Shown here in pieces: positions 1 through 64,000 of a stretch of 64,000 nt of DNA (the stretch's first letter is position 1; each line of letters opens with the position of its first letter). A program made the position numbers and the translations under genes. The stretch comes from Oscillospiraceae bacterium (GTDB taxonomy: Bacteria > Bacillota > Clostridia > Oscillospirales > Acutalibacteraceae): the NCBI GenBank assembly GCA_902802375.1, contig CADCLS010000003.1, forward strand, positions 1-64,000. The letters run 5' to 3'. The notes beneath the pieces are model-generated. The model had not been told where the DNA came from. It did no database searches and saw only the letters and a program-made list of their open reading frames with translations.

Positions 1-94
1 ACCTGCGGAAACAGTTTATCAAATTTCGGTTTGTGGGGGATAAGTAATTAAATATGGTGCTATATTGTGCTAATCAGTAAGTTAATCAAAGCAT

Positions 95-134
95 AAAAGC
101 CGACATTTTTGAGATATCAAGAATGTCCGCTTTT
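95..134 (+). terminator. Terminator-like hairpin
   Basis: The arms at 95-110 and 119-134 pair over about 16 bases with two mismatches, and the right arm runs into a T-rich tail. It may end a gene lying left of the window. The mismatched stem and short T run keep confidence modest. Confidence 0.4.
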
Positions 135-349
135 ATTTTGTAAACAGTCAAGATTTGCTTTGTTATTACTTGGCGGGGAAGCATTATAAGTCCATTTTTC
201 AAGAATTTTCTTTTGCGGATTATTATGTTTTAATATTTTCAACATAAAAACATCAAATATTGTTTAATTGTCATATTTGACTTACTGTTGATAAGGACAA
301 AACGCCTGAGAAAAGGAAAAACCCGGCTCTTTTAGGCTTGTCGTCCTCG

Positions 350-529
350 CAAGGCGTCAGCCTTGCTTCGTCCTTCGCACCGAAAATTTCTCGTATTTTT
401 CTCTTTTTCAGGTGCGAAGCAGTTTTGAGGAACACAGGGGACGGTTCTCTGTCCTGAAGAATTATACAATGATAATAATACTTCTATGGGAGAAAGCGAC
501 GCCCAACACACAGAACCGTCCCCTGTGTT
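350..529. repeat. REP/MITE-like cluster of inverted repeats
   Basis: Three nested or adjacent palindromes are visible: a 6-bp hairpin at 350-355/360-365, a perfect 9-bp pair at 373-381/411-419, and a perfect 18-bp inverted repeat, AACACAGGGGACGGTTCT at 431-448 with its complement at 512-529. From memory, the GGGGACGGTTCT motif recurs in many clostridial and other genomes as REP-like palindromes that REP-associated transposases may mobilise. No transposase is present here, so this would be a non-autonomous copy. Confidence 0.55.
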
Positions 530-725
530 TTTGATCACTACCTTTAATCTTGGCGTTGTCTTGACCCTTGTTGCTGAAAACACCAATCTCGCCAAAACTA
601 CCGAAGCAACTTTGAGAGAAGCGCATGCCTGCGAACATCTTGGGTTTGAAACAATTCGCTGTGAAGTGGTTTAGGCAAGCCGTGATAAAGCCATTATTTT
701 AATAGTTGATTCCAATAGCTAACTA

Positions 726-1601
726 TTATTTCGGATTTCCAGACCATTTATTGCGGTAGTGTCCCGGAGTTTCATTTTCAAGAGATTTGAATAGTTGAAT
801 AAAGTAATTTGGTTCCATACCTATTTGTTCGGAAATTTCGTTTACCGATAGAGTAGTTCCTCTGAGCAGCCGCTTTGCGTGGTTAATTCTTATATTGATA
901 AGGTATTTGGCAGGGGATACTCCGAACGCCTGCTTAAAAGTTCTTTGGAGATGAAATTTTGAAATATTGAATTCTCTTGCAAGAAAATCCAAGTCAATTT
1001 CTTCACTATAATGGTGGCGCAAATAATAGGCGGACTGTTTTATAAAATCAGGGGCGGACGATATGTCGCTGCCTGATTTTATTATGCATTCGCTGATAAG
1101 TGAATGAAGAAGCTGGTCTGCAATAATCTCACTGTCATGGTCTTTAGTATAATTTGCTGATACTGCTATTATGTTATCGATTATTTCACATACATTGTTA
1201 TTGTCCGATAATACCGCAACATTTGAACCGTTGTTTTTTTCTAAAAACCTCTCATAATATGGTTTGATATTATTGCCACAGAGATGAACCCAAAGCATTT
1301 CCCATTTTCCTGTTTTTGCATCGGTATAATAATTCTGATGTTCTTTGCAGTCAATAAACATAACAGTTTTAGGCATTATTATGTACTTTTCTCCGCAATA
1401 TTCCAATATGCCTTTGCCTGAAATAGTTGCATTTATAAGATAAGAATCAAGCCCCACTCTTTTAGTGAAGTAGTTTTTTGCGGAACAAAACTTTCCTGAT
1501 TCCTGTATATATAAAAGATTGTTTTTGGCAAAATCGCTTGGATTTACAAATTTCCAGATTGGCTTTTTGAACATATCAAGTTTATATTTCATTTTTGACA
1601 T
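726..1601 (-). CDS. AraC-family transcriptional regulator
   Basis: This is a 291-residue AraC/XylS regulator, probably controlling the divergent rhamnose genes. The first half looks like the cupin-type sugar-sensing domain of AraC proteins (roughly residues 35-120). The last 100 residues carry the two helix-turn-helix motifs, including FHLQRTFKQAFGVSPAKYL and a second helix pair ending near ETPGHYRNKW. I chose the ATG at 1601 because GAGGTG lies just upstream; the open frame extends seven codons further to a TTG. Its position head-to-head with rhaB suggests an L-rhamnose-responsive activator, functionally like RhaS/RhaR but not clearly orthologous. The sugar specificity is inference from context only. 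Confidence 0.85.
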   Translation of the reverse strand: MSKMKYKLDMFKKPIWKFVNPSDFAKNNLLYIQESGKFCSAKNYFTKRVGLDSYLINATISGKGILEYCGEKYIIMPKTVMFIDCKEHQNYYTDAKTGKWEMLWVHLCGNNIKPYYERFLEKNNGSNVAVLSDNNNVCEIIDNIIAVSANYTKDHDSEIIADQLLHSLISECIIKSGSDISSAPDFIKQSAYYLRHHYSEEIDLDFLAREFNISKFHLQRTFKQAFGVSPAKYLINIRINHAKRLLRGTTLSVNEISEQIGMEPNYFIQLFKSLENETPGHYRNKWSGNPK

Positions 1602-1696
1602 AGCGCACCTCAAACACCGCAAGAATTTAATATTTTATAGCAACTGTATTATATCATAAATTGCCATAACAATCTATAATAATTTTAGGTGATGTT
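1602..1696. promoter_or_regulatory. Divergent control region, araC-type gene / rhaB
   Basis: These 95 bases separate the regulator from rhaB and must hold both promoters. A TATAAT reads on the minus strand at 1653-1648, toward the regulator, and another on the plus strand at 1675-1680, close to rhaB. Neither has a good -35 box, which fits activator-dependent promoters. AGGTGA upstream of 1697 is the rhaB ribosome binding site. No clear operator repeat could be assigned. Confidence 0.4.
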
Positions 1697-3070
1697 ATGA
1701 AATATTATTTAGCCATAGATATCGGCGCTTCAAGCGGACGGCACATATTAGGATATGTGGAGAACGGTAAACTAGAACTCAAAGAGATTTACCGCTTTGA
1801 AAACGGAATAGAAAATAAAGACGGCAGCCTTACTTGGAACATAGAAGCCCTTAAACAAAATGTAATCGCAGGTATTAAAGAATGCAGCAAGCTCGGAAAA
1901 AAGCCTGATTTTGTAGCCATAGATACCTGGGGTGTTGACTATGTGCTTTTGGATAAGGATAAAAAGGTAATAGAGCCCACTTTTGCTTACCGTGATTCGC
2001 GCACTGACGGCATACCCGAAAAAGTTGATAGTATAATATCAAGAAAAGATTTATTTGCTCGCACGGGTATTCAGTCAATTAACTTCAATACAATTTATCA
2101 GCTTTACGCAGATAAGTTATCAGGTAAACTCCAAAACGCAAAACACTTTATGATGATACCAGATTATCTGTCCTATTGTCTTACAGGTGTTATGGCTAAT
2201 GAATATACAAACGCCACAACCGGCTCACTTGTAAATGCCAAAACAAATGATTGGGACTATGAGCTTATAGATATGTTGGGGTTTGATAGGAATTTATTTT
2301 TACCACTCTCAAAGCCTGCAACACTGCTTGGTAGCTTCTCACCTGAAATAGAAACACAAGTAGGATTTTCAGCTCAGGTTATCCACGCACCGAGCCACGA
2401 TACCGCCTCCGCGGTTGCCGCCTGCCCTATAGATGATAAAAGCGTGTATATATCGTCAGGCACATGGAGCCTTATAGGCGCGGAAAATAAAACCCCAACA
2501 CTCGGATTTGAGGCGAGCGAAGCCGGATTTACAAACGAGGGCGGAGTAGAGTATAGGTATAGATTTCTTGAAAACATAATGGGGATGTGGCTTTTCCAGA
2601 ACATTCGCAAAAACTTAAACAAAAAATATACATATGATGAAATGATGAATATGGCGCGCGAGAGCGAATGCGATAAACTTATCGACCCAAACAATTCGTC
2701 ATTTACGGCGCCGGAAAGTATGGTTGAAGCTATAAGAGATTATTTAGGTGATAAAGACCTGCCGATAGGCGACATCTTAAAAAGCGTTTACCTATCCCTT
2801 GCAAACTCATATAACACCGCAGTAAAAACAATAGAAAAATTCTCGAATAAAAGGGTAGAGAACATCTTTATTGTAGGCGGCGGAAGCAAGGATAAGTACC
2901 TGAATGAGCTTACCTCAAAAATCACGGGTAAAAAGGTCACAATAGGGCTTAGCGAAGCCACGGCTACCGGTAATATACTATCGCAAATTATGTATAGTGA
3001 AAACATTGACCTTAAAAAGGCAAGAGAGATTGTAAAAAATTCTTTTGATATAAAGGAGATAAAAGTATGA
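1697..3070 (+). CDS. rhaB: Rhamnulokinase
   Basis: This 457-residue FGGY-family sugar kinase phosphorylates L-rhamnulose to L-rhamnulose 1-phosphate with ATP in the cytoplasm. The N-terminal phosphate loop DIGASSGR (residues 8-15), DTWGVDY (76-82), the catalytic-region HDTASA (234-239), GTWSLIG (255-261) and a C-terminal GGGSKD adenosine motif are all in place. Its length is close to the family norm, so it looks complete. It is the first gene of a tightly packed rhaB-rhaA-rhaD operon, and its TGA overlaps the rhaA ATG by four bases. Identification rests on the motifs and on the two unmistakable neighbours. Confidence 0.95.
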   Translation: MKYYLAIDIGASSGRHILGYVENGKLELKEIYRFENGIENKDGSLTWNIEALKQNVIAGIKECSKLGKKPDFVAIDTWGVDYVLLDKDKKVIEPTFAYRDSRTDGIPEKVDSIISRKDLFARTGIQSINFNTIYQLYADKLSGKLQNAKHFMMIPDYLSYCLTGVMANEYTNATTGSLVNAKTNDWDYELIDMLGFDRNLFLPLSKPATLLGSFSPEIETQVGFSAQVIHAPSHDTASAVAACPIDDKSVYISSGTWSLIGAENKTPTLGFEASEAGFTNEGGVEYRYRFLENIMGMWLFQNIRKNLNKKYTYDEMMNMARESECDKLIDPNNSSFTAPESMVEAIRDYLGDKDLPIGDILKSVYLSLANSYNTAVKTIEKFSNKRVENIFIVGGGSKDKYLNELTSKITGKKVTIGLSEATATGNILSQIMYSENIDLKKAREIVKNSFDIKEIKV

Positions 3071-4323
3071 GCAGGTATGAAAGTGCAAAAGAAATTTATG
3101 CAAGGTACGGCATCGATACCGATAAGGCTATGGAAACGCTTAAAAATGTTCCGATTTCATTGCATTGCTGGCAGGGTGACGATGTAAGAGGTTTTGATAC
3201 TGACCCAAACAAGCCGCTTACCGGGGGTATTCAAACAACCGGTAACTATCCGGGCAGAGCAAGGACCCCCGAAGAGCTAATGGCGGATATCGACGAGGTC
3301 TTAAAGCTTGTTCCCGGTAAGGTTAAACTTAACATTCACGCTTGCTATGCGATATTTGATGACGAAAACCCATGGGTTGACAGGGATAAGTTAGAACCCA
3401 AGCATTTCAAAAAATGGGTAGATTTCTGCAAGAAGAGGGGTATCGGTTGCGATTTTAATCCTACATTCTTCTCACACCCCAAATGTGACCCACTTACGCT
3501 TTCATCACCTAATGAAGAAACCAGAAAGTTCTGGATTGATCATGGTAAGGCGTGTATTCGTATTTCCGAGTATTTTGCAGAAGAACTCGGTGAGCCCTGC
3601 ATTATGAATATCTGGACGGGTGACGGCTTTAAGGATATCCCGGCTGACAGACAGGGTCCACGCGAGAGATACCGCGATAGTATTGACCAAATTCTTTCCG
3701 AGCCTTTTGATTTTAATAAGGTTAAGCCCTGCGTTGAAAGTAAGGTTTTCGGAATTGGTGTCGAGGCTTATACAGTAGGCTCGGCTGAATTTGCTCTTTC
3801 TTATGCGGCTATGAATAAGAGTAAGTGTATTCCGCTTATGGATAACGGTCACTACCACCCTACAGAGGTTGTGAGTGATAAAATACCTGCACTGCTTACA
3901 TTCTTCCCGGAGATAGCTCTGCATGTTACAAGACCTATCCGTTGGGATAGTGACCATGTTGTTCTCTTTGATGATGAAACCAGAGAAATTGCAAAAGAAA
4001 TTGTCCGTTGCGGAGGGCTTGACGGTAGAGTTAAAATAGCGCTCGACTATTTTGATGCAAGCATTAACAGAATTTCTGCTTGGACTGTCGGTTTCCGTAA
4101 TATTGAAAAGGCGTTGCTTTTTGCTTTGCTTGAGCGCAAGGACTTAAAAGAGATGCAGGATAGCTACAATTTTTCTAAGCTGATGGTGGCTCAGGAAGAA
4201 CTTAAAACTCTCCCGTTCGGCGATATTTGGAATGAATACTGCAAACGCTCCAATGCTCCGGCAGACGGCGAATGGTTCAGTGAAGTTGAAAAATATGAAA
4301 AGGAAATTTTGGTGAAGAGATAA
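3067..4323 (+). CDS. rhaA: L-rhamnose isomerase
   Basis: This 418-residue metal-dependent isomerase interconverts L-rhamnose and L-rhamnulose, the first step of the pathway. It matches the family along its whole length, including an early segment with WQGDDVRGF and GIQTTGNYPGRA. Metal-ligand regions are visible as DNGHYHPTE near residue 260 and RPIRWDSDHVV near 290. The start overlaps the end of rhaB (ATGA) and the stop overlaps the rhaD start by one base, so the three genes are probably translationally coupled. Nothing is truncated. Confidence 0.96.
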   Translation: MSRYESAKEIYARYGIDTDKAMETLKNVPISLHCWQGDDVRGFDTDPNKPLTGGIQTTGNYPGRARTPEELMADIDEVLKLVPGKVKLNIHACYAIFDDENPWVDRDKLEPKHFKKWVDFCKKRGIGCDFNPTFFSHPKCDPLTLSSPNEETRKFWIDHGKACIRISEYFAEELGEPCIMNIWTGDGFKDIPADRQGPRERYRDSIDQILSEPFDFNKVKPCVESKVFGIGVEAYTVGSAEFALSYAAMNKSKCIPLMDNGHYHPTEVVSDKIPALLTFFPEIALHVTRPIRWDSDHVVLFDDETREIAKEIVRCGGLDGRVKIALDYFDASINRISAWTVGFRNIEKALLFALLERKDLKEMQDSYNFSKLMVAQEELKTLPFGDIWNEYCKRSNAPADGEWFSEVEKYEKEILVKR

Positions 4324-5135
4324 TGAAAGATATACTTACAGCACCTTTTGTAGAGGAAATGAAAAGAACAACCGCTAATATGTATAGGCTCGGTTGGGAT
4401 GAGCGTAACGGCGGTAACATAAGTATGTTGCTTGACGAAGCGCAAGTGTCAGAATACCTTGACCTTAATAAAGTAATAAGGACAATACCCACAGGCTTTA
4501 AGGCAGATATGCTTATAGGTAAGATATTTATAGTAACCGGTACGGGTAAATACTTTAAGAATGTAGAATTTGATCCTGAAAATAATCTCGGTATCATAAA
4601 AATAGCAAAGGACGGTACAACCGCAGAGCTTTTGTGGGGATACTCAGACGGCGGCAAGTTTACAAGCGAACTGCCGGCTCACCTTATGAGCCATATGGCG
4701 CGCCTTAAAGTAAACCCCGAAAACAGAGTTGTACTCCACTGTCACCCAACATATACGCTTGCTATGAACTATGTGCACGAGCTTGATGAAAAGAAATTTA
4801 CACATACGCTTTGGCAGACCTGCACTGAGTGTATGGTAGTATTCCCCGATGGTGTAGGAGTTCTTCCCTGGATGCTTTGCGGCACAAATGAGATAGGGGA
4901 GGCGACCGCAAAAAAAATGGAGGAGTTCAGGCTGGTGGTCTGGGGACTTCACGGTTTATATGGTGCCGGTAAGGATATAGATGAAGCGTTCGGACTTGTT
5001 GAAACGGTAGAAAAGGCGGCACAGCTTTATATGATTTCAGCACACCTGCCGAGAATTAACACAATAACTGATGACCAACTTCGCGAAATAGCCGAAGGCT
5101 TTGGTGTCGATTACAGAAAAGATTTTCTGAATTAA
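4323..5135 (+). CDS. rhaD: Rhamnulose-1-phosphate aldolase
   Basis: This 270-residue class II aldolase of the AraD/FucA family cleaves rhamnulose 1-phosphate to dihydroxyacetone phosphate and L-lactaldehyde. The zinc ligands are H139 and H141 in LHCHPTY and H210 in WGLHGLYG, and a glutamate in the SELPAH segment (E116) is placed like the catalytic acid. ERNGGNIS near residue 27 is the phosphate-binding region. It is the last gene of the operon. No rhamnose transporter, mutarotase or lactaldehyde reductase is beside it, so those functions must lie elsewhere in the genome. Confidence 0.95.
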   Translation: MKDILTAPFVEEMKRTTANMYRLGWDERNGGNISMLLDEAQVSEYLDLNKVIRTIPTGFKADMLIGKIFIVTGTGKYFKNVEFDPENNLGIIKIAKDGTTAELLWGYSDGGKFTSELPAHLMSHMARLKVNPENRVVLHCHPTYTLAMNYVHELDEKKFTHTLWQTCTECMVVFPDGVGVLPWMLCGTNEIGEATAKKMEEFRLVVWGLHGLYGAGKDIDEAFGLVETVEKAAQLYMISAHLPRINTITDDQLREIAEGFGVDYRKDFLN

Positions 5136-5398
5136 AATAGCAGTTTTCATTTTTTCGCATAAATAAAGCCCCGGAGCAGTGTATAAGACTGTATGGGCAC
5201 TCTGATTGTCTGTGACAAAGGTCCCCCCCGTTATGTAGTGGATAAAAAACAGTTTTCAGCGAAAAATGGTTAGTTGACCGCTGGGGCAAAACATCAATGA
5301 GGTCTTAGGCGTACAATCGGAAGCACAAATAGCAAGCCGGAGATGTCAATAGTTGTTGATTTTAAGTGGCAATATGATAGTATTAAGGTGGCGATTTT

Positions 5399-6121
5399 AT
5401 GAAAATTGTAATGATTAGGCACGGAGACCCGGATTATGTTAATGATAGTCTGACTCCAAAGGGCAGGCGTGAGGCGCTGGCACTTGCAAATTACCTGAAG
5501 AATAAACAGGTGACAAAGTTTTACTGTTCGCCGCTTGGCCGTGCAAAAGATACCGCCGCACCGACCCTTAGTGCGACAGGTAGAAAAGCTCAGGTACTTG
5601 ACTGGCTAATGGAATTTCCCGGTTATATAATAGATGAAGAGACGGGGAAAAAGAGAATTCCGTGGGATTTAATACCATCCGAATGGACTATGGAGCCTAA
5701 ACTTTACGATAAAGATAATTGGCTTCAAGCAGATATTATGAAGACGGGCGATGTTCGCGAGGTTTACGATTATGTGTGCCGTGAGCTTGACGGTTTTTTA
5801 GAGGATTACGGATATGTACGCGACGGAGCTTGCTACAAGGTTATAAGACCAAATCACGATACGGTAGTTTTCTTTTGTCATTTCGGCATTCAGTGCGTTT
5901 TACTTTCGCACCTTTTAGGTATATCCCCGGTTGTTTTATGGCAGGGAACAGTATGTTCGCCCACCGGTATTACAGTACTTGCCACTGAAGAGCGAGAAGA
6001 GGGAACGGCATATTTCAGGTGTAATCGCTTCGGAGAGCTTGCGCATCTTTATATTGACGGTCAGGAGCCTTCCTTTGCGGCAAGATTCAGAGAGACCCGT
6101 GATGACGATGACAGATTTTGA
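5399..6121 (+). CDS. Histidine phosphatase family protein
   Basis: This 240-residue protein belongs to the phosphoglycerate mutase-like branch 1 histidine phosphatases. The phosphohistidine motif IRHGD (R7, H8) opens the protein. SPLGRAKDT near residue 44 supplies the second arginine, and H161 in FFCHFG is the second catalytic histidine. The substrate cannot be read from the sequence; relatives act on phosphosugars, phosphoglycerate or nucleotides. AAGGTGG precedes the ATG. Its last bases abut the following flavoprotein gene, so the two are probably cotranscribed. Confidence 0.85.
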   Translation: MKIVMIRHGDPDYVNDSLTPKGRREALALANYLKNKQVTKFYCSPLGRAKDTAAPTLSATGRKAQVLDWLMEFPGYIIDEETGKKRIPWDLIPSEWTMEPKLYDKDNWLQADIMKTGDVREVYDYVCRELDGFLEDYGYVRDGACYKVIRPNHDTVVFFCHFGIQCVLLSHLLGISPVVLWQGTVCSPTGITVLATEEREEGTAYFRCNRFGELAHLYIDGQEPSFAARFRETRDDDDRF

Positions 6122-6123
6122 TT

Positions 6124-7368
6124 ATGAGTAAGGTGTATGATGTTTGTATAGTCGGCGGCGGCGCTTCGGGGCTGTCAGCGGCGGTTTACATAAAGCAAAA
6201 AAACAGAAATATATCCGTTGCTGTTTTAGAAAGGCTGTCTCGTGTTGGTAAGAAGCTTATTACCACCGGCAACGGCAGATGTAATATAACAAACGCGGAT
6301 GAAGCACTCAGACATTATCACGGTCAAAACGCATTCTTTCCGGAATATGCGATTAAAAAATACAGTAATATAGAAATCGAGCAGTTTTTTAAGTCTTTAG
6401 GCGTTGCACTTTTTTGCGACGAAACTGGGCGGTATTATCCGGCGTCGCTTCAGGCTTCGTCTGTAGTTGACGCTCTTCGATTTTCTTGTGATTCACTCGG
6501 TGTGGACACATTTACGGAATGTAAAGTAACTGATGTTTTATTCGGTAAAGATTTACACACACTCAAAACTGAAAAAGGCGAATTCAGGGCGAAAAATATA
6601 GTTTTTGCCGCAGGTCTTTATTCGGGTGGAGCAAAGCTTGGCTGTGACGGGTTTGTTTTGAAGCTGTTAAAGAGTAAAGGCGAAAAGTGCGTAAGCGTAA
6701 CGCCGGCAATAGTTCAGATTAAAACCGATACCGATATTGTGCGTTCCCTTAAGGGAATAAAAGTAAACGCTGTAGCCGTCCTTAAAATAAACGGTAAGCT
6801 TGTACGGCAGGAAACCGGTGAGGTGCTTTTTTGCGATTACGGTCTTTCAGGACCTGCGATTTTACAAATTGCAAGGGAAATTGAACGGCAAAATGGTGAA
6901 AAGATAATCTCACTTGACCTTATGCCGCACAGTAGTGTTGAAGAAATAGTATCTTTGTTATCTTCATTCAAAAGCAACCTGTCTTACCGTAACCTCGATG
7001 AATTCTTAAGCGGTATACTTAATAAAAGGGTAGGTCAGGCGGTTATAAAGTCTACGGGGCGTAAACTGACCGAAAAAGTCGCGGATTTGACTGATTCGGA
7101 CATTAAACGAATAGCCGGTATTATTAAAAATTTCAGCTTCAAGGCATTTTCCACCACCGGATTTGACAATTCTCAGGTGACTGCCGGGGGTCTTGATACA
7201 AATGGATTTGACAGGTATACTATGATGTCCGAAAACCATAAAAACATTTACGCAATAGGCGAAATACTTGATGTTGACGGAGATTGCGGAGGTTATAATT
7301 TGCATTTTGCATTCTCGAGCGCCTTTTGCGCCGCGGATAGTATTATTAAGGAATATATAAATGATTAA
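6124..7368 (+). CDS. HI0933/BaiN-like FAD-dependent oxidoreductase
   Basis: This 414-residue flavoprotein has the N-terminal dinucleotide fold VGGGASGLSAA (about residue 10), the family signature TTGNGRCNITN (about residue 50) and a C-terminal GGYNLHFAFSSAF segment. These define the HI0933/YhiN family, often annotated BaiN-like or aminoacetone oxidase-like; the physiological substrate of most members is unknown. I took the ATG at 6124; a TTG at 6118 would overlap the upstream stop. Its end overlaps the next flavoprotein by eight bases, implying coupled expression. Confidence 0.85.
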   Translation: MSKVYDVCIVGGGASGLSAAVYIKQKNRNISVAVLERLSRVGKKLITTGNGRCNITNADEALRHYHGQNAFFPEYAIKKYSNIEIEQFFKSLGVALFCDETGRYYPASLQASSVVDALRFSCDSLGVDTFTECKVTDVLFGKDLHTLKTEKGEFRAKNIVFAAGLYSGGAKLGCDGFVLKLLKSKGEKCVSVTPAIVQIKTDTDIVRSLKGIKVNAVAVLKINGKLVRQETGEVLFCDYGLSGPAILQIAREIERQNGEKIISLDLMPHSSVEEIVSLLSSFKSNLSYRNLDEFLSGILNKRVGQAVIKSTGRKLTEKVADLTDSDIKRIAGIIKNFSFKAFSTTGFDNSQVTAGGLDTNGFDRYTMMSENHKNIYAIGEILDVDGDCGGYNLHFAFSSAFCAADSIIKEYIND

Positions 7369-8917
7369 GCTTGACGGCGTTATTTTGCCACTTGACACTG
7401 ATTTTAACAACTTAAAAACCGAACTTTCGAAAACGGTAGAGCCTAAGGACTCTATCGTTTCAGTGCGTTTACATAAAAAATCAGTAGACGCACGCGGTGC
7501 GGCACCGCGTTTTTGTTGTTCGTTTTTGCTTGAAGTAAAGGATGAAAAAGAGTTTATAAAGGCTAATAAAAACGCAAAAGTTTACGAGGCTTCGCCGTAT
7601 ATCTTCAAGAGAGCTGAATGCATACCGAAGTATCGTCCGATAGTTGTAGGCTTCGGTCCTGCAGGTATGTTCGCCTCACTTACTCTTGCACGAGCAGGGC
7701 TTAGTCCGTTGGTTTTGGAACGCGGCAGTGATGTAGATACAAGAACGAAAGATGTAAAAGAATTTTTTTCTGGCGGTGCGCTTAAATGCAACTCAAATAT
7801 TCAGTTCGGTGAGGGTGGAGCCGGCACATTTTCTGACGGCAAGCTTAATACCGGCATAAAAGATTTCCGAATCAGAGCTGTGCTTGAAGCCTTTGTTCAG
7901 TTCGGTGCTGACAGCGATATACTGTATGAAGCAAAACCGCATATAGGTACAGATGTTTTACGCAAAGTGGTTAAGAATATCCGCAAAGAAATAATACGCC
8001 TAGGCGGAGAAGTACGGTTTAATACCTGCCTTGAAAATATAAATATTTTAGGCGGGCGACTTGTAAGTATTATAGCCTCCGGTGAGGAAATAAGGACGGA
8101 TAATCTTTTCTTGTGTATAGGTCATTCGGCGAGAGATACATTCTTATCGTTAAAAAACACCGGCTTTGAGATGTGCCGTAAGCCTTTTGCCGTGGGTGTC
8201 AGAATAGAGCATTTGCAAAGGGATATTAACCGGTCGCTTTACGGTAAGTATGCAGGACATAAAAACTTAGGCACCGCAGATTACAAGCTTGCCGTGCATT
8301 TACCGTCAGGACGCGGAGTTTATACATTCTGTATGTGCCCTGGAGGTGAAGTGGTAAATGCTTCAAGTGAAATTGGCGGCATAGTTACGAACGGAATGAG
8401 TTACAAGGCAAGAGACGGTATCAATGCCAACAGTGCAGTGCTTGTAGGTGTAACACCTGAGGATATTAGCGGTACGGATGTGCTGGGCGGCATAAACTTC
8501 CAAAGAACCATTGAACAAACGGCTTATAACGCTTGCGGTGGTAAGGTGCCGGTATGCAGTGTGGGATATTTTCTTAAAAAGACGCCAAACGAAATAGGAG
8601 GCGTAAAGCCTACCGTGAAGCCGGATTTCGAGTTATATGATATAGAAAAGCTTTTCCCCGATTTTATATCTAACTCGCTTAAAAGCGGTATAACCTTAAT
8701 GGATAGAAAAATAAGGGGCTTTGCACATCATGACGCCATTATCTCAGCTCCTGAAACACGCTCGTCCTCACCGGTCAGAATTTTAAGACGAGAGGATATG
8801 CAGAGCGTGTCGGTAGAAGGTGTTTATCCTTGCGGTGAAGGCGCAGGATATGCCGGAGGCATAGTCTCCGCCGCGGTTGACGGTATAAAAGCCGCTGAAA
8901 GAATAATAAAAAGTTAA
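7361..8917 (+). CDS. FAD-dependent dehydrogenase, COG2509 type
   Basis: This 518-residue protein matches the uncharacterised FAD-dependent dehydrogenases grouped in COG2509. An N-terminal extension of about 90 residues precedes the FAD-binding VGFGPAGMFASLTLA. It continues with GEGGAGTFSDGKL, and near the C-terminus with PCGEGAGYAGGIVSAAVDG. Length and architecture are normal for the family, whose reaction is not established. It overlaps the preceding flavoprotein and ends about 80 bases before gapA, which has its own promoter. Confidence 0.82.
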   Translation: MIKLDGVILPLDTDFNNLKTELSKTVEPKDSIVSVRLHKKSVDARGAAPRFCCSFLLEVKDEKEFIKANKNAKVYEASPYIFKRAECIPKYRPIVVGFGPAGMFASLTLARAGLSPLVLERGSDVDTRTKDVKEFFSGGALKCNSNIQFGEGGAGTFSDGKLNTGIKDFRIRAVLEAFVQFGADSDILYEAKPHIGTDVLRKVVKNIRKEIIRLGGEVRFNTCLENINILGGRLVSIIASGEEIRTDNLFLCIGHSARDTFLSLKNTGFEMCRKPFAVGVRIEHLQRDINRSLYGKYAGHKNLGTADYKLAVHLPSGRGVYTFCMCPGGEVVNASSEIGGIVTNGMSYKARDGINANSAVLVGVTPEDISGTDVLGGINFQRTIEQTAYNACGGKVPVCSVGYFLKKTPNEIGGVKPTVKPDFELYDIEKLFPDFISNSLKSGITLMDRKIRGFAHHDAIISAPETRSSSPVRILRREDMQSVSVEGVYPCGEGAGYAGGIVSAAVDGIKAAERIIKS

Positions 8918-8934
8918 AAATTTATCAAAATAAC

Positions 8935-8963
8935 TTGAAAAATCAACACAAATAGGTTAAAAT
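8935..8963 (+). promoter_or_regulatory. gapA promoter
   Basis: TTGAAA at 8935-8940 and TAAAAT at 8958-8963 are separated by exactly 17 bases. AGGAGG at 8982-8987 then sits 10 bases before the gapA ATG. The layout is a standard vegetative promoter and gives a leader of under 30 bases. Confidence 0.75.
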
Positions 8964-8997
8964 AGGAAAAGTAAAATTTTTAGGAGGTTTTCTAATT

Positions 8998-10008
8998 ATG
9001 GTAAAAGTTGCAATTAACGGTTTTGGCCGTATCGGTCGTTTGGCATTCCGCCAGATGTTCGGCGCAGAGGGCTATGAGGTTGTTGCTATCAACGATCTTA
9101 CAAGCCCGGCGATGCTTGCTCATCTTCTTAAGTACGATTCAGCTCAGGGCAGATATGCTCTTGCTGATAAGGTTGAGGCCGGTGAGGACAGCATCACTGT
9201 TGACGGTAAAACCATCAAAATCTATGCTGAGAAGAATGCTGCTGATCTTCCTTGGGGCGAGATTGGCGTAGATGTTGTTCTTGAGTGCACAGGTTTCTAC
9301 TGCTCAAAAGAAAAGAGCCAGGCTCACATTGATGCCGGCGCTAAGAAGGTAGTTATTTCTGCTCCTGCAGGTAAGGACCTTCCGACAATCGTTTACAGTG
9401 TTAACGAGAATACTCTTACTAAAGAGGACAAAATCATTTCTGCCGCTTCCTGCACAACTAACTGCTTAGCTCCTATGGCTAATGCTCTTAATAAGTATGC
9501 ACCGATTCAAAGCGGTATTATGACCACCGTTCACGCTTTCACAGGCGACCAGATGGTTCTTGACGGTCCGCACAGAAAAGGCGATCTTCGCCGCGCTCGT
9601 GCCGCTGCCGTTAATATCGTTCCTAATTCAACCGGCGCTGCTAAAGCTATCGGTCTTGTAATTCCTGAGCTTAACGGTAAGCTTATCGGTTCTGCTCAGC
9701 GTGTTCCGGTTCCGACCGGTTCTACAACTATCCTTGTTGCAGTTGTTAAGGGCAAGGATATCACTGCCGATGGTATCAACGCCGCTATGAAGGCTGCTTC
9801 AAGCGCTTCCTTCGGCTACACTGAGGAGCCACTCGTATCTTCCGATATTATCGGCATCACATACGGCTCACTCTTTGATGCTACTCAGACAATGGTTACT
9901 AAGATTGATGATGATACCTATCAGGTACAGGTTGTTTCTTGGTATGACAACGAGAACAGCTATACAAGCCAGATGGTTCGCACAATCAAGTATTTTGCTG
10001 AAATCTAA
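8998..10008 (+). CDS. gapA: Glyceraldehyde-3-phosphate dehydrogenase
   Basis: This 336-residue glycolytic enzyme oxidises glyceraldehyde 3-phosphate to 1,3-bisphosphoglycerate with [11 protein letters not shown] at residues 7-14 begins the Rossmann fold, the catalytic cysteine is C152 in SAASCTTNC, and SWYDNENSY near the C-terminus is conserved. The gene has a consensus promoter, a strong ribosome binding site and its own terminator, so it is monocistronic. AAG is favoured over AAA for lysine, unlike the less expressed neighbours, which fits a highly expressed gene. Confidence 0.97.
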
Positions 10009-10028
10009 TTGGTTTATAGAAGATTATA

Positions 10029-10060
10029 AAAGCGGCGAGGGTGACCTCGCCGCTTTTTTA
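10029..10060 (+). terminator. gapA terminator
   Basis: A perfect 12-bp GC-rich stem (10029-10040 with 10045-10056) closes a GTGA tetraloop and is followed by a T run. This is a strong intrinsic terminator. Confidence 0.92.
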
Positions 10061-10072
10061 TAACGGAACCGC

Positions 10073-10474
10073 TTATATATATTTTTTACTTTTTCCTTTA
10101 TTTACTCCGAGTATTCCGCCTATGGCAGAGGCAAGAACTATAATTATAAAATGAAACAGAGTGTTCATAGTTAGCCCGTTTCTGTTTATTATGAGCGATA
10201 TAATTGTTACAACGGCAAAAGAGACGAGACCTACAAGTGTACCGATAAGATAACCTTTGCGCTCACTTTCTTTTGATACAATATATGCTGCGGTAAAACT
10301 GCCGAGCGCAAGACTCACAGTGGCAAACGGAACACTGTAGCCTCTGTCAATATTGCAAAAAAGTATAATTGCGGCAAACAGACACATAAAGATAAGTGTG
10401 ACTGAGACACCAATAAGCGCGCCTTTTATATATGTGGTGGCACTGCCACTCGATTTAGATGATAAATTTGACAT
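10073..10474 (-). CDS. TIGR04086-like small membrane protein
   Basis: This 133-residue protein has four hydrophobic segments and a basic C-terminus ending GKSKKYI. It resembles the TIGR04086 family of putative membrane proteins found beside yajC in clostridia; the function is unknown. It follows yajC on the minus strand with about 48 bases between. GGAGGG, eight bases before the ATG, is its ribosome binding site, but that sequence also forms the 3' arm of a hairpin (10481-10510), so its translation may be controlled. Confidence 0.72.
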   Translation of the reverse strand: MSNLSSKSSGSATTYIKGALIGVSVTLIFMCLFAAIILFCNIDRGYSVPFATVSLALGSFTAAYIVSKESERKGYLIGTLVGLVSFAVVTIISLIINRNGLTMNTLFHFIIIVLASAIGGILGVNKGKSKKYI

Positions 10475-10480
10475 AAAAAT

Positions 10481-10510
10481 CCCTCCGATAGACTTTACGC
10501 TACCGGAGGG
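10481..10510 (-). promoter_or_regulatory. Hairpin that would hide the TIGR04086 gene's RBS
   Basis: On the minus strand CCCTCCG (10510-10504) can pair perfectly with CGGAGGG (10487-10481) across a 16-base loop. The 3' arm contains the Shine-Dalgarno sequence of the downstream gene, followed by ATTTTTATG. It could be a translational control element. As a terminator it is weak, because the T run is short and leads into the start codon. Confidence 0.45.
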
Positions 10511-10521
10511 AAAAATATTAC

Positions 10522-10863
10522 TTATTTTTTAGGCGTATCGTCGTGAACAGTAAGATTTTGCTGAAGTGCCCAACGGGCGATTGTCAGCTTTGAGTGGTCG
10601 CTTTTGGACTCAATAACCATACTTTCTTCTTTTAGAGAGATAACTCTGCCGTAGATACCTCCGATGGTTACAACCTCATCACCTACCTGCAGATTCTCGC
10701 GCATTTGCTTTTCTTCTTTTTGCTTTTTGCGCTGAGGACGAATCATAAGAAAATACATAGCAACGAGCATTATTGCTATCCAACCGACCATAACTAAAAT
10801 AGAACTTCCGGTAGCGGCGCCGCCGTTAGTTGTAGCCGCAAGTGTTAAAAAACTGATGTTCAT
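10522..10863 (-). CDS. yajC: Preprotein translocase subunit YajC
   Basis: This 113-residue single-span protein is YajC, an accessory subunit of the Sec-DF membrane complex. A hydrophobic helix at about residues 20-42 leads into the family signature MIRPQRKKQKE. The conserved globular part follows, with VGDEVVTIGGIYGRV and a short acidic tail. It lies downstream of queA and tgt on the minus strand, the usual tgt-yajC order in bacteria, so this is a conserved operon. Confidence 0.92.
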   Translation of the reverse strand: MNISFLTLAATTNGGAATGSSILVMVGWIAIMLVAMYFLMIRPQRKKQKEEKQMRENLQVGDEVVTIGGIYGRVISLKEESMVIESKSDHSKLTIARWALQQNLTVHDDTPKK

Positions 10864-10928
10864 TTTTTTACCTCCAAAATGCTATAGGGCAATTATACAA
10901 TATTAAGTATTTAATTGCAAGAAAAAGA

Positions 10929-13105
<2,177 letters not shown>

Positions 13106-13151
13106 TCCCTTTATGTAGGTTATATTTGTGCATTCATCCGCATAAAATAGT

Positions 13152-13180
13152 TTGACAAAATATGACGGTAATGCTATTAT
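13152..13180 (+). promoter_or_regulatory. asd-dapA-dapB promoter
   Basis: TTGACA at 13152-13157 and TATTAT at 13175-13180 are 17 bases apart, and a TGC just before the -10 makes it an extended -10 promoter. It lies about 70 bases upstream of the asd ATG. Confidence 0.75.
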
Positions 13181-13250
13181 TTATAATGATATTATATTGC
13201 ATAACACAATCTATATCAACTATTTTTTGTTTTCACTTGGAGGCATTTTT

Positions 13251-14333
13251 ATGAAAACTTACAATGTCGGAATAATCGGGGCCACCGGAATGGTAGGTCA
13301 ACGGTTTGCTCTTTTGCTATCCGACCACCCTTGGTTTAAGGTTACAGTTCTTGCCGCGAGTAGTAGAAGCGCCGGTAAAACTTATGAAGAGGCTGTCACA
13401 CCCCGTTGGGCGATGAGCGAGCCTATACCGGAAAGTCTCAAAGGCATTACCGTTATGGACGCTACTGCGGATATTGATAAGATTTGTTCGTTGGTGGATT
13501 TTGTATTTTGCGCCGTTGATATGAAAAAGCCTGATATTTTAGCCCTTGAAGAGGCATATGCGAAGCACGAATGTCCGGTTGTATCAAACAACAGTGCTAA
13601 TCGTTTTACACCGGATGTTCCTATGGTAATACCCGAGCTTAATCCCGAACATATTGATATTATACCCGAGCAGAGAAAGCGGCTTGGAACAAAGCGTGGT
13701 TTTATTGCGGTAAAATCAAACTGTTCGCTGCAAAGCTATGTTCCGGCACTGTTTCCGCTTGATGAAAAATTTGGTGTGGATAAATGCTTGGTTTGCACAT
13801 ATCAGGCAATTTCCGGCGCCGGTAAGACATTTGAGCGCTGGCCGGAAATACTTGACAATGTAATTCCCTATATAGGTGGGGAAGAGGAAAAAAGCGAACG
13901 CGAACCGCTTAAAATTTGGGGTAAAATCGAGGGCGACCATATTGCACTCGCTAACGAGCCTAAATTTACGGCGCAATGCCTTAGAGTGCCTGTATCTGAC
14001 GGTCATATGGCGGCGGTATTCGTAAGCTTTAAGAAGAAACCTACAAAGGAAGAAATACTGGAGGTCTGGAAAAACTTTTCGGGTGTGCCTCAAGAGCTTA
14101 AACTTCCGCATGCACCAAAACAATTCCTTAATTATTTTGTTGAGGATGATATGCCTCAAACCAAACTCAACCGTAACCTTGAGGGCGGTATGGCAGTCAG
14201 TATCGGAAGGCTTAGAGAAGATACTCAGTACGACTATAAATTTGTTTGTCTTTCGCATAATACTCTTCGCGGCGCGGCAGGCGGCGGTGTTTTGCTCGCA
14301 GAGCTCCTTTGCGCCAAGGGTTATATGGATTAA
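13251..14333 (+). CDS. asd: Aspartate-semialdehyde dehydrogenase
   Basis: This 360-residue enzyme reduces aspartyl 4-phosphate to aspartate semialdehyde with NADPH, the branch point to lysine, threonine and methionine. GATGMVGQRF begins the nucleotide fold and SNCS near residue 160 holds the catalytic cysteine. Segments such as NNSANR and PELNPEHI place it in the archaeal/fungal-type subfamily rather than the E. coli type. GGAGG precedes the ATG at 13251, which I prefer to in-frame codons further upstream, where the promoter lies. It leads a lysine/diaminopimelate operon. Confidence 0.93.
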   Translation: MKTYNVGIIGATGMVGQRFALLLSDHPWFKVTVLAASSRSAGKTYEEAVTPRWAMSEPIPESLKGITVMDATADIDKICSLVDFVFCAVDMKKPDILALEEAYAKHECPVVSNNSANRFTPDVPMVIPELNPEHIDIIPEQRKRLGTKRGFIAVKSNCSLQSYVPALFPLDEKFGVDKCLVCTYQAISGAGKTFERWPEILDNVIPYIGGEEEKSEREPLKIWGKIEGDHIALANEPKFTAQCLRVPVSDGHMAAVFVSFKKKPTKEEILEVWKNFSGVPQELKLPHAPKQFLNYFVEDDMPQTKLNRNLEGGMAVSIGRLREDTQYDYKFVCLSHNTLRGAAGGGVLLAELLCAKGYMD

Positions 14334-14362
14334 GCTTTAATAATATTTTAGAGGTGTTTTTT

Positions 14363-15256
14363 ATGAAAAAGCGCATTTTTACCGGTGTGGGTACGGCACT
14401 TATTACCCCAATGAATGATGACGGCAGTATAAATTTTAACAGACTTAAAACTTTAGTTGAAGAACAGATTGCCAATTCGGTTGATGCGCTCATCATCTGT
14501 GGCACTACCGGCGAAAAGTCAACGCTTCGTTATGATGAGCATTTGCGTGTTATAGAGGTTGCGGCGAATACTGCTTGCGGCAGAGTACCTATTATTGCAG
14601 GTACCGGCAGTAATGATACTGTTTATTCAGTAGAGCTTTGCCGCGATGCTGAAAGCGTAGGTGCAGATGCATTTTTAATGGTAACGCCTTATTACAATAA
14701 GACTTCCCAAGCCGGTCTTATAGCTCATTATGACTACATAGCACAGCGTGTGAATAAACCCATAATTCTTTACAATGTTCCGTCTCGCACAGGCGTTACA
14801 ATAAAGCCTGAAACATACAAAGAGCTTTCAAAGTACGAGAATATAGTTGCAGTAAAAGAGGCGAACGGTGATTTGTCTTCGGTGGCACAAACGCGTTATC
14901 TTTGCGGCGATGAGCTTGATATTTATTCGGGAAATGACGACCAGACCGTGCCTATTATGTCGCTCGGCGGCATAGGCGTTATCTCGGTTTTATCAAATAT
15001 TTCGCCTAAAATAATGCACGATATTTGTGATAAGTTCTTAAACGGAGATACCAATGAGGCCGCCCGGTTACAGCTTAAGTATACAGGTCTTATGAATGCG
15101 CTTTTCAGCGATGTAAACCCGATACCGATAAAGGAAGCTATGAATGCTTTGGGAATGGATGTTGGTCCTTGCAGACTGCCTCTTTATAAAATGAGTGATA
15201 CTGCCCGTGATAATCTTAAGAACAAACTTATTGAGTGTGGTTTTACATTAAAATAA
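14363..15256 (+). CDS. dapA: 4-hydroxy-tetrahydrodipicolinate synthase
   Basis: This 297-residue class I aldolase condenses pyruvate with aspartate semialdehyde. GTTGEKSTL near residue 45 is the family signature, the tyrosine of LYNVPSRTG is catalytic, and the Schiff-base lysine lies in VAVKEANGD. The ATG at 14363 is preceded by GAGGTG; the open frame reads back into the end of asd but has no better start. It lies between asd and dapB in pathway order. Confidence 0.95.
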   Translation: MKKRIFTGVGTALITPMNDDGSINFNRLKTLVEEQIANSVDALIICGTTGEKSTLRYDEHLRVIEVAANTACGRVPIIAGTGSNDTVYSVELCRDAESVGADAFLMVTPYYNKTSQAGLIAHYDYIAQRVNKPIILYNVPSRTGVTIKPETYKELSKYENIVAVKEANGDLSSVAQTRYLCGDELDIYSGNDDQTVPIMSLGGIGVISVLSNISPKIMHDICDKFLNGDTNEAARLQLKYTGLMNALFSDVNPIPIKEAMNALGMDVGPCRLPLYKMSDTARDNLKNKLIECGFTLK

Positions 15257-15274
15257 TTTTTGGATGTGAAAAAA

Positions 15275-16030
15275 TTGATTAAAGTATTGCTTTCGGGATG
15301 CTCCGGTAAAATGGGCAAAGCAGTTGCGGATTATATTTCCGCAAGTGATGATATTGAAATTATCGCAGGTGTTGATACTGTCAATAAGGACTGCGGTTTT
15401 CCGGTTTTCAAATCTTTTTCAGATGTAAGCGTTACACCTGATGTTATAATCGATTTTTCGAATGTTGAAGCTCTATCAGGTTTGCTTGATTTTGCTCTTG
15501 TTAAGAAAATACCGACACTTATAGCGACTACCGGTTTTAACGAAAGGCAGATAGAAAGAATTAAAACTGCCGCAAAAAGCATACCGGTTTTCTTCACGGC
15601 GAATATGTCGCTGGGCATAAATGTTTTATGCGGTCTCGCACGGCGAGCCGCAAGTATTTTGGGCAGTGATTTTGATATTGAAATTGTAGAGCGCCACCAC
15701 AGGAGAAAGCTTGACGCGCCCTCAGGTACCGCAATTATGCTCGCGAATGCGGTCAATTCGGTTTTTGAAGACACATTAAGCTATGAATACGACCGCCACT
15801 CGAAGCGCCGGCAGAGGCCCAAAAATGAGATTGGTATACATTCTGTAAGGGGCGGAACAATTGTAGGCGACCACGAGGTGATTTTCGCAGGGCACGAGGA
15901 GGTTATAACGCTTTCTCACAGCGCACAGTCGAAGGGTGTGTTTGCGGCAGGCGCAGTTGCGGCGGCGAGATTTCTTACAAACACCGAAGCAGGACTTTAT
16001 GATATGAACGACCTTATAGGCAGAGAATAA
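15275..16030 (+). CDS. dapB: 4-hydroxy-tetrahydrodipicolinate reductase
   Basis: This roughly 250-residue enzyme reduces the DapA product to tetrahydrodipicolinate with NAD(P)H. GCSGKMGKAV opens the nucleotide-binding domain, and ERHHRRKLDAPSGTA contains the catalytic histidine pair and lysine. The start is uncertain because no ATG is available. I chose the TTG at 15275, which gives MIKVLLSGCSGKMG like homologues and has GGA at a workable distance; a GTG at 15266 and a TTG at 15260 are alternatives. It is the last gene before a strong terminator. Confidence 0.92.
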   Translation: MIKVLLSGCSGKMGKAVADYISASDDIEIIAGVDTVNKDCGFPVFKSFSDVSVTPDVIIDFSNVEALSGLLDFALVKKIPTLIATTGFNERQIERIKTAAKSIPVFFTANMSLGINVLCGLARRAASILGSDFDIEIVERHHRRKLDAPSGTAIMLANAVNSVFEDTLSYEYDRHSKRRQRPKNEIGIHSVRGGTIVGDHEVIFAGHEEVITLSHSAQSKGVFAAGAVAAARFLTNTEAGLYDMNDLIGRE

Positions 16031-16064
16031 AAAAATCGGCGAGGAATCCCTCGCCGATTTTTTT
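16031..16064. terminator. Bidirectional terminator, dapB / SPFH gene
   Basis: GGCGAGG and CCTCGCC (16038-16044, 16049-16055) form a stem that extends outward through A and T runs on both sides. It can therefore stop both the dap operon on the plus strand and the convergent SPFH gene on the minus strand. Confidence 0.9.
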
Positions 16065-16872
16065 ATTTGTCTTTAAGTATTTCTTCGGGTATGTTAATTA
16101 TAGAGCCGTTTCCTGAGTCAACAACCGGGAGTTTGCCATCCCACTTTTCAATAAACTGTTTTTTAATGATTTTATCAGTAAGCTCCTGGTTAAGAAGCTG
16201 GTTTGCTTTAGCCTCTGCTTCAGCTTCGGTTATTTTAACCTGAGCCGCCGCCTGAGCGTTGGTTATCTTGGTTTGCTTTTCGGTTTCGGCTTTAAGCAAC
16301 TGCTGTTGTGCTACCTGTTTTTCTTCAATTGCGGTTATAAATGCTTCGGTAAAATCAAAGTCGATTATGTTTACATCGGTGACATAGAGACCTATTTCGT
16401 TAAGCTTCTCATTAAGTCCTGTTACGAGACCGTCGGAAATCAGGGCACGGTTTGTAACGCTTTCCTCCGCGGTATACTTTGCGGTTATTGCTTTAAGTAC
16501 CTCGTTTACTGCCGGGGTTACAAGCACATTTTCATAATCGGCACCGATGTTTTTATATATACTGTAAGACTTTGCGGTATCTACTCTGTAATTCACCGCA
16601 AGACGAGTGCTGACGGTCTGCAAGTCTTTAGAAAACGCCTCAGTTTCAACATCAAGTTTCCTTATACGGTTGTCGATTTTTACGACCTGCTGTACAAATG
16701 GCACCTTAAAATGTATGCCTTCTTGTAACACATTCGGGCTTACTTTTCCGAGCGTTACCACGACACCTGTGTGACCGGGTGACACTATCGCCATAGAACC
16801 AAACACCAAAATTGCGCCGGCAATTACTATTGCCGCAGCTATAACTAATTTTTTAACAACCTTTGTTTGCAT
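16063..16872 (-). CDS. SPFH/prohibitin family membrane protein
   Basis: This 269-residue protein has one N-terminal transmembrane helix (about residues 9-29). A prohibitin-type SPFH domain follows (GHTGVVVTLGKV, LQEGIHFKVPF), then a long charged helical segment rich in A, E, Q and K that probably forms a coiled coil. Family members assemble into ring-like membrane scaffolds that organise membrane regions or restrain proteases; the specific role here is unknown. GGAGG precedes the ATG. It is monocistronic and divergent from nifJ, with its own promoter. Confidence 0.88.
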   Translation of the reverse strand: MQTKVVKKLVIAAAIVIAGAILVFGSMAIVSPGHTGVVVTLGKVSPNVLQEGIHFKVPFVQQVVKIDNRIRKLDVETEAFSKDLQTVSTRLAVNYRVDTAKSYSIYKNIGADYENVLVTPAVNEVLKAITAKYTAEESVTNRALISDGLVTGLNEKLNEIGLYVTDVNIIDFDFTEAFITAIEEKQVAQQQLLKAETEKQTKITNAQAAAQVKITEAEAEAKANQLLNQELTDKIIKKQFIEKWDGKLPVVDSGNGSIINIPEEILKDK

Positions 16873-16900
16873 AACAAAACCTCCGAAATTTGTTTAGGAA

Positions 16901-16929
16901 ATTATATAATAAACGCCCTTAAAAGTCAA
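16901..16929 (-). promoter_or_regulatory. Promoter of the SPFH gene
   Basis: On the minus strand TTGACT (16929-16924) and TATAAT (16906-16901) are separated by 17 bases, about 30 bases before the ATG. Confidence 0.72.
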
Positions 16930-16985
16930 TAACACTAAATAAATATCAATAGTGTAAATTTATTCTATTTTATAAAAAATTGCTA

Positions 16986-17014
16986 TTTACAATTGTGCGC
17001 CGGGGTGCTATAAT
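16986..17014 (+). promoter_or_regulatory. nifJ promoter
   Basis: TTTACA (16986-16991) and TATAAT (17009-17014) are 17 bases apart, and TGC directly before the -10 makes it an extended -10 promoter. AGGAGG at 17059-17064 precedes the GTG start. Confidence 0.78.
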
Positions 17015-17072
17015 ACACAATGTATGGGGTTGTATGAACAATTCTAACATAATTTATTAGGAGGAATTTGAA

Positions 17073-20000
17073 GTGTCCAGAAAATTCAAAACTATGGACG
17101 GTAACAACGCTGCGGCTCATGTAGCTTATGCTTTTACTGAAGTTGCGGGTATTTATCCTATTACACCGTCCAGCCCTATGGCAGACTATGTTGATCAATG
17201 GTCAGCTCAGGGGCTTAAAAACATCTTCGGCACAAAAGTTAATGTTGTTGAGATGCAGTCTGAGGCAGGTGCCGCAGGTACCGTTCACGGCTCACTTGCC
17301 GCCGGTGCTCTAACCACTACCTTCACAGCTTCTCAGGGCCTTTTACTTATGATACCGAATATGTATAAGATAGCAGGAGAACTGCTTCCTTGCGTATTCC
17401 ATGTATCTGCTCGTTGCGTAGCAAGCCATGCGCTTAACATTTTCGGCGACCATTCCGATGTGTATGCTTGCCGTCAGACAGGCTTTGCAATGCTTGCTGA
17501 AACAAATCCTCAGGAGGTTATGGATTTAGGTGCGGTAGCACACCTTGCATCTATCAAGGGTCGAGTACCTTTCATTAACTTCTTTGACGGTTTCCGTACT
17601 TCTCACGAAATTCAGAAAATCCAGGTTTGGGATTATAACGACCTTAAAGAGATGTGCGATATGGATGCCGTTGCCGCTTTCCGTAAGCGTGCGCTTAATC
17701 CTGAGCATCCTACAATGCGCGGTTCTCATGAGAACGACGATATATTCTTCCAGAACAGGGAGGCTTGCAACAAGTATTATACTGCACTTCCTGCTATTGT
17801 TGAAGAGTATATGGATAAGGTAAATGCCAAACTTGGTACTGACTATAAGCTATTTAACTACTACGGCGCACCCGATGCTGAGCGCGTAATTATTGCTATG
17901 GGTTCAGTTTGCGATGTTGCTGAAGAGGTTATCGATTATTTAACCGCCGCAGGCGAGAAGGTAGGTCTTGTAAAGGTTCGCCTTTACCGTCCGTTCTCAG
18001 CGCAGAAGTTGGTTGCAGCTATTCCTGAAACAGTCAAGAAAATAGCTGTTCTTGATAGAACTAAGGAACCCGGTTCACTCGGCGAGCCGCTTTATATGGA
18101 TGTTGTAGGTGCTCTTGCTGCCACCGGCAGAAAGATTGACACCGTTATCGGCGGCCGTTACGGTCTCGGCTCTAAGGATACACCGCCTTCAAGTATATTT
18201 GCAGTATACAAAGAGCTTGCTAAGGACGAGCCTAAAGCTCAGTTCACAATCGGTATTGTGGATGATGTTACCGGTTTGTCTCTGCCTGAAGAAGAGGCAC
18301 CGAATACCGCGGCTGAAGGCACAATCGAGTGCAAATTCTGGGGTCTTGGCGGTGACGGTACCGTTGGCGCTAACAAGAACTCAATTAAGATTATCGGCGA
18401 CCATACCGATAAATATGTTCAGGCATATTTCCAGTATGACTCTAAGAAGACTGGTGGTATTACAGTATCACACCTTCGTTTTGGCGATAAGCCGATTAAG
18501 AGTCCTTACTATATAAATAAGGCTGACTTTGTTGCTTGCCATAACCCATCTTATGTAATTAAGGGTTATAAGATGGTTAACGATGTAAAGCCGGGCGGCG
18601 TGTTCCTTATTAACTGCCAGTGGACTCCGGAAGAGCTCGAAAACCATATGCCGGCTGAAGCTAAGCGTTATATTGCTAAGAATAACATTAACCTTTACAC
18701 AGTTAACGCTATTGACCTTGCCGCAGAGATAGGTCTCGGCAAGCGTACAAATACAATTTTGCAGTCTGCTTTCTTCTCCCTTGCGGCAGTTCTTCCGCCA
18801 GAGGATGCTATTAAGTATATGAAAGAAAAGGCTGAGGCTTCCTTCCTTAAGAAGGGCCGCGATATTGTTGATATGAACTGGAAGGCTATCGACGCAGGCG
18901 CTACCGCGTATGTTAAGATAGATGTTCCTGCTTCCTGGGCAGATGCTAAGGATGCTGATAAAGCATCAGCCCGCGAGGATAATTCCAAGCTTGAAAAAAT
19001 GGTTGATACCATTATGAAGCCGGTTGGCCTTATGAACGGCTACGAGCTTCCTGTTTCTGCTTTCAGTGACCACGCTGACGGTACATTTGAGCAGGGCGCT
19101 TCCGCATTTGAAAAGCGCGGCGTTGCCGTTATGGTACCTGAGTGGAATAACACTACTTGTATCGGTTGTAACAAGTGTGCATTTGTATGTCCTCACGCGA
19201 CCATTCGTCCGTTTGCTTTGTCCGCAGATGAAAAGGCAAATGCACCTGAATGCTTAAAGGTTGCTGAGAAAGAAAAGCTCGTTACCAATAAGGGATATGC
19301 TTATACAATGTCGATTTCTCCGCTTGACTGTATGGGTTGCGGCGTTTGCGTAGGCGTTTGCCCGACTGCATCTATCAAAATGGTTCCTCAGGAATCACAG
19401 CTTGAGCAGCAGAAAGTATTTGATTACTGTGTTGCAAATGTATCTGAGAAGGCCGATGTTGCGTCTGACGCTAACCTCATCACCTCACAGTTCAAGAAAC
19501 CGCTTCTTGAATTCTCAGGTTCATGTGCCGGCTGTGCTGAGACCTCTTACGCACGCCTTATCACCCAGTTGTTCGGCGACAGAATGTATATTTCTAACGC
19601 TACCGGTTGTTCTTCAATTTGGGGCGGTCCTGCGGCTACAAGTCCGTATACCACCAATGCTGAAGGTCACGGTCCTGCTTGGGCTAACTCACTCTTTGAA
19701 GATAATGCTGAGCACGGTTACGGTATGTTCCTCGGTCAGCAGGCTATAAGGAACCGCCTTATTGATGATGTTAAGGCTATTGCCGCGAGTGATAATGCTT
19801 CAAGTGATGTTAAGGCTGCGGCAGAAGCTTATCTTAATACTGTAAACGACGGTGCAAAGAACGGTGCCGCATCTAAGGCGCTCGTTGAAGCTATTAAAAA
19901 GGCTAATGCAGATTGCGACCTTTGCCGCGATGTTGTAAACAACAGCGAATACCTTTCTAAGAAGTCTGTTTGGATATTCGGTGGTGACGGTTGGGCTTAC

Positions 20001-20618
20001 GATATAGGTTTCGGCGGTGTTGACCATGTTTTGGCAGCAGGTAACAATGTAAACATTATGGTATTTGATACCGAGGTTTACTCAAATACAGGCGGTCAGG
20101 CTTCAAAGGCTTCTAATATCGGTCAGGTTGCTCAGTTTGCAGCTGCCGGTAAAGCAATAGCAAAGAAGAGCCTTGCTGAAATCGCTATGTCTTACGGCTA
20201 TATCTATGTCGCACAGATAGCTATGGGTGCTGACCAGAATCAGACGCTCAAGGCTATTAAAGAGGCTGAGGCATATGACGGTCCGTCCCTCATAATCGGT
20301 TACGCTCCTTGCGAGATGCATTCTATCAAGGGCGGTATGGTTAACTGCCAGAAAGAAATGAAGCGTGCGGTTGATTGCGGTTATTGGGATCTCTTCCGTT
20401 ACAACCCGGCTCTTAAAGCAGAAGGTAAGAATCCGTTCTCGCTCGATAGCAAGCCGGCAACTGCTGATTACAAAGAGTTCATTCTCGGTGAGGCGCGTTA
20501 TTCGTCGCTCACACGCTCATTCCCTGAGCGCGCTGAGGTACTCTTCGATAAAGCGGCTGAAACCGCAAAAGCTCGCAGAGCACATCTTGAAAAACTTGTT
20601 GAACTTTACGGCAAGTAA
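17073..20618 (+). CDS. nifJ: Pyruvate:ferredoxin (flavodoxin) oxidoreductase
   Basis: This 1181-residue single-chain enzyme converts pyruvate and CoA to acetyl-CoA and CO2 with reduction of ferredoxin, central to anaerobic fermentation. The N-terminal pyrimidine-binding domain is followed by the gamma domain, then two [4Fe-4S] motifs (CIGCNKCAFVCP near residue 696, CMGCGVCVGVCP near 753). The thiamine diphosphate domain comes last, with FGGDGWAYDIG near residue 970 and YSNTGGQASKA. The GTG start has an ideal AGGAGG. Codon use resembles gapA, so expression is probably high. It stands alone between its promoter and terminator. Confidence 0.97.
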   Translation: MSRKFKTMDGNNAAAHVAYAFTEVAGIYPITPSSPMADYVDQWSAQGLKNIFGTKVNVVEMQSEAGAAGTVHGSLAAGALTTTFTASQGLLLMIPNMYKIAGELLPCVFHVSARCVASHALNIFGDHSDVYACRQTGFAMLAETNPQEVMDLGAVAHLASIKGRVPFINFFDGFRTSHEIQKIQVWDYNDLKEMCDMDAVAAFRKRALNPEHPTMRGSHENDDIFFQNREACNKYYTALPAIVEEYMDKVNAKLGTDYKLFNYYGAPDAERVIIAMGSVCDVAEEVIDYLTAAGEKVGLVKVRLYRPFSAQKLVAAIPETVKKIAVLDRTKEPGSLGEPLYMDVVGALAATGRKIDTVIGGRYGLGSKDTPPSSIFAVYKELAKDEPKAQFTIGIVDDVTGLSLPEEEAPNTAAEGTIECKFWGLGGDGTVGANKNSIKIIGDHTDKYVQAYFQYDSKKTGGITVSHLRFGDKPIKSPYYINKADFVACHNPSYVIKGYKMVNDVKPGGVFLINCQWTPEELENHMPAEAKRYIAKNNINLYTVNAIDLAAEIGLGKRTNTILQSAFFSLAAVLPPEDAIKYMKEKAEASFLKKGRDIVDMNWKAIDAGATAYVKIDVPASWADAKDADKASAREDNSKLEKMVDTIMKPVGLMNGYELPVSAFSDHADGTFEQGASAFEKRGVAVMVPEWNNTTCIGCNKCAFVCPHATIRPFALSADEKANAPECLKVAEKEKLVTNKGYAYTMSISPLDCMGCGVCVGVCPTASIKMVPQESQLEQQKVFDYCVANVSEKADVASDANLITSQFKKPLLEFSGSCAGCAETSYARLITQLFGDRMYISNATGCSSIWGGPAATSPYTTNAEGHGPAWANSLFEDNAEHGYGMFLGQQAIRNRLIDDVKAIAASDNASSDVKAAAEAYLNTVNDGAKNGAASKALVEAIKKANADCDLCRDVVNNSEYLSKKSVWIFGGDGWAYDIGFGGVDHVLAAGNNVNIMVFDTEVYSNTGGQASKASNIGQVAQFAAAGKAIAKKSLAEIAMSYGYIYVAQIAMGADQNQTLKAIKEAEAYDGPSLIIGYAPCEMHSIKGGMVNCQKEMKRAVDCGYWDLFRYNPALKAEGKNPFSLDSKPATADYKEFILGEARYSSLTRSFPERAEVLFDKAAETAKARRAHLEKLVELYGK

Positions 20619-20630
20619 TATCAGCGCAAA

Positions 20631-20668
20631 AAGGCGCCATCCAAACGGATGGCGCCTTGATTTTTTTG
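20631..20668 (+). terminator. nifJ terminator
   Basis: A perfect 12-bp stem (20631-20642 with 20647-20658) with an AAAC loop is followed by GATTTTTTT. It may also serve the convergent DUF4173-like gene. Confidence 0.92.
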
Positions 20669-20674
20669 TAGAGT

Positions 20675-22285
20675 TTATTCTTTGTTTTCAATATAATAAT
20701 AAACTTTTCCGTCTTTCTCTTTTGCATACTTATCAAGAGTATCATATGCTTTTGAAAGAGCAAAGGTAAATTCTCCTGTTTTGCCTTTTGATTTCTCAAG
20801 CTTGCTGAAATCATTATAGCTGCTTAAATCAGTTATTTCTTTATCACCGAAATCATAATACCAAATGTACTTATACGAAAGCTCTTCTTTTGCTTTGTTT
20901 GCAATTTCACTGTTTTTATCCTTCGTGAGCAGGTAAAGATACGGAATGCCTTCATCTTCAAGATTGGAAATGTATTCGACATCTATTTCCTTGCCGCTGT
21001 CAACATAAGAATTATAGTTGTACTTTGCAATCTGAAGATTGATATTTGAAATACCGAGCACAGAAATAATCACAAGAGCGAGGGTAAGCGCGGTTTTGAG
21101 TATATCTAGCTTCTTTACGAACAGACGGATAAAAACGCCTATAAATAAAACTAAAAGCCATATTATAAAAGCACAAGCGCAAACTCTCGATACTGTAAGC
21201 GCATAAGCGCCCATATACATAACCATTTTGGAAAGCGCCGTAAATATAATTATTAAGGTGAATATCACCGTCAGCGCACCGGGGATTTTAACGGCTAAGG
21301 GTATCTTTTCTTCACTTTTTTCGGTCAGGGCAACCGTAGCAAAGATTATTGCGAAGTTTATTGCAGCGATAGCGCAAAGCTCAAAGAAACCACGGCGAGC
21401 GTACTGAGCGTAAGTGAATTTATAGCCCGCAGGCAATATGCTCGAAAAAGCGGAGAAGAAATATGCAAGCTGAGTTATGAGATATACAACATAAACAAAT
21501 GATAGAATTGATAAAAATGTTGCGAAAGTTACTTTACTAATAGAGAAATTGATTGATTTGAAGTTACTCTCTTTTTTGTTGTACTTCAGTGAGAACACAC
21601 CGCCGATTATGAAAATCGAAACTGCGAGACCAAAAATAATTTTGGTGATTTCTTCGGCAAAATTTGAGACTAACTTATTAAGAAGTGCGGCAAAGGCGTC
21701 GTCAGAGCGAGCAAGCAAAGGCACTATTATTGCCAGCGCCGGCAAAGCACAGGCTATACCGACTAAAACTGCTATGGTGTTTTTTGATTTCTTTTCTCCT
21801 CTTGAAAAGAAGCTCTTGATTATTGCCGGCAAATCTGAAAAGGCGTTTATTACGGATGATGCTACATATACAATAAGGCTGTAATCGCTTTTTATATACT
21901 CTTTTCCCGAAATACAGGAGAACCATATGATAGAAGAAACGGCTGTGATAACAAAAGCTAAGAACTTTATGCCCATATTTGATGTCACAGAAAAGGAAAA
22001 CGAGCAGATGAGCGAAAGTATACCGCACGCCGAAAAGGTGGGGCTTGGCTTCTTTCCGCCTTTAAGCAGAAAAACCGAAATAAGGATAAAAGCGGTACAA
22101 AATACTACTGTATATCCAACCGATAGGGCGTCCCAAAAAATTGCGGATACTCCGAAAATAGAAATGATGCATAAAAGCGCCGCAACGATAATATCCGACG
22201 GTTTTCTCGAGAACAACGGCTTAACGGTGTAGTTTTTTAATCCTACACTTGCAGTTGGGTTTTGCATATCAATTTTTTCGTCCAT
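20675..22285 (-). CDS. DUF4153/DUF4173-like multi-pass membrane protein
   Basis: This 536-residue protein has a dozen or so hydrophobic segments after a short cytoplasmic N-terminus. It ends in a soluble tail of about 110 residues with alternating charged and aromatic residues. The pattern, including GFFELCAIAAINFAI, resembles the DUF4153/DUF4173 group of uncharacterised integral membrane proteins. GGAGG lies seven bases before the chosen ATG at 22285; the frame extends upstream but without a better start. No function can be assigned. Confidence 0.7.
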   Translation of the reverse strand: MDEKIDMQNPTASVGLKNYTVKPLFSRKPSDIIVAALLCIISIFGVSAIFWDALSVGYTVVFCTAFILISVFLLKGGKKPSPTFSACGILSLICSFSFSVTSNMGIKFLAFVITAVSSIIWFSCISGKEYIKSDYSLIVYVASSVINAFSDLPAIIKSFFSRGEKKSKNTIAVLVGIACALPALAIIVPLLARSDDAFAALLNKLVSNFAEEITKIIFGLAVSIFIIGGVFSLKYNKKESNFKSINFSISKVTFATFLSILSFVYVVYLITQLAYFFSAFSSILPAGYKFTYAQYARRGFFELCAIAAINFAIIFATVALTEKSEEKIPLAVKIPGALTVIFTLIIIFTALSKMVMYMGAYALTVSRVCACAFIIWLLVLFIGVFIRLFVKKLDILKTALTLALVIISVLGISNINLQIAKYNYNSYVDSGKEIDVEYISNLEDEGIPYLYLLTKDKNSEIANKAKEELSYKYIWYYDFGDKEITDLSSYNDFSKLEKSKGKTGEFTFALSKAYDTLDKYAKEKDGKVYYYIENKE

Positions 22286-22313
22286 AACATACCTCCGAAA
22301 ATCAATATATAAT

Positions 22314-22342
22314 ATTTTACCACAAAAACCATATTTTTTCAA
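22314..22342 (-). promoter_or_regulatory. Promoter of the DUF4173-like gene
   Basis: On the minus strand TTGAAA (22342-22337) and TAAAAT (22319-22314) are separated by 17 bases, the same pair of boxes as at gapA. It lies about 30 bases from the ATG. Confidence 0.7.
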
Positions 22343-22359
22343 CTGCGAGGTATTTTTGG

Positions 22360-22388
22360 TTGAAAAATGCTGTGAGGCGTGTTAAAAT
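22360..22388 (+). promoter_or_regulatory. Promoter of the MATE transporter gene
   Basis: TTGAAA (22360-22365) and TAAAAT (22383-22388) are 17 bases apart. It is divergent from, and about 20 bases away from, the promoter of the DUF4173-like gene. Confidence 0.68.
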
Positions 22389-22416
22389 CTCATTGTATAA
22401 TAAAATGAGGTTTTTT

Positions 22417-23793
22417 ATGAAAAGCAGACTTATAGGTGATAGGGCGTTTTACAGCAGAGCATTAAGGCTGGCAGTGCCCATTATGATTCAAAACGGAATA
22501 ACAAATTTCGTGAATATGCTGGATAATCTTATGGTGGGCGCAGTAGGCACAGCTGCCATGACCGGCGTTGCCGTGGCAAATCAGCTTGTTTTTATTTTTA
22601 ATCTTTGTATTTACGGCGCGATTTCGGGCGCCGGAATATTCGCGGCGCAGTTTTACGGTAAGGGCGATAATGAGGGCGTCAGGTATACCTTTCGCTTTAA
22701 GCTGATGATTTGTGCCGTTATAACGGTTGTTTTCGGAATAATAGTGCTTTTTAAGGGCGATTTCTTGTTAGGACTATACCTTAGAGGCGAGGGAAGTGCG
22801 GAACTGGCGAAAGAGAGCCTTGATATAGCACATAATTATATAAGTATAATTTTGATTGGTATTTTTCCTTATGCAATAGCTCAAAGCTACGGCGGAACGC
22901 TAAGGGAAACCGACAGACCGAAAGTTCCTATGTACGCCGGTATAGCGGCGGTAACAGTTAATCTTATACTCAATTATTTGCTTATCTTCGGGCATTTCGG
23001 ATTTCCGTGCCTGGGCGCTGAGGGTGCCGCGATTGCTACGGTAATATCGAGATTTGTCGAGCTTATTTATGTTGTGCTGAGAACGCATATCGGCAAAAAA
23101 AGCACATTTATTATAGGTGCGTTTCGTTCGCTTAAAGTGCCGATAGTCCTTGTTAGAAGTATGTTTATTAAAGGTATGCCGCTGCTTGTTAACGAGCTTC
23201 TTTGGAGTATGGGTATAGTTTTTATAAATCAGTGCTACAGTGTAAGAGGTCTTGCCGTTGTTGCTGCTGACAATATTGCGATGACATTTTTCAATGTTTT
23301 TTCGGTAGTGTTTATGTCTGTGGGCGTGGCAATCGGTATTATTGTAGGTCAGATGCTCGGTTCGGGTGAACTCGAAAAGGTAATGGATACTGCCGTTAAA
23401 CTGCGTGCCTTTTCAGTGTTTACGGCTGTAATTGTCGGATTATTATTTGCGGCATTTTCAGGGCTTATACCGAATATGTATAACACTACAGATGAAGTGC
23501 GGCGGCTCGCGCGTTGGCTTATGATTCTTTGTGCCGCCGGAATGCCTATTGACGCTTTTGCACACGCATCATATTTTACCTTGCGCTCAGGCGGCAAGGT
23601 CATGATAACGCTTATATTCGATTCGTTTTTTGTGTGGCTAGTATCGGTGCCGTTTGCATTTGTTATAAGCAGATATACAAGCCTGCCGATTATACCGTTC
23701 TTTGCTCTTTCTCAGGCGCTGAATATCTTGAAATGCCTCCTCGGTTATTTCTATGTAAAGAAAGGCTCGTGGATTAAAAACCTTGTCCGGTAG
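22417..23793 (+). CDS. MATE family efflux transporter
   Basis: This 458-residue membrane protein has about 12 transmembrane segments in two similar halves, typical of MATE cation-coupled drug/sodium antiporters. Characteristic segments include PIMIQNGITNFVNMLDNLMVG near the N-terminus and the matching start of the second half, KGMPLLVNELLWSMG. TGAGG precedes the ATG at 22417. Substrates cannot be inferred. It is upstream of the small-protein locus but has its own promoter, and that locus has another, so a functional link is not shown. Confidence 0.88.
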   Translation: MKSRLIGDRAFYSRALRLAVPIMIQNGITNFVNMLDNLMVGAVGTAAMTGVAVANQLVFIFNLCIYGAISGAGIFAAQFYGKGDNEGVRYTFRFKLMICAVITVVFGIIVLFKGDFLLGLYLRGEGSAELAKESLDIAHNYISIILIGIFPYAIAQSYGGTLRETDRPKVPMYAGIAAVTVNLILNYLLIFGHFGFPCLGAEGAAIATVISRFVELIYVVLRTHIGKKSTFIIGAFRSLKVPIVLVRSMFIKGMPLLVNELLWSMGIVFINQCYSVRGLAVVAADNIAMTFFNVFSVVFMSVGVAIGIIVGQMLGSGELEKVMDTAVKLRAFSVFTAVIVGLLFAAFSGLIPNMYNTTDEVRRLARWLMILCAAGMPIDAFAHASYFTLRSGGKVMITLIFDSFFVWLVSVPFAFVISRYTSLPIIPFFALSQALNILKCLLGYFYVKKGSWIKNLVR

Positions 23794-23847
23794 ATTATTG
23801 GAATTCGTTTTATGAAAAATTCACAAATGATTTTGTAGGAAATTATA

Positions 23848-23876
23848 TTGACAATTCTTTTTCTTTGTGATATCAT
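23848..23876 (+). promoter_or_regulatory. Promoter of the small-protein/cohesin operon
   Basis: TTGACA (23848-23853) and TATCAT (23871-23876) are exactly 17 bases apart. It sits about 40 bases before the first small gene and defines the start of a four-gene unit that ends at the terminator near 25937. Confidence 0.75.
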
Positions 23877-23917
23877 ACAAATGATATTACAGGTTAGATG
23901 GAGTTGTACATAAGAGT

Positions 23918-24070
23918 ATGCTTGAATCACCCTATGAAGAACCGCTTTTTGAGATATATGAATTGCTCTATGATGCCGATGTCGTTGCGGCATCACCGCC
24001 TGATGGTGGCCAGCATCTTGATGAAGGCGGCAATGATGACGATTCGGGTCATTACGGAGATTTTTGGTGA
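23918..24070 (+). CDS. Small acidic protein with C-terminal GDFW
   Basis: This 50-residue open frame is too short for ordinary gene calling but is well placed: it lies 40 bases after a consensus promoter and resembles the next small gene. The first half reads YEEPLFEIYELLYDADVVAAS. The second half is rich in G, D and N and ends HYGDFW. The core EE-x3-EIY-x-L...DV-[VI]-A-x-S is shared with the protein at 24177, and the last four residues GDFW are shared with the membrane protein at 25409. There is no signal peptide or transmembrane segment. The ribosome binding site is poor. From memory, short proteins with an EI..L..DVI..S core are common and unnamed in gut Firmicutes; function unknown. Confidence 0.62.
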   Translation: MLESPYEEPLFEIYELLYDADVVAASPPDGGQHLDEGGNDDDSGHYGDFW

Positions 24071-24176
24071 CAACTCATTCGACCTGTAGTAATAGTTGCG
24101 TTTGGTAAATCGCAGTTGCCTTCCGCAGCTTAGATTTGGTTTTCTGTTTCGAATATTAAATACGGAGGTGGATTAT

Positions 24177-24311
24177 ATGCCTAAGGATATATTTGAAGAG
24201 GCATATATAGAAATTTACAAACTTAAAGCGTCCGATGTTATCGCCACATCTCTTACAGATGATGGTACTATTGAAGACGGCACTGGTGATGAAATTGATT
24301 TCGGAGATTAA
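24177..24311 (+). CDS. Small acidic protein, paralogue of the preceding one
   Basis: This 44-residue protein has a very good ribosome binding site (GGAGGTG at 24164-24170). It shares the motif FEEAYIEIYKL...SDVIATS with the protein at 23918, followed by an acidic tail (DDGTIEDGTGDEIDFGD). It lacks the terminal GDFW but ends in a similar aromatic-glycine-acidic cluster. It has no signal peptide. It lies 13 bases before the secreted cohesin-like protein and is surely cotranscribed with it. I do not recognise a function; a regulator, chaperone, modified peptide precursor or docking peptide are all possible. Confidence 0.68.
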   Translation: MPKDIFEEAYIEIYKLKASDVIATSLTDDGTIEDGTGDEIDFGD

Positions 24312-24324
24312 GGAGAAGGCAGAA

Positions 24325-25392
24325 ATGAAAAAAAATCTTACAAAAATATTTACTTTGATGTTGGCGCTTGCGTTGGCTTTTAGTGCTTTCGCGATATCTC
24401 CTCTTACTGTTGATGCAACTGAGGGTGATGTTAAAGTTTATGACTCTTATAGTTATAATGATTTCGCGTCTTTGATTAGTGGGCATACTGCTCCTGTAAA
24501 AACGGGCTATCTTTTTGCCGGTTGGTTTAATGATGATCAGGGCGAGTCTGCTATAGCCGACTTTGGTGATGTTGAAAATCGCACGAGCGTTTATGCAAAG
24601 TTTATTCGCGCTGATATGTCACGAATTGCCGTTCAGCTTAATTATGTAAGTAATCCTGAAAGCAATCCTGATAGAACAATGCGTTTGGTATCAATAGTTG
24701 ATTCAACACATTATGCCGCCGTAGGTTTTAAGCTTTATCGCCGCAACACATCAGGAGTGGAATCATCACAAAAAATAAGCAATGGCACTAAAATATATTC
24801 AACCCTAAGAAAATACACAAACGAAACGACTAGTAATGATGTACAACCTTATGAAGTGTTTGGTTCCGATGCGAGTGGCTATATGTTTACTACCGTTAAA
24901 ATAACAAATATCAAAGAGGCACATTATCAGTCTTCGATGATTGCAAGACCGTATTGGGTAACCATAGACGGTACCGAGGTAGACGGCCTTGGTGAGTTTA
25001 ACAGTGTTTATTCTTATATAAATGAGATAGTTAACATCTCAATTAATACCAAACAGGCGGCCGATATTGCTGCAGGTATGTTGACTGTCAATTACGATTC
25101 AACTAAGTTTGAATATGTAGGTGCTGATTACGGTCGTGTATTTGGTGATATGAGTTTTTCTGATGACGGTAACGGCACATTTAAGTGTGTTGGCGTTGTT
25201 TCTGATACAAGTACTAATTCCGCTAATCCGAATGATGTTTTTGTAAACCTCAAGTTCAGAATAAAGGATGGTGTCACTCTCACTCAAGGAGATTCAGCAT
25301 TTACATCGACAATAGCCCCGAATGATTTCTGCGATATTAACGAGGTTTTCAAAGATAGCAGTTCAATATCGGTTCCAACTATAAAATTCTGA
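24325..25392 (+). CDS. Secreted protein with InlB-type repeat and cohesin-like domain
   Basis: This 355-residue protein starts with a Sec signal peptide (lysines, hydrophobic core at about residues 9-25, likely cleavage near residues 25-33). One InlB/Listeria-Bacteroides-type repeat follows (about 55-95: GYLFAGWFNDD ... VYAKF). A middle domain (about 118-222) runs from RLVSIVDSTHY to ARPYWVTIDGTEVDG, a pattern I associate with clostridial surface proteins. The C-terminal 120 residues look like a cohesin domain (VNISINTKQA...GMLTVNYDSTKFEYVGA...). No dockerin, SLH, LPXTG or transmembrane anchor is visible. AAGGAG precedes the ATG. A longer paralogue follows at 26142. Confidence 0.72.
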   Translation: MKKNLTKIFTLMLALALAFSAFAISPLTVDATEGDVKVYDSYSYNDFASLISGHTAPVKTGYLFAGWFNDDQGESAIADFGDVENRTSVYAKFIRADMSRIAVQLNYVSNPESNPDRTMRLVSIVDSTHYAAVGFKLYRRNTSGVESSQKISNGTKIYSTLRKYTNETTSNDVQPYEVFGSDASGYMFTTVKITNIKEAHYQSSMIARPYWVTIDGTEVDGLGEFNSVYSYINEIVNISINTKQAADIAAGMLTVNYDSTKFEYVGADYGRVFGDMSFSDDGNGTFKCVGVVSDTSTNSANPNDVFVNLKFRIKDGVTLTQGDSAFTSTIAPNDFCDINEVFKDSSSISVPTIKF

Positions 25393-25408
25393 TATTTTAG
25401 TGAGGACT

Positions 25409-25858
25409 ATGAAAAATCGAAAGAATATTTTGATTATTTGTGCTATAATTCTTGCCGTCGCGTTACTGATAGCATGCATCTGCGTTGCTGTCAACTCAAA
25501 GAAGAGTAGTGGAGAGGGCAAGACCAATAACACGGGTAACGAATCGGGCACAGGCCTTATAGTTATCGAAAATCCTGACGATCCTCAGACGATTACTGTT
25601 GAAGATGGCGGCAAGCCTGAAAGCGAGCCGACGATTTCGATTGATGATTTTGACGATAACCAATCGAAAACAAATACTTCATCAAATCAATCTGAAAATG
25701 AAGATAAAAAATCGAATGGCAGCAAAGCGTCAGAATCTCAGCAGTCGGGTGCAAGCAGTACGGATGATAAAAGTCAAGATAGTCAAAGCTCAGATAAACA
25801 AACGAGCGAGGGCAGTAGTTCTGAACAAGAACCTGATAAATTTGGTGACTTTTGGTAA
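25409..25858 (+). CDS. Membrane-anchored low-complexity protein ending GDFW
   Basis: This 149-residue protein has one N-terminal transmembrane helix (about residues 7-28) after a basic start, suggesting an outside-facing C-terminal part. Residues 30-145 are low-complexity, rich in S, D, E, Q, K and N, with short segments such as GLIVIENPDDPQTITVEDGG. The final residues are KFGDFW, the same last four as the 50-residue protein at 23918. GAGGA sits directly before the ATG, 16 bases after the cohesin gene, and a perfect 15-bp terminator follows. No family is recognised; it could be a stalk or anchor for the co-encoded cohesin protein. Confidence 0.66.
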   Translation: MKNRKNILIICAIILAVALLIACICVAVNSKKSSGEGKTNNTGNESGTGLIVIENPDDPQTITVEDGGKPESEPTISIDDFDDNQSKTNTSSNQSENEDKKSNGSKASESQQSGASSTDDKSQDSQSSDKQTSEGSSSEQEPDKFGDFW

Positions 25859-25899
25859 TTTTTAAGCGATAAATTTAATAATCATATCAGTTTGTTTGT

Positions 25900-25937
25900 A
25901 ATCAAGCAATCACCAATAGGTGATTGCTTGATTTTTG
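25900..25937 (+). terminator. Terminator of the small-protein/cohesin operon
   Basis: A perfect 15-bp stem (25900-25914 with 25919-25933) closes an AATA loop and runs into a T-rich tail. It ends the four-gene unit. Confidence 0.9.
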
Positions 25938-26031
25938 TCTTGTATTATGTATCATGTCGATTTGTATTATATGATACTATATATATTTTTTTAATTTTTG
26001 CTAAAAATGTTAAAAAATTATAAAAAAAGTA

Positions 26032-26060
26032 TTGATTGTGGAAAAAAATTGTGATATTAT
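26032..26060 (+). promoter_or_regulatory. Promoter of the large cohesin paralogue
   Basis: TTGATT (26032-26037) and TATTAT (26055-26060) are 17 bases apart. The transcript would have a leader of about 75 bases of very AT-rich sequence before the ATG at 26142. Confidence 0.62.
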
Positions 26061-26141
26061 TAAATTGCGAAAAAAATAACACTTTAATTTATCTTATTTT
26101 GTGTTATAAATTTATTTGATATTACTAGGGAGATAGTGACT

Positions 26142-28214
26142 ATGAAAAGAAAGTTTCAAAAAGTTTTTGCTTTGGTGTTGGTGCTTGCGTTAACTGTCGG
26201 CGCCTTCACAATGTTATCAGTTGTCGCGGAATCGACTGAAGGCGAAATTATAGTATATGAATCTTATACTTACAACGACTTCAAACCTTTAATTAATAGT
26301 CACACTGCACCTGTTAAAAATGGCTATCTTTTTGCGGGCTGGTTTAACGATGATCAGGGTGACTCTGCTATAGCTGACTCTGGTGATGTGAAAAGTGGCA
26401 CGAGTGTTTATGCAAAGTTTATTCGTGCGGATATGTCAAGGATTGCTGTACAACTTGACTATTCATCAAGTGATCCAATTATTTTGTCTGACGGCAGCAA
26501 TACGGCTTCTCACTGGTCTTATGCTATATCTAGTAATATGAGACAAAATGATACAAATGGCAATCCGGACTCGCATGTTCACGTAGAATGTGGTCGCGGC
26601 GCACTGCGTGAGTTGACATTCACGCCGTCATCAGCAGTTGATATGTCAAGCCGTACCACAATTCAGTGGGATATATGTGTTATTGAAAGTACCGGTGTTG
26701 AGAATTTTGAAGCTGTTAAGGCGGCTTATGAAAGCACTATGAAGTTGACCGTGAGTGACGGAGAAAATACAGCGGTTATCCCGATTTCCCAGTGGAATGT
26801 AGGCAGTACCGATTACCGTTGGCGTGAAGTAAGCGCATCTCTTAAAAATAGTGGTCTTAATCTTTCTCATATTACATCTTTCCAGTGGTGCTTTGTACCT
26901 ACAGGAACCGGAGTTAATAATTCTTTGCCCGAGAAAGTGTTTGTTCGCTTTGATAATGTTAAAGCTATCACAAAGAGCGAAATATCAGAATTATCTGACG
27001 GTAGTGACAAAGTAACTCATTGGGTCTATTCAGGAAATTCCAGCAGCTTCGGACAAAATGAAGCGAACGGTAACCCTGGCAATTGCATACATGTAGCCAC
27101 AGGACACGGCGCGTTGCGTGAGTTAACATTTACGCCGGAATCACCTGTTAATATGGTCGCAAAATCTACTATCCAGTGGGATATGTCGGTTTATAAGGCC
27201 GAGGGTGCGGTTGAATGTTTTAATGATGTTAAGGCGGCTTATACAAACACCATGAAACTAACCGTAAGCGACGGCACAAATACGGCGGTTATTCCGGTTT
27301 CCGAGTGGAGTGTAGGAAATGCCACCGGTAACAATAGCCGTTGGCGTACAATCCGTGTATCTCTTGAAAACAGGGAGATTAATCTCTCTAATATTGTATC
27401 CTTCCAGTGGTCAACTCTGGCATCAACGGAGAGCAATGATTTACTTGCAACATCGCTGCCTGACATTGTTTGTCGCTTCGATAATGTTAAAGCTATTCAG
27501 TTAAGAACAATGCGCTTGGTATCAATAGTCGATTCAACCCATTATGACACAATAGGTTTTAAGCTTTATCGTCGTACCGCAGCAGGAGTGGAATCATCAC
27601 AAATATTAAGCAAAGGCACCAAAATATATTCAAGCCTGAGGAAATACACAAACGAAACGAATCATGTGGATGTAGGGCCTGTTAGTGTGTTTGGTAGCGA
27701 TGCTACAGGATTTAAGTTTACCACCGTGAAGGTAAAGAATATTACGGAAGCACATTTTGATTCCTCAATTATTGCAAGACCATTTTGGAAAACAGTGGAC
27801 GGTACCGAAGTTGATGGCCTTGGTGAATTCAACAGTGTGGATTCTTATTTGAATCGTACTGTTAACATATCAATCAACACGAAACAGGCTGCCCGGATTG
27901 CCGCAGGTATGTTGACCGTTAATTATGATAACAGTAAATTTAGTTATTTAGGTGCAGATTACGGACGCGTATTTTCCGAGATGAGTTTTTTAAATACAGG
28001 CAGTTCTGTTAAATGTGTAGGTGTTGTTGGCGACGCAAGCGCTAACTCACCTAATCCTAACGATGTATTTGTAAACCTTAAGTTTGCAAAGAAAGACGGT
28101 GTAACACTTACAAAAGGCGATTCATCATTTAGTGTCATCATTGGAGAAAACAGCTTCTGTGATATTAATGAAGCCTTTAATAATTCAGTAACTGCTCCCG
28201 CAATTAAATACTGA
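26142..28214 (+). CDS. Secreted InlB-repeat/cohesin-like protein with two inserted tandem modules
   Basis: This 690-residue secreted protein is a paralogue of the one at 24325. It has the same signal peptide type, one InlB-type repeat (about residues 55-95), the RLVSIVDSTHY middle domain (about 457-560) and a C-terminal cohesin-like domain (about 572-690). Between the InlB repeat and the middle domain it carries two tandem copies of a roughly 165-residue module (about 113-276 and 283-453), each with GALRELTFTP, IQWD, KLTVSDG.NTAVIP and RFDNVKAI. The modules look like beta-sandwich carbohydrate-binding domains, but this is inference. AGGGAG precedes the ATG. It has its own promoter and terminator. 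No dockerin or wall anchor is seen. Confidence 0.7.
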   Translation: MKRKFQKVFALVLVLALTVGAFTMLSVVAESTEGEIIVYESYTYNDFKPLINSHTAPVKNGYLFAGWFNDDQGDSAIADSGDVKSGTSVYAKFIRADMSRIAVQLDYSSSDPIILSDGSNTASHWSYAISSNMRQNDTNGNPDSHVHVECGRGALRELTFTPSSAVDMSSRTTIQWDICVIESTGVENFEAVKAAYESTMKLTVSDGENTAVIPISQWNVGSTDYRWREVSASLKNSGLNLSHITSFQWCFVPTGTGVNNSLPEKVFVRFDNVKAITKSEISELSDGSDKVTHWVYSGNSSSFGQNEANGNPGNCIHVATGHGALRELTFTPESPVNMVAKSTIQWDMSVYKAEGAVECFNDVKAAYTNTMKLTVSDGTNTAVIPVSEWSVGNATGNNSRWRTIRVSLENREINLSNIVSFQWSTLASTESNDLLATSLPDIVCRFDNVKAIQLRTMRLVSIVDSTHYDTIGFKLYRRTAAGVESSQILSKGTKIYSSLRKYTNETNHVDVGPVSVFGSDATGFKFTTVKVKNITEAHFDSSIIARPFWKTVDGTEVDGLGEFNSVDSYLNRTVNISINTKQAARIAAGMLTVNYDNSKFSYLGADYGRVFSEMSFLNTGSSVKCVGVVGDASANSPNPNDVFVNLKFAKKDGVTLTKGDSSFSVIIGENSFCDINEAFNNSVTAPAIKY
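26481..27500 (+). repeat. Tandem in-frame module duplication
   Basis: Two copies of the module (about 26481-26972 and 26988-27500) lie head to tail inside the large cohesin-like gene. They are clearly homologous in protein but diverged in DNA. The shorter paralogue lacks both, and the flanks match at its residues 106-118, so the pair behaves as an inserted cassette. Confidence 0.75.
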
Positions 28215-28247
28215 TATCTTAGTCATAATACATAATCAATTTATGCT

Positions 28248-28282
28248 TGAGCAACCGCCTATCGGCGGTTGCTCATCTTTTT
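28248..28282 (+). terminator. Terminator of the large cohesin-like gene
   Basis: A perfect 12-bp stem (28248-28259 with 28264-28275) with a TATC loop is followed by TCTTTTT. Confidence 0.9.
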
Positions 28283-28305
28283 GTGTCTATTTTGCTAATT
28301 TACTA

Positions 28306-28334
28306 TTGTTTTTTTAAGTTGCAAATGATATAAT
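28306..28334 (+). promoter_or_regulatory. Promoter of the Fe-S scaffold/GGGtGRT pair
   Basis: TTGTTT (28306-28311) and TATAAT (28329-28334) are 17 bases apart, with TGA making an extended -10. AAAAGGAG then precedes the ATG at 28380. Confidence 0.72.
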
Positions 28335-28379
28335 CATAAAGTACGGTCACGAGACTGAATTTTGAAAAGGAGTAAAAAT

Positions 28380-29081
28380 ATGATAATTTCTAAAGAAGTA
28401 GAAAATATGTGCCCGGTTACTAAGGGTCCGCATCACGGTCCTGCGCCTATTCCGGAAGAGGCAAAGTGGGTACAGGCTAAAGAGATTAAAGACATTTCAG
28501 CGTACACACACGGTGTCGGCTGGTGTGCACCTCAGCAGGGTGCTTGCAAGCTCTCTCTTAATGTTAAAGACGGTATAATCGAGGAGGCTCTTGTTGAGAC
28601 TATCGGTTGCTCGGGTATGACTCATTCGGCAGCTATGGCGGCGGAAATACTCCCGGGTAAAACCATTTTAGAGGCTCTTAATACCGACCTTGTTTGCGAT
28701 GCTATCAATACCGCTATGCGCGAGTTATTTTTACAGATAGTTTACGGTCGTTCACAGTCCGCTTTCTCTGAGGACGGTCTTTCTATCGGTGCCGGTATGG
28801 AGGACCTCGGAAAGGGCGCACGCTCAATGGTAGGTACTATGTACGGCACAAAGGTTAAGGGCGTAAGATACCTTGAAATGACCGAGGGCTATTGCACAAA
28901 AATGGCTCTTGACGAGAATAACGAAGTTATCGGTTATGAGTTTGTTTCTCTCGGTAAAATGACCGATTTCATCAAAAAAGGTATGGAGCCAAATGAGGCT
29001 TATGAGAAGTCTATCGGTCATTACGGCAGATTTAGTGAAGAAGACGGCGCGGTTAAGTATATTGACCCGCGCAAAGAATAA
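28380..29081 (+). CDS. Iron-sulfur cluster assembly scaffold-like protein
   Basis: This 233-residue protein resembles the large NifU/IscU-like scaffold proteins of clostridia. Candidate cluster ligands are C49 and C56 in GWCAPQQGACKL and C77 in TIGCSGMTHS, with further cysteines at 11 and 106 and in EGYCTKMAL. It is longer than classical IscU (about 130 residues). I chose the ATG at 28380; a TTG six codons upstream is less likely. It is followed 14 bases later by the GGGtGRT protein, a pairing I recall from related genomes. Lysine codons are mostly AAG, suggesting high expression. Confidence 0.72.
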   Translation: MIISKEVENMCPVTKGPHHGPAPIPEEAKWVQAKEIKDISAYTHGVGWCAPQQGACKLSLNVKDGIIEEALVETIGCSGMTHSAAMAAEILPGKTILEALNTDLVCDAINTAMRELFLQIVYGRSQSAFSEDGLSIGAGMEDLGKGARSMVGTMYGTKVKGVRYLEMTEGYCTKMALDENNEVIGYEFVSLGKMTDFIKKGMEPNEAYEKSIGHYGRFSEEDGAVKYIDPRKE

Positions 29082-29095
29082 GGAGGAGAGAAGTT

Positions 29096-30106
29096 ATGGC
29101 ACAGTTTGAAGGTTATGAGAGACGCGAGGCCAAGATTCTCGCCGCTTTGAAAAATTACGGCATTTCGTCTATTGATGAGTGCAAGGATATCTGCGACAGC
29201 AAGGGTATTGACCCTTATACAATAGTTGGTGAAACACAGCCGATTTGTTTTGAAAATGCAAAATGGGCATATACTGTAGGCTCTGCTATTGCTATTAAGG
29301 AGGCTGAGCGTACTGGTGATAAGTCTGCGGCGGCAGCGGCGGCTAATATCGGTATCGGCCTGCAGGCTTTCTGTATTCCCGGCTCTGTTGCTGAAAACCG
29401 CAAGGTAGGTCTCGGCCACGGAAACCTCGGCAAGATGCTTTTGTCAGAGGAGACTGAGTGCTTCTGCTTCCTTGCAGGTCACGAGTCATTTGCGGCGGCT
29501 GAGGGCGCTATAAAAATCGCTCTTAACGCTAACAAGGTTCGTAAACAACCGCTTCGCGTAATCCTTAACGGTCTTGGCAAGGACGCCGCTTATATCATTT
29601 CAAGAATAAACGGCTTTACCTATGTTGAAACCGAGTTCGACCCGTACAGTGAAGAAGTAAAAGTTGTATATGAAAAGCCGTTCTCTAATGGCGCCCGTGC
29701 AAATGTTAAATGCTATGGCGCTGATAATGTTCCTGAGGGCGTTGCTATTATGAAGCTTGAAAAGGTTGGCGTTTCAATTACCGGTAACTCCACTAATCCG
29801 ACTCGCTTCCAGCACCCTGTTGCCGGCACATACAAGAAATGGTGCGTTGAAAATGGCGTAAATTATTTCTCTGTTGCTTCCGGCGGCGGCACAGGCAGAA
29901 CGCTTCACCCGGATAATATGGCGGCAGGTCCGTCTTCTTACGGTATGACTGATACTATGGGTCGTATGCACTCTGACGCTCAGTTTGCAGGTTCTTCATC
30001 TGTTCCTGCTCATGTTGAGATGATGGGGCTCATAGGTGCGGGCAACAACCCGATGGTTGGTATGACTGTTGCTTGCGCGGTTGCGGTTGAAGAAGCGCTT
30101 AAGTAA
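29096..30106 (+). CDS. GGGtGRT protein
   Basis: This 336-residue protein has the signature SGGGTGRTLHPDN near residue 262 that gives the family its name; its biochemical function is not established. A glycine- and methionine-rich C-terminal segment (YGMTDTMGRMHSDAQ, GLIGAGNNPMVGM) follows. GGAGGAGAG precedes the ATG. It is cotranscribed with the Fe-S scaffold-like protein and ends at a terminator. The two share the codon style of gapA and nifJ. A role linked to iron-sulfur metabolism is suggested by the neighbour only. Confidence 0.8.
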   Translation: MAQFEGYERREAKILAALKNYGISSIDECKDICDSKGIDPYTIVGETQPICFENAKWAYTVGSAIAIKEAERTGDKSAAAAAANIGIGLQAFCIPGSVAENRKVGLGHGNLGKMLLSEETECFCFLAGHESFAAAEGAIKIALNANKVRKQPLRVILNGLGKDAAYIISRINGFTYVETEFDPYSEEVKVVYEKPFSNGARANVKCYGADNVPEGVAIMKLEKVGVSITGNSTNPTRFQHPVAGTYKKWCVENGVNYFSVASGGGTGRTLHPDNMAAGPSSYGMTDTMGRMHSDAQFAGSSSVPAHVEMMGLIGAGNNPMVGMTVACAVAVEEALK

Positions 30107-30127
30107 TTAAGCGAAAAAATGCTAAGG

Positions 30128-30157
30128 ATATCCACCCGAAAAGGGTGGATATTTTTA
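30128..30157 (+). terminator. Terminator after the GGGtGRT gene
   Basis: A perfect 10-bp stem (30128-30137 with 30143-30152) with a GAAAA loop is followed by TTTT. Confidence 0.85.
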
Positions 30158-30243
30158 TGCTTGAGCGAGGCAATATTATTATCTAAAACCCTCCATATTG
30201 CATAGGATGAATTGGGGAGGATATACCCTGAATGGAGGAAACG

Positions 30244-30459
30244 ATGAACAGATATATGATTGTTACTCCCTCCGTGACTTATGCTCTCAAAGGCCGTGAC
30301 GCATTAAGGCGTCAAGGCTTTAAGGCGAGTGTTGAACGCAGAAATCGCCAAAACGGTGGCAGTTGCGGTTACGGGATAATAACAAGCGGTGACATTTCTA
30401 AAATTGAACGAGCGCTTAAAAGCGCCTCTGTTAAGATAAATGAAGTAATAGATTATTAG
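30244..30459 (+). CDS. DUF3343 (putative Se/S carrier-like) protein
   Basis: This 71-residue protein resembles DUF3343, proposed to be a sulfur or selenium carrier. It starts MNRYMIVTPSVTYALKGRD and contains GGSCGYGI with the cysteine expected of the family. GGAGG five bases before the ATG at 30244 decides the start; the frame opens four codons earlier. A cysteine desulfurase follows about 100 bases downstream, the usual partner, so sulfur or selenium transfer from cysteine is plausible. Confidence 0.78.
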   Translation: MNRYMIVTPSVTYALKGRDALRRQGFKASVERRNRQNGGSCGYGIITSGDISKIERALKSASVKINEVIDY

Positions 30460-30556
30460 TTTTTAGGCGCTGGGTATGCGTTTCGTTTTGATTTGCGGCG
30501 CATACTCAGAGCCGTTTTGTTTTACATCTGACTCTAACTAGAAAAGAGGTGGAATT

Positions 30557-31678
30557 ATGATTAATTTCGATAACGCCGCAACAACGGGTCGAAAGCCGCA
30601 AATGGTGATAAAAGCGGTTAATAACGCGCTTTATAGGTTTTCGGCAAATCCCGGCAGAGGCGGACATAATTTATCCGTTAAAACGGCAGAAGCAGTATAT
30701 TCCGCACGAGAGAAAATTGCCGAATTCTTCGGCGCGTCGGGCGCTGATAGGGTAGTGTTTACGGCTAATTGTACTGCCTCGATAAACTATGTGTTAAAAG
30801 GCTTTTTGCGTAGGGGTGATTATGTTATTACCTCAGATTTAGAGCATAATGCAGTTATGCGTCCGCTTGAAAAAATAGGGGTAAACCGCAGTGCGGCAAA
30901 GGTTGATTTTTTTAATGATGATAATACCGTTAAGAACTTCGAAAGACTTATAACAGACGATACTAAAATGATTTTTTGCACTGCCGCTTCAAATGTTTGC
31001 GGCAAGGCTTTGCCACTGCAAAAAATAGGGGATTTATGCAAAAAAAGAGGTATCGTTTTTGGAGTAGACGCGGCGCAAATGGCAGGGGTTGTGCCTATCG
31101 ATATGAAAAAAATGGGTATAGATTTTTTATGTGTTGCACCGCACAAGGGCCTTTACGCGCCTATGGGAATAGGTGTTCTTATCGCTGAAAAAGACATTGG
31201 CGATACGCTTATTGAAGGAGGAACGGGTACAAACTCTTTGAGTCTCTATCAACCTGATGAATTGCCAGAAAGATACGAAAGCGGCACGATTAATGTGCCT
31301 GCAATTATGGGTACTTCTGCAGGTATAGATTTTGTAAAAGCACATGGAAAAAACGCCTATTTATCGGAAATAAGGCTTGTGAAAAGGCTTTATCACGCAT
31401 TTGATAAAATGCCGCAAATAATACTTTATACGCCTGATATTAAAGAGGGATTTTATATGCCAGTTTTATCCTTTAATGTGAAGAATAAAACCTCTGAGGA
31501 AACGGCGGCATATCTTAACCGTAAGGGCGTTGCGGTAAGAGCAGGACTGCACTGTGCGCCTTCTGCACACAAGCGGCTGGGGACAGTCAATATAGGTACT
31601 GTGAGAATTGCACCGTCATATTTTAACACGGCTTCAGACGCAGACTATCTGATAAAAATATTAAAAGATTATAAATAA
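30557..31678 (+). CDS. Class V aminotransferase / cysteine desulfurase family protein
   Basis: This 373-residue PLP enzyme begins with the family's INFDNAATT. The Schiff-base lysine is K197 in VAPHKGLY, and the persulfide-forming cysteine is C333 in GLHCAPSAHK. It resembles the TIGR01977 group, which often sits beside DUF3343 and selenium-related genes. Neither selD nor a molybdenum hydroxylase is seen nearby, so its acceptor is unclear; the Fe-S scaffold-like protein upstream is a candidate. AGAGGTGG precedes the ATG. Confidence 0.83.
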   Translation: MINFDNAATTGRKPQMVIKAVNNALYRFSANPGRGGHNLSVKTAEAVYSAREKIAEFFGASGADRVVFTANCTASINYVLKGFLRRGDYVITSDLEHNAVMRPLEKIGVNRSAAKVDFFNDDNTVKNFERLITDDTKMIFCTAASNVCGKALPLQKIGDLCKKRGIVFGVDAAQMAGVVPIDMKKMGIDFLCVAPHKGLYAPMGIGVLIAEKDIGDTLIEGGTGTNSLSLYQPDELPERYESGTINVPAIMGTSAGIDFVKAHGKNAYLSEIRLVKRLYHAFDKMPQIILYTPDIKEGFYMPVLSFNVKNKTSEETAAYLNRKGVAVRAGLHCAPSAHKRLGTVNIGTVRIAPSYFNTASDADYLIKILKDYK

Positions 31679-31690
31679 TTAAAAAATCAG

Positions 31691-31719
31691 TTGAATAAAG
31701 AAGAGCGTTATGATAAAAT
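31691..31719 (+). promoter_or_regulatory. cdaA promoter
   Basis: TTGAAT (31691-31696) and TAAAAT (31714-31719) are 17 bases apart, with TGA before the -10. Confidence 0.65.
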
Positions 31720-31755
31720 AAACCTGTATAAAAGTCGGAAGTGAGGGACGAAAAA

Positions 31756-32670
31756 TTGGGCGCCATTATCAGTTTTCTTTCTACAGTTTGGAATCAAATT
31801 GTTTATGCGCTGTCTAACATAAGAGTATTTGATGTTATTGATATTCTTGTAATAGCGTATCTGATTTATAAGGCAATTCAGTTTTTGCGTGAAACCAGGG
31901 CAGGTCAGCTTGCAAAGGGAATAATCGTTTTAGTTGCATTATATCTTGTTGCTAAATGGTTTGAGCTTGCGGTTTTGCGTTGGGTTTTAGCAGTGGTTTT
32001 CAACTCTGCCATAGTTGTTGCTGCCGTTATTTTCCAGCCTGAGCTTCGCAGAATGCTTGAACGGATAGGTCAGATAAATGTAGGCTCAGGTCAGGTGCTT
32101 GACAGTGAAGAGGAACGAACAAAAACCGCTGTTGACAGTATCTGTAAGGCTGCCGGAAATATGAAAGAAAGCAAAACCGGCGCTCTTATAGTTTTTGAGC
32201 GCAAAACTCAGCTCGGTGAAATAATAAATACGGGTACTGTAATTGACGCCAAACCTTCAATGTCAATGGTATGTAATGTTTTTTATCCAAAATCCCCCCT
32301 TCATGACGGCGCCGTCATCGTGCGTGACGGCAGGCTCTACGCCGCAGGTTGTATTTTGCCACTCACGCAGAATAACAACCTATCTCACCATCTCGGCACG
32401 CGCCACCGCGCCGCAATAGGTATGACCGAAAATTCCGATGCGGTAGTGCTTGTGGTATCGGAGGAAACCGGCAATATATCAATTGCATACGACGGTAAAA
32501 TTACTCGCAATTATACTGTGGCAACGGCTTACTCAGAGCTGATTGATAAATTGATAATTACGGATGAGAAAGAAAAGGAAAGCCGTATTGTTGCTGTTCT
32601 CCATAAGGTTTTCCCATGGTTTGCTACGCAGAATAAGAATAAATCGGAGGGTAACGGCGATGAAAATTAA
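31756..32670 (+). CDS. cdaA: Diadenylate cyclase CdaA
   Basis: This roughly 304-residue membrane enzyme makes cyclic di-AMP from two ATP. About three transmembrane helices are followed by the DisA_N catalytic domain with its DGA (LHDGAVIVRDG) and RHR (GTRHRAAIG) motifs. I prefer the TTG at 31756, which follows GAGGG at a good distance and yields MGAIISFL; a GTG at 31741 lacks a proper ribosome binding site. Its stop overlaps the start of cdaR by 11 bases. The usual third gene, glmM, is absent. Confidence 0.92.
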   Translation: MGAIISFLSTVWNQIVYALSNIRVFDVIDILVIAYLIYKAIQFLRETRAGQLAKGIIVLVALYLVAKWFELAVLRWVLAVVFNSAIVVAAVIFQPELRRMLERIGQINVGSGQVLDSEEERTKTAVDSICKAAGNMKESKTGALIVFERKTQLGEIINTGTVIDAKPSMSMVCNVFYPKSPLHDGAVIVRDGRLYAAGCILPLTQNNNLSHHLGTRHRAAIGMTENSDAVVLVVSEETGNISIAYDGKITRNYTVATAYSELIDKLIITDEKEKESRIVAVLHKVFPWFATQNKNKSEGNGDEN

Positions 32671-33982
32671 ATTACCCTTTTCAGCAAAGTTCACAAGGAT
32701 TTTTCTTAACAATAAGTTTGCGGTTGTCTTTTCGCTTATTTTGTCATTTGCGATTTGGTTATCGGTAACAATAAATCAAAATCCTATCCGAGATCAAGTG
32801 TTTTACGATGTTTCGGCAAATATATCGATAGATAATACTGTCGCTAATGATATGGGGCTTGGTATAGTTTCCGATATTGGTTCCCAGAAATTCACGGTTA
32901 CGGTGAGTGGACCCAATTATGTTGTAAGCTCGCTATCGGCAGATGATTTTGTACTGTCGGCGGATGTGTCCTCCGTAAATTCGGCGGGAACTCATACATT
33001 GACGGTTTTCGGTAACCGCAACAGTAATAAAACAGGATATACATTCAGGTCAATTTCTCCCTCGTCAATAAATGTTAAATTTGATTATATTGATTCAAAG
33101 GAGTTACAACTGGCGCCTAAGCTTATAGGTGTCAGTGCTGCAGATGGTCTTGTTGCAGAAGCACCGGTAGTTGCAAATAACGAGCAGAGTGTTATTACAA
33201 TCAAAGGTCCGCGTGCGACTATTGAAAAAATCGCGTCGGCAGGCACATATTATGAGGTTAATAAGACGCTGTCCGCTACGCAGACATTTGATTCGCAGAT
33301 TGTGCTTTACGATGAGGGCGGAAACATTTTATACCGCTATACAGAGGACGGCACAATTCTTGACGGTTCAGGAAACGGTGTACAGAATAATTATTTGTCA
33401 CTGAGCTTTACTTCTGTTAAAGTTACTCAGCCTATTTCTAAGAAAGCGACACTTCCTGTTAAAGTTCTGTTTAATAATTTACCGTCCGGTATGTCAGCTT
33501 CCGATATTGATTACACTGTTGACCACAGCACGGTTACGGTAATAGGAACCCCGGATGTTGTGTCGGCGCTTGACAGTATATCCTTATCTCCAATTAATTT
33601 TACCGAGGTTTCAACCTCTTCAAATAAGTTTGAGATGACGGCGGCGCTTAAAGACGGAGTTCGTATTTTTGACTCCATAGAGTTTTTTACGGTTAATATA
33701 GATACTTCAAAATTCGCCGAAAAGACCGTAACGGTCAGCAGTATTAAATGTGTTGGCCTTGAATCGGGTCTTACAGTAAAGAGCGACGATGTCATTAGAA
33801 ATGTAAAAATTTGCGGACCTAAGAGTGATATATCTGAAATTAAAGCCGCAGATTTATATGCTGCCGCGGATTTAAGCGATAAATCTGTTGGTAGTTATAC
33901 GGTCCCGGTAGTTATAAAATCTGATAAATTCGGTGCTGTATGGCAGGTAGGCAGTTATAGTATTGCGGTCAATATAAAGTAA
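32660..33982 (+). CDS. cdaR: YbbR-domain protein, CdaA regulator
   Basis: This 440-residue protein has one N-terminal transmembrane helix (NNKFAVVFSLILSFAIWLSV, about residues 17-37) and then several extracytoplasmic YbbR-type beta repeats. It matches CdaR, the membrane partner that modulates CdaA. The ATG at 32660 follows GGAGGG and overlaps cdaA, implying translational coupling. The four repeats are recognised by the recurring pattern of a hydrophobic strand with VTVSGP or VTIKGP. Confidence 0.86.
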   Translation: MKIKLPFSAKFTRIFLNNKFAVVFSLILSFAIWLSVTINQNPIRDQVFYDVSANISIDNTVANDMGLGIVSDIGSQKFTVTVSGPNYVVSSLSADDFVLSADVSSVNSAGTHTLTVFGNRNSNKTGYTFRSISPSSINVKFDYIDSKELQLAPKLIGVSAADGLVAEAPVVANNEQSVITIKGPRATIEKIASAGTYYEVNKTLSATQTFDSQIVLYDEGGNILYRYTEDGTILDGSGNGVQNNYLSLSFTSVKVTQPISKKATLPVKVLFNNLPSGMSASDIDYTVDHSTVTVIGTPDVVSALDSISLSPINFTEVSTSSNKFEMTAALKDGVRIFDSIEFFTVNIDTSKFAEKTVTVSSIKCVGLESGLTVKSDDVIRNVKICGPKSDISEIKAADLYAAADLSDKSVGSYTVPVVIKSDKFGAVWQVGSYSIAVNIK

Positions 33983-34042
33983 TTTAATAGTTATAAAGAG
34001 CAGATACCGCCTTTTTGCATAGTATGTGATGAGGTGGTATTT

Positions 34043-34411
34043 GTGATAAAGGCAGTTTTGTTAACCCTTTGTGTTATTTTTGCGTGCCTCGGAATTTGTG
34101 ATTTTGTGCATGCGGTAAAATCGGCGCTTTCTTTGCCTAAAATTAAGCCGAAAAGATACTGTGTGTTTTTTCTGAATTCCGGCTGTGCCGCAGAACAACT
34201 CAGGTTTATTTCCGATAAGCACCGCTGGTACGGGAGTGAATACTACGACGAGCTTGTCGGTATGGTGGATGATTTAAGCGATGTTGAGACGGCGTCTTTA
34301 GAGAGCTTTTGCTACGGCGGTAATATTCACCTTTGCAGGTTTGAAAACATAATCGAGCAGTTAAATTTCTTGGAAACCGGAGAATTTGATGAAGGACAGT
34401 ACGATACATAA
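34043..34411 (+). CDS. Hypothetical single-span membrane protein
   Basis: This 122-residue protein has one N-terminal transmembrane segment (IKAVLLTLCVIFACLGICDF) and a roughly 90-residue soluble domain. The GTG at 34043 follows GAGGTGG at proper spacing. I recognise no family. It sits between cdaR and recD2, and its last bases overlap the recD2 start, so it is expressed with them. The lysine-proline stretch after the helix (KIKPKRYC) suggests the soluble part is cytoplasmic. Confidence 0.65.
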   Translation: MIKAVLLTLCVIFACLGICDFVHAVKSALSLPKIKPKRYCVFFLNSGCAAEQLRFISDKHRWYGSEYYDELVGMVDDLSDVETASLESFCYGGNIHLCRFENIIEQLNFLETGEFDEGQYDT

Positions 34412-36596
34412 AGACGAACATCACCTTAAAGGTACGGTGAACAAAATAACATATCGCAACGACCAAAACGGCTATACTGTGGCGGTAGTGCGTTCGGGCA
34501 GAGAAAATGTTACTGCCGTGGGTATAATGCCGTTTTTGGCGGTGGGAGAGAGCGCTGAATTTGAGGGCGATTATATTGTTCACGCAACCTACGGCAGTCA
34601 GTTTTCCGTAAAAAGCTATGAGCGCAAGACCCCACAAACCTCGGCGGCGATATTAAAGTATTTGTCATCAGGAGCTATAAAGGGTATAGGACAGAGCACC
34701 GCAATAAAAATAGTGGAAAAATTCGGCGCAAATGCGATAAACATAATAGAACATCATCCCGAGGAATTGGCGGAAATAAACGGTATATCACTTAATAAAG
34801 CTATGGCGATTAATTATGAGTATAAACAACAGTTTGGCATTAAGGATATTACTATGCTTCTGTCCCCCTACGGTGTGTCACCCGATAGGTGTGTTAAGAT
34901 TTATAAAACGCTTGGCAGTGAGTGCGCCAAAGCCGTAAAGGACAACCCTTATATACTGTGTAAATATGACCTTGATTTTTCGTTTGAAACGGTTGAAAGA
35001 ATGGCGTTTGATTTTGGTATTCCTCAGGATAATGAGCAACGGCTCAGCGCAGGTATTGAGTATATACTAAGGTCTAATTTGTTGAACGGTCATACCTGCT
35101 TGCCTAAGAAGAAGCTTCTCGCTGTAGCTGCACGACTGCTCGAAAGCGATTATTATCGCCTTGATGATATTTGTGCCAAAATGGTTGCCGGGTTTGTTTT
35201 GTCACTAAAGACCTTAGGCGACGATGAATTTTTATCATTACCCCAGTTTTACTCTGCTGAGGAATATATAGCGGCACGAGTGAAAGCAAGTATGAGTGTG
35301 CACACTCTTGAGCCTATAGATGAGCTTGAAATTGACTATGCTCAAAACAAACGCGGAATAAAATTTGAACAAAAACAGCGTGATGCCATTTGTATGGCGT
35401 TTAGTGAGAATATGATGATACTCACAGGCGGACCGGGCACAGGGAAAACTACCGCCTTGAACGGTATAATTGAGCTTTGCGAGAGGCGAGAATATGATGT
35501 TATCCTCGCGGCTCCTACCGGCAGGGCGGCAAAGCGTATTTCCGAGCTTACCGGCAGGGAGGCTAAAACTATTCACCGTCTTTTGGAGGCTGAGTGGGTG
35601 GATGGTGAAAAAACCCGTTTCGCACGAAACGAGCGAAATCCGCTTAGTTGTGATGTTTTGATTGTGGACGAGGCGTCAATGCTCGATTCACTTTTGTTTG
35701 AATCGCTTATGAGAGCAGTAAAGATTTCTTGCAAAACCATTCTTGTGGGTGATGTGGACCAGTTGCCGAGTATTGGCGCCGGTAATGTGTTGGGTGATTT
35801 GATAGCAAGCGGTATTGTGCCGTTTGTCGCACTTAAAAAGGTTTTTCGTCAGTCAAGCGAGAGCTTGATAATCAGTAATGCGCACGCGATAATAAATAAC
35901 GCTGAGCCGGACCTTACGAGGAAAGACGGTGACTTTTTCTTTATTCCAAAAGCTACGCAAGGTGCAGTTTTGGATACTGTTTCAGAGCTTGCATTAACAA
36001 GGCTTCCTGAGGCTTACGGGTTTGATTCGGTAAAAGATATTGAGGTTTTGTGCCCCTCAAGAAAATTTGAAACCGGAAGTCTTAACTGCAACGGTATTTT
36101 ACAGTATGCATTAAATCCAAATGCGAAAAATGGTGCTAGTATAAGATATAAAGGCGTTCACTTCTATAAAGGCGACAAGGTAATGCAGACAAAGAACAAC
36201 TACGATTTGCAGTGGGAAAAGGCTGACGGTGAATCGGGCTTTGGCGTGTTTAACGGTGATGTGGGGTTTGTTACTTCCGTGAATGCCGCGGCAGGCAGTA
36301 TTTCTGTTTTATATGAGGATAAAACGGTTGTTTACACATCGGAAAATTTATCTGAAATAGAGCTTGCATATGCCGTTACGGTACATAAAAGCCAAGGCAG
36401 TGAGTTTGATTGTGTAATAATGCCGGTGTTTGGCGTGCCCACGCCATTGTGTTACAGGAATTTAATATATACCGCCATTACAAGGGCAAAAAAGCTGTTT
36501 ATTGCAGTAGGCGATAGAGGCACAATTCTTAAAATGTGCGCTAATGATAAAAAAACGCTGAGGTATACTCTGTTAAAGGAGTTTTTGTGCGAATAA
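34389..36596 (+). CDS. recD2: RecD2-type ATP-dependent DNA helicase
   Basis: This 735-residue SF1B helicase unwinds DNA 5' to 3'. The N-terminal OB-like and helix-hairpin-helix region (residues 1-200) distinguishes RecD2 from RecBCD-bound RecD. The helicase core shows LTGGPGTGKTT (Walker A, about residue 345), VDEASMLDS (Walker B), VGDVDQLPSIGAGN (motif III) and VHKSQGSEF near the C-terminus. The ATG at 34389 overlaps the preceding gene and has CGGAG upstream. ComF follows directly. Confidence 0.93.
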   Translation: MKDSTIHKDEHHLKGTVNKITYRNDQNGYTVAVVRSGRENVTAVGIMPFLAVGESAEFEGDYIVHATYGSQFSVKSYERKTPQTSAAILKYLSSGAIKGIGQSTAIKIVEKFGANAINIIEHHPEELAEINGISLNKAMAINYEYKQQFGIKDITMLLSPYGVSPDRCVKIYKTLGSECAKAVKDNPYILCKYDLDFSFETVERMAFDFGIPQDNEQRLSAGIEYILRSNLLNGHTCLPKKKLLAVAARLLESDYYRLDDICAKMVAGFVLSLKTLGDDEFLSLPQFYSAEEYIAARVKASMSVHTLEPIDELEIDYAQNKRGIKFEQKQRDAICMAFSENMMILTGGPGTGKTTALNGIIELCERREYDVILAAPTGRAAKRISELTGREAKTIHRLLEAEWVDGEKTRFARNERNPLSCDVLIVDEASMLDSLLFESLMRAVKISCKTILVGDVDQLPSIGAGNVLGDLIASGIVPFVALKKVFRQSSESLIISNAHAIINNAEPDLTRKDGDFFFIPKATQGAVLDTVSELALTRLPEAYGFDSVKDIEVLCPSRKFETGSLNCNGILQYALNPNAKNGASIRYKGVHFYKGDKVMQTKNNYDLQWEKADGESGFGVFNGDVGFVTSVNAAAGSISVLYEDKTVVYTSENLSEIELAYAVTVHKSQGSEFDCVIMPVFGVPTPLCYRNLIYTAITRAKKLFIAVGDRGTILKMCANDKKTLRYTLLKEFLCE

Positions 36597-37316
36597 ATGA
36601 GAAAGAATACGGTTATAAGTTGTCTATATCCAAATAAATGCGCAGGTTGTGGCGAGATAATAGATGAGGACAAGATGTTTTGCAATTACTGTAGCGCTTT
36701 TATAAATAATATAGATTTCAAAAACTTTTGCACAAAGTGCGGAATGGAAAAAGAAAATTGCCGGTGTAAATACCGTGAATTTCATTTTGAGGGTAATATA
36801 GGGCTTTACAAAAACGAGGGTATTGCCAGAAAGGCTTACTATTCTTATAAACTCGGCAAAAGAAATTATCTTGCTTCGTTTTTTGCCGAGAACGCCGTTA
36901 AAGCCGTAAAATCAGCCTTTGTGAATGTGCCATTCGATGCGGTGTGTGCGGTTCCGACAGCGTTTAGAAGTCGCCTTAAACACGGATTTGACCATAACCG
37001 TACAATCGCACTAAAAATTGCTGAAATTATGAAAACGGAATATATCGACTCAGTGCTTAAAGCCAGGCATTTCCGGCGTTTACAACATAAAAGCACATTC
37101 GCCGAAAGACTTGAAAATGTACGAGGTAAGTATTATACTGTCGGTAGGATAAGCAAAAAGTGCGTATTGTTATTTGACGACATTTATACAACGGGCGCAA
37201 CGCTTGACGAATGCGCTAAGGAGCTTTTGTTTGCAGGCGTCCGTAAAGTGTATTGTGTTTCGGTGCTTATGACAGACAAACGCAAGAAAAAAGAGGTGAC
37301 GAAAAATGGCGACTGA
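36597..37316 (+). CDS. comF: ComF family protein (phosphoribosyltransferase-like)
   Basis: This 239-residue protein has N-terminal cysteine pairs that form a zinc-binding region (C9, C15, C18, MFCNYC, FCTKCG, CRC). A phosphoribosyltransferase fold follows with the PRPP loop LLFDDIYTTGATLDE. ComF proteins contribute to natural DNA uptake in Firmicutes, although the enzymatic substrate is unknown. Its ATG directly follows the recD2 stop and its end overlaps the mreB-like gene by 11 bases. A dprA gene is about 3 kb downstream, but other uptake genes are not in the window. Confidence 0.88.
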   Translation: MRKNTVISCLYPNKCAGCGEIIDEDKMFCNYCSAFINNIDFKNFCTKCGMEKENCRCKYREFHFEGNIGLYKNEGIARKAYYSYKLGKRNYLASFFAENAVKAVKSAFVNVPFDAVCAVPTAFRSRLKHGFDHNRTIALKIAEIMKTEYIDSVLKARHFRRLQHKSTFAERLENVRGKYYTVGRISKKCVLLFDDIYTTGATLDECAKELLFAGVRKVYCVSVLMTDKRKKKEVTKNGD

Positions 37317-38328
37317 TATAGGAATAGATTTAGGCTCTTATAAAACGGTGATTTTTTCGAGTTCAAAAATAGTGCTTGAGGCACCGAGCTTTATAACCGT
37401 TGATAATGAAACATGGGAACCTGTGTATTACGGAGAAAAAGCGCGTCAGACGCTTGGCAGAACCCCGGATAGTCTTTTGTGTGTAAATCCCATCGAGCAC
37501 GGAAAAATATCGGATTATGATTTAGCTCAGAGTATGCTCAAATCGTATATGGATGACGCGTTCGGTAACAGAATTTTGCGACCGCGCATTATGGCAACAC
37601 TGCCTCCCGGGCTTACAGAGCTTCAGCATCATTCGCTTTCTAATGTTATTGAATCAAGCGGCGGAAGAAATATTTTCGTAATAGAATCGCCTTTGGCAAT
37701 AGCTTACGGACTTGAGCTTGATTTTTCAAAGCCTCACGGCAACCTTATAATTGATATAGGTGCCGGCACTACCGACGCCGCCGTTATTTCTATGGGAGGG
37801 ATTGCGGTGTGCGAGTCTGCCCCCGTAGCTTCTTTTGATTTTGACAATCAGATAATAAAGTATGTAAGGTCGGAATATAACATTGAAATAGGCGCACTTA
37901 CGGCAGAGGCGGTAAAAAAACAAATCGGCACGGTTATTGAAAGACCGGTTGAAATCGCTATGGTAGCAAAGGGCAGAAATGTATTTACGGGGCTGCCCGA
38001 AAGCTTCGAAATAACATCCGGAGAGATTTATTACGCTCTGAAGGAAACCGCAGCAGATATTTGCGACGCGGTGAGAAAGGTTTTGAATTTGACCGACCCG
38101 GATTTGTTAGCCGATATAAAGAATGACGGGTTTTATCTTGCAGGCGGCGGCTCTAAGATATTTGGTATGGATGTTTTACTTTCTGAATTCCTTGGTACCA
38201 AGGCAATAGCTTTAGAGGACCCTGAGTACAGCGTGGTAAAGGGCGCCGCAGCAGCGCTCAGGCACAGTGATTCTCTTAAAAATGTAAATTACCAGCTTCG
38301 TTCTATCAAAGAGCTTGAAATTTCTTAA
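37306..38328 (+). CDS. mreB: MreB-like actin homologue
   Basis: This 340-residue protein has the actin-fold motifs: DIGIDLGSYKT phosphate 1, IIDIGAGTTDAAV phosphate 2 near residue 150, and FYLAGGGSKIFG near residue 275. It matches the MreB/Mbl shape-determining family in length. No mreC or mreD follows; the next genes are infC-rpmI-rplT. A lone MreB paralogue in a cell-wall or division role is therefore as likely as the main elongasome MreB. Confidence 0.83.
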   Translation: MATDIGIDLGSYKTVIFSSSKIVLEAPSFITVDNETWEPVYYGEKARQTLGRTPDSLLCVNPIEHGKISDYDLAQSMLKSYMDDAFGNRILRPRIMATLPPGLTELQHHSLSNVIESSGGRNIFVIESPLAIAYGLELDFSKPHGNLIIDIGAGTTDAAVISMGGIAVCESAPVASFDFDNQIIKYVRSEYNIEIGALTAEAVKKQIGTVIERPVEIAMVAKGRNVFTGLPESFEITSGEIYYALKETAADICDAVRKVLNLTDPDLLADIKNDGFYLAGGGSKIFGMDVLLSEFLGTKAIALEDPEYSVVKGAAAALRHSDSLKNVNYQLRSIKELEIS

Positions 38329-38336
38329 AAACATAC

Positions 38337-38364
38337 TTGACAAATTATTATTTAGTGTTATAAT
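38337..38364 (+). promoter_or_regulatory. infC-rpmI-rplT promoter
   Basis: TTGACA (38337-38342) and TATAAT (38359-38364) are consensus boxes with a 16-base spacer, located directly after the mreB-like gene. Confidence 0.8.
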
Positions 38365-38370
38365 ACTCAT

Positions 38371-38498
38371 TGACAATGAAGTAGAAATGCCGTGTTTCTC
38401 ACCCTGCGATTTTGTTTTCAGGGTTTATAGGAAGTATCTTTTCAGGACACGGGTATATTCTGCTCGTGTCCATATTTATTTTTCGGAGGTGCTTTGCA
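38371..38498 (+). promoter_or_regulatory. infC leader, L20-leader-like attenuator
   Basis: The roughly 130-base leader before infC contains a hairpin at 38401-38424 (ACCCTG/CAGGGT) and a second at 38445-38471 (GGACACG/CGTGTCC). The second is followed by ATATTTATTTTT, which would act as a premature terminator. In Bacillus this operon is repressed by ribosomal protein L20 binding a leader and causing termination, and the layout here fits. I have not matched it to the Rfam L20 leader model. Confidence 0.55.
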
Positions 38499-39017
38499 AT
38501 AAGCAGTAAGGAATTAGCCATAAATGAGGCAATCAAATTCAAAGAGGTACGCGTTATAGGCGAGGACGGAACACAGCTCGGCATTATGCCTGTTGATAAG
38601 GCGCTTAAGGCGGCTTATGAAAAGGATCTTGACCTTGTAAATATTTCACCGAATGCTACGCCGCCGGTTTGTAAAATTATGAATTACGGTAAGTACCGTT
38701 TTGAGCAGTCCAAAAAGGAAAAAGAAGTCCGTAAAAATCAAAAGATAATCGAGATTAAGGAAATAAGACTCGGTCTCGGTATTGATGTTCACGACTTTGA
38801 AACCAAAGGTAACCAAGCTATAAAATTTCTTAAAAGTGGAAACAAGGTAAAGGTATCTATCCGTTTTCGCGGCAGAGAGCTTGGCCATCCGGAAATAGGC
38901 CTTGATACTATGGCTCGCTTTGCAAGCTATTGCGAGGAATTTTCAAATGTTGAGAAAGCCGCTAAAATGGAAGGGCGGAATATGTTAATGTTTTTAGCCC
39001 CTAAATCGGCTAAATAA
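38499..39017 (+). CDS. infC: Translation initiation factor IF-3, ATA start
   Basis: This 172-residue protein is IF-3, which binds the 30S subunit and discriminates against wrong start codons and initiator t[16 protein letters not shown] opens the N-terminal domain, and [13 protein letters not shown] lies in the C-terminal domain. No ATG, GTG or TTG is suitably placed. The only ribosome binding site, GGAGGT at 38485-38490, lies eight bases before an in-frame ATA at 38499. Rare start codons such as ATT are known for infC and allow IF-3 to limit its own synthesis; ATA here is inferred from sequence. The product length is normal. Confidence 0.88.
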
Positions 39018-39036
39018 GAATATTGGAGGATTAAAA

Positions 39037-39234
39037 ATGCCTAAGATTAAAACACACAGCGGCGCTAAAAAGCGCTTCAAACTCACAAAAAACGGCAAGG
39101 TAAAACGCGCACATGCTTTTAAGTCGCATATTCTTAATAAGAAGACAACAAAGCGTAAAAGAAATCTGCGCAAGGTCGTATGCGCTGATGTAACGAATGT
39201 TGCAGCAGTTAAGAAAATGATTCCTTATAAGTAA
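39037..39234 (+). CDS. rpmI: Ribosomal protein bL35
   Basis: This 65-residue basic protein has the bL35 pattern: [22 protein letters not shown] at the start and a KRNLRK core near residue 41. It follows infC by 19 bases with TTGGAGG before its ATG, and precedes rplT in the standard order. Confidence 0.95.
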
Positions 39235-39263
39235 TTAAGGACTTGAAAGTGGAGGTAACTTAA

Positions 39264-39623
39264 ATGGCTCGTGTAAAAGGTGCGTTAGCAACACGCAAGA
39301 GAAGAAAAAAGACATTAAAACTTGCTAAAGGTTATTTTGGTGCAAAATCAAAACTTTTTAAGACCGCTAAAGAAGCGGTAATGAAATCAGGCAATTATGC
39401 CTATATCGGCCGCAGGCAGAAGAAGCGCGATTTTCGTCGCCTTTGGATAACCCGTATTTCTGCTGCAGCAAAAATCAACGGTATGAATTATTCAACATTT
39501 ATGAACGGTCTTAAAAAGGCAGGCGTTCAGATTAACCGTAAGATGTTAGCTGATATTGCGGTAAACGATCCGGCAGGTTTTGAAAACCTTGCTAAGAACG
39601 CAAAAAAGGCGCTCGAAAAATAA
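39264..39623 (+). CDS. rplT: Ribosomal protein bL20
   Basis: This 119-residue protein is bL20, an early 50S assembly protein and, in Firmicutes, the repressor of its own operon. [18 protein letters not shown] begins the long basic helix and [10 protein letters not shown] the globular part. GGAGG precedes the ATG. It is the last gene before a strong terminator. Confidence 0.96.
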
Positions 39624-39629
39624 TTGTTT

Positions 39630-39667
39630 CGCCCGAGAGTTTTAATCTCGGGCGCATTTTGCTTTTA
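39630..39667 (+). terminator. rplT terminator
   Basis: A perfect 9-bp GC-rich stem (39630-39638 with 39646-39654) with a GTTTTAA loop is followed by CATTTTGCTTTT. Confidence 0.85.
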
Positions 39668-39681
39668 ATAAGGTGATAAAA

Positions 39682-40464
39682 ATGCTTGATTTTAAGCAAA
39701 TTTCGGCAAAAGACAACCGTCTTATAAAGCTTACGGCGCTTTTGCAAAAGTCGTCAAAAGCGCGAAAAGAGAACTCTCTTTTTGTGCTTGAGGGTCCGCG
39801 TATTTGCAAGGACGCGGCTGAAAACGGTGTATTGTTTGATACGCTTATTTTATCAGATTCCGTATATGAAAATATGTCTGACGATGTATTACTTTTATGC
39901 AAAAATGCCGATAACGGTGCCGTAGTACGCGATGATTTATTCAAAAAAATCAGCGATACCGCCTCACCTCAGGGTATAATTGCTTTGTGCATTATGCCAA
40001 CGCAGAAAGAAAGTATAGACAACTTAGGCAGATTTGTGGCGCTTGAAAACATTGCAGACCCGGCAAATATCGGAGCTATTGCGCGAACGGCTGAAGCTCT
40101 CGGCATTGACGGGATAATTATTTCGGGCGATTCCTGCGATATTTATTCGCCGAAAGCACTCAGAGCCTCTATGGGCACACTTCTTCGTATGCCGTTATAT
40201 TTTTGTGATGATATTATATCTTTCCTTAATAAAAATTCTTTAAGAGGCTTTGCTTGTATACCTGTAGCTTCGGCAGATATAAGCTTTGGGGATTTTAAGT
40301 TTTCTGACGGTGATGTGGTAATTATAGGAAATGAGGCAAACGGTCTTACCGAAGCAACAAAAATCGGTGCTTATAAAACTGTCACGATAAATATGCGCGG
40401 AAGTGCGGAGTCACTTAATGCTGCCGCCGCCGCGGCTATAGCTATGTGGGAGCTGATAAAGTAG
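39682..40464 (+). CDS. TrmH-family rRNA/tRNA 2'-O-methyltransferase
   Basis: This 260-residue SPOUT-class protein has the three family motifs: ENIADPANIGAIARTAEAL, IIGNEANGL and NMRGSAESLNAAAAAAI. A substrate-binding N-terminal domain begins with KDNRLIKL and VLEGPR. It is a 23S rRNA methyltransferase-type enzyme (RlmB/YsgA-like); the target nucleotide is not deducible. AAGGTG precedes the ATG at 39682. It starts a long co-directional series. Confidence 0.88.
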   Translation: MLDFKQISAKDNRLIKLTALLQKSSKARKENSLFVLEGPRICKDAAENGVLFDTLILSDSVYENMSDDVLLLCKNADNGAVVRDDLFKKISDTASPQGIIALCIMPTQKESIDNLGRFVALENIADPANIGAIARTAEALGIDGIIISGDSCDIYSPKALRASMGTLLRMPLYFCDDIISFLNKNSLRGFACIPVASADISFGDFKFSDGDVVIIGNEANGLTEATKIGAYKTVTINMRGSAESLNAAAAAAIAMWELIK

Positions 40465-40473
40465 GGGATTTTT

Positions 40474-41607
40474 ATGGATAACAGGATTTATAATATTTTG
40501 CTGTTAAACTCTGTATTTGGTGCCGGCAGTCAGAGAGCTGTTAAAATCTATGCAAAACTTAATGAAATGCGTTTACTTGATTTGCCTATCGAAAAATCAG
40601 TTCTTAAAGCCGGAATTGATGATACAACTCGTGAGCGCTTACTCGGCGTTAAAAAAGAGCGCATAGATAAGGTGATTTCCGATTGTAAAAGAGCAGATAT
40701 AAGGATTTTGCCGATTTATGATACCGGTTATCCTGAATGTCTTCGTAATATAGCCGTTCCGCCTATTGTTCTTTTTGTAAAGGGCGAACTGCCTGATTTT
40801 GATAATTTGCCCGTATTCTGCATCGTAGGGCCGAGGAAAATCACCGATTTCGGGAGGAAAGCGGCGTATTCGCTTGCGAGAAGACTTTCTAAAGCCGGTA
40901 TGATTATTGTCAGCGGTTCGGCAGAAGGCGGCGACTTTTCTGCGCATTCGGGTGTTTTGAGCGTGTCCGGCAAATCGGTTATGGTTTCGGCTGACGGTAT
41001 TATAACTCAGCTCAATTCAAAAAATCATCTGCTCTGTAAAAATCTGCTTAAAAACGGCTGCATTATAAGCGAATGTCCTCCTCGCGAAGTGGCGCGGAAA
41101 TATAGTTTTCCTATAAGAAACAGGATAATGTCCGGTCTGAGCCTCGGTGTGGCAATAGTTGAAGCACCCGAGAAAAGCGGTACGCTGATAACCGCAAGTC
41201 ACGCGGCGGATCAGGGTAAAGATGTATTTGTAATACCCGGTAATCCTACGGATAATGCGTATAAAGGCACAAATGCACTTCTTCGTGACGGCGCTATGCC
41301 GCTGCTTGAAGCATCGGATATATTTTTAAGGTATTCTGAGGAGTTCCCCGAACAAATTGACATTAAAAAGGCATACAGCGGTGAAGATTCTAAAAAGTTA
41401 AAGAAAAATTCACAAAAAAAGTTACTGTCTGCTCTTTCAAAAGAGGCGCAGTTAGTGTATAATAATTTGAATGAGCATCAGTTTTCGGCAGATGATTTAT
41501 ATGTGCCGGAGTTGGATGCAGGAAGCCTTATTTCGGCTCTTACCGAGCTTGAAATTGAGCACTATATCATATCCGTACCCGGCGGAACCTATAAAATTTC
41601 AGATTAG
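40474..41607 (+). CDS. dprA: DprA-like DNA-processing protein
   Basis: This 377-residue protein has the DprA layout: an N-terminal helical region, a Rossmann-like core and a C-terminal winged helix. RNRIMSGLS and SGTLITASHAADQGKDVF are typical. The glycine-rich core deviates: VGPRK replaces VGSR, SGSAEGGDFSAH replaces the usual SG-x-A-R-G-I-D-x-x-AH, and GVLSVSG replaces GAL-x-x-GG. DprA loads RecA on incoming single-stranded DNA. The deviations may mean divergence or a changed role. It starts 9 bases after the methyltransferase gene. Confidence 0.82.
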   Translation: MDNRIYNILLLNSVFGAGSQRAVKIYAKLNEMRLLDLPIEKSVLKAGIDDTTRERLLGVKKERIDKVISDCKRADIRILPIYDTGYPECLRNIAVPPIVLFVKGELPDFDNLPVFCIVGPRKITDFGRKAAYSLARRLSKAGMIIVSGSAEGGDFSAHSGVLSVSGKSVMVSADGIITQLNSKNHLLCKNLLKNGCIISECPPREVARKYSFPIRNRIMSGLSLGVAIVEAPEKSGTLITASHAADQGKDVFVIPGNPTDNAYKGTNALLRDGAMPLLEASDIFLRYSEEFPEQIDIKKAYSGEDSKKLKKNSQKKLLSALSKEAQLVYNNLNEHQFSADDLYVPELDAGSLISALTELEIEHYIISVPGGTYKISD

Positions 41608-41623
41608 TAAAGGGAGTTTTGAA

Positions 41624-43717
41624 ATGTCAAAACTGGTTATTGTTGAGTCACCTACTAAGGTTAAGAGCATAAAGAAGTATTTAGGCTCTGATTATAGCGT
41701 TATGGCATCAATGGGGCATATCAGAGATTTGCCGAAATCAAAGTTCGGAATAGATGTCGATAACGGCTTCAAACCTGATTATATAAATATGCCGGAGAAA
41801 AAAGAGCTTATTAAATCCTTGAAAGCGGCGGCGGCGCAGAGCGATTTTGTATATCTTGCAACCGACCCTGACCGTGAGGGTGAAGCTATTTCATGGCATT
41901 TGGCAAATATACTGGGATTAAGCCTTGATGATGAAAACCGCATTTCTTTCAATGAAATTACTAAAAGCGGTGTTGAAAAAGGAATTAAAAATCCCCATAA
42001 AATAGATATTAATTTAGTTGACGCACAGCAGGCTCGCCGCGTGGTTGACAGAATAGTTGGTTATAAGCTTAGCCCTTTCCTTTGGAAAAAGGTCAAAAGC
42101 GGTCTTTCAGCCGGAAGAGTTCAAACTGTAGCTTTAAGGCTCATAGTAGACCGAGAGCGCGAGATTGAGGCGTTTGTACCTGAAGAGTATTGGACGATAG
42201 ATGCCAAGCTTTTAAGCGGTACAAAGTCATTTACCGCGCGTCTTTTCGGTATGGCAGACGGTAAGAAGCTTGATGTCGTACATGATGAAAAAACTGCACT
42301 CGGCATAGCAGATAGCCTTAAAGATAAAAAGTTTACGGTAGCGGATGTTAAAAAGGGCACGCGCACACGCCAGCCTGCGCCTCCGTTTACAACCTCTACA
42401 CTTCAGCAGGAGGCTTCAAGAAAGCTTAATTTTACAGGTCAGCGAACCATGAGCGTGGCTCAAAAGCTTTATGAAGGCGTTGATGTTGAGGGCTTTGGCA
42501 CTACCGGTCTTATCACCTATATGCGTACGGATTCGCTTCGTATATCCGAGGAAGCCCGTGCCGCCGCTCAACAGTATATTTCAGAGATTTACGGTGGCAA
42601 TTATTTACCGGCAAAACCTCGCTATTTCAAAACAAAAAGCGGTGCGCAAGATGCTCATGAGGCTATAAGACCTACCAATGTTTTTATAACGCCAAACAAG
42701 GCAAAAGCATCTCTTACAGCAGAACAGTATAAGCTTTATAAGCTTATTTGGGAGAGATTTTTGGCGTCTTTAATGGCGGCGTCAATTCAAAATACCGTAA
42801 GCGTTGATATACTCGCCGGCGATTATCTTTTCAAAGCAAGCGGATATAAGGTTAAATTCGACGGATTCACCGTTCTTTACGAAGAGGGCAAGGATGAGGA
42901 AACTGACGATAATGTAACACTACCTGAGATGAGCAAGGGAGATAGTCTTAAGCTAAAAGCACTTCTTCCGAATCAGCATTTCACTCAGCCACCCGCCCGT
43001 TATACCGAGCCTACGCTTATTAAAACGCTCGATGAAAACGGAATTGGCAGACCGTCAACCTATGCGCCTATAATTTCAAATATTTTGCAAAGGGAATACA
43101 TTGAAAGGGAAAAGAAATCATTGAAGCCTACTACCCTCGGTATTCTTGTGTGTGACCTTATAAATGAATATTTCAAAAAAATCATTGATACGAAATTTAC
43201 CGCAAATCTCGAAAATAGCCTTGATAAGATAGGCACAGGTGATGAAGAGTGGTTAAATACGGTATCCGATTTCTACAAGGATTTCGATGCGCTTTATAAA
43301 AAGGCTGAAAAGGCGCTTGACGGGAAGCGAGTTAAGATACCGGTTGTTGAAAGCGATGTAATCTGCGAAAAATGCGGCAGAAAAATGGTTGAACGCTCAG
43401 GCAGGTTTGGAAAATTTTTAGCTTGCCCCGGTTACCCTGAGTGCAAGAACACCAAGCCTATGCCGGAAAACGAAATCAAAGAACCCTGTCCGGTTTGCGG
43501 CGGCAAGCTTGTTAAGAGAATTTCCAAAAAAGGAAAGAAATTCTATGGTTGCTCGAATTATCCTAACTGCAATTTTGCGGCTCCGGGAATTCCTACCGGC
43601 GATAAATGCCCGGAGTGCGGCGGCTATATAATTAAGGGACTTCGCGGCAGAAAGTACTGTATGAATGCGGATTGTCCCACGAGAAAAACCAAAAAAGAAA
43701 AGGAAAACGGGAAATGA
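41624..43717 (+). CDS. topA: DNA topoisomerase I
   Basis: This 697-residue type IA enzyme relaxes negative supercoils. The Toprim domain starts SKLVIVESPTKVKSI and contains ATDPDREGEAISWH. The active-site tyrosine is Y299 in ITYMRTDSLR. Three C-terminal four-cysteine zinc ribbons follow (starting CEKCGRK, CPVCGGK and CPECGGY). AAGGGAG precedes the ATG at 41624, so most of the upstream frame belongs to dprA. The stop overlaps the trmFO start (ATGA). dprA-topA-trmFO is a common Firmicutes order. Confidence 0.97.
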   Translation: MSKLVIVESPTKVKSIKKYLGSDYSVMASMGHIRDLPKSKFGIDVDNGFKPDYINMPEKKELIKSLKAAAAQSDFVYLATDPDREGEAISWHLANILGLSLDDENRISFNEITKSGVEKGIKNPHKIDINLVDAQQARRVVDRIVGYKLSPFLWKKVKSGLSAGRVQTVALRLIVDREREIEAFVPEEYWTIDAKLLSGTKSFTARLFGMADGKKLDVVHDEKTALGIADSLKDKKFTVADVKKGTRTRQPAPPFTTSTLQQEASRKLNFTGQRTMSVAQKLYEGVDVEGFGTTGLITYMRTDSLRISEEARAAAQQYISEIYGGNYLPAKPRYFKTKSGAQDAHEAIRPTNVFITPNKAKASLTAEQYKLYKLIWERFLASLMAASIQNTVSVDILAGDYLFKASGYKVKFDGFTVLYEEGKDEETDDNVTLPEMSKGDSLKLKALLPNQHFTQPPARYTEPTLIKTLDENGIGRPSTYAPIISNILQREYIEREKKSLKPTTLGILVCDLINEYFKKIIDTKFTANLENSLDKIGTGDEEWLNTVSDFYKDFDALYKKAEKALDGKRVKIPVVESDVICEKCGRKMVERSGRFGKFLACPGYPECKNTKPMPENEIKEPCPVCGGKLVKRISKKGKKFYGCSNYPNCNFAAPGIPTGDKCPECGGYIIKGLRGRKYCMNADCPTRKTKKEKENGK

Positions 43718-45018
43718 GTAAAATCACCGTTATCGGTGCCGGTCTCGCCGGGTGTGAAGCGGCGTTTGCAGCGGCAAACTTAGGCGTAAGCGTTGACCTT
43801 ATAGATATGAAGCCGGAAAAGCATTCGCCGGCGCATAAAAGCGATTTGTTCTCAGAGCTTGTATGTTCAAATTCACTAAAGGCGGCGCGTATTGATTCCG
43901 CGGCAGGACTTTTGAAGGAAGAGATGCGCCGTTTAGGCTCTGTTTGCCTAAAGGCTGCGGATAAATGCACAGTCGCTGCCGGCGGTGCTTTGGCAGTTGA
44001 CCGTGATAAGTTTTCCTTTTTAGTCACCGAAAGCATTAAAAATCATCCGAATATAAATATAATCACAAAAACCGTTTCGCAGTTACCTGAAAACGGCATT
44101 ACTGTAATCGCTACAGGTCCGCTTACCGATGACGATTTAGCACGCGATATTGAGAAATACTGCGGTCAAAGTAATCTAAGCTTCTTTGATGCCGCCGCAC
44201 CTATAGTGACGGCAGAAAGTGTAGATATGAGTATAGCTTTTTCGGCTTCAAGGTACTCAGAAGGTGAGGGCGATTATATAAACTGCCCTATGGATAAAGC
44301 ACAATATGAGGCATTTTATGATGCTCTTGTGAATGCCGAGTCGGCACAACTTCACGGTGTTGACAGCGGTCTTAAGGTATACGAGGGCTGTATGCCGATT
44401 GAAGTGCTTGCAAAGCGCGGGGGTGACGCCATTCGTTTTGGCCCTATGAAGCCGGTAGGACTAAGGGACCCGAGATCGGGTCACAGACCTTGGGCGGCAG
44501 TACAACTGAGAAAAGAAAATAAAGACGGAACACTATACAATATTGTCGGTTTTCAAACCAACCTGAAATTCGGTGAGCAAAAGAGAGTTTTCAGTATGAT
44601 ACCGGGACTTGAAAATGCCGAGTTTGTACGGTACGGGGTTATGCACCGCAATACTTTTATTAATTCTCCAAGGCTGCTTAGTGACAATTTATCATTAAGG
44701 AAAAACGGTAATATCTTTTTTGCAGGTCAGCTTTCCGGTGTTGAGGGGTATATGGAATCGGCGGCAAGCGGTATTGTTGCCGGTATAAACGCGGCAAGAA
44801 ATGTTTTGAAGCAAAAACCGTTAATTTTGCCGGATTATACCATGATAGGCGCACTTCTCGGATTTATTACCGACGAAACAGTAAATAATTTTCAGCCTAT
44901 GGGGGCAAATTTCGGTGTACTGCCGCCACTTGAAGAGCAGATAAGGGATAAGCGCGAGCGATATGCGGCATTTGCCCGTAGGTCACTCAAAGCTTACGAT
45001 AGGGGAGAAATTATATGA
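43714..45018 (+). CDS. trmFO: Methylenetetrahydrofolate-tRNA-(uracil-5-)-methyltransferase
   Basis: This 434-residue FAD enzyme makes ribothymidine 54 in tRNA using methylenetetrahydrofolate, the route used by most Firmicutes. VIGAGLAGCEAAFAAA binds FAD. ELVCSNSLKA and CMPIEVLAKRG hold the cysteines implicated in catalysis. GQLSGVEGYMESAASG lies near residue 345. The ATG at 43714 overlaps the topA stop and its own stop overlaps plsX, both by four bases. Confidence 0.96.
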   Translation: MSKITVIGAGLAGCEAAFAAANLGVSVDLIDMKPEKHSPAHKSDLFSELVCSNSLKAARIDSAAGLLKEEMRRLGSVCLKAADKCTVAAGGALAVDRDKFSFLVTESIKNHPNINIITKTVSQLPENGITVIATGPLTDDDLARDIEKYCGQSNLSFFDAAAPIVTAESVDMSIAFSASRYSEGEGDYINCPMDKAQYEAFYDALVNAESAQLHGVDSGLKVYEGCMPIEVLAKRGGDAIRFGPMKPVGLRDPRSGHRPWAAVQLRKENKDGTLYNIVGFQTNLKFGEQKRVFSMIPGLENAEFVRYGVMHRNTFINSPRLLSDNLSLRKNGNIFFAGQLSGVEGYMESAASGIVAGINAARNVLKQKPLILPDYTMIGALLGFITDETVNNFQPMGANFGVLPPLEEQIRDKRERYAAFARRSLKAYDRGEII

Positions 45019-46007
45019 GAGTAGTTGTAGATGCATTTGGCGGCGATAATGCGCCGGTTGAAATTGTAAAGGGCGCGGCCCTTGCTCATAATGAATACGG
45101 CGTGGATATTACGCTTACCGGCGAAAAGAAACAAATTGAAAAGATAATAGCGGAAAACTCGCTTGACTTAGGTGACAGCCTTAATATTGTTGACTGTACG
45201 GATGTTATAAGTATGCATGATGACCCCACCTCAATACTTAAAGCACATAGCGAATGTTCAATGGCAAAAGCATTTTATGAGCTAAGGGACGGCAATGCCG
45301 ATGCGTTTGTATCCGCCGGTTCTACGGGGGCGGTCGTTGTGGGCGGAACGCTTATAGTAAAGCGGATTAAGGGCGTAAAGAGACCGGCCCTCGGCTCTAT
45401 GATACCGTCGCCTGACGGCGCGTATTTGCTTATGGATATGGGCGCCAACAGTGAAACGAGACCTGAGATGTTGAGACAGTTTGGAATTATGGCGTCTGCT
45501 TACCTTACGGCAGTTGAGGGGAGAACCAACCCTAAAATAGGACTTCTTAATATCGGTACAGAAGAAACAAAAGGTGATGAGCTGCATCGCGAGGCTTACA
45601 GGCTTTTAAGCGAGGCGCCAATAAATTTTGTTGGTAATATTGAGTCAAGAGAAATGCCAAAGGGTATTTGCGATGCGGTAATTACCGACGGTTTTACCGG
45701 CAATATTGCCCTTAAGCTTATCGAGGGTACGGCAAGTACACTCTTTAAGATGATTAAAAATGTTATGTATAAAAGTCTTCCAAATAAGCTTGCGGCGCTT
45801 GTTCTTAAAAGCGACCTGTATTCGCTTAAAGGAATGATGGATAGCTCTGAAGTGGGCGGCGCATTATTGCTCGGTGTAAATATGCCCGTAATTAAAGCGC
45901 ACGGCAGCTCGGATGCGAGAGCCATCAAAAACGCCATAAGGCAGGCTAAAAATTTTTATGAAAACAGTGTTATCGAGAAGATAACGGAAGGCTTAAAATC
46001 GGAGTAA
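45015..46007 (+). CDS. plsX: Phosphate acyltransferase PlsX
   Basis: This 330-residue enzyme makes acyl phosphate from acyl-ACP, the first step of phospholipid synthesis with PlsY. VVVDAFGGDNAPVEIVKGA starts the protein, and STGAVVVGG, DMGANSE and DGFTGNIALK are family segments. Its ATG overlaps the trmFO stop. In many Firmicutes acpP lies between plsX and rnc; here rnc follows after two bases, so acpP is elsewhere. Confidence 0.96.
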   Translation: MRVVVDAFGGDNAPVEIVKGAALAHNEYGVDITLTGEKKQIEKIIAENSLDLGDSLNIVDCTDVISMHDDPTSILKAHSECSMAKAFYELRDGNADAFVSAGSTGAVVVGGTLIVKRIKGVKRPALGSMIPSPDGAYLLMDMGANSETRPEMLRQFGIMASAYLTAVEGRTNPKIGLLNIGTEETKGDELHREAYRLLSEAPINFVGNIESREMPKGICDAVITDGFTGNIALKLIEGTASTLFKMIKNVMYKSLPNKLAALVLKSDLYSLKGMMDSSEVGGALLLGVNMPVIKAHGSSDARAIKNAIRQAKNFYENSVIEKITEGLKSE

Positions 46008-46009
46008 TT

Positions 46010-46693
46010 ATGAAAACGCTTGAAGATAATTTAGGTTATTCTTTTAACAATAAAAAACTGCTTGAAAACGCCCTTGCGCACTCATCTTATGCAAATGAAG
46101 TGCGCGGCGGCATTTCGTCGAATGAGCGACTTGAATTTTTAGGTGATTCGGTTTTGTCGCTAATAGTTTCAAGTTATATTTATGAAAATTATAAAAAAAT
46201 GCCAGAAGGTGAGCTGACGCGCCTGCGTTCGTCTCTTGTATGTGAAAAGACCCTTTGCAAGTTTTCGAGGGCACTGTCAGTAGGAGATTTTTTACTTCTC
46301 GGCAAGGGCGAGCGAAAAACAGGCGGCGCAGAGAGAGATTCTATTCTGGCTGATGCTTTTGAAGCGATACTCGCGGCGGTTTTTCTTGACGGAGGAATTG
46401 AAAACGCAAGAAAGCTTGTTATGCGTTTTGTACTTCCTGAACTTGAAAGCTATGATATAAAAGCCGATTTTAAGGATTACAAAACGCTTCTTCAGGAGAT
46501 AATACAGCGTAATCCCGAAGAGAGCGTTACCTATATTTTAACAGACGAAACAGGACCTGACCATAATAAGCAGTTTACGGTTGAAGTGCGCCTTAATTCA
46601 AATACGATAGGCGCGGGAACCGGCAAAAGCAAAAAAGAAGCTGAGGAAATGGCGGCAAAGCAGGCGCTGAGCTTAATGGGTGAATCCGTATGA
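46010..46693 (+). CDS. rnc: Ribonuclease III
   Basis: This 227-residue endoribonuclease processes rRNA precursors and other double-stranded RNA. The signature ERLEFLGDSVLSLIVS (about residues 39-54) and ADAFEAILAAVFLDGG hold the metal-binding acidic residues. A double-stranded RNA-binding domain (about 150-225) ends GKSKKEAEEMAAKQAL. It sits between plsX and the radical SAM gene, with a four-base overlap into the latter, and smc follows, as in many Firmicutes. Confidence 0.96.
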   Translation: MKTLEDNLGYSFNNKKLLENALAHSSYANEVRGGISSNERLEFLGDSVLSLIVSSYIYENYKKMPEGELTRLRSSLVCEKTLCKFSRALSVGDFLLLGKGERKTGGAERDSILADAFEAILAAVFLDGGIENARKLVMRFVLPELESYDIKADFKDYKTLLQEIIQRNPEESVTYILTDETGPDHNKQFTVEVRLNSNTIGAGTGKSKKEAEEMAAKQALSLMGESV

Positions 46694-47688
46694 GTATCAG
46701 GCACTCTAATATTTCGGTTTTTGTGCCTCATATAGGGTGCCCTAATATGTGTAGCTTTTGTGACCAACGGCATATTACGGGGGTTACAACCGTTCCCTCC
46801 GGGGAGGATGTTGTAAGCGCTGTAAATATAGCGAGGTCGTCAAAGAACTATGACCCCGAAACTACTGAAATTGCTTTTTTCGGCGGTAGTTTTACGGCTA
46901 TTGACCGTGATTATATGATGTCGTTGTTGACGGTTGCATACTCTTTTATACAATCGGGGGATGTAAAGGGCATCAGGATATCAACAAGACCTGACGCTAT
47001 TGACAACGAAGTCTTATGCCTATTAAAGGCTTACGGCGTTACATCAATCGAGCTTGGCGCTCAGAGTATGGACGATGAAGTTTTGAGGATGAATAACCGT
47101 GGCCATTTATCGGACGATGTGGTAAACGCCTCACATCTTATAAAGAAGTACAGCTTTTCTTTGGGACTTCAAATGATGACAGGTCTTTACGGTGACAGTG
47201 AACAGAAAACGATAAAGACAGCACAAGAGCTTATAAAGTTAAATCCCGAAACTGTAAGAATATATCCTACGATAGTGCTTAAAGATACAACGCTTGCGAC
47301 TCTTTACACTGAGGGGAAATATAAACCTCAAACCGTCGGCGAAGCAGTAAAACTATGCACAAAACTGTTAAGGATGTTTTCTGCGGAAGGTATTAAGGTT
47401 ATAAGGTTAGGGCTACATTCCATTGATAATGAAGCCTATGTTGCCGGGCCATGGCATCCGGCATTCAGCGAGCTTTGCTTTTCAGAGATTTTTTTGCAAA
47501 AAGCTCTTGAAATCTTAAAAGAGAAAGGCGACTACTGTTTATTCGTAGCGCCCGAAAATCTTTCGAAAATGATAGGTCAAAGCCGAGCAAATATTGAAAA
47601 ACTCAAATCAATGGGTTATAATTGCAAGGTTTTGCCTGATGAAACTATAAAAGGCAATGAAATTCGCGTTAAAAGGGGAGATATTTAA
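46690..47688 (+). CDS. Elp3-like radical SAM protein
   Basis: This 332-residue protein carries a [4Fe-4S]/SAM motif in IGCPNMCSFCDQRHITG, with the three cysteines C17, C21 and C24. AFFGGSFTAID, a glycine-rich SAM-binding strand, lies further on. It resembles short COG1243 (Elp3-like) proteins but lacks the acetyltransferase domain of Elp3. It is often encoded between rnc and smc in clostridia. The substrate, possibly a tRNA, is not known. It overlaps rnc by four bases and smc by one. Confidence 0.85.
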   Translation: MSIRHSNISVFVPHIGCPNMCSFCDQRHITGVTTVPSGEDVVSAVNIARSSKNYDPETTEIAFFGGSFTAIDRDYMMSLLTVAYSFIQSGDVKGIRISTRPDAIDNEVLCLLKAYGVTSIELGAQSMDDEVLRMNNRGHLSDDVVNASHLIKKYSFSLGLQMMTGLYGDSEQKTIKTAQELIKLNPETVRIYPTIVLKDTTLATLYTEGKYKPQTVGEAVKLCTKLLRMFSAEGIKVIRLGLHSIDNEAYVAGPWHPAFSELCFSEIFLQKALEILKEKGDYCLFVAPENLSKMIGQSRANIEKLKSMGYNCKVLPDETIKGNEIRVKRGDI

Positions 47689-50600
47689 TGCTGCTTACAT
47701 CAATTCAAATTCAGGGCTTTAAGTCCTTTGCCGATAAAACCGTACTGAAATTCGGTAAGGGTATTACTGCAGTTGTAGGTCCGAATGGAAGCGGTAAAAG
47801 TAATATTTCCGATGCCGTTCGTTGGGTACTTGGTGAACAGTCAACTAAAAGTCTTCGCGGTCAATCTATGGAGGATGTTATATTCGGCGGTACGGACGAG
47901 CGCCGTCCTCACGGCTTTTGCGAAGTAACGCTTAATATTGATAACAGCGACCGTTCTCTTAACTTTGATAATGATACCATATCAATCACCAGAAGATACT
48001 ACCGTTCGCACGAGAGCGAGTACCTTATAAATAATGTCAGCGTCAGGCTTAAGGATATAAATGAGCTTTTTATGGACACGGGACTCGGTCGTGACGGATA
48101 TTCAATGATAGGTCAAGGTAAAATTGACAATATAATCAGCACGAAATCCGACGAGCGCCGCGATATATTTGAGGAGGCTTCGGGTATATCTAAATACCGC
48201 TACCGCAAGATAGATGCCGAAAGAAAGCTTTCTGCGGCAGAAGAAAACCTCATAAGGCTTAAAGATATTATGGGGGAGCTGGAGTCTCGCGTAGGTCCGC
48301 TTAAAGAGGCAAGTGCAAAGGCGGAAGAATTTTTATTGCTTGCAGAAGAGAAAAAACAGCTCGAAATAGGACTTTGGCTTTATACACTTAACAATTCAAA
48401 GGACGCTTTAAGAACACAGGAAAGTAAAATTGCCGCCGCACAGCTTAAGTATAAAGAAATTGAAAATGCGCTCAGCGATTTCGATACTCAGAACGAGCAG
48501 AATACAGCCCGATTTGCCGCTATTACAACGAAAATTGAAGAAATAAGAGCCAACATCGTTTCCAAGAATGAGGAAGCGGTTAAAATTGAGGGCGATATTG
48601 CGGTAACAAATAACGAGATTGAACATTGTGGTGAAAAGATAAATGCGCTGAAATCCGAGCGTGAGCAGTTGACGCTTGACGACTCTTCGGCGCAGGCGCA
48701 GATAAATCTTAAGCGTGAAAATGCTGATAAGCTTAAAACAGAAAAAGAAAGCTTAGAAACAAAGCTTTCTGATTTTGAGAAAGAGTTATCGGAAATATTG
48801 CTGAGTAGCGAAAGTATATCACGGAAAATTGAGGAGCAGGCCCAAAAACTCAATAGGCTAATAGCACAAGTCGCTGATGAGCGTGTTAAATTGACTACGG
48901 CGAGCACTTCAATAGAGGAAATCCGTTCGCGAAGCGGAATAGTAAAAAACCTCATAGCCGCGGCAGAAGAGAAGGGTAAGGCGCTTGACGGCGAGTTTGA
49001 CGATACTCACAAGCTTTTAGATAAATGCGAAGAAGATATTTTGTCTTGTGAAAATTCACTTAAAGGCTATAAATTACGGCTTGAAAGCCGAAAAGAAAGT
49101 GCGCAGCGGTTCAAGGACGAGCTTGATAACATCCGAATTGAAATTGAAACAAAACGCCGCCGGGCTTTGATACTCACCGAGCTTGAAAATAATATGGAGG
49201 GTTTTTCAAAGTCGGTAAAATCTGTAATAAGTGAGTCGAAAAAAGGAATACTCGGCGGAATTCACGGCACGGTGTCGTCGCTTATAACGGTTGATAAAAA
49301 GTACAGTATTGCCATTGAAACGGCACTCGGTAATGCCATTCAGAACATAGTTGTAGACGGTGAAGCGGATGCTAAGCGAGCGATAAACTATCTTAAATCA
49401 AATAATTTAGGTCGCGCTACATTCTTGCCGGTGTCAACAGTAAGGGCAAGGGAACTCGGTGAAAACGGAGCTGACGATTTGTTCGGATTTATAGGAATTG
49501 CGAGTGACCTTGTAAAGACCGATAAAAAATACGAGCAAATTATAAAGCACCTGCTTGCAGGCACTTTTGTGTCCGAGGATATTGACAGCGCTATTAACAT
49601 AGCAAAGAAATTCGGTCATCGCGTTAAAGTGGTGTCGCTCGACGGGCAGATAGTAAATCCCGGCGGCTCGCTTACCGGCGGTTCACTTGTAAAGCAGGCA
49701 GGATTACTCAGCCGCGGCGCGGATATTGAGCGCTTAAACGGCGAAATAAGAAGCCTTACCGAAAAAGAGAATAATGTTAAGGCGCAGTATGAAACCGCCG
49801 TATCTGAGCTTTCGCAGGTGGAAGCCGATATTGTAGCACTTGATGCCGACCTTAAAACCGCAAATGAAGATAAAATCAGAACGCTTGCGGAGCTTAAACG
49901 AATAGATGACTTACGCCGGGAAAGTAAAGCAAATTATGATAACCTTATATCTGAGCGTGACGGTGCAAATGCTAAAATAATCGAGCTTACAGCCGTTCGT
50001 GACGCTTCTCAAAATGAAATTTCCTTGATTGAAGAAAACCGTAAAAAGCTGGAACTCGAAATTTCCGAAATGAGTGGCGGCAGAGACGATATGTCGAATA
50101 AGCGCGAGGCGTTAGCTGAGAGCATTACCGGTACAAAACTGCTTATAATTGAAAAGGAAAAGGACATATCGGCTTTGATTTCTTCCGCAAGCGTGCTTGA
50201 AAATGCAATATCCGGAAGAGCTGACAGGTCAAAAATAATCAACGAGGAAATATCCGCTTTAAGCTATAAAATCGATGTTTTCACCGGCGAAATATCAAAT
50301 CACAAAGAGAATATTGAAAATATAAAAATCGATATTACAGAACTAAACGGCGATATTGATAAGCTGCTTAACGAACGCAATAGCATTGAAAAGGCGGGCG
50401 TAGAGCTTAGGGCAAGCGAGAAAGAACGCATTTTAGAGCGCGAAAAAATCGTTGGCGAAATTGCGAGACTTACAGAGCGCAAGGAAGTTATGGTCTCAGA
50501 ATACGACGATGTTATACGCAGACTTTATGATGAGTATTCGCTAACGCGCAGCGAAGCTGAGCAGATAGGCATAAATATTGAAAAGCCTAACGAGGCAAAG

Positions 50601-51266
50601 CGCCGGCTTTCTGATATTAAATCTAAAATACGCTCGCTCGGTAATGTAAATGTTTCGGCTGTTGAGGAGTACAAGGAAGTAAAAGAGAGATATGACTTTA
50701 TGAAGGCTCAAATAGATGATGTTGAGTCTGCAAGAGCGAGCCTTCACAAGCTTATAAATCAGCTTACTTCTCAAATGCAGGAGTTGTTTGTGATAGGCTT
50801 TGATAAAATCAATGCTAACTTCAAAAAGACATTTACGGAGCTTTTCGGCGGCGGCAACGCGAATTTACGCCTTACAGACCCCGAAAATATACTCGAAAGC
50901 GGAATAGATATTGAGGCAAGACTGCCCGGTAAGAATGTTCCGAGCCTTGACGGTCTTTCAGGCGGTGAAAAGGCGCTTGTAGCACTTTCAATTTACTTCT
51001 CAATAATGCAAGTGAATTCACCTCCGTTCTGTTTCCTTGATGAGGTTGATACCGCGCTTGACGATATAAATGTTGAGAGGTTTGCCGAGTATATGAAGAA
51101 AAGCGAGTTTAATACGCAGTTTATATGCGTAACTCACAGAAGAGGCACAATGGAAGCGGCGGATATGCTTTACGGCGTTACAATGCAGGAAAAGGGCGTT
51201 ACAAAGCTCTTAGAGCTTAATGTCGCCGAGCTTGAAAAGAAATTACTTAAAACTCAAGGAGCGTAA
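47688..51266 (+). CDS. smc: Chromosome segregation protein SMC
   Basis: This 1192-residue ATPase forms the core of the bacterial condensin that organises the chromosome. VVGPNGSGKSNISDAVRW is the Walker A region. Long coiled coils flank a hinge at roughly 515-640 (GGIHGTVSSLITVDKKY, VNPGGSLTGGSL). The C-terminal head has LSGGEKALVALSI and FCFLDEVDTALDD. Length and motifs are normal. The ATG overlaps the previous stop by one base, and ftsY follows after one base. scpA and scpB are not in the window. Confidence 0.97.
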   Translation: MLLTSIQIQGFKSFADKTVLKFGKGITAVVGPNGSGKSNISDAVRWVLGEQSTKSLRGQSMEDVIFGGTDERRPHGFCEVTLNIDNSDRSLNFDNDTISITRRYYRSHESEYLINNVSVRLKDINELFMDTGLGRDGYSMIGQGKIDNIISTKSDERRDIFEEASGISKYRYRKIDAERKLSAAEENLIRLKDIMGELESRVGPLKEASAKAEEFLLLAEEKKQLEIGLWLYTLNNSKDALRTQESKIAAAQLKYKEIENALSDFDTQNEQNTARFAAITTKIEEIRANIVSKNEEAVKIEGDIAVTNNEIEHCGEKINALKSEREQLTLDDSSAQAQINLKRENADKLKTEKESLETKLSDFEKELSEILLSSESISRKIEEQAQKLNRLIAQVADERVKLTTASTSIEEIRSRSGIVKNLIAAAEEKGKALDGEFDDTHKLLDKCEEDILSCENSLKGYKLRLESRKESAQRFKDELDNIRIEIETKRRRALILTELENNMEGFSKSVKSVISESKKGILGGIHGTVSSLITVDKKYSIAIETALGNAIQNIVVDGEADAKRAINYLKSNNLGRATFLPVSTVRARELGENGADDLFGFIGIASDLVKTDKKYEQIIKHLLAGTFVSEDIDSAINIAKKFGHRVKVVSLDGQIVNPGGSLTGGSLVKQAGLLSRGADIERLNGEIRSLTEKENNVKAQYETAVSELSQVEADIVALDADLKTANEDKIRTLAELKRIDDLRRESKANYDNLISERDGANAKIIELTAVRDASQNEISLIEENRKKLELEISEMSGGRDDMSNKREALAESITGTKLLIIEKEKDISALISSASVLENAISGRADRSKIINEEISALSYKIDVFTGEISNHKENIENIKIDITELNGDIDKLLNERNSIEKAGVELRASEKERILEREKIVGEIARLTERKEVMVSEYDDVIRRLYDEYSLTRSEAEQIGINIEKPNEAKRRLSDIKSKIRSLGNVNVSAVEEYKEVKERYDFMKAQIDDVESARASLHKLINQLTSQMQELFVIGFDKINANFKKTFTELFGGGNANLRLTDPENILESGIDIEARLPGKNVPSLDGLSGGEKALVALSIYFSIMQVNSPPFCFLDEVDTALDDINVERFAEYMKKSEFNTQFICVTHRRGTMEAADMLYGVTMQEKGVTKLLELNVAELEKKLLKTQGA

Positions 51267-51267
51267 A

Positions 51268-52185
51268 ATGGGTTTTTTCAGCAAAATTAAGAACGGTCTT
51301 AACAAAACGAGAAATTCAATTTCCTCAAGCGTTACTTCTCTTATTAACAGCTTCACTAAAATCGACGAGGATTTTATTGAGGAGCTTGAGGAATTGCTTG
51401 TGTCATCCGATATAGGCGTTAAGACCTCAACTGATATTTGCGAGCGTCTGCGCGCAAAAATAAAAGAAACCGGCACTACAGAGCCTAATGAAATAAAACT
51501 GCTTTTAAGGGATATTATTGCCGATATGCTCGGCGAGGATAAAGGGCTAAATCTTAGCACTACACCGTCAATAATACTTGTTATCGGTGTAAACGGTGTA
51601 GGTAAGACTACCTCTATAGGCAAGCTTGCGGCATTACTTGCTTCCCAAGGTAAAAAAGTGATTTTGGGTGCGGCGGATACATTCAGAGCCGCGGCGATAG
51701 AACAGCTTCAGGTTTGGGGAGACAGAGCCGGCGTATCTGTTATTAAAAGTACACAGGGAGCCGACCCGGCATCTGTGGTATTTGATACGATAGCCGCAGG
51801 AAAGGCGCGGCACGCGGATGTTATAATCTGCGATACTGCAGGAAGACTTCATAATAAAAAAGACCTTATGGAAGAGCTTGCCAAAATAAACCGCGTAATC
51901 GAGCGTGAACTGCCCGAGGCTTCTAAGGAATCGCTTTTGGTGCTTGATGCCGCTACCGGTCAAAACGCGGTAAATCAGGCAAGAGAGTTTAAGAATGTTA
52001 CAAATATTACAGGTATTGTGCTGACTAAGCTTGACGGTACGGCTAAAGGCGGAATTGTGATAGCAATTCACAACGAACTGTCTATACCCGTGAAATATGT
52101 AGGCGTAGGCGAGGGAATGGACGACCTTCAGCCGTTTAACGCCAAAGAGTTTGCAGACGGTATTTTTGACGGCGGAGACAAATGA
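51268..52185 (+). CDS. ftsY: Signal recognition particle receptor FtsY
   Basis: This 305-residue GTPase docks SRP-ribosome complexes at the membrane. A short N-terminal helix (GFFSKIKNGLNKTR) replaces the long acidic region of E. coli FtsY, as usual in Firmicutes. The G domain shows GVNGVGKTTSIGKLA, DTFRAAAIEQL, DTAGRLHNKK and TKLDGTAKGG. The ATG at 51268 follows AAGGAGCG. The stop overlaps the rdgB start by four bases. smc-ftsY adjacency is conserved. Confidence 0.96.
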   Translation: MGFFSKIKNGLNKTRNSISSSVTSLINSFTKIDEDFIEELEELLVSSDIGVKTSTDICERLRAKIKETGTTEPNEIKLLLRDIIADMLGEDKGLNLSTTPSIILVIGVNGVGKTTSIGKLAALLASQGKKVILGAADTFRAAAIEQLQVWGDRAGVSVIKSTQGADPASVVFDTIAAGKARHADVIICDTAGRLHNKKDLMEELAKINRVIERELPEASKESLLVLDAATGQNAVNQAREFKNVTNITGIVLTKLDGTAKGGIVIAIHNELSIPVKYVGVGEGMDDLQPFNAKEFADGIFDGGDK

Positions 52186-52772
52186 TGAAATTCTTTCTAT
52201 CTTCTAAAAACAACGGTAAAATCAGAGAGTTTGAGCGAATATTTCATTTGTTTGGCATTGAGATGTTGTCGGAAAAGGATTTTCAAGCCGAAATGCCGGA
52301 GCCTGAAGAAAGCGGTTTGACATTCGAGGATAACGCGCTTATTAAAGCGAGAGCCGGTGTGGTTTTTTCGGGACTTCCTACGGTGGCTGACGATTCGGGA
52401 CTTTGTGTTGACGCGCTCTCCGGCAGGCCCGGAGTATTATCGGCAAGATACGCAGGTGTTCACGGTGACGATGAGGCTAATAATAAAAAGCTTTTGAGTG
52501 AACTTCAGAATGTACCTGCAAATGAGCGTACAGCTCACTATGTGTGCGCTATTGCCTGCGTTTTTCCGGACGGCAGAGAGTTTACGGTAATCGGCAAGTG
52601 CGAAGGCTTAATTGATTTTTGCCGGACGGGAAGCGGCGGATTTGGATATGACCCACTGTTTATCAGTCCTATCGGGAAATTTTCAGAAATTTCAGCCGAG
52701 GAAAAAGATAATGTCAGTCACAGAGGCAAAGCAATAAAAAGATTTGAAGAGAAATTAAAGGAATTTATATAA
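52182..52772 (+). CDS. rdgB: XTP/dITP diphosphatase (RdgB/HAM1)
   Basis: This 196-residue enzyme hydrolyses non-canonical purine triphosphates such as dITP and XTP, keeping them out of DNA and RNA. SSKNNGKIREFERIF begins the protein, ADDSGLCVDALSGRPGVLSA is the active-site signature near residue 70, and GGFGYDPLF follows near 148. It overlaps ftsY and is followed by yhbY. Confidence 0.94.
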   Translation: MMKFFLSSKNNGKIREFERIFHLFGIEMLSEKDFQAEMPEPEESGLTFEDNALIKARAGVVFSGLPTVADDSGLCVDALSGRPGVLSARYAGVHGDDEANNKKLLSELQNVPANERTAHYVCAIACVFPDGREFTVIGKCEGLIDFCRTGSGGFGYDPLFISPIGKFSEISAEEKDNVSHRGKAIKRFEEKLKEFI

Positions 52773-52782
52773 CGGTGATATT

Positions 52783-53076
52783 ATGTTGAATTCAAGACAA
52801 CGCGCTCAACTTCGCGGTATGGCAAACGGATATGATACTATTCTGCATATTGGCAAGGGCGGTATTATTGATACGGTAGTAAAACAGGCTGAAGATGCAC
52901 TCACGGCGCGTGAGCTTATAAAATGCTGCGTTTTAGAAGCTTGCGAGTTAACATCGCGCGAGGCAGCAGATATGCTCGCGGCTAAAACACACTCTGATGT
53001 TGTTCAGGTCATAGGTTCAAAGTTTATTTTGTACCGTGAGAACAAGAAAAACAAAAAGATATTCTTGGTGAAATAA
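52783..53076 (+). CDS. yhbY: YhbY/CRS1-YhbY domain RNA-binding protein
   Basis: This 97-residue protein starts LNSRQRAQLRGMANGYD and contains HIGKGGI, the GxxG-like loop of the CRS1-YhbY (KH-related) fold. Relatives associate with pre-50S particles. It lies 10 bases after rdgB and one base before nadD, the common order yhbY-nadD-yqeK-rsfS in Firmicutes. Confidence 0.92.
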   Translation: MLNSRQRAQLRGMANGYDTILHIGKGGIIDTVVKQAEDALTARELIKCCVLEACELTSREAADMLAAKTHSDVVQVIGSKFILYRENKKNKKIFLVK

Positions 53077-53077
53077 T

Positions 53078-53659
53078 ATGTTAAAAATCGCTGTTTTCGG
53101 CGGAACATTCAATCCCTTTCACATAGGGCATTATGAGATTTTGAAGGCTCTAAACGGGAACGATATGTTTGATAAGGTCTTGGTTATACCCGATAGGATA
53201 CCGCCACATAAAGATTACTCTTATGATGTTCCTGATAGTGATAGAATAGAAATGTGCCGTATCGTGTGTGAAGACTTTGAAAAAGCGGAGCTTTCTCTTA
53301 TCGAGTTTGAGCGTGAGGGGAAAAGCTATACTGTAGATACAATTAAGGCACTTAAAAAACTGTATCCTGACGCTGAGTTTTTTGTCACTTGCGGTGGTGA
53401 TATGGTAAAAACTCTTGATACTTGGTATAATTTTGACGAGCTTAAAAATATCTCATCATTTATTGCTTTTAACAGAGCAAAAGACAAATCTTTTCATAAA
53501 GAAATCGAGCGACTTGGCACTCTTGGCGCTGATATTACCGTGCTTGATAATCAAATAACCGATATATCTTCAAGTGAGTTGCGCGAGCACCTTGATAGAA
53601 AATTTTTACCGAAAAAGGTATGGGAATATGTTAATAAACGAGGAATTTATAAACAGTAA
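53078..53659 (+). CDS. nadD: Nicotinate-nucleotide adenylyltransferase
   Basis: This 193-residue enzyme adenylates nicotinate mononucleotide, the penultimate step of NAD synthesis. GGTFNPFHIGHYEIL holds the HxGH motif of the nucleotidyltransferase fold. ISSSELREHL near the C-terminus is the second conserved segment. Its end overlaps yqeK by about 30 bases, as these genes often do. Confidence 0.94.
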   Translation: MLKIAVFGGTFNPFHIGHYEILKALNGNDMFDKVLVIPDRIPPHKDYSYDVPDSDRIEMCRIVCEDFEKAELSLIEFEREGKSYTVDTIKALKKLYPDAEFFVTCGGDMVKTLDTWYNFDELKNISSFIAFNRAKDKSFHKEIERLGTLGADITVLDNQITDISSSELREHLDRKFLPKKVWEYVNKRGIYKQ

Positions 53660-54236
53660 AATAATTGATGAATATAAGAAACTGCTATCAATAAGACTAA
53701 ATGAAAAAAGATATTTTCATTCTCTTTGTGTGGCAGACGAAGCAAAACGCTTGGCGAAAGCCTATGGCGCCGATGAAAGCAAAGCGTATCTTGCAGGACT
53801 TCTTCATGATGTCACAAAAAACTCTCCTGTGGCGGAACACTTGCAAATATTTAGCACTTTTGGTATAATTTTAACCGATGTTGAGAAGCACGGTGAAAAG
53901 CTATGGCACGCAATATCGGGTTCAGCTTATGTTAAGCATTTTCTGAATATTGAAGATGAAGATATAATAAGCGCTATTCGTTATCATACTACAGCGCGCG
54001 CGGATATGACTAAGCTTGAAACGGTGCTTTATCTTGCTGATTTTACTTCTCGTGACCGTGATTACGATGATGTTGATGTTATGAGAAGTCTTGTAGATAA
54101 ATCGGAGAATGAAGCGCTTTTATATGCGCTGAAATATACAATAAACGAATTGCTCAATAAGGGTGCGGCAATACACCCGGATACCGTTTCGGCGTATAAC
54201 TATGTTGTTTTGAAAGGAAAAGAAAATGAAATCTGA
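53628..54236 (+). CDS. yqeK: HD-domain bis(5'-nucleosyl)-tetraphosphatase YqeK
   Basis: This 202-residue metal-dependent hydrolase has the HD-domain motifs HSLCVADEA (histidine near residue 27), LLHDVTK and a later IRYHTTA. YqeK proteins cleave diadenosine tetraphosphate symmetrically. I chose the ATG at 53628, inside the end of nadD, because GGGA precedes it and the product then aligns with the family. Its stop overlaps rsfS by 11 bases. Confidence 0.92.
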   Translation: MLINEEFINSKIIDEYKKLLSIRLNEKRYFHSLCVADEAKRLAKAYGADESKAYLAGLLHDVTKNSPVAEHLQIFSTFGIILTDVEKHGEKLWHAISGSAYVKHFLNIEDEDIISAIRYHTTARADMTKLETVLYLADFTSRDRDYDDVDVMRSLVDKSENEALLYALKYTINELLNKGAAIHPDTVSAYNYVVLKGKENEI

Positions 54237-54588
54237 AGAAATTTTGAAAATTGCGGCAAAAGCACTTGACGATAAAAAAGCAGAGAATTTAACCGCAGTG
54301 CGTGTTGATGATTTAACCGCGCTAACCGAGTATTTCCTTATAGCAACGGCGACATCTAACACCCATGTCCGTGCGCTTACTGACGAGGTAGAGGATATGC
54401 TGACGGCGGCCGGCGAAAAACCTCATCACATTGAGGGAAAATCTTCGGGTTGGATAGTGCTTGATTACCGTTCTGTTATAGTTCATATTTTCACGCCTGA
54501 AATGCGTGAGTTTTACGGTCTTGACCGCATTTGGAGTGACGGCGAGATTATAGATTTGAAGGATATTATTGAGGATAGTGAGGGTTAA
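54226..54588 (+). CDS. rsfS: Ribosomal silencing factor RsfS
   Basis: This 120-residue protein binds ribosomal protein uL14 and blocks subunit joining when translation must slow down. The conserved core [19 protein letters not shown] (about residues 26-44), [24 protein letters not shown] and [10 protein letters not shown] are all present. It overlaps yqeK and stops five bases before the leuS GTG. Confidence 0.95.
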
Positions 54589-54592
54589 CACT

Positions 54593-56998
54593 GTGAAGTA
54601 CGATTTTAGTGAAATAGAGAAAAAATGGCAAAAGATATGGGACGATAATAAAACCTTTGCCGCCGGCACAGATTATAGTAAGCCTAAGTTTTACGGACTT
54701 GTTGAATTTCCGTATCCGTCAGGGCAGGGACTTCATGTAGGTCATCCGCGTTCATATACCGCGATAGATATAGTGGCTCGCAAGAAAAGACTTGAGGGTT
54801 ATAATGTTCTTTATCCTATGGGGTGGGATGCTTTCGGTCTGCCTACTGAGAATTTTGCCATAAAAAACCACATTCACCCTTCGATTGTTACTGAGAATAA
54901 CATAGCAAATTTCAAGCGCCAGCTAAAATCATTGGGATTTTCTTTTGACTGGGATAGAGAAGTTAACACTACCGACCCGAGCTATTATAAATGGACACAG
55001 TGGATATTTTTACAACTTTATAAAAAAGGTCTTGCTTATAAAAAGAAAATGTCGGTAAACTGGTGTCCCTCCTGTAAGTGCGTGCTTGCTAACGAAGAGG
55101 TTGTAAACGGTGCCTGCGAGCGTTGCGGCACCGAGACCGTACACCGTGAAAAAAGCCAATGGATGCTTAAAATCACAGATTATGCCGAGAAGCTTCTCGA
55201 AGGCCTTGATGATGTAAACTATATTGAGCGTGTAAAAACTCAGCAAAGAAACTGGATAGGTCGCTCATACGGCACACAGCTTAAATTCAAAACTACATTG
55301 GGTGATAATTTCGAGGTGTTTACTACCCGTGCCGATACGCTTTTCGGTGCAACTTATACAGTAATATCACCTGAACATCCATTGGTTTCAAAATGGGCAG
55401 ATAAAATTACCAACTTTGATGAAGTTAAAAAGTATGTTGAAGAGTCCGCTAAAAAATCCGACTTTGAGCGTACAGAGCTTAATAAGGAAAAAACCGGTGT
55501 AAGACTTGAAGGTGTTATGGCGATAAACCCCGTAAACGAAAAGCAAATACCTATATATATTTCCGATTATGTACTTATTTCATACGGCACCGGCGCAATT
55601 ATGGCAGTGCCGGCTCACGATACGCGTGACTATGAGTTTGCAAAGAAATTTGATATTCCTATAATCGAAGTGGTTGCCGGCGGTGATATAACCAAAGAAG
55701 CGTTTACGGATTGCGAAACAGGCGTTATGGTAAATTCCGGCTTCCTTGACGGGTTAAGCGTTGAGGACGCCAAGCTAAAAATGCAAGAGTGGCTCACAGA
55801 AAAGGGCATTGGCTCTAAAAAGGTTAATTATAAACTGCGTGATTGGGTGTTTTCACGCCAGAGATACTGGGGCGAGCCGATACCTATGGTGTACTGCGAG
55901 AAATGCGGTTGGGTGCCAATACCCGAAAGCGAACTGCCGCTTGAGCTACCGAATGTAGAGTCATACGAGCCTACCGATACCGGCGAATCCCCACTTTCTA
56001 AAATGACCGACTGGGTTAACACTACCTGTCCGCACTGTGGCGGAAAGGCAACAAGAGAGACCGATACTATGCCTCAGTGGGCAGGCTCTTCTTGGTACTT
56101 CCTTCGCTACTGCGACCCACACAATGATAAAGAGTTGGCATCGAAAGAAGCACTCGAATATTGGTGTCCGGTTGACTGGTACAACGGCGGTATGGAGCAT
56201 ACTACGCTGCATCTTCTTTATAGCCGTTTTTGGCATCATTTCCTTTATGATATAGGCGTAGTGCCAAATCCGGAACCGTATTCAAAGCGTACGAGTCACG
56301 GTATGATTTTGGGCGAGAACGGGGAAAAAATGTCAAAGTCACGCGGTAATGTCGTCAACCCCGATGAAATAGTGCGTGATTACGGTGCTGATACTATGCG
56401 CGTTTATGAAATGTTTATAGGTGATTTTGAAAAAGCAGCCCCTTGGAGCCAGTCTTCAATTAAGGGCAGTAAACGATTTTTAGATAAGGTGTTTGCGCTT
56501 CAGGATTCACTTGTTGACGGCGATAGTTACCGTGAGAAAATTGAAACCGAATTCCATAAAACAATTAAAAAGGTTACAGAGGATATTGAAAACCTGAAGA
56601 TGAATACCGCTATTGCGGCACTGATGTCACTGCTCAACTCAATTACCGCGACCGGTAAGATAAATAAAAAAGAGCTTAAAGACTTCATAATTCTCTTGAA
56701 TCCGTTTGCGCCTCATATTACTGAGGAGATTTGGCAAAATGTAGGCTTTGAAGGTATGCTTAACGGTACATCCTGGCCTCGGTATGACGAAGCGAAATGT
56801 GTTGATAGTAAGATTGAAATTGCGGTTCAAATAAACGGAAAAGTTCGTGCAAGAATTGAAATTGCACCCGATATAAGTAGTGCTGACGCTCTCGCTCTTG
56901 CAAAAGCACAGCCTGCCGTAGCCGAAGCCATAAATGGCAAAACGCTTATTAAAGAACTTTATATACCGGGAAGAATAGTAAATATTGTTGTAAAATAA
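54593..56998 (+). CDS. leuS: Leucyl-tRNA synthetase
   Basis: This 801-residue class I synthetase charges tRNA-Leu. The HIGH-type motif is in [16 protein letters not shown] (near residue 45), the zinc cluster in [22 protein letters not shown], and the CP1 editing domain includes [21 protein letters not shown] lies near residue 579 and the anticodon-binding domain ends normally at GRIVNIVVK. The GTG at 54593 follows GAGGG; the frame extends eight codons upstream into rsfS without a better start. It is intact although a mobile element begins just downstream. Confidence 0.97.
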
Positions 56999-57002
56999 AA
57001 TT

Positions 57003-57040
57003 CAGTGCCTTGCCATAACGGTGGGGCACTGTGTTTTTTG
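57003..57040 (+). terminator. leuS terminator
   Basis: CAGTGCC (57003-57009) pairs with GGCACTG (57025-57031), and TGTTTTTTG follows. It closes the long housekeeping series. Confidence 0.75.
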
Positions 57041-57051
57041 ATAACAAAAGT

Positions 57052-57085
57052 AAAAATCCCTTAAACGAAAGTTTAAGGGATTTTT
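57052..57085. terminator. Perfect bidirectional hairpin at the element boundary
   Basis: A perfect 15-bp stem (57052-57066 with 57071-57085) with a GAAA loop has A and T runs outside it on both sides. It can act as a terminator in either direction and separates leuS from the convergent integrase gene. Confidence 0.8.
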
Positions 57086-57091
57086 GGAGCT

Positions 57092-57170
57092 GCTATCCGT
57101 GCAAAAATATCTGAATATCCCTTTAAATAAAGCGTTTGCGGCTATCAGGAGTGCAACCGGTGTGCAACCG
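57092..57170. other. Candidate integrase-binding repeats near the left end
   Basis: GCTATC occurs at 57092-57097 and 57141-57146, each followed closely by GTGCAA (57099-57104 and 57151-57156). A third copy at 57162-57167 makes GTGCAACCG a tandem repeat (57151-57159, 57162-57170). Short direct repeats just outside the integrase stop codon are where arm-type binding sites and the attachment core of tyrosine recombinases usually lie. Confidence 0.4.
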
Positions 57171-57198
57171 TTACTTTTTCAAAGAGCTCTAAGTGAAT

Positions 57199-58377
57199 TT
57201 AACTTGCTGTCAGAGCCTTTTTTCTTTTATAGAAACTAATACCCATATCAGCAAAATACTTGTCCGTTTTAGCAATGTTTTCTTTTTGAAAGTTTTCAAA
57301 TGCATCGCAATAGGTGTTAAGCGTAATTCTTATATCTGAATGCCCAAGTATATGCTGTAAAACTTTCGGTTGCATACCTGCCTCTATACATCTTGTAGCG
57401 AAAGTATGACGCAGAGAGTGAAGAGACACTTTTCCCTTAACCTTTTTATCAATAATATCGTATTCCTCAACTGTCCTTTGAAATTGAAGATTTACCTGTG
57501 AAGTTGTAATAAGCTTTCTTTTTTTAATAAATAAATATTCCTTATCACCACAGAAAAGAATTTCCTCTATTAAAGGACGAACCGTTTCCGAAATTGGAAT
57601 TACGCGGTTACCGTTTGCGGTCTTTGCACTGTCCGAAATAATAGCTTGGCCTTTTTGACCTTTTGCCATTGTTTTATTAATTGAAATAGTATTTAAGCGC
57701 AAATCAATATCATTGCGTGTAAGTGCATTGATTTCGCCCATACGCATACCTGTGAGCATTGAAAGTAACATTTGATGTGAATAGTTTACATCCTCCGTTG
57801 TAAGGACTTTATAAAGCCTCATTTCCTCGTCTGTCGTAAGCGCACGAACCTTTTCTCTACGCTGTGAGGATTTCGGCTTTCTCAGATCGGCAACAGGGTT
57901 TTCTTTTATTATTTTGCGTTTTACGGCTTCTTTTAGTGTCCGCTTTATCATCATAAAAACTTTATCTATTATACTTTGTGACATACTTGTTTCAGAAAGC
58001 AAAAAGTCCTTTATCGGTTGGCATGTCAGCGCTTGCAAAGGGGTGTTTTTCAGATAAGGATTGCGTTCAATTCTTTTAAGAGTATCTTTATTTCTGAAAA
58101 ATGTAGATTCTTTTACATAGTTTAAATTATAGTCGTCCTGTATTATTATTTTTGCTAAATCGCAGAGTGTTATTTGATTTGGTGCTATATAAGTCCCTGT
58201 TATAATACTGTTCTTTACGGCAGTAAGTTTTTCGTTCACTTCTTTTACTGTTTTTCCGGTAACGCTTCTGCGAATAGGTTTGCCATAATCATCAATGCCA
58301 ACTACTATTTGTCCTCTGTAACCGGACTTTGTTTTATAAACCGTACCCTCGCCGTTCCCTTTTTTCTTTTTTGCCAT
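57199..58377 (-). CDS. int: Tyrosine-type integrase
   Basis: This 392-residue recombinase would integrate and excise the element. The N-terminus (KKKKGNGEGTVYKTKSGYRG) looks like the arm-type DNA-binding domain of Tn916-like integrases. A SAM-like core-binding domain follows (about 70-170), then the catalytic domain. The catalytic residues are visible as R near 209 (TGMRMGE), HSLRH near 322, LGHSDI and the nucleophile in LNTYC near 355. The C-terminus (KRKKALTAS) is intact. It is the outermost gene, next to leuS. Confidence 0.94.
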   Translation of the reverse strand: MAKKKKGNGEGTVYKTKSGYRGQIVVGIDDYGKPIRRSVTGKTVKEVNEKLTAVKNSIITGTYIAPNQITLCDLAKIIIQDDYNLNYVKESTFFRNKDTLKRIERNPYLKNTPLQALTCQPIKDFLLSETSMSQSIIDKVFMMIKRTLKEAVKRKIIKENPVADLRKPKSSQRREKVRALTTDEEMRLYKVLTTEDVNYSHQMLLSMLTGMRMGEINALTRNDIDLRLNTISINKTMAKGQKGQAIISDSAKTANGNRVIPISETVRPLIEEILFCGDKEYLFIKKRKLITTSQVNLQFQRTVEEYDIIDKKVKGKVSLHSLRHTFATRCIEAGMQPKVLQHILGHSDIRITLNTYCDAFENFQKENIAKTDKYFADMGISFYKRKKALTAS

Positions 58378-58409
58378 TTTCTATACCTCCTTAATTTCGG
58401 CAATTTGCA

Positions 58410-58432
58410 GGGGCATTGTAAAACAATGCCCC
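58410..58432. repeat. Hairpin between the excisionase-like and integrase genes
   Basis: GGGGCATTGT (58410-58419) and ACAATGCCCC (58423-58432) form a perfect 10-bp stem with a three-base loop. No T run follows on the minus strand, so it is probably not a plain terminator; it could slow transcription or translation into int. Confidence 0.6.
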
Positions 58433-58452
58433 CACTGTTTGCAATTATGCGA

Positions 58453-58656
58453 TTATATTCGTCTGGTTGAAGCCCATTCCATAAACTTGGAAGCCATAAC
58501 CTTAAGATTTTTACCGCACTTTACAAGCGGAAAATCTTTGCGCCGCATAATCTGCCTTGCTACCGGAATAGAGCAACCCATAAGAGCGGCAACTTCTTTC
58601 GTGCCTATAAACTTCATAAGGTCTATTTCCTTTGCTGTTAATACTGATTCACTCAT
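58453..58656 (-). CDS. xis: Excisionase-like helix-turn-helix protein
   Basis: This 67-residue protein has a MerR/excisionase-type helix-turn-helix: FIGTKEVAALMGCSIPVARQIM (about residues 16-37) followed by PLVKCGKNLKV, the wing. GGGGGTGG precedes the ATG at 58656; the open frame extends 40 codons further without a good start. Located directly upstream of int, it probably directs excision, but a plain transcriptional regulator is possible. Confidence 0.75.
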   Translation of the reverse strand: MSESVLTAKEIDLMKFIGTKEVAALMGCSIPVARQIMRRKDFPLVKCGKNLKVMASKFMEWASTRRI

Positions 58657-58669
58657 TACTGCCACCCCC

Positions 58670-59557
58670 TTATCTCGCACCGTCATCGCGCATACGGCAC
58701 TGACGCTCATAGTTTTGCTTAAATAACAGAATCGCAAGTTCAGAGATTTGCTGAGGCGTATATCCGTACGGCACATATTGACGAATATCGTCCATAGGAA
58801 TCTTTAACTTTTCCACCTGATTAGGTTTTAGTTCCGAAATGATTTCCTTTATAGATTCATAGTCAAGTTTGCCCTCTGTGTCTAACTGTCTCATACGCCT
58901 TGTCTGTGCGTGCGAGGGGAATATATCGTTTTCTTCAATGCAGTCAACGATATCTCTCTGTCGCTCTTCATTGAGGAAAGAAATCTCTACTGCCGGAGAT
59001 ACTTTCATCTTGCCTGTGTCAACATACTCTTGAAGTTCGGGTGTTAAATAGGTTAGGCGAATAAACCGCTGAACTGTTCGCCCGCTTTCGGTTTCTGAAA
59101 CTGATTCGGCACTTTCTTTTAACTTCCCGACAACTTGTCGGGAAGTGCCTTGATGTTTTATAGCATCAAGTTTCATCTTATATGCTTTACCTTTTTCAAC
59201 AGGCGATACGCTGTCCCGCTGGCAGTTTGAATCAACCATTAAAACGGTTGCCTCGTCTCGGTCAATGAAATAAACAACCGCCGGTACTTCTTTTATTCCC
59301 AGAAGTTCGGCGGCGTGGACTCTCCTATGACCGGATATTATTTCGTATTCGTCAGTCGTGTTCTCAAGTGGTCTTACGATTATTCGATTTAACATCCCTT
59401 TTTCCTTTATGCTTTCTTTCAGTTCCTCCATTGATTCGTCATCTACTACTTTGTAGGGATGACCTTCAAACGGATACAACTTCTCAAGCTTAATATTTGC
59501 TAATTTTGGTTTTTGTTTTATATCTACCTTTTCGGCAGACTTTTTTATTTTTTCCAT
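58670..59557 (-). CDS. ParB/RepB/Spo0J-like partition protein
   Basis: This 295-residue protein has a ParB N-terminal nuclease-like domain (about residues 22-115: YPFEGHPYKVVDD, IIVRPL, EIISGHRRVHAAELLG). A helix-turn-helix region follows (SRQVVGKLKESAESV...GRTVQRFIRLTYL), then a C-terminal tail. AAAGGA precedes the ATG at 59557; the frame continues 60 codons upstream into low-quality sequence. No ParA is in the visible part of the element. Lone ParB-like proteins on such elements may regulate transcription or stabilise the excised form. Confidence 0.85.
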   Translation of the reverse strand: MEKIKKSAEKVDIKQKPKLANIKLEKLYPFEGHPYKVVDDESMEELKESIKEKGMLNRIIVRPLENTTDEYEIISGHRRVHAAELLGIKEVPAVVYFIDRDEATVLMVDSNCQRDSVSPVEKGKAYKMKLDAIKHQGTSRQVVGKLKESAESVSETESGRTVQRFIRLTYLTPELQEYVDTGKMKVSPAVEISFLNEERQRDIVDCIEENDIFPSHAQTRRMRQLDTEGKLDYESIKEIISELKPNQVEKLKIPMDDIRQYVPYGYTPQQISELAILLFKQNYERQCRMRDDGAR

Positions 59558-59648
59558 TAAAATTTTTCCTTTCGTTAATTTATTTTTGTTTTTGTCTGCC
59601 GTTCTTTCAAAGATGATAAAATATAAAAATGCAATTGAACGGTTTTTG

Positions 59649-61142
59649 TTATCTAGACATAATGTCTTTTTGGTTTTTAGCGTCACGGATTTTATATCCG
59701 CGTGCCACTTCATACGGGTCGTTTTCACGCTGAACATTCTGCTCGGCTCTAAGCATATCTTTCACCTTCGTCAGGTCATTAAGAATCGTCTGTGCCGTCT
59801 CCTTGTCCTTACGAAGATGTGTCAGTATCCGTGTGCAACTATCTCGCTTTTCGCTGTACTCCTGTATTCTTTTAGGGTCTTTTTCATTACGCAGTTTGTT
59901 CCGAAAATGCTCCCGGTATTTCTTAAAATCGGCAATGTCAAGTTCTTTCTTTGCGATATACTCCCGAACCTCGCCTACCGTTTTGAACTTTTCTTCGGAC
60001 ATGAGTATAACCTGCCTGCTGTACCTTTCAAACGACCGAGACGCTTCAAGAACTTCAGGCGATTTTGCTTTCATGTCTGTGGCTATAATACACCCGGGTA
60101 TATGCGTTTCAGGCAATAAGAGTTCAATAGCAAGGGAGATAAGCTCAATCGCTAAATCTAAAACAAGCACAAACAGGACCGCATATATTTCGATTACAGA
60201 AGCATGCCCTAAATCCCAATCATAAAACTCACAGCGTTTCGTATATTCCTTTTTAGGCGGATTGGCACGCACCCACTCATAATCGTACCGATAAAACATA
60301 TCGTTAAAGCGGTCTATCGTACCTTGCCTGTCATATTGACAATTTTCATCAATGCGGTCAAAGATTGCGTCTCTGTCATAACTTTCGCCAAGTCTGAAAA
60401 GCCGAGTACCCCGCTTTGCATTATATGAACGGATAGTGGCATACTTATAATCGGTATTGAGACTTACAAAGTAACCCTGCTTTTTCATGGCATAAACAAA
60501 GTCGGCGGCGGTGATACTTACATGAAGTGCCCTGTCTATTGCCTCACGCATAAGATTGTACTTTGTAGGCTCGCCATTCTTTTCGGCAATATAAATCGGT
60601 CGTGGTGCACGCTTTTTCGGGTTTGCGATAACCGTTAAACCCTCTCGCGCACACATCTCGTCAGAAAGCCTGCGCATACGGTAATACTCTCGCTTAGAGC
60701 AATCGTATTTCCTGCCGTCCCAAATAGACACCGGCTGAATTATAAAGTGATTATGCCGAGTTTTAGTATTGAAATGGCTGGCAACTAATACCTGATAATT
60801 ATCTCCCCACATCTTACGGGCCAGTTCAACACCTAAGCGGTGGCACTGCTCGGCGGTGACTTCACCGGTCTTAAAACTCTGGTATGCGTGATATGCTACA
60901 TTGCCGCCGGTCTTGCCAAAACGCTCCTGGACTTCCTGCATTTCCTGTATGGCTGTTTCAGCGTTGCAGTTGATACCTGTTACGGCATAAAACTGCTCGT
61001 CCTTATCAAGAGTTTTAGCAGTATTAGAAGCGTACTTTACGACCTGTTCCAAATCCGAGAATCTTGTCTTTTCAGGATTTTTTGCGTATTCTATGACTCG
61101 CGACATTCCACCTTTGATCTGCCATATCTTGGTTGTTGCCAA
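59649..61142 (-). CDS. MobP-type relaxase
   Basis: This 497-residue protein should nick the element's transfer origin and pilot the strand during mobilization. The N-terminus (ATTKIWQIKGG, YAKNPEKT) matches clostridial relaxase/mobilization nucleases. The metal-binding motif is HFNTKTRHNHF near residue 128, and a tyrosine near residue 19 (VIEYAKN) is a candidate nucleophile. I chose TTG 61142, eight bases after AAGGGGG; an ATG at 61163 is an alternative. A strongly hydrophobic segment (about 330-360: VLFVLVLDLAIELISLAIELLL) is unusual for a relaxase. It overlaps mobC by 71 bases. Confidence 0.85.
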   Translation of the reverse strand: MATTKIWQIKGGMSRVIEYAKNPEKTRFSDLEQVVKYASNTAKTLDKDEQFYAVTGINCNAETAIQEMQEVQERFGKTGGNVAYHAYQSFKTGEVTAEQCHRLGVELARKMWGDNYQVLVASHFNTKTRHNHFIIQPVSIWDGRKYDCSKREYYRMRRLSDEMCAREGLTVIANPKKRAPRPIYIAEKNGEPTKYNLMREAIDRALHVSITAADFVYAMKKQGYFVSLNTDYKYATIRSYNAKRGTRLFRLGESYDRDAIFDRIDENCQYDRQGTIDRFNDMFYRYDYEWVRANPPKKEYTKRCEFYDWDLGHASVIEIYAVLFVLVLDLAIELISLAIELLLPETHIPGCIIATDMKAKSPEVLEASRSFERYSRQVILMSEEKFKTVGEVREYIAKKELDIADFKKYREHFRNKLRNEKDPKRIQEYSEKRDSCTRILTHLRKDKETAQTILNDLTKVKDMLRAEQNVQRENDPYEVARGYKIRDAKNQKDIMSR

Positions 61143-61434
61143 TATCTTTTCCCCCTTTTCCATGGTATAAATCAAGCAGCAGATCCTGTGCGGTTTTGAG
61201 TTTGTCTGTGTACATGTTTGTACCGTTATATTCCAAAAGTTCTAAACGCACATCGCCTATAATCTTGTATACTGATTGAAACTCTTTTGTAGGTGCTTCC
61301 ATAATCTTTCGTTCAAGGGCACAGTTGCGGATATATTCCGATACTGCAAGACCGCACTTTTTAGCCTTGGCTTTAATCTTATTCAGTTCCGACTGATAAA
61401 GCCTGAAACTGAACTGTTTGTTTCTTTCCCTCAT
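61072..61434 (-). CDS. mobC: MobC-like mobilization accessory protein
   Basis: This 120-residue protein has a ribbon-helix-helix-like start (KQFSFRLYQSELNKIKAKAKKCG, SEYIRNCAL) and a helical C-terminal part, the usual form of MobC/MobS proteins that help the relaxase open oriT. The ATG at 61434 is spaced correctly from AGAGGTG; an ATG at 61443 touches it. It lies just upstream of the relaxase and downstream of the hairpin-rich oriT candidate. Confidence 0.8.
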   Translation of the reverse strand: MRERNKQFSFRLYQSELNKIKAKAKKCGLAVSEYIRNCALERKIMEAPTKEFQSVYKIIGDVRLELLEYNGTNMYTDKLKTAQDLLLDLYHGKGGKDIGNNQDMADQRWNVASHRIRKKS

Positions 61435-61442
61435 AGGTTTCA

Positions 61443-61600
61443 TCACCTCTTTTCTTTTTAGTATCAAGAAGACTCGTCGAGCCTCTCGGCTGGGGGGTCA
61501 AAGGGGTTCGCCCCTTTCGCGCTGATGCGCGTTTCCGGTTTTGGCTATACAAAACCTATGCTCGCTATTCTAACGGATAATATAGCCTCGAATAGCCGCA
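61443..61600. other. oriT candidate upstream of mobC
   Basis: Between the mobC and primase genes lie two adjacent perfect hairpins, AAAGGGG-TTCG-CCCCTTT (61500-61517) and CGCGC-TGAT-GCGCG (61518-61531). A 7-bp inverted repeat GGCTATA/TATAGCC lies at 61543-61549 and 61581-61587. Transfer origins of MobP/MobC elements usually sit directly upstream of mobC and contain such repeats. The nick site cannot be named. Confidence 0.5.
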
Positions 61601-61678
61601 CCTCGTTTTATACCCTCATAGGGCATCACCTTCTTTCTTTTGTTTAGTAGCAGTAGTAGCAGAACTTTTCCAGTTTGT

Positions 61679-63079
61679 TTATGCTGCTGTAATGCAGTAA
61701 TTTTGCTTTGTTTCAAGCGTCAGGGTAAAGTTTTTAAAGTAGGAAGAGCCGTTTCGCCTTGTAATAATTTCCTTATATTCGCCACCGATTATTTTGGAAA
61801 TTTCTTTTCTGAAATCTCGCTCGGTCTCGCAAAAGCCGGGATAATTATTCCGGCACCACGCCTTGTATGCTCTGAAAATTTTGCCGGTAGTACAATCGTC
61901 AAACGGCTGTTTTTCTCCGCGCTCACACATACACTCTCTGAAAAAAGTTACGACAGTGTTGTTATCGTTCATATACTTTTCTCTCATCTCGCTAACACTT
62001 TTCGGCTCGTCAAACCGGTAACCGTTTGCTATAACTTTTGTCAGTGCCTTAACCGCTTTTTGAATGATTCCTTGCCGCTCGGCAAACATTTTTTCAAGCA
62101 AAGTTTTGTCCTGCTTAGATTTCGGAATAACATTATTACAGCAAACGACCATAATTCTTTCATAAACCCACGGTCCGTTGTCTCCGCCGAACTTCGGTAA
62201 ATTATTCATGCATAACCACATAAGTCCGTTGTAGGTGAAGTTAAAAGCTTTAAGCCCTTTGAACTCTGCCCGGATGGTGTCGCCGCCCGTGAGTTTTTTA
62301 AATGCCTTAAATTCTTTTACCTTCATACCCGATGCGTCTGCACTGCCGATAAGCCGTTTGCAATATAGGTCGCTTGTTCCGAACCGTTCTTCTAAATCTG
62401 ATAATTCACATCCGCTGTAATTATCAGGACCGATTAGTTTTTCACATAAAGATTTCAGTTGCGACTTCCCCGTGTCTCCTGGTCCAACCATAAAAAGAGA
62501 TTTTTTCATACGGTAACCTTTGACATTGGATATTACTGCGCCCATGAATTCGAGCAATAAATTCTCAACTTCTTTATCTCCATTTGTCAGCGTTTTGAGA
62601 TAATTATCGAACACGGGTGTAGAAACTTTTTTGTCAGTCCAATCGCAGGGAATCTGAATAGTAGAAAGATATTCCGGGGAGTGGGGTAAAAGTTTTAACT
62701 GCCCGTCAGAAATTTTTAGAATTCCGTTGCGGAAATTTATGATACTTTCGTCGCTGTCGAGTTCCTCAATACCGATATATTCAAGGTCGGTTGTAAGTTG
62801 TTTATATGCTTCATTGATGCCGGACATTTTTACATATTCCTCATCAATATCTGATACAAACTTTTTGATATACCCTTTAAAAAGTTCTGCGGAGCAGGGC
62901 TTGTACACGCCGTCACTGTACACATAAATCTGCTGGTCGCTTCTGCCGTTATTACGGACAATTTTGTAAAAAAGATTTTCTCTTACATGCTTTGCTAAAA
63001 GTGAACCTATGATTTTTGGCTCACCGCGCTTGTCGAAGGTAACAAAATCCGGCAGTTTATCTATCTTTGTTGCTTCCAT
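61679..63079 (-). CDS. P4-type primase/SF3 helicase
   Basis: This 466-residue protein has a Walker A GPGDTGKSQLKSL near residue 205. The following SF3 segments are present (GGDTIRAEFKGLKAF, LMWLCMNNLPKFGGD), as in the C-terminal helicase part of phage/plasmid P4-like primases. A catalytic primase domain is not evident in the first 190 residues, so it may be helicase only. AGGAGG lies eight bases before the ATG at 63079. It probably unwinds or helps replicate the excised element, and repeat-rich DNA follows upstream of it. Confidence 0.84.
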   Translation of the reverse strand: MEATKIDKLPDFVTFDKRGEPKIIGSLLAKHVRENLFYKIVRNNGRSDQQIYVYSDGVYKPCSAELFKGYIKKFVSDIDEEYVKMSGINEAYKQLTTDLEYIGIEELDSDESIINFRNGILKISDGQLKLLPHSPEYLSTIQIPCDWTDKKVSTPVFDNYLKTLTNGDKEVENLLLEFMGAVISNVKGYRMKKSLFMVGPGDTGKSQLKSLCEKLIGPDNYSGCELSDLEERFGTSDLYCKRLIGSADASGMKVKEFKAFKKLTGGDTIRAEFKGLKAFNFTYNGLMWLCMNNLPKFGGDNGPWVYERIMVVCCNNVIPKSKQDKTLLEKMFAERQGIIQKAVKALTKVIANGYRFDEPKSVSEMREKYMNDNNTVVTFFRECMCERGEKQPFDDCTTGKIFRAYKAWCRNNYPGFCETERDFRKEISKIIGGEYKEIITRRNGSSYFKNFTLTLETKQNYCITAA

Positions 63080-63154
63080 TTTTTCCACCTCCTCTCGTTG
63101 AAATTTTTGTTTAACATAGTGCCTCCTTTCTAAAAAATTTGTTTTCGCCGCTTT

Positions 63155-63225
63155 ACCTGAATGCAGTTCCTTCCCGAGGATCTCTCCGGAGTCGCCATGC
63201 TCCGTCTGCCGCCAACAGACATCAT
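63155..63225 (-). ncRNA. Hairpin-rich leader upstream of the primase gene
   Basis: On the minus strand two perfect stems follow each other: GTCTG/CAGAC (63220-63216 with 63208-63204) and GGAG/CTCC (63203-63200 with 63191-63188). CTCCGGAG/GAGAGATCCTC-like palindromes adjoin them. The tight packing suggests a folded 5' leader for the primase gene. I recall similar segments in other clostridial elements but cannot name an RNA family. Confidence 0.4.
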
Positions 63226-63810
63226 CGCACAGTCATATCACCATTCATACGGTCATTAAATTGTCAAGGTTCATTTATCTAAATCGCCATAGGGCGGTTT
63301 ATTCGTTTTTTTGGGTTAATATGTACTCGCCAAAAAATTAGCCCCTCACTATTCCGACAAAAAAGTGTCAAAATATAAGGCTTTTCAGAAAATGTTTACA
63401 AATTGTTTAAACTTGTTTTTTTAATACTCCTCCACTTAACGTCAAAAATCGGCCGTTTTGTGCATATGTTTGTGAAAATATTTACAAAAATTTAATAACC
63501 TCCATATATAAGGCAACGAAAACGCCCGAAAATTAAGTTGCAAATCAAAATTTTTTGAATTTCGCCAAATATTGCCTTATTAAACCGTCAAAGTTAACGA
63601 TGTGTAATTTACCCCCTCACTTTTGTATTCCACACTTTTTTCGGAAATAATGCATAGAATTTTTAAAAAATTCTTTTTCTGCTGTGAACGCCAAGTGAGA
63701 ATATCAAAAAATGCTCATTGAAAATGCAAAAATTTTTACCCCTTCACTTTTGTATTCCACACTTTTTTTGAAAAAAATAAGTAGAATTTGAAAATAATTT
63801 TCCAAAAAGC
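63226..63810. other. AT-rich repeat region, possible element origin
   Basis: No gene is seen in these bases. A near-identical 31-base sequence, CCCCTCACTTTTGTATTCCA plus ACACTTTTTT, occurs at about 63611-63641 and 63738-63768, and a degenerate third copy at 63340-63357. The flanks of the first two copies are also alike (TAGAATTT, AT-rich). TATAAGGC appears twice and TTTACAAA-type words recur. A hairpin (AAATCGCC/GGCGGTTT) lies at 63281-63300. This iteron-like layout beside a replication helicase suggests an origin. Confidence 0.45.
63611..63768. repeat. Pair of about 31-bp direct repeats
   Basis: The copies at 63611-63641 and 63738-63768 differ mainly in CCCCCTCAC versus CCCCTTCAC. Their starts are 127 bases apart. 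A shortened relative is at 63340-63357. Confidence 0.75.
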
Positions 63811-63845
63811 GAAAAAGTCCTCTCCGAGCGAAAGCCGGAAAGGAC
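63811..63845 (-). terminator. Intrinsic terminator, minus strand
   Basis: A 10-bp stem with one wobble pair (63845-63836 with 63826-63817) and a nine-base loop is followed on the minus strand by TTTTTC. It ends the structured RNA candidate. Confidence 0.8.
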
Positions 63846-64000
63846 ATATTTTATCGTGCGAGCGATCCGAGCAAACAAAAAACACCGTGGATCCAAAATG
63901 ATATAAGTTTTCTTATATCATTCAGACTCGCACGGCGCTCTGTAGTCCAACCGGTTAAGGTTCCCTCCGCTTGCTCGAATAGAGTTCATATTTTATTGTG
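63811..64000 (-). ncRNA. Structured minus-strand RNA candidate with terminator
   Basis: Read on the minus strand, this segment has a perfect 8-bp helix CGTGCGAG/CTCGCACG (63934-63927 with 63862-63855). It encloses a perfect 11-bp hairpin with an AAAA loop (63922-63912 with 63907-63897). CGAGCAA, nearer the 5' edge, can pair with TTGCTCG inside the loop, a possible pseudoknot or alternative fold. It ends in a strong terminator (63845-63836 with 63826-63817, then TTTTTC). No open reading frame is seen. The 5' end is cut by the window edge. It may be a free small RNA or a leader. Confidence 0.5.

Follow-up and report, generated by a model that had tools for sequence, protein, structure and literature searches.

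The window, by which we mean the whole 64,000-nt stretch of DNA analysed, contains a compact four-gene unit (Table 1). The genes encode, in order, two small acidic proteins, a secreted protein and a membrane-anchored low-complexity protein. The ORFs are separated by 106, 13 and 16 nt and lie where a first reading of the letters (hereafter the sequence-only reading) had placed them, between the promoter and the terminator that it had also described. The promoter matches the consensus at 11 of 12 positions, has a TG before the second hexamer and ranks first among 30 promoter-like sites in positions 22000-28000; shuffled sequence averages 17.9 such sites, so only this rank is informative. The stem of the terminator is the longest of nine found (shuffles gave 4.5). 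The Shine-Dalgarno sequence is weak and distant for the first small gene, and good for the second small gene and for the gene of the 355-aa protein. As a prediction from sequence, the four-gene unit is confirmed.

Table 1. Predicted features of the four-gene unit and its flank (positions in the window).
Feature	Position	Strand	Basis
Sigma-70-type promoter, TTGACA-17-TATCAT, TG-extended	23848..23876	+	Consensus match only
Small acidic precursor-type peptide 1, 50 aa, tail end GDFW	23918..24070	+	Family profile built without this genome
Peptide 1 putative leader, YxxPxFEIY...DADVVAAS (Tyr6, Pro9, Phe11, Ser26)	23918..23995	+	Alignments A1 and A2, motif counts; leader/tail border inferred
Small acidic precursor-type peptide 2, 44 aa	24177..24311	+	Same family profile
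Peptide 2 putative leader, FxxAxIEIYKLKASDVIATS (Ser25)	24177..24251	+	Alignments A1 and A2, motif counts; border inferred
Secreted protein, 355 aa: signal peptide, InlB-type repeat (residues 33-92), cohesin (residues 230-341)	24325..25392	+	PF00963 and TIGR02543 over cut-offs
Membrane-anchored low-complexity stalk, 149 aa, end FGDFW, possible lipoprotein (LIAC)	25409..25858	+	Hydrophobic segment, tail comparison
Intrinsic terminator, 15-pair stem	25900..25933	+	Hairpin search
Secreted paralogue of the 355-aa protein, 690 aa, outside the four-gene unit	26142..28214	+	Identity to the 355-aa protein

The domain content of the larger proteins is also as first described. The 355-aa protein scores 28.1 bits with Pfam Cohesin (cut-off 24.1) and 24.9 with List_Bact_rpt (cut-off 20.95), and falls just under the cut-off of Pfam Flg_new (26.8 versus 27). 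None of the four proteins has a dockerin match in Pfam. The 149-aa protein has a single N-terminal hydrophobic segment followed by a body rich in Ser, Asp and Glu. The LIAC sequence within this segment fits a lipobox, and thus the stalk may be a lipoprotein. The 690-aa paralogue is 65% identical to residues 1-110 and 71% identical to residues 115-355 of the 355-aa protein. It is encoded 3' of the terminator and apparently has two extra internal repeats. Close relatives of the 355-aa protein are absent from the 69 other genomes of the genus, where one weak match was found (E 9.8e-6), and a search of the genome_contigs set returned two weak matches. Single-sequence AlphaFold2 prediction of this protein gave no usable model (mean pLDDT 34).

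Neither the two window peptides nor nine of their relatives match any model in Pfam or NCBIfam. The homology of the two small frames proposed by the sequence-only reading is weak in pairwise comparison (E 0.119) and becomes clear once a family profile made without either of them is used. This profile was built from 52 sequences, none of them from this genome (G000), and applied to 2961 ORFs of the window and five further stretches of the genome. It ranked peptide 2 first (E 3.5e-10) and peptide 1 second (E 9e-5); a 140-aa ORF on contig G000:C9 and a 48-aa ORF on G000:C2 complete the top four, and the next ORF, a non-family sequence, has an E-value of 4.9. A single-sequence search of 70 genus genomes gave matches in 18 (E up to 1), and profile A2 detected the family in 42 of the 70 (E up to 0.02). 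With the earlier profile A1, members were found in 42 of 300 family-level genomes and 28 of 135 genera (E up to 0.01). These comparisons establish the small proteins as a genuine family for which Pfam and NCBIfam have no model.

Conservation is confined to about the first 25 residues, and the tails vary (alignment A2, 55 sequences). Within the conserved part, a relaxed leader motif, [YF]xx[PAS]x[LIMFVW], occurs in 45 of 55 sequences; 200 shuffles gave a mean of 2.85 and a maximum of 7. The strict form YxxPx[LIM] occurs in 22 of 55, and the window peptides have YxxPxF and FxxAxI in this position. A junction of the DVxxTS type is found in 51 of 55 family members, and the Ser column is without exception in A2. 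In 16 of the 53 sequences with a match to the pattern, the residue directly after the junction Ser is Gly. By sequence, the window peptides are short ORFs with a putative conserved leader and a variable tail, the form expected of RRE-dependent RiPP precursors. Two further members are encoded in this genome: a third of the orphan type, on C2, is located beside a lipoprotein gene, and a fourth is the C9 ORF directly before a PqqD gene. In the C9 locus (L098, G000:C9:33000-51000, at 6914-8898) the order is an acyltransferase-like membrane protein (Pfam match below cut-off), the 140-aa Gly/Tyr-rich ORF with the leader motif, and then PqqD.

Genes of this family are tightly associated with genes for large exported proteins. 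A same-strand ORF of at least 200 aa ends no more than 250 nt upstream of 79 of the 88 unique small genes located away from contig edges, with a median gap of 29 nt. These upstream ORFs include 27 that are cut off at the end of a locus; 47 of the 52 others have signal-peptide-like N-termini by our own hydropathy rule, compared with a baseline of 126 of 361 long ORFs from the same loci. A scan of the loci sampled identified 16 short low-complexity Sec-exported proteins or lipoproteins, 12 of which, by our own reading, are beside small or PqqD genes (the stalk in the window is included, and two of the 12 are from one locus). Of the neighbourhood that the sequence-only reading proposed to look for in relatives, the link to secreted-protein genes and, in some loci, to low-complexity lipoproteins is borne out. 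Gene order differs: the small genes come first in the window, and in most relatives the gene for the secreted protein precedes the small one. Locus L103 has the order seen in the window (small gene, secreted protein, low-complexity lipoprotein).

The same reading had proposed cohesin/InlB proteins as the companions of the small-protein core, and this does not hold in general. Pfam cohesin is absent from ten hand-picked secreted neighbours of small genes (310-560 aa), and these ten share no Pfam domain above cut-off. A cohesin search of the genus gave matches in 65 of 70 genomes; among the matches listed (down to E of about 2e-6), only those in the window and in G062:C6 are within 5 kb of a small gene, a proximity that a rough estimate places at about chance level. 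On the ten neighbours and the genus matches listed, cohesin as a constant partner of the family was rejected. The 355-aa protein has the Pfam cohesin domain in common with cellulosome cohesins. Unlike a cellulosome, the unit encodes no protein with a dockerin match, and cohesin is no constant feature of the small-gene loci.

The end of the stalk, FGDFW, echoes the GDFW end of peptide 1. The tail-to-tail score of this pair is 34, and none of 1600 cross-locus pairings reached 28. Similar pairs occur in L143 (GWSDWWTPEF / GWSDWWTPEY), L135 and L124. Weaker likeness was seen on C2 of this genome (L175, G000:C2:152000-168000, at 8203-8803), where a small precursor-type gene is followed by a lipoprotein gene and the tails are DLPIIPIG and ELPLIIFD. 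Scores of at least 25 were obtained for 5 of 80 tail pairs against 0.15 expected, in a set that includes the five loci that had suggested the idea. Without those loci, 1 of 68 pairs scored at least 25 (0.28 expected) and none reached 28, which is no excess. In a later set, 1 of 38 pairs, from the C2 locus, scored at least 22 (0.26 expected) and none reached 25. Tail copying as a general rule was rejected, as there is no excess outside the loci that prompted it; the pair in the window and the few others are thus single observations.

In relatives, some small genes are located close to putative peptide-modification genes, far more often than chance would give. Among 54 small genes from 40 other genomes of the family, a PqqD gene lies no more than 5 kb from 15, always on the same strand (0.56 expected). 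In the genus, the PqqD matches listed place one within 5 kb of 21 of 85 small genes (1.28 expected). These 85 remain from 100 rows after removal of the two window peptides, the rows G000:C9 and G055:C7, and 11 further rows with matches weaker than E 8e-4. Seven of the 21 linkages are opposite-strand, and six of these seven apparently represent one orthologous divergent locus. The genomes are related, so these counts are not independent. No PqqD was found within 5 kb of 39 of the 54 and 64 of the 85 small genes, some of which are near contig ends. In sampled loci, the genes after the small gene encode a ScmC/HprK-like kinase, PqqD (E 1.1e-17, 6.5e-13), a signal-peptidase-like S26 protease and NTP_transf_5; in some there is also an ABC exporter (ABC membrane domain). 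PqqD is encoded in 67 and HprK-like proteins in 59 of 70 genus genomes, so that their mere presence says little. In L143, a second cluster on the other strand (9141-14859), near the small gene, encodes a CxxxCxxC protein, an ABC transporter and an NTP_transf_5-like protein. The gene at 28380-30106 of the window, near the unit, is GGGtGRT-like, and similar genes occur near PqqD/small-gene clusters in L183 and L143. This is possibly a shared insertion site with such clusters, although the association is not significant by a rough estimate.

Some family members have Cys-containing tails. A radical SAM gene, recognised by CxxxCxxC plus GG[ED]P, occurs within 5 kb of all five Cys-tail small genes and of none of the 49 others (p 3e-7); the 54 genes have at least 3 kb of downstream sequence and come from hand-picked loci. 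In four of these five loci, PqqD too is encoded no more than 5 kb away. Loci with Cys-containing members and a radical SAM gene are L181, L182, L183, L184 and L185, most of them near genes for an HprK-like kinase, PqqD and S26-like proteins. The Cys-tail members are a possible sactipeptide-like branch. They resemble radical SAM RiPPs (sactipeptides, ranthipeptides) in being encoded with a radical SAM gene. The window peptides differ in that they lack Cys, and no radical SAM gene was seen in the unit.

No modifying gene adjoins the window peptides; the gene set is encoded outside the window. This genome has two PqqDs, on G000:C10 and G000:C9 (E 1.2e-12 and 1.9e-10), neither of which adjoins the HprK-like kinase gene. 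A row of genes on G000:C1 encodes an ABC exporter (ABC_tran, E 1.9e-25), an S26-like protease, an HprK-like kinase (E 4.7e-77) and NTP_transf_5 (E 1.3e-31). The exporter (L190, G000:C1:246000-262000, at 8277-10172) has an acidic end with Trp (GNDDLWNM), and its relative in L179 ends in EGWWNI. Our own S26 profile, grown from a protein that matches the signal peptidase model TIGR02228 below its cut-off, identified two S26-like proteases in this genome (E 3.2e-45 and 3.3e-37); neither matches a Pfam or NCBIfam model. By our own reading, the C1 protease has the boxes SMLPLL, LHRI and GDN, and the three boxes are kept in 31 of 39 unique S26-like proteins. On C10 (L097, G000:C10:98000-116000, at 8462-11000), genes for PqqD and an S26-like protease are divergent from a gene for a 506-aa secreted protein. 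No small ORF was seen after this secreted-protein gene in G000:C10, and one is present after its orthologue in G013 (L099).

Based on these comparisons, we consider it probable that the unit is a surface-protein operon and that the window peptides are orphan precursors of the RRE-dependent RiPP type, modified in trans by PqqD, HprK-like and S26-like enzymes. Residues 1 to about 25 would form a leader bound by a PqqD-like protein through the YxxPxL-type motif, and the acidic or aromatic rest of the peptide would be the tail ('core'). The candidate enzymes are the PqqDs on C10 and C9, the C1 row (exporter, S26-like protease, kinase and NTP_transf_5) and the second S26-like protease, beside the C10 PqqD. 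PqqD would present the precursor to the kinase, which may modify either the invariant Ser of the D(V/I)xxTS junction or a Ser or Thr beyond it. Leader removal would then fall to the S26-like protease, and the peptide would be exported to function at the cell surface together with the secreted protein and the membrane stalk encoded alongside it. The sequence-only reading had suggested a dedicated display, anchoring or processing system for cohesin-like proteins. This interpretation is supported in part: a candidate processing system is encoded next to small genes in relatives, but here the enzymes are elsewhere in the genome, and cohesin finds no support as a special partner.

The nearest model for these steps is a lasso-peptide system described in the accessible text of PMC10368454. 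There, B1 proteins recognise a YxxPxL leader only if its Tyr, Pro and Leu are intact, and an HPr-kinase-like enzyme phosphorylates the precursor far more strongly when the PqqD-like B1 is present. The analogy suggests that the window peptides may be bound by PqqD and phosphorylated near the junction, then cut and exported. The same text reports that residues of two kinase motifs, GKS and NDDKP, are important. The kinase of this genome has GTGKTTH and NGDKP, in which Thr replaces the motif Ser and Gly the first Asp. In kinases of relatives, DD occurs in 33 of 43 rows (duplicates included) and the strict two-part pattern in 20 of 43; GxGKSTH and the second Asp are invariant in the ten-row alignment A3. 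The departures here (GKT for GKS, NGDKP for NDDKP) weaken the proposed phosphorylation step. The invariant Ser could serve recognition rather than phosphorylation.

The small proteins might instead act unmodified, as adaptors that chaperone or dock the secreted neighbour while the stalk provides the anchor. The closeness of the small genes to genes for secreted proteins (a signal-peptide-like start in 47 of the 52 upstream ORFs that are intact, against 126 of 361) fits this, as do the low-complexity lipoproteins of some loci. We nevertheless judge such a role unlikely, because it explains neither the linkage to PqqD nor the match between Cys-tails and radical SAM genes, and because the ten secreted partners have no Pfam domain above cut-off in common. 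A regulatory function, with the small genes as leader ORFs through which translation or attenuation governs the secreted-protein gene that follows them, would suit the window, where they sit between the promoter and that gene. In most relatives, however, the small gene comes after the secreted-protein gene, and it is the protein sequence that is conserved, with an invariant Ser; we consider this function extremely improbable.

It is also very improbable that these are ordinary lasso-peptide precursors served by a protease and a cyclase from another part of the genome. The leader, which resembles YxxPxL, would agree with this assignment, and three of the four PqqDs scanned have an NCBIfam lasso PqqD model as their best match, all below cut-off. 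According to the accessible parts of PMC10368454, PMC7533575 and PMC4289311, HprK-like kinases occur in lasso clusters. Yet a search for the B2 protease (PF13471) gave no match in this genome; across 19 genomes no match exceeded the cut-off, although G303 and G228 each gave a weak one below it. In addition, Gly follows the junction Ser in fewer than a third of the pattern-matching sequences.

The orphan-precursor reading can also be set against described systems. The small family shares a leader resembling YxxPxL (strict form in 22 of 55 sequences), a discrete PqqD-like protein and an HprK-like kinase with the BsfA/BsfB1/BsfK lasso system, as far as the accessible text of PMC10368454 describes it. 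Unlike that system, it has an S26-like protease, and no B2 protease above cut-off was found in the genomes searched; its tails are acidic or aromatic and variable, and its genes are beside those of large secreted proteins. Genes for HPr kinase, PqqD and nucleotidyltransferase, the same three kinds as around the small family, are common in rumen genomes (about 58%, 46% and 30%, respectively; PMC7533575). The accessible part of that source frames them as lasso clusters and names no acidic precursor family or surface-protein neighbours. We also compared the enzymes with the SynChlorMet ScmC/ScmD and HPr-rel-A models (TIGR04249, TIGR04248, TIGR04352, TIGR04353). Among NCBIfam models, the kinases scanned match ScmC best, and one of four PqqDs matches ScmD best, in every case far under the curated cut-off. 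Membership of the kinases in ScmC (18.9 to 39.4 bits, cut-off 125) or HprK_rel_A (at most 14 bits, cut-off 200) was rejected.

The combination of the small family, PqqD, HprK-like kinase and surface genes was not met in our literature searches, which had subscription papers and bioRxiv outside their scope. The remark of the sequence-only reading that it knew of no described system has to be qualified: lasso biology already features the leader motif, PqqD and HPr-kinase-like enzymes. These features hint at an undescribed kind of modified, perhaps surface-linked, peptide. A broader proposal is that they define a new RiPP-like class, in which orphan leader-bearing acidic peptides are encoded with individual surface proteins, modified (phosphorylated or otherwise) by a shared PqqD/HprK/S26 set, exported, and act with a stalk displaying a genetically encoded copy of the tail. 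We regard this as conceivable but rather doubtful, the more so as tail copying shows no general excess.

RRE-Finder identified about 8,000 discrete lasso-type RREs, about 4,000 of them with lasso partners, the rest being described as possible false positives in the accessible text (PMC7470986). The PqqDs of the small-family loci could belong to this partnerless remainder, from which they differ in coming with a precursor family, a kinase and an S26-like protease. The small family may thus supply candidate substrates for lasso-type PqqDs that lack a lasso protease and cyclase, as far as that source describes them, and it would link a peptide-modifying pathway to the secreted surface proteins of these bacteria.
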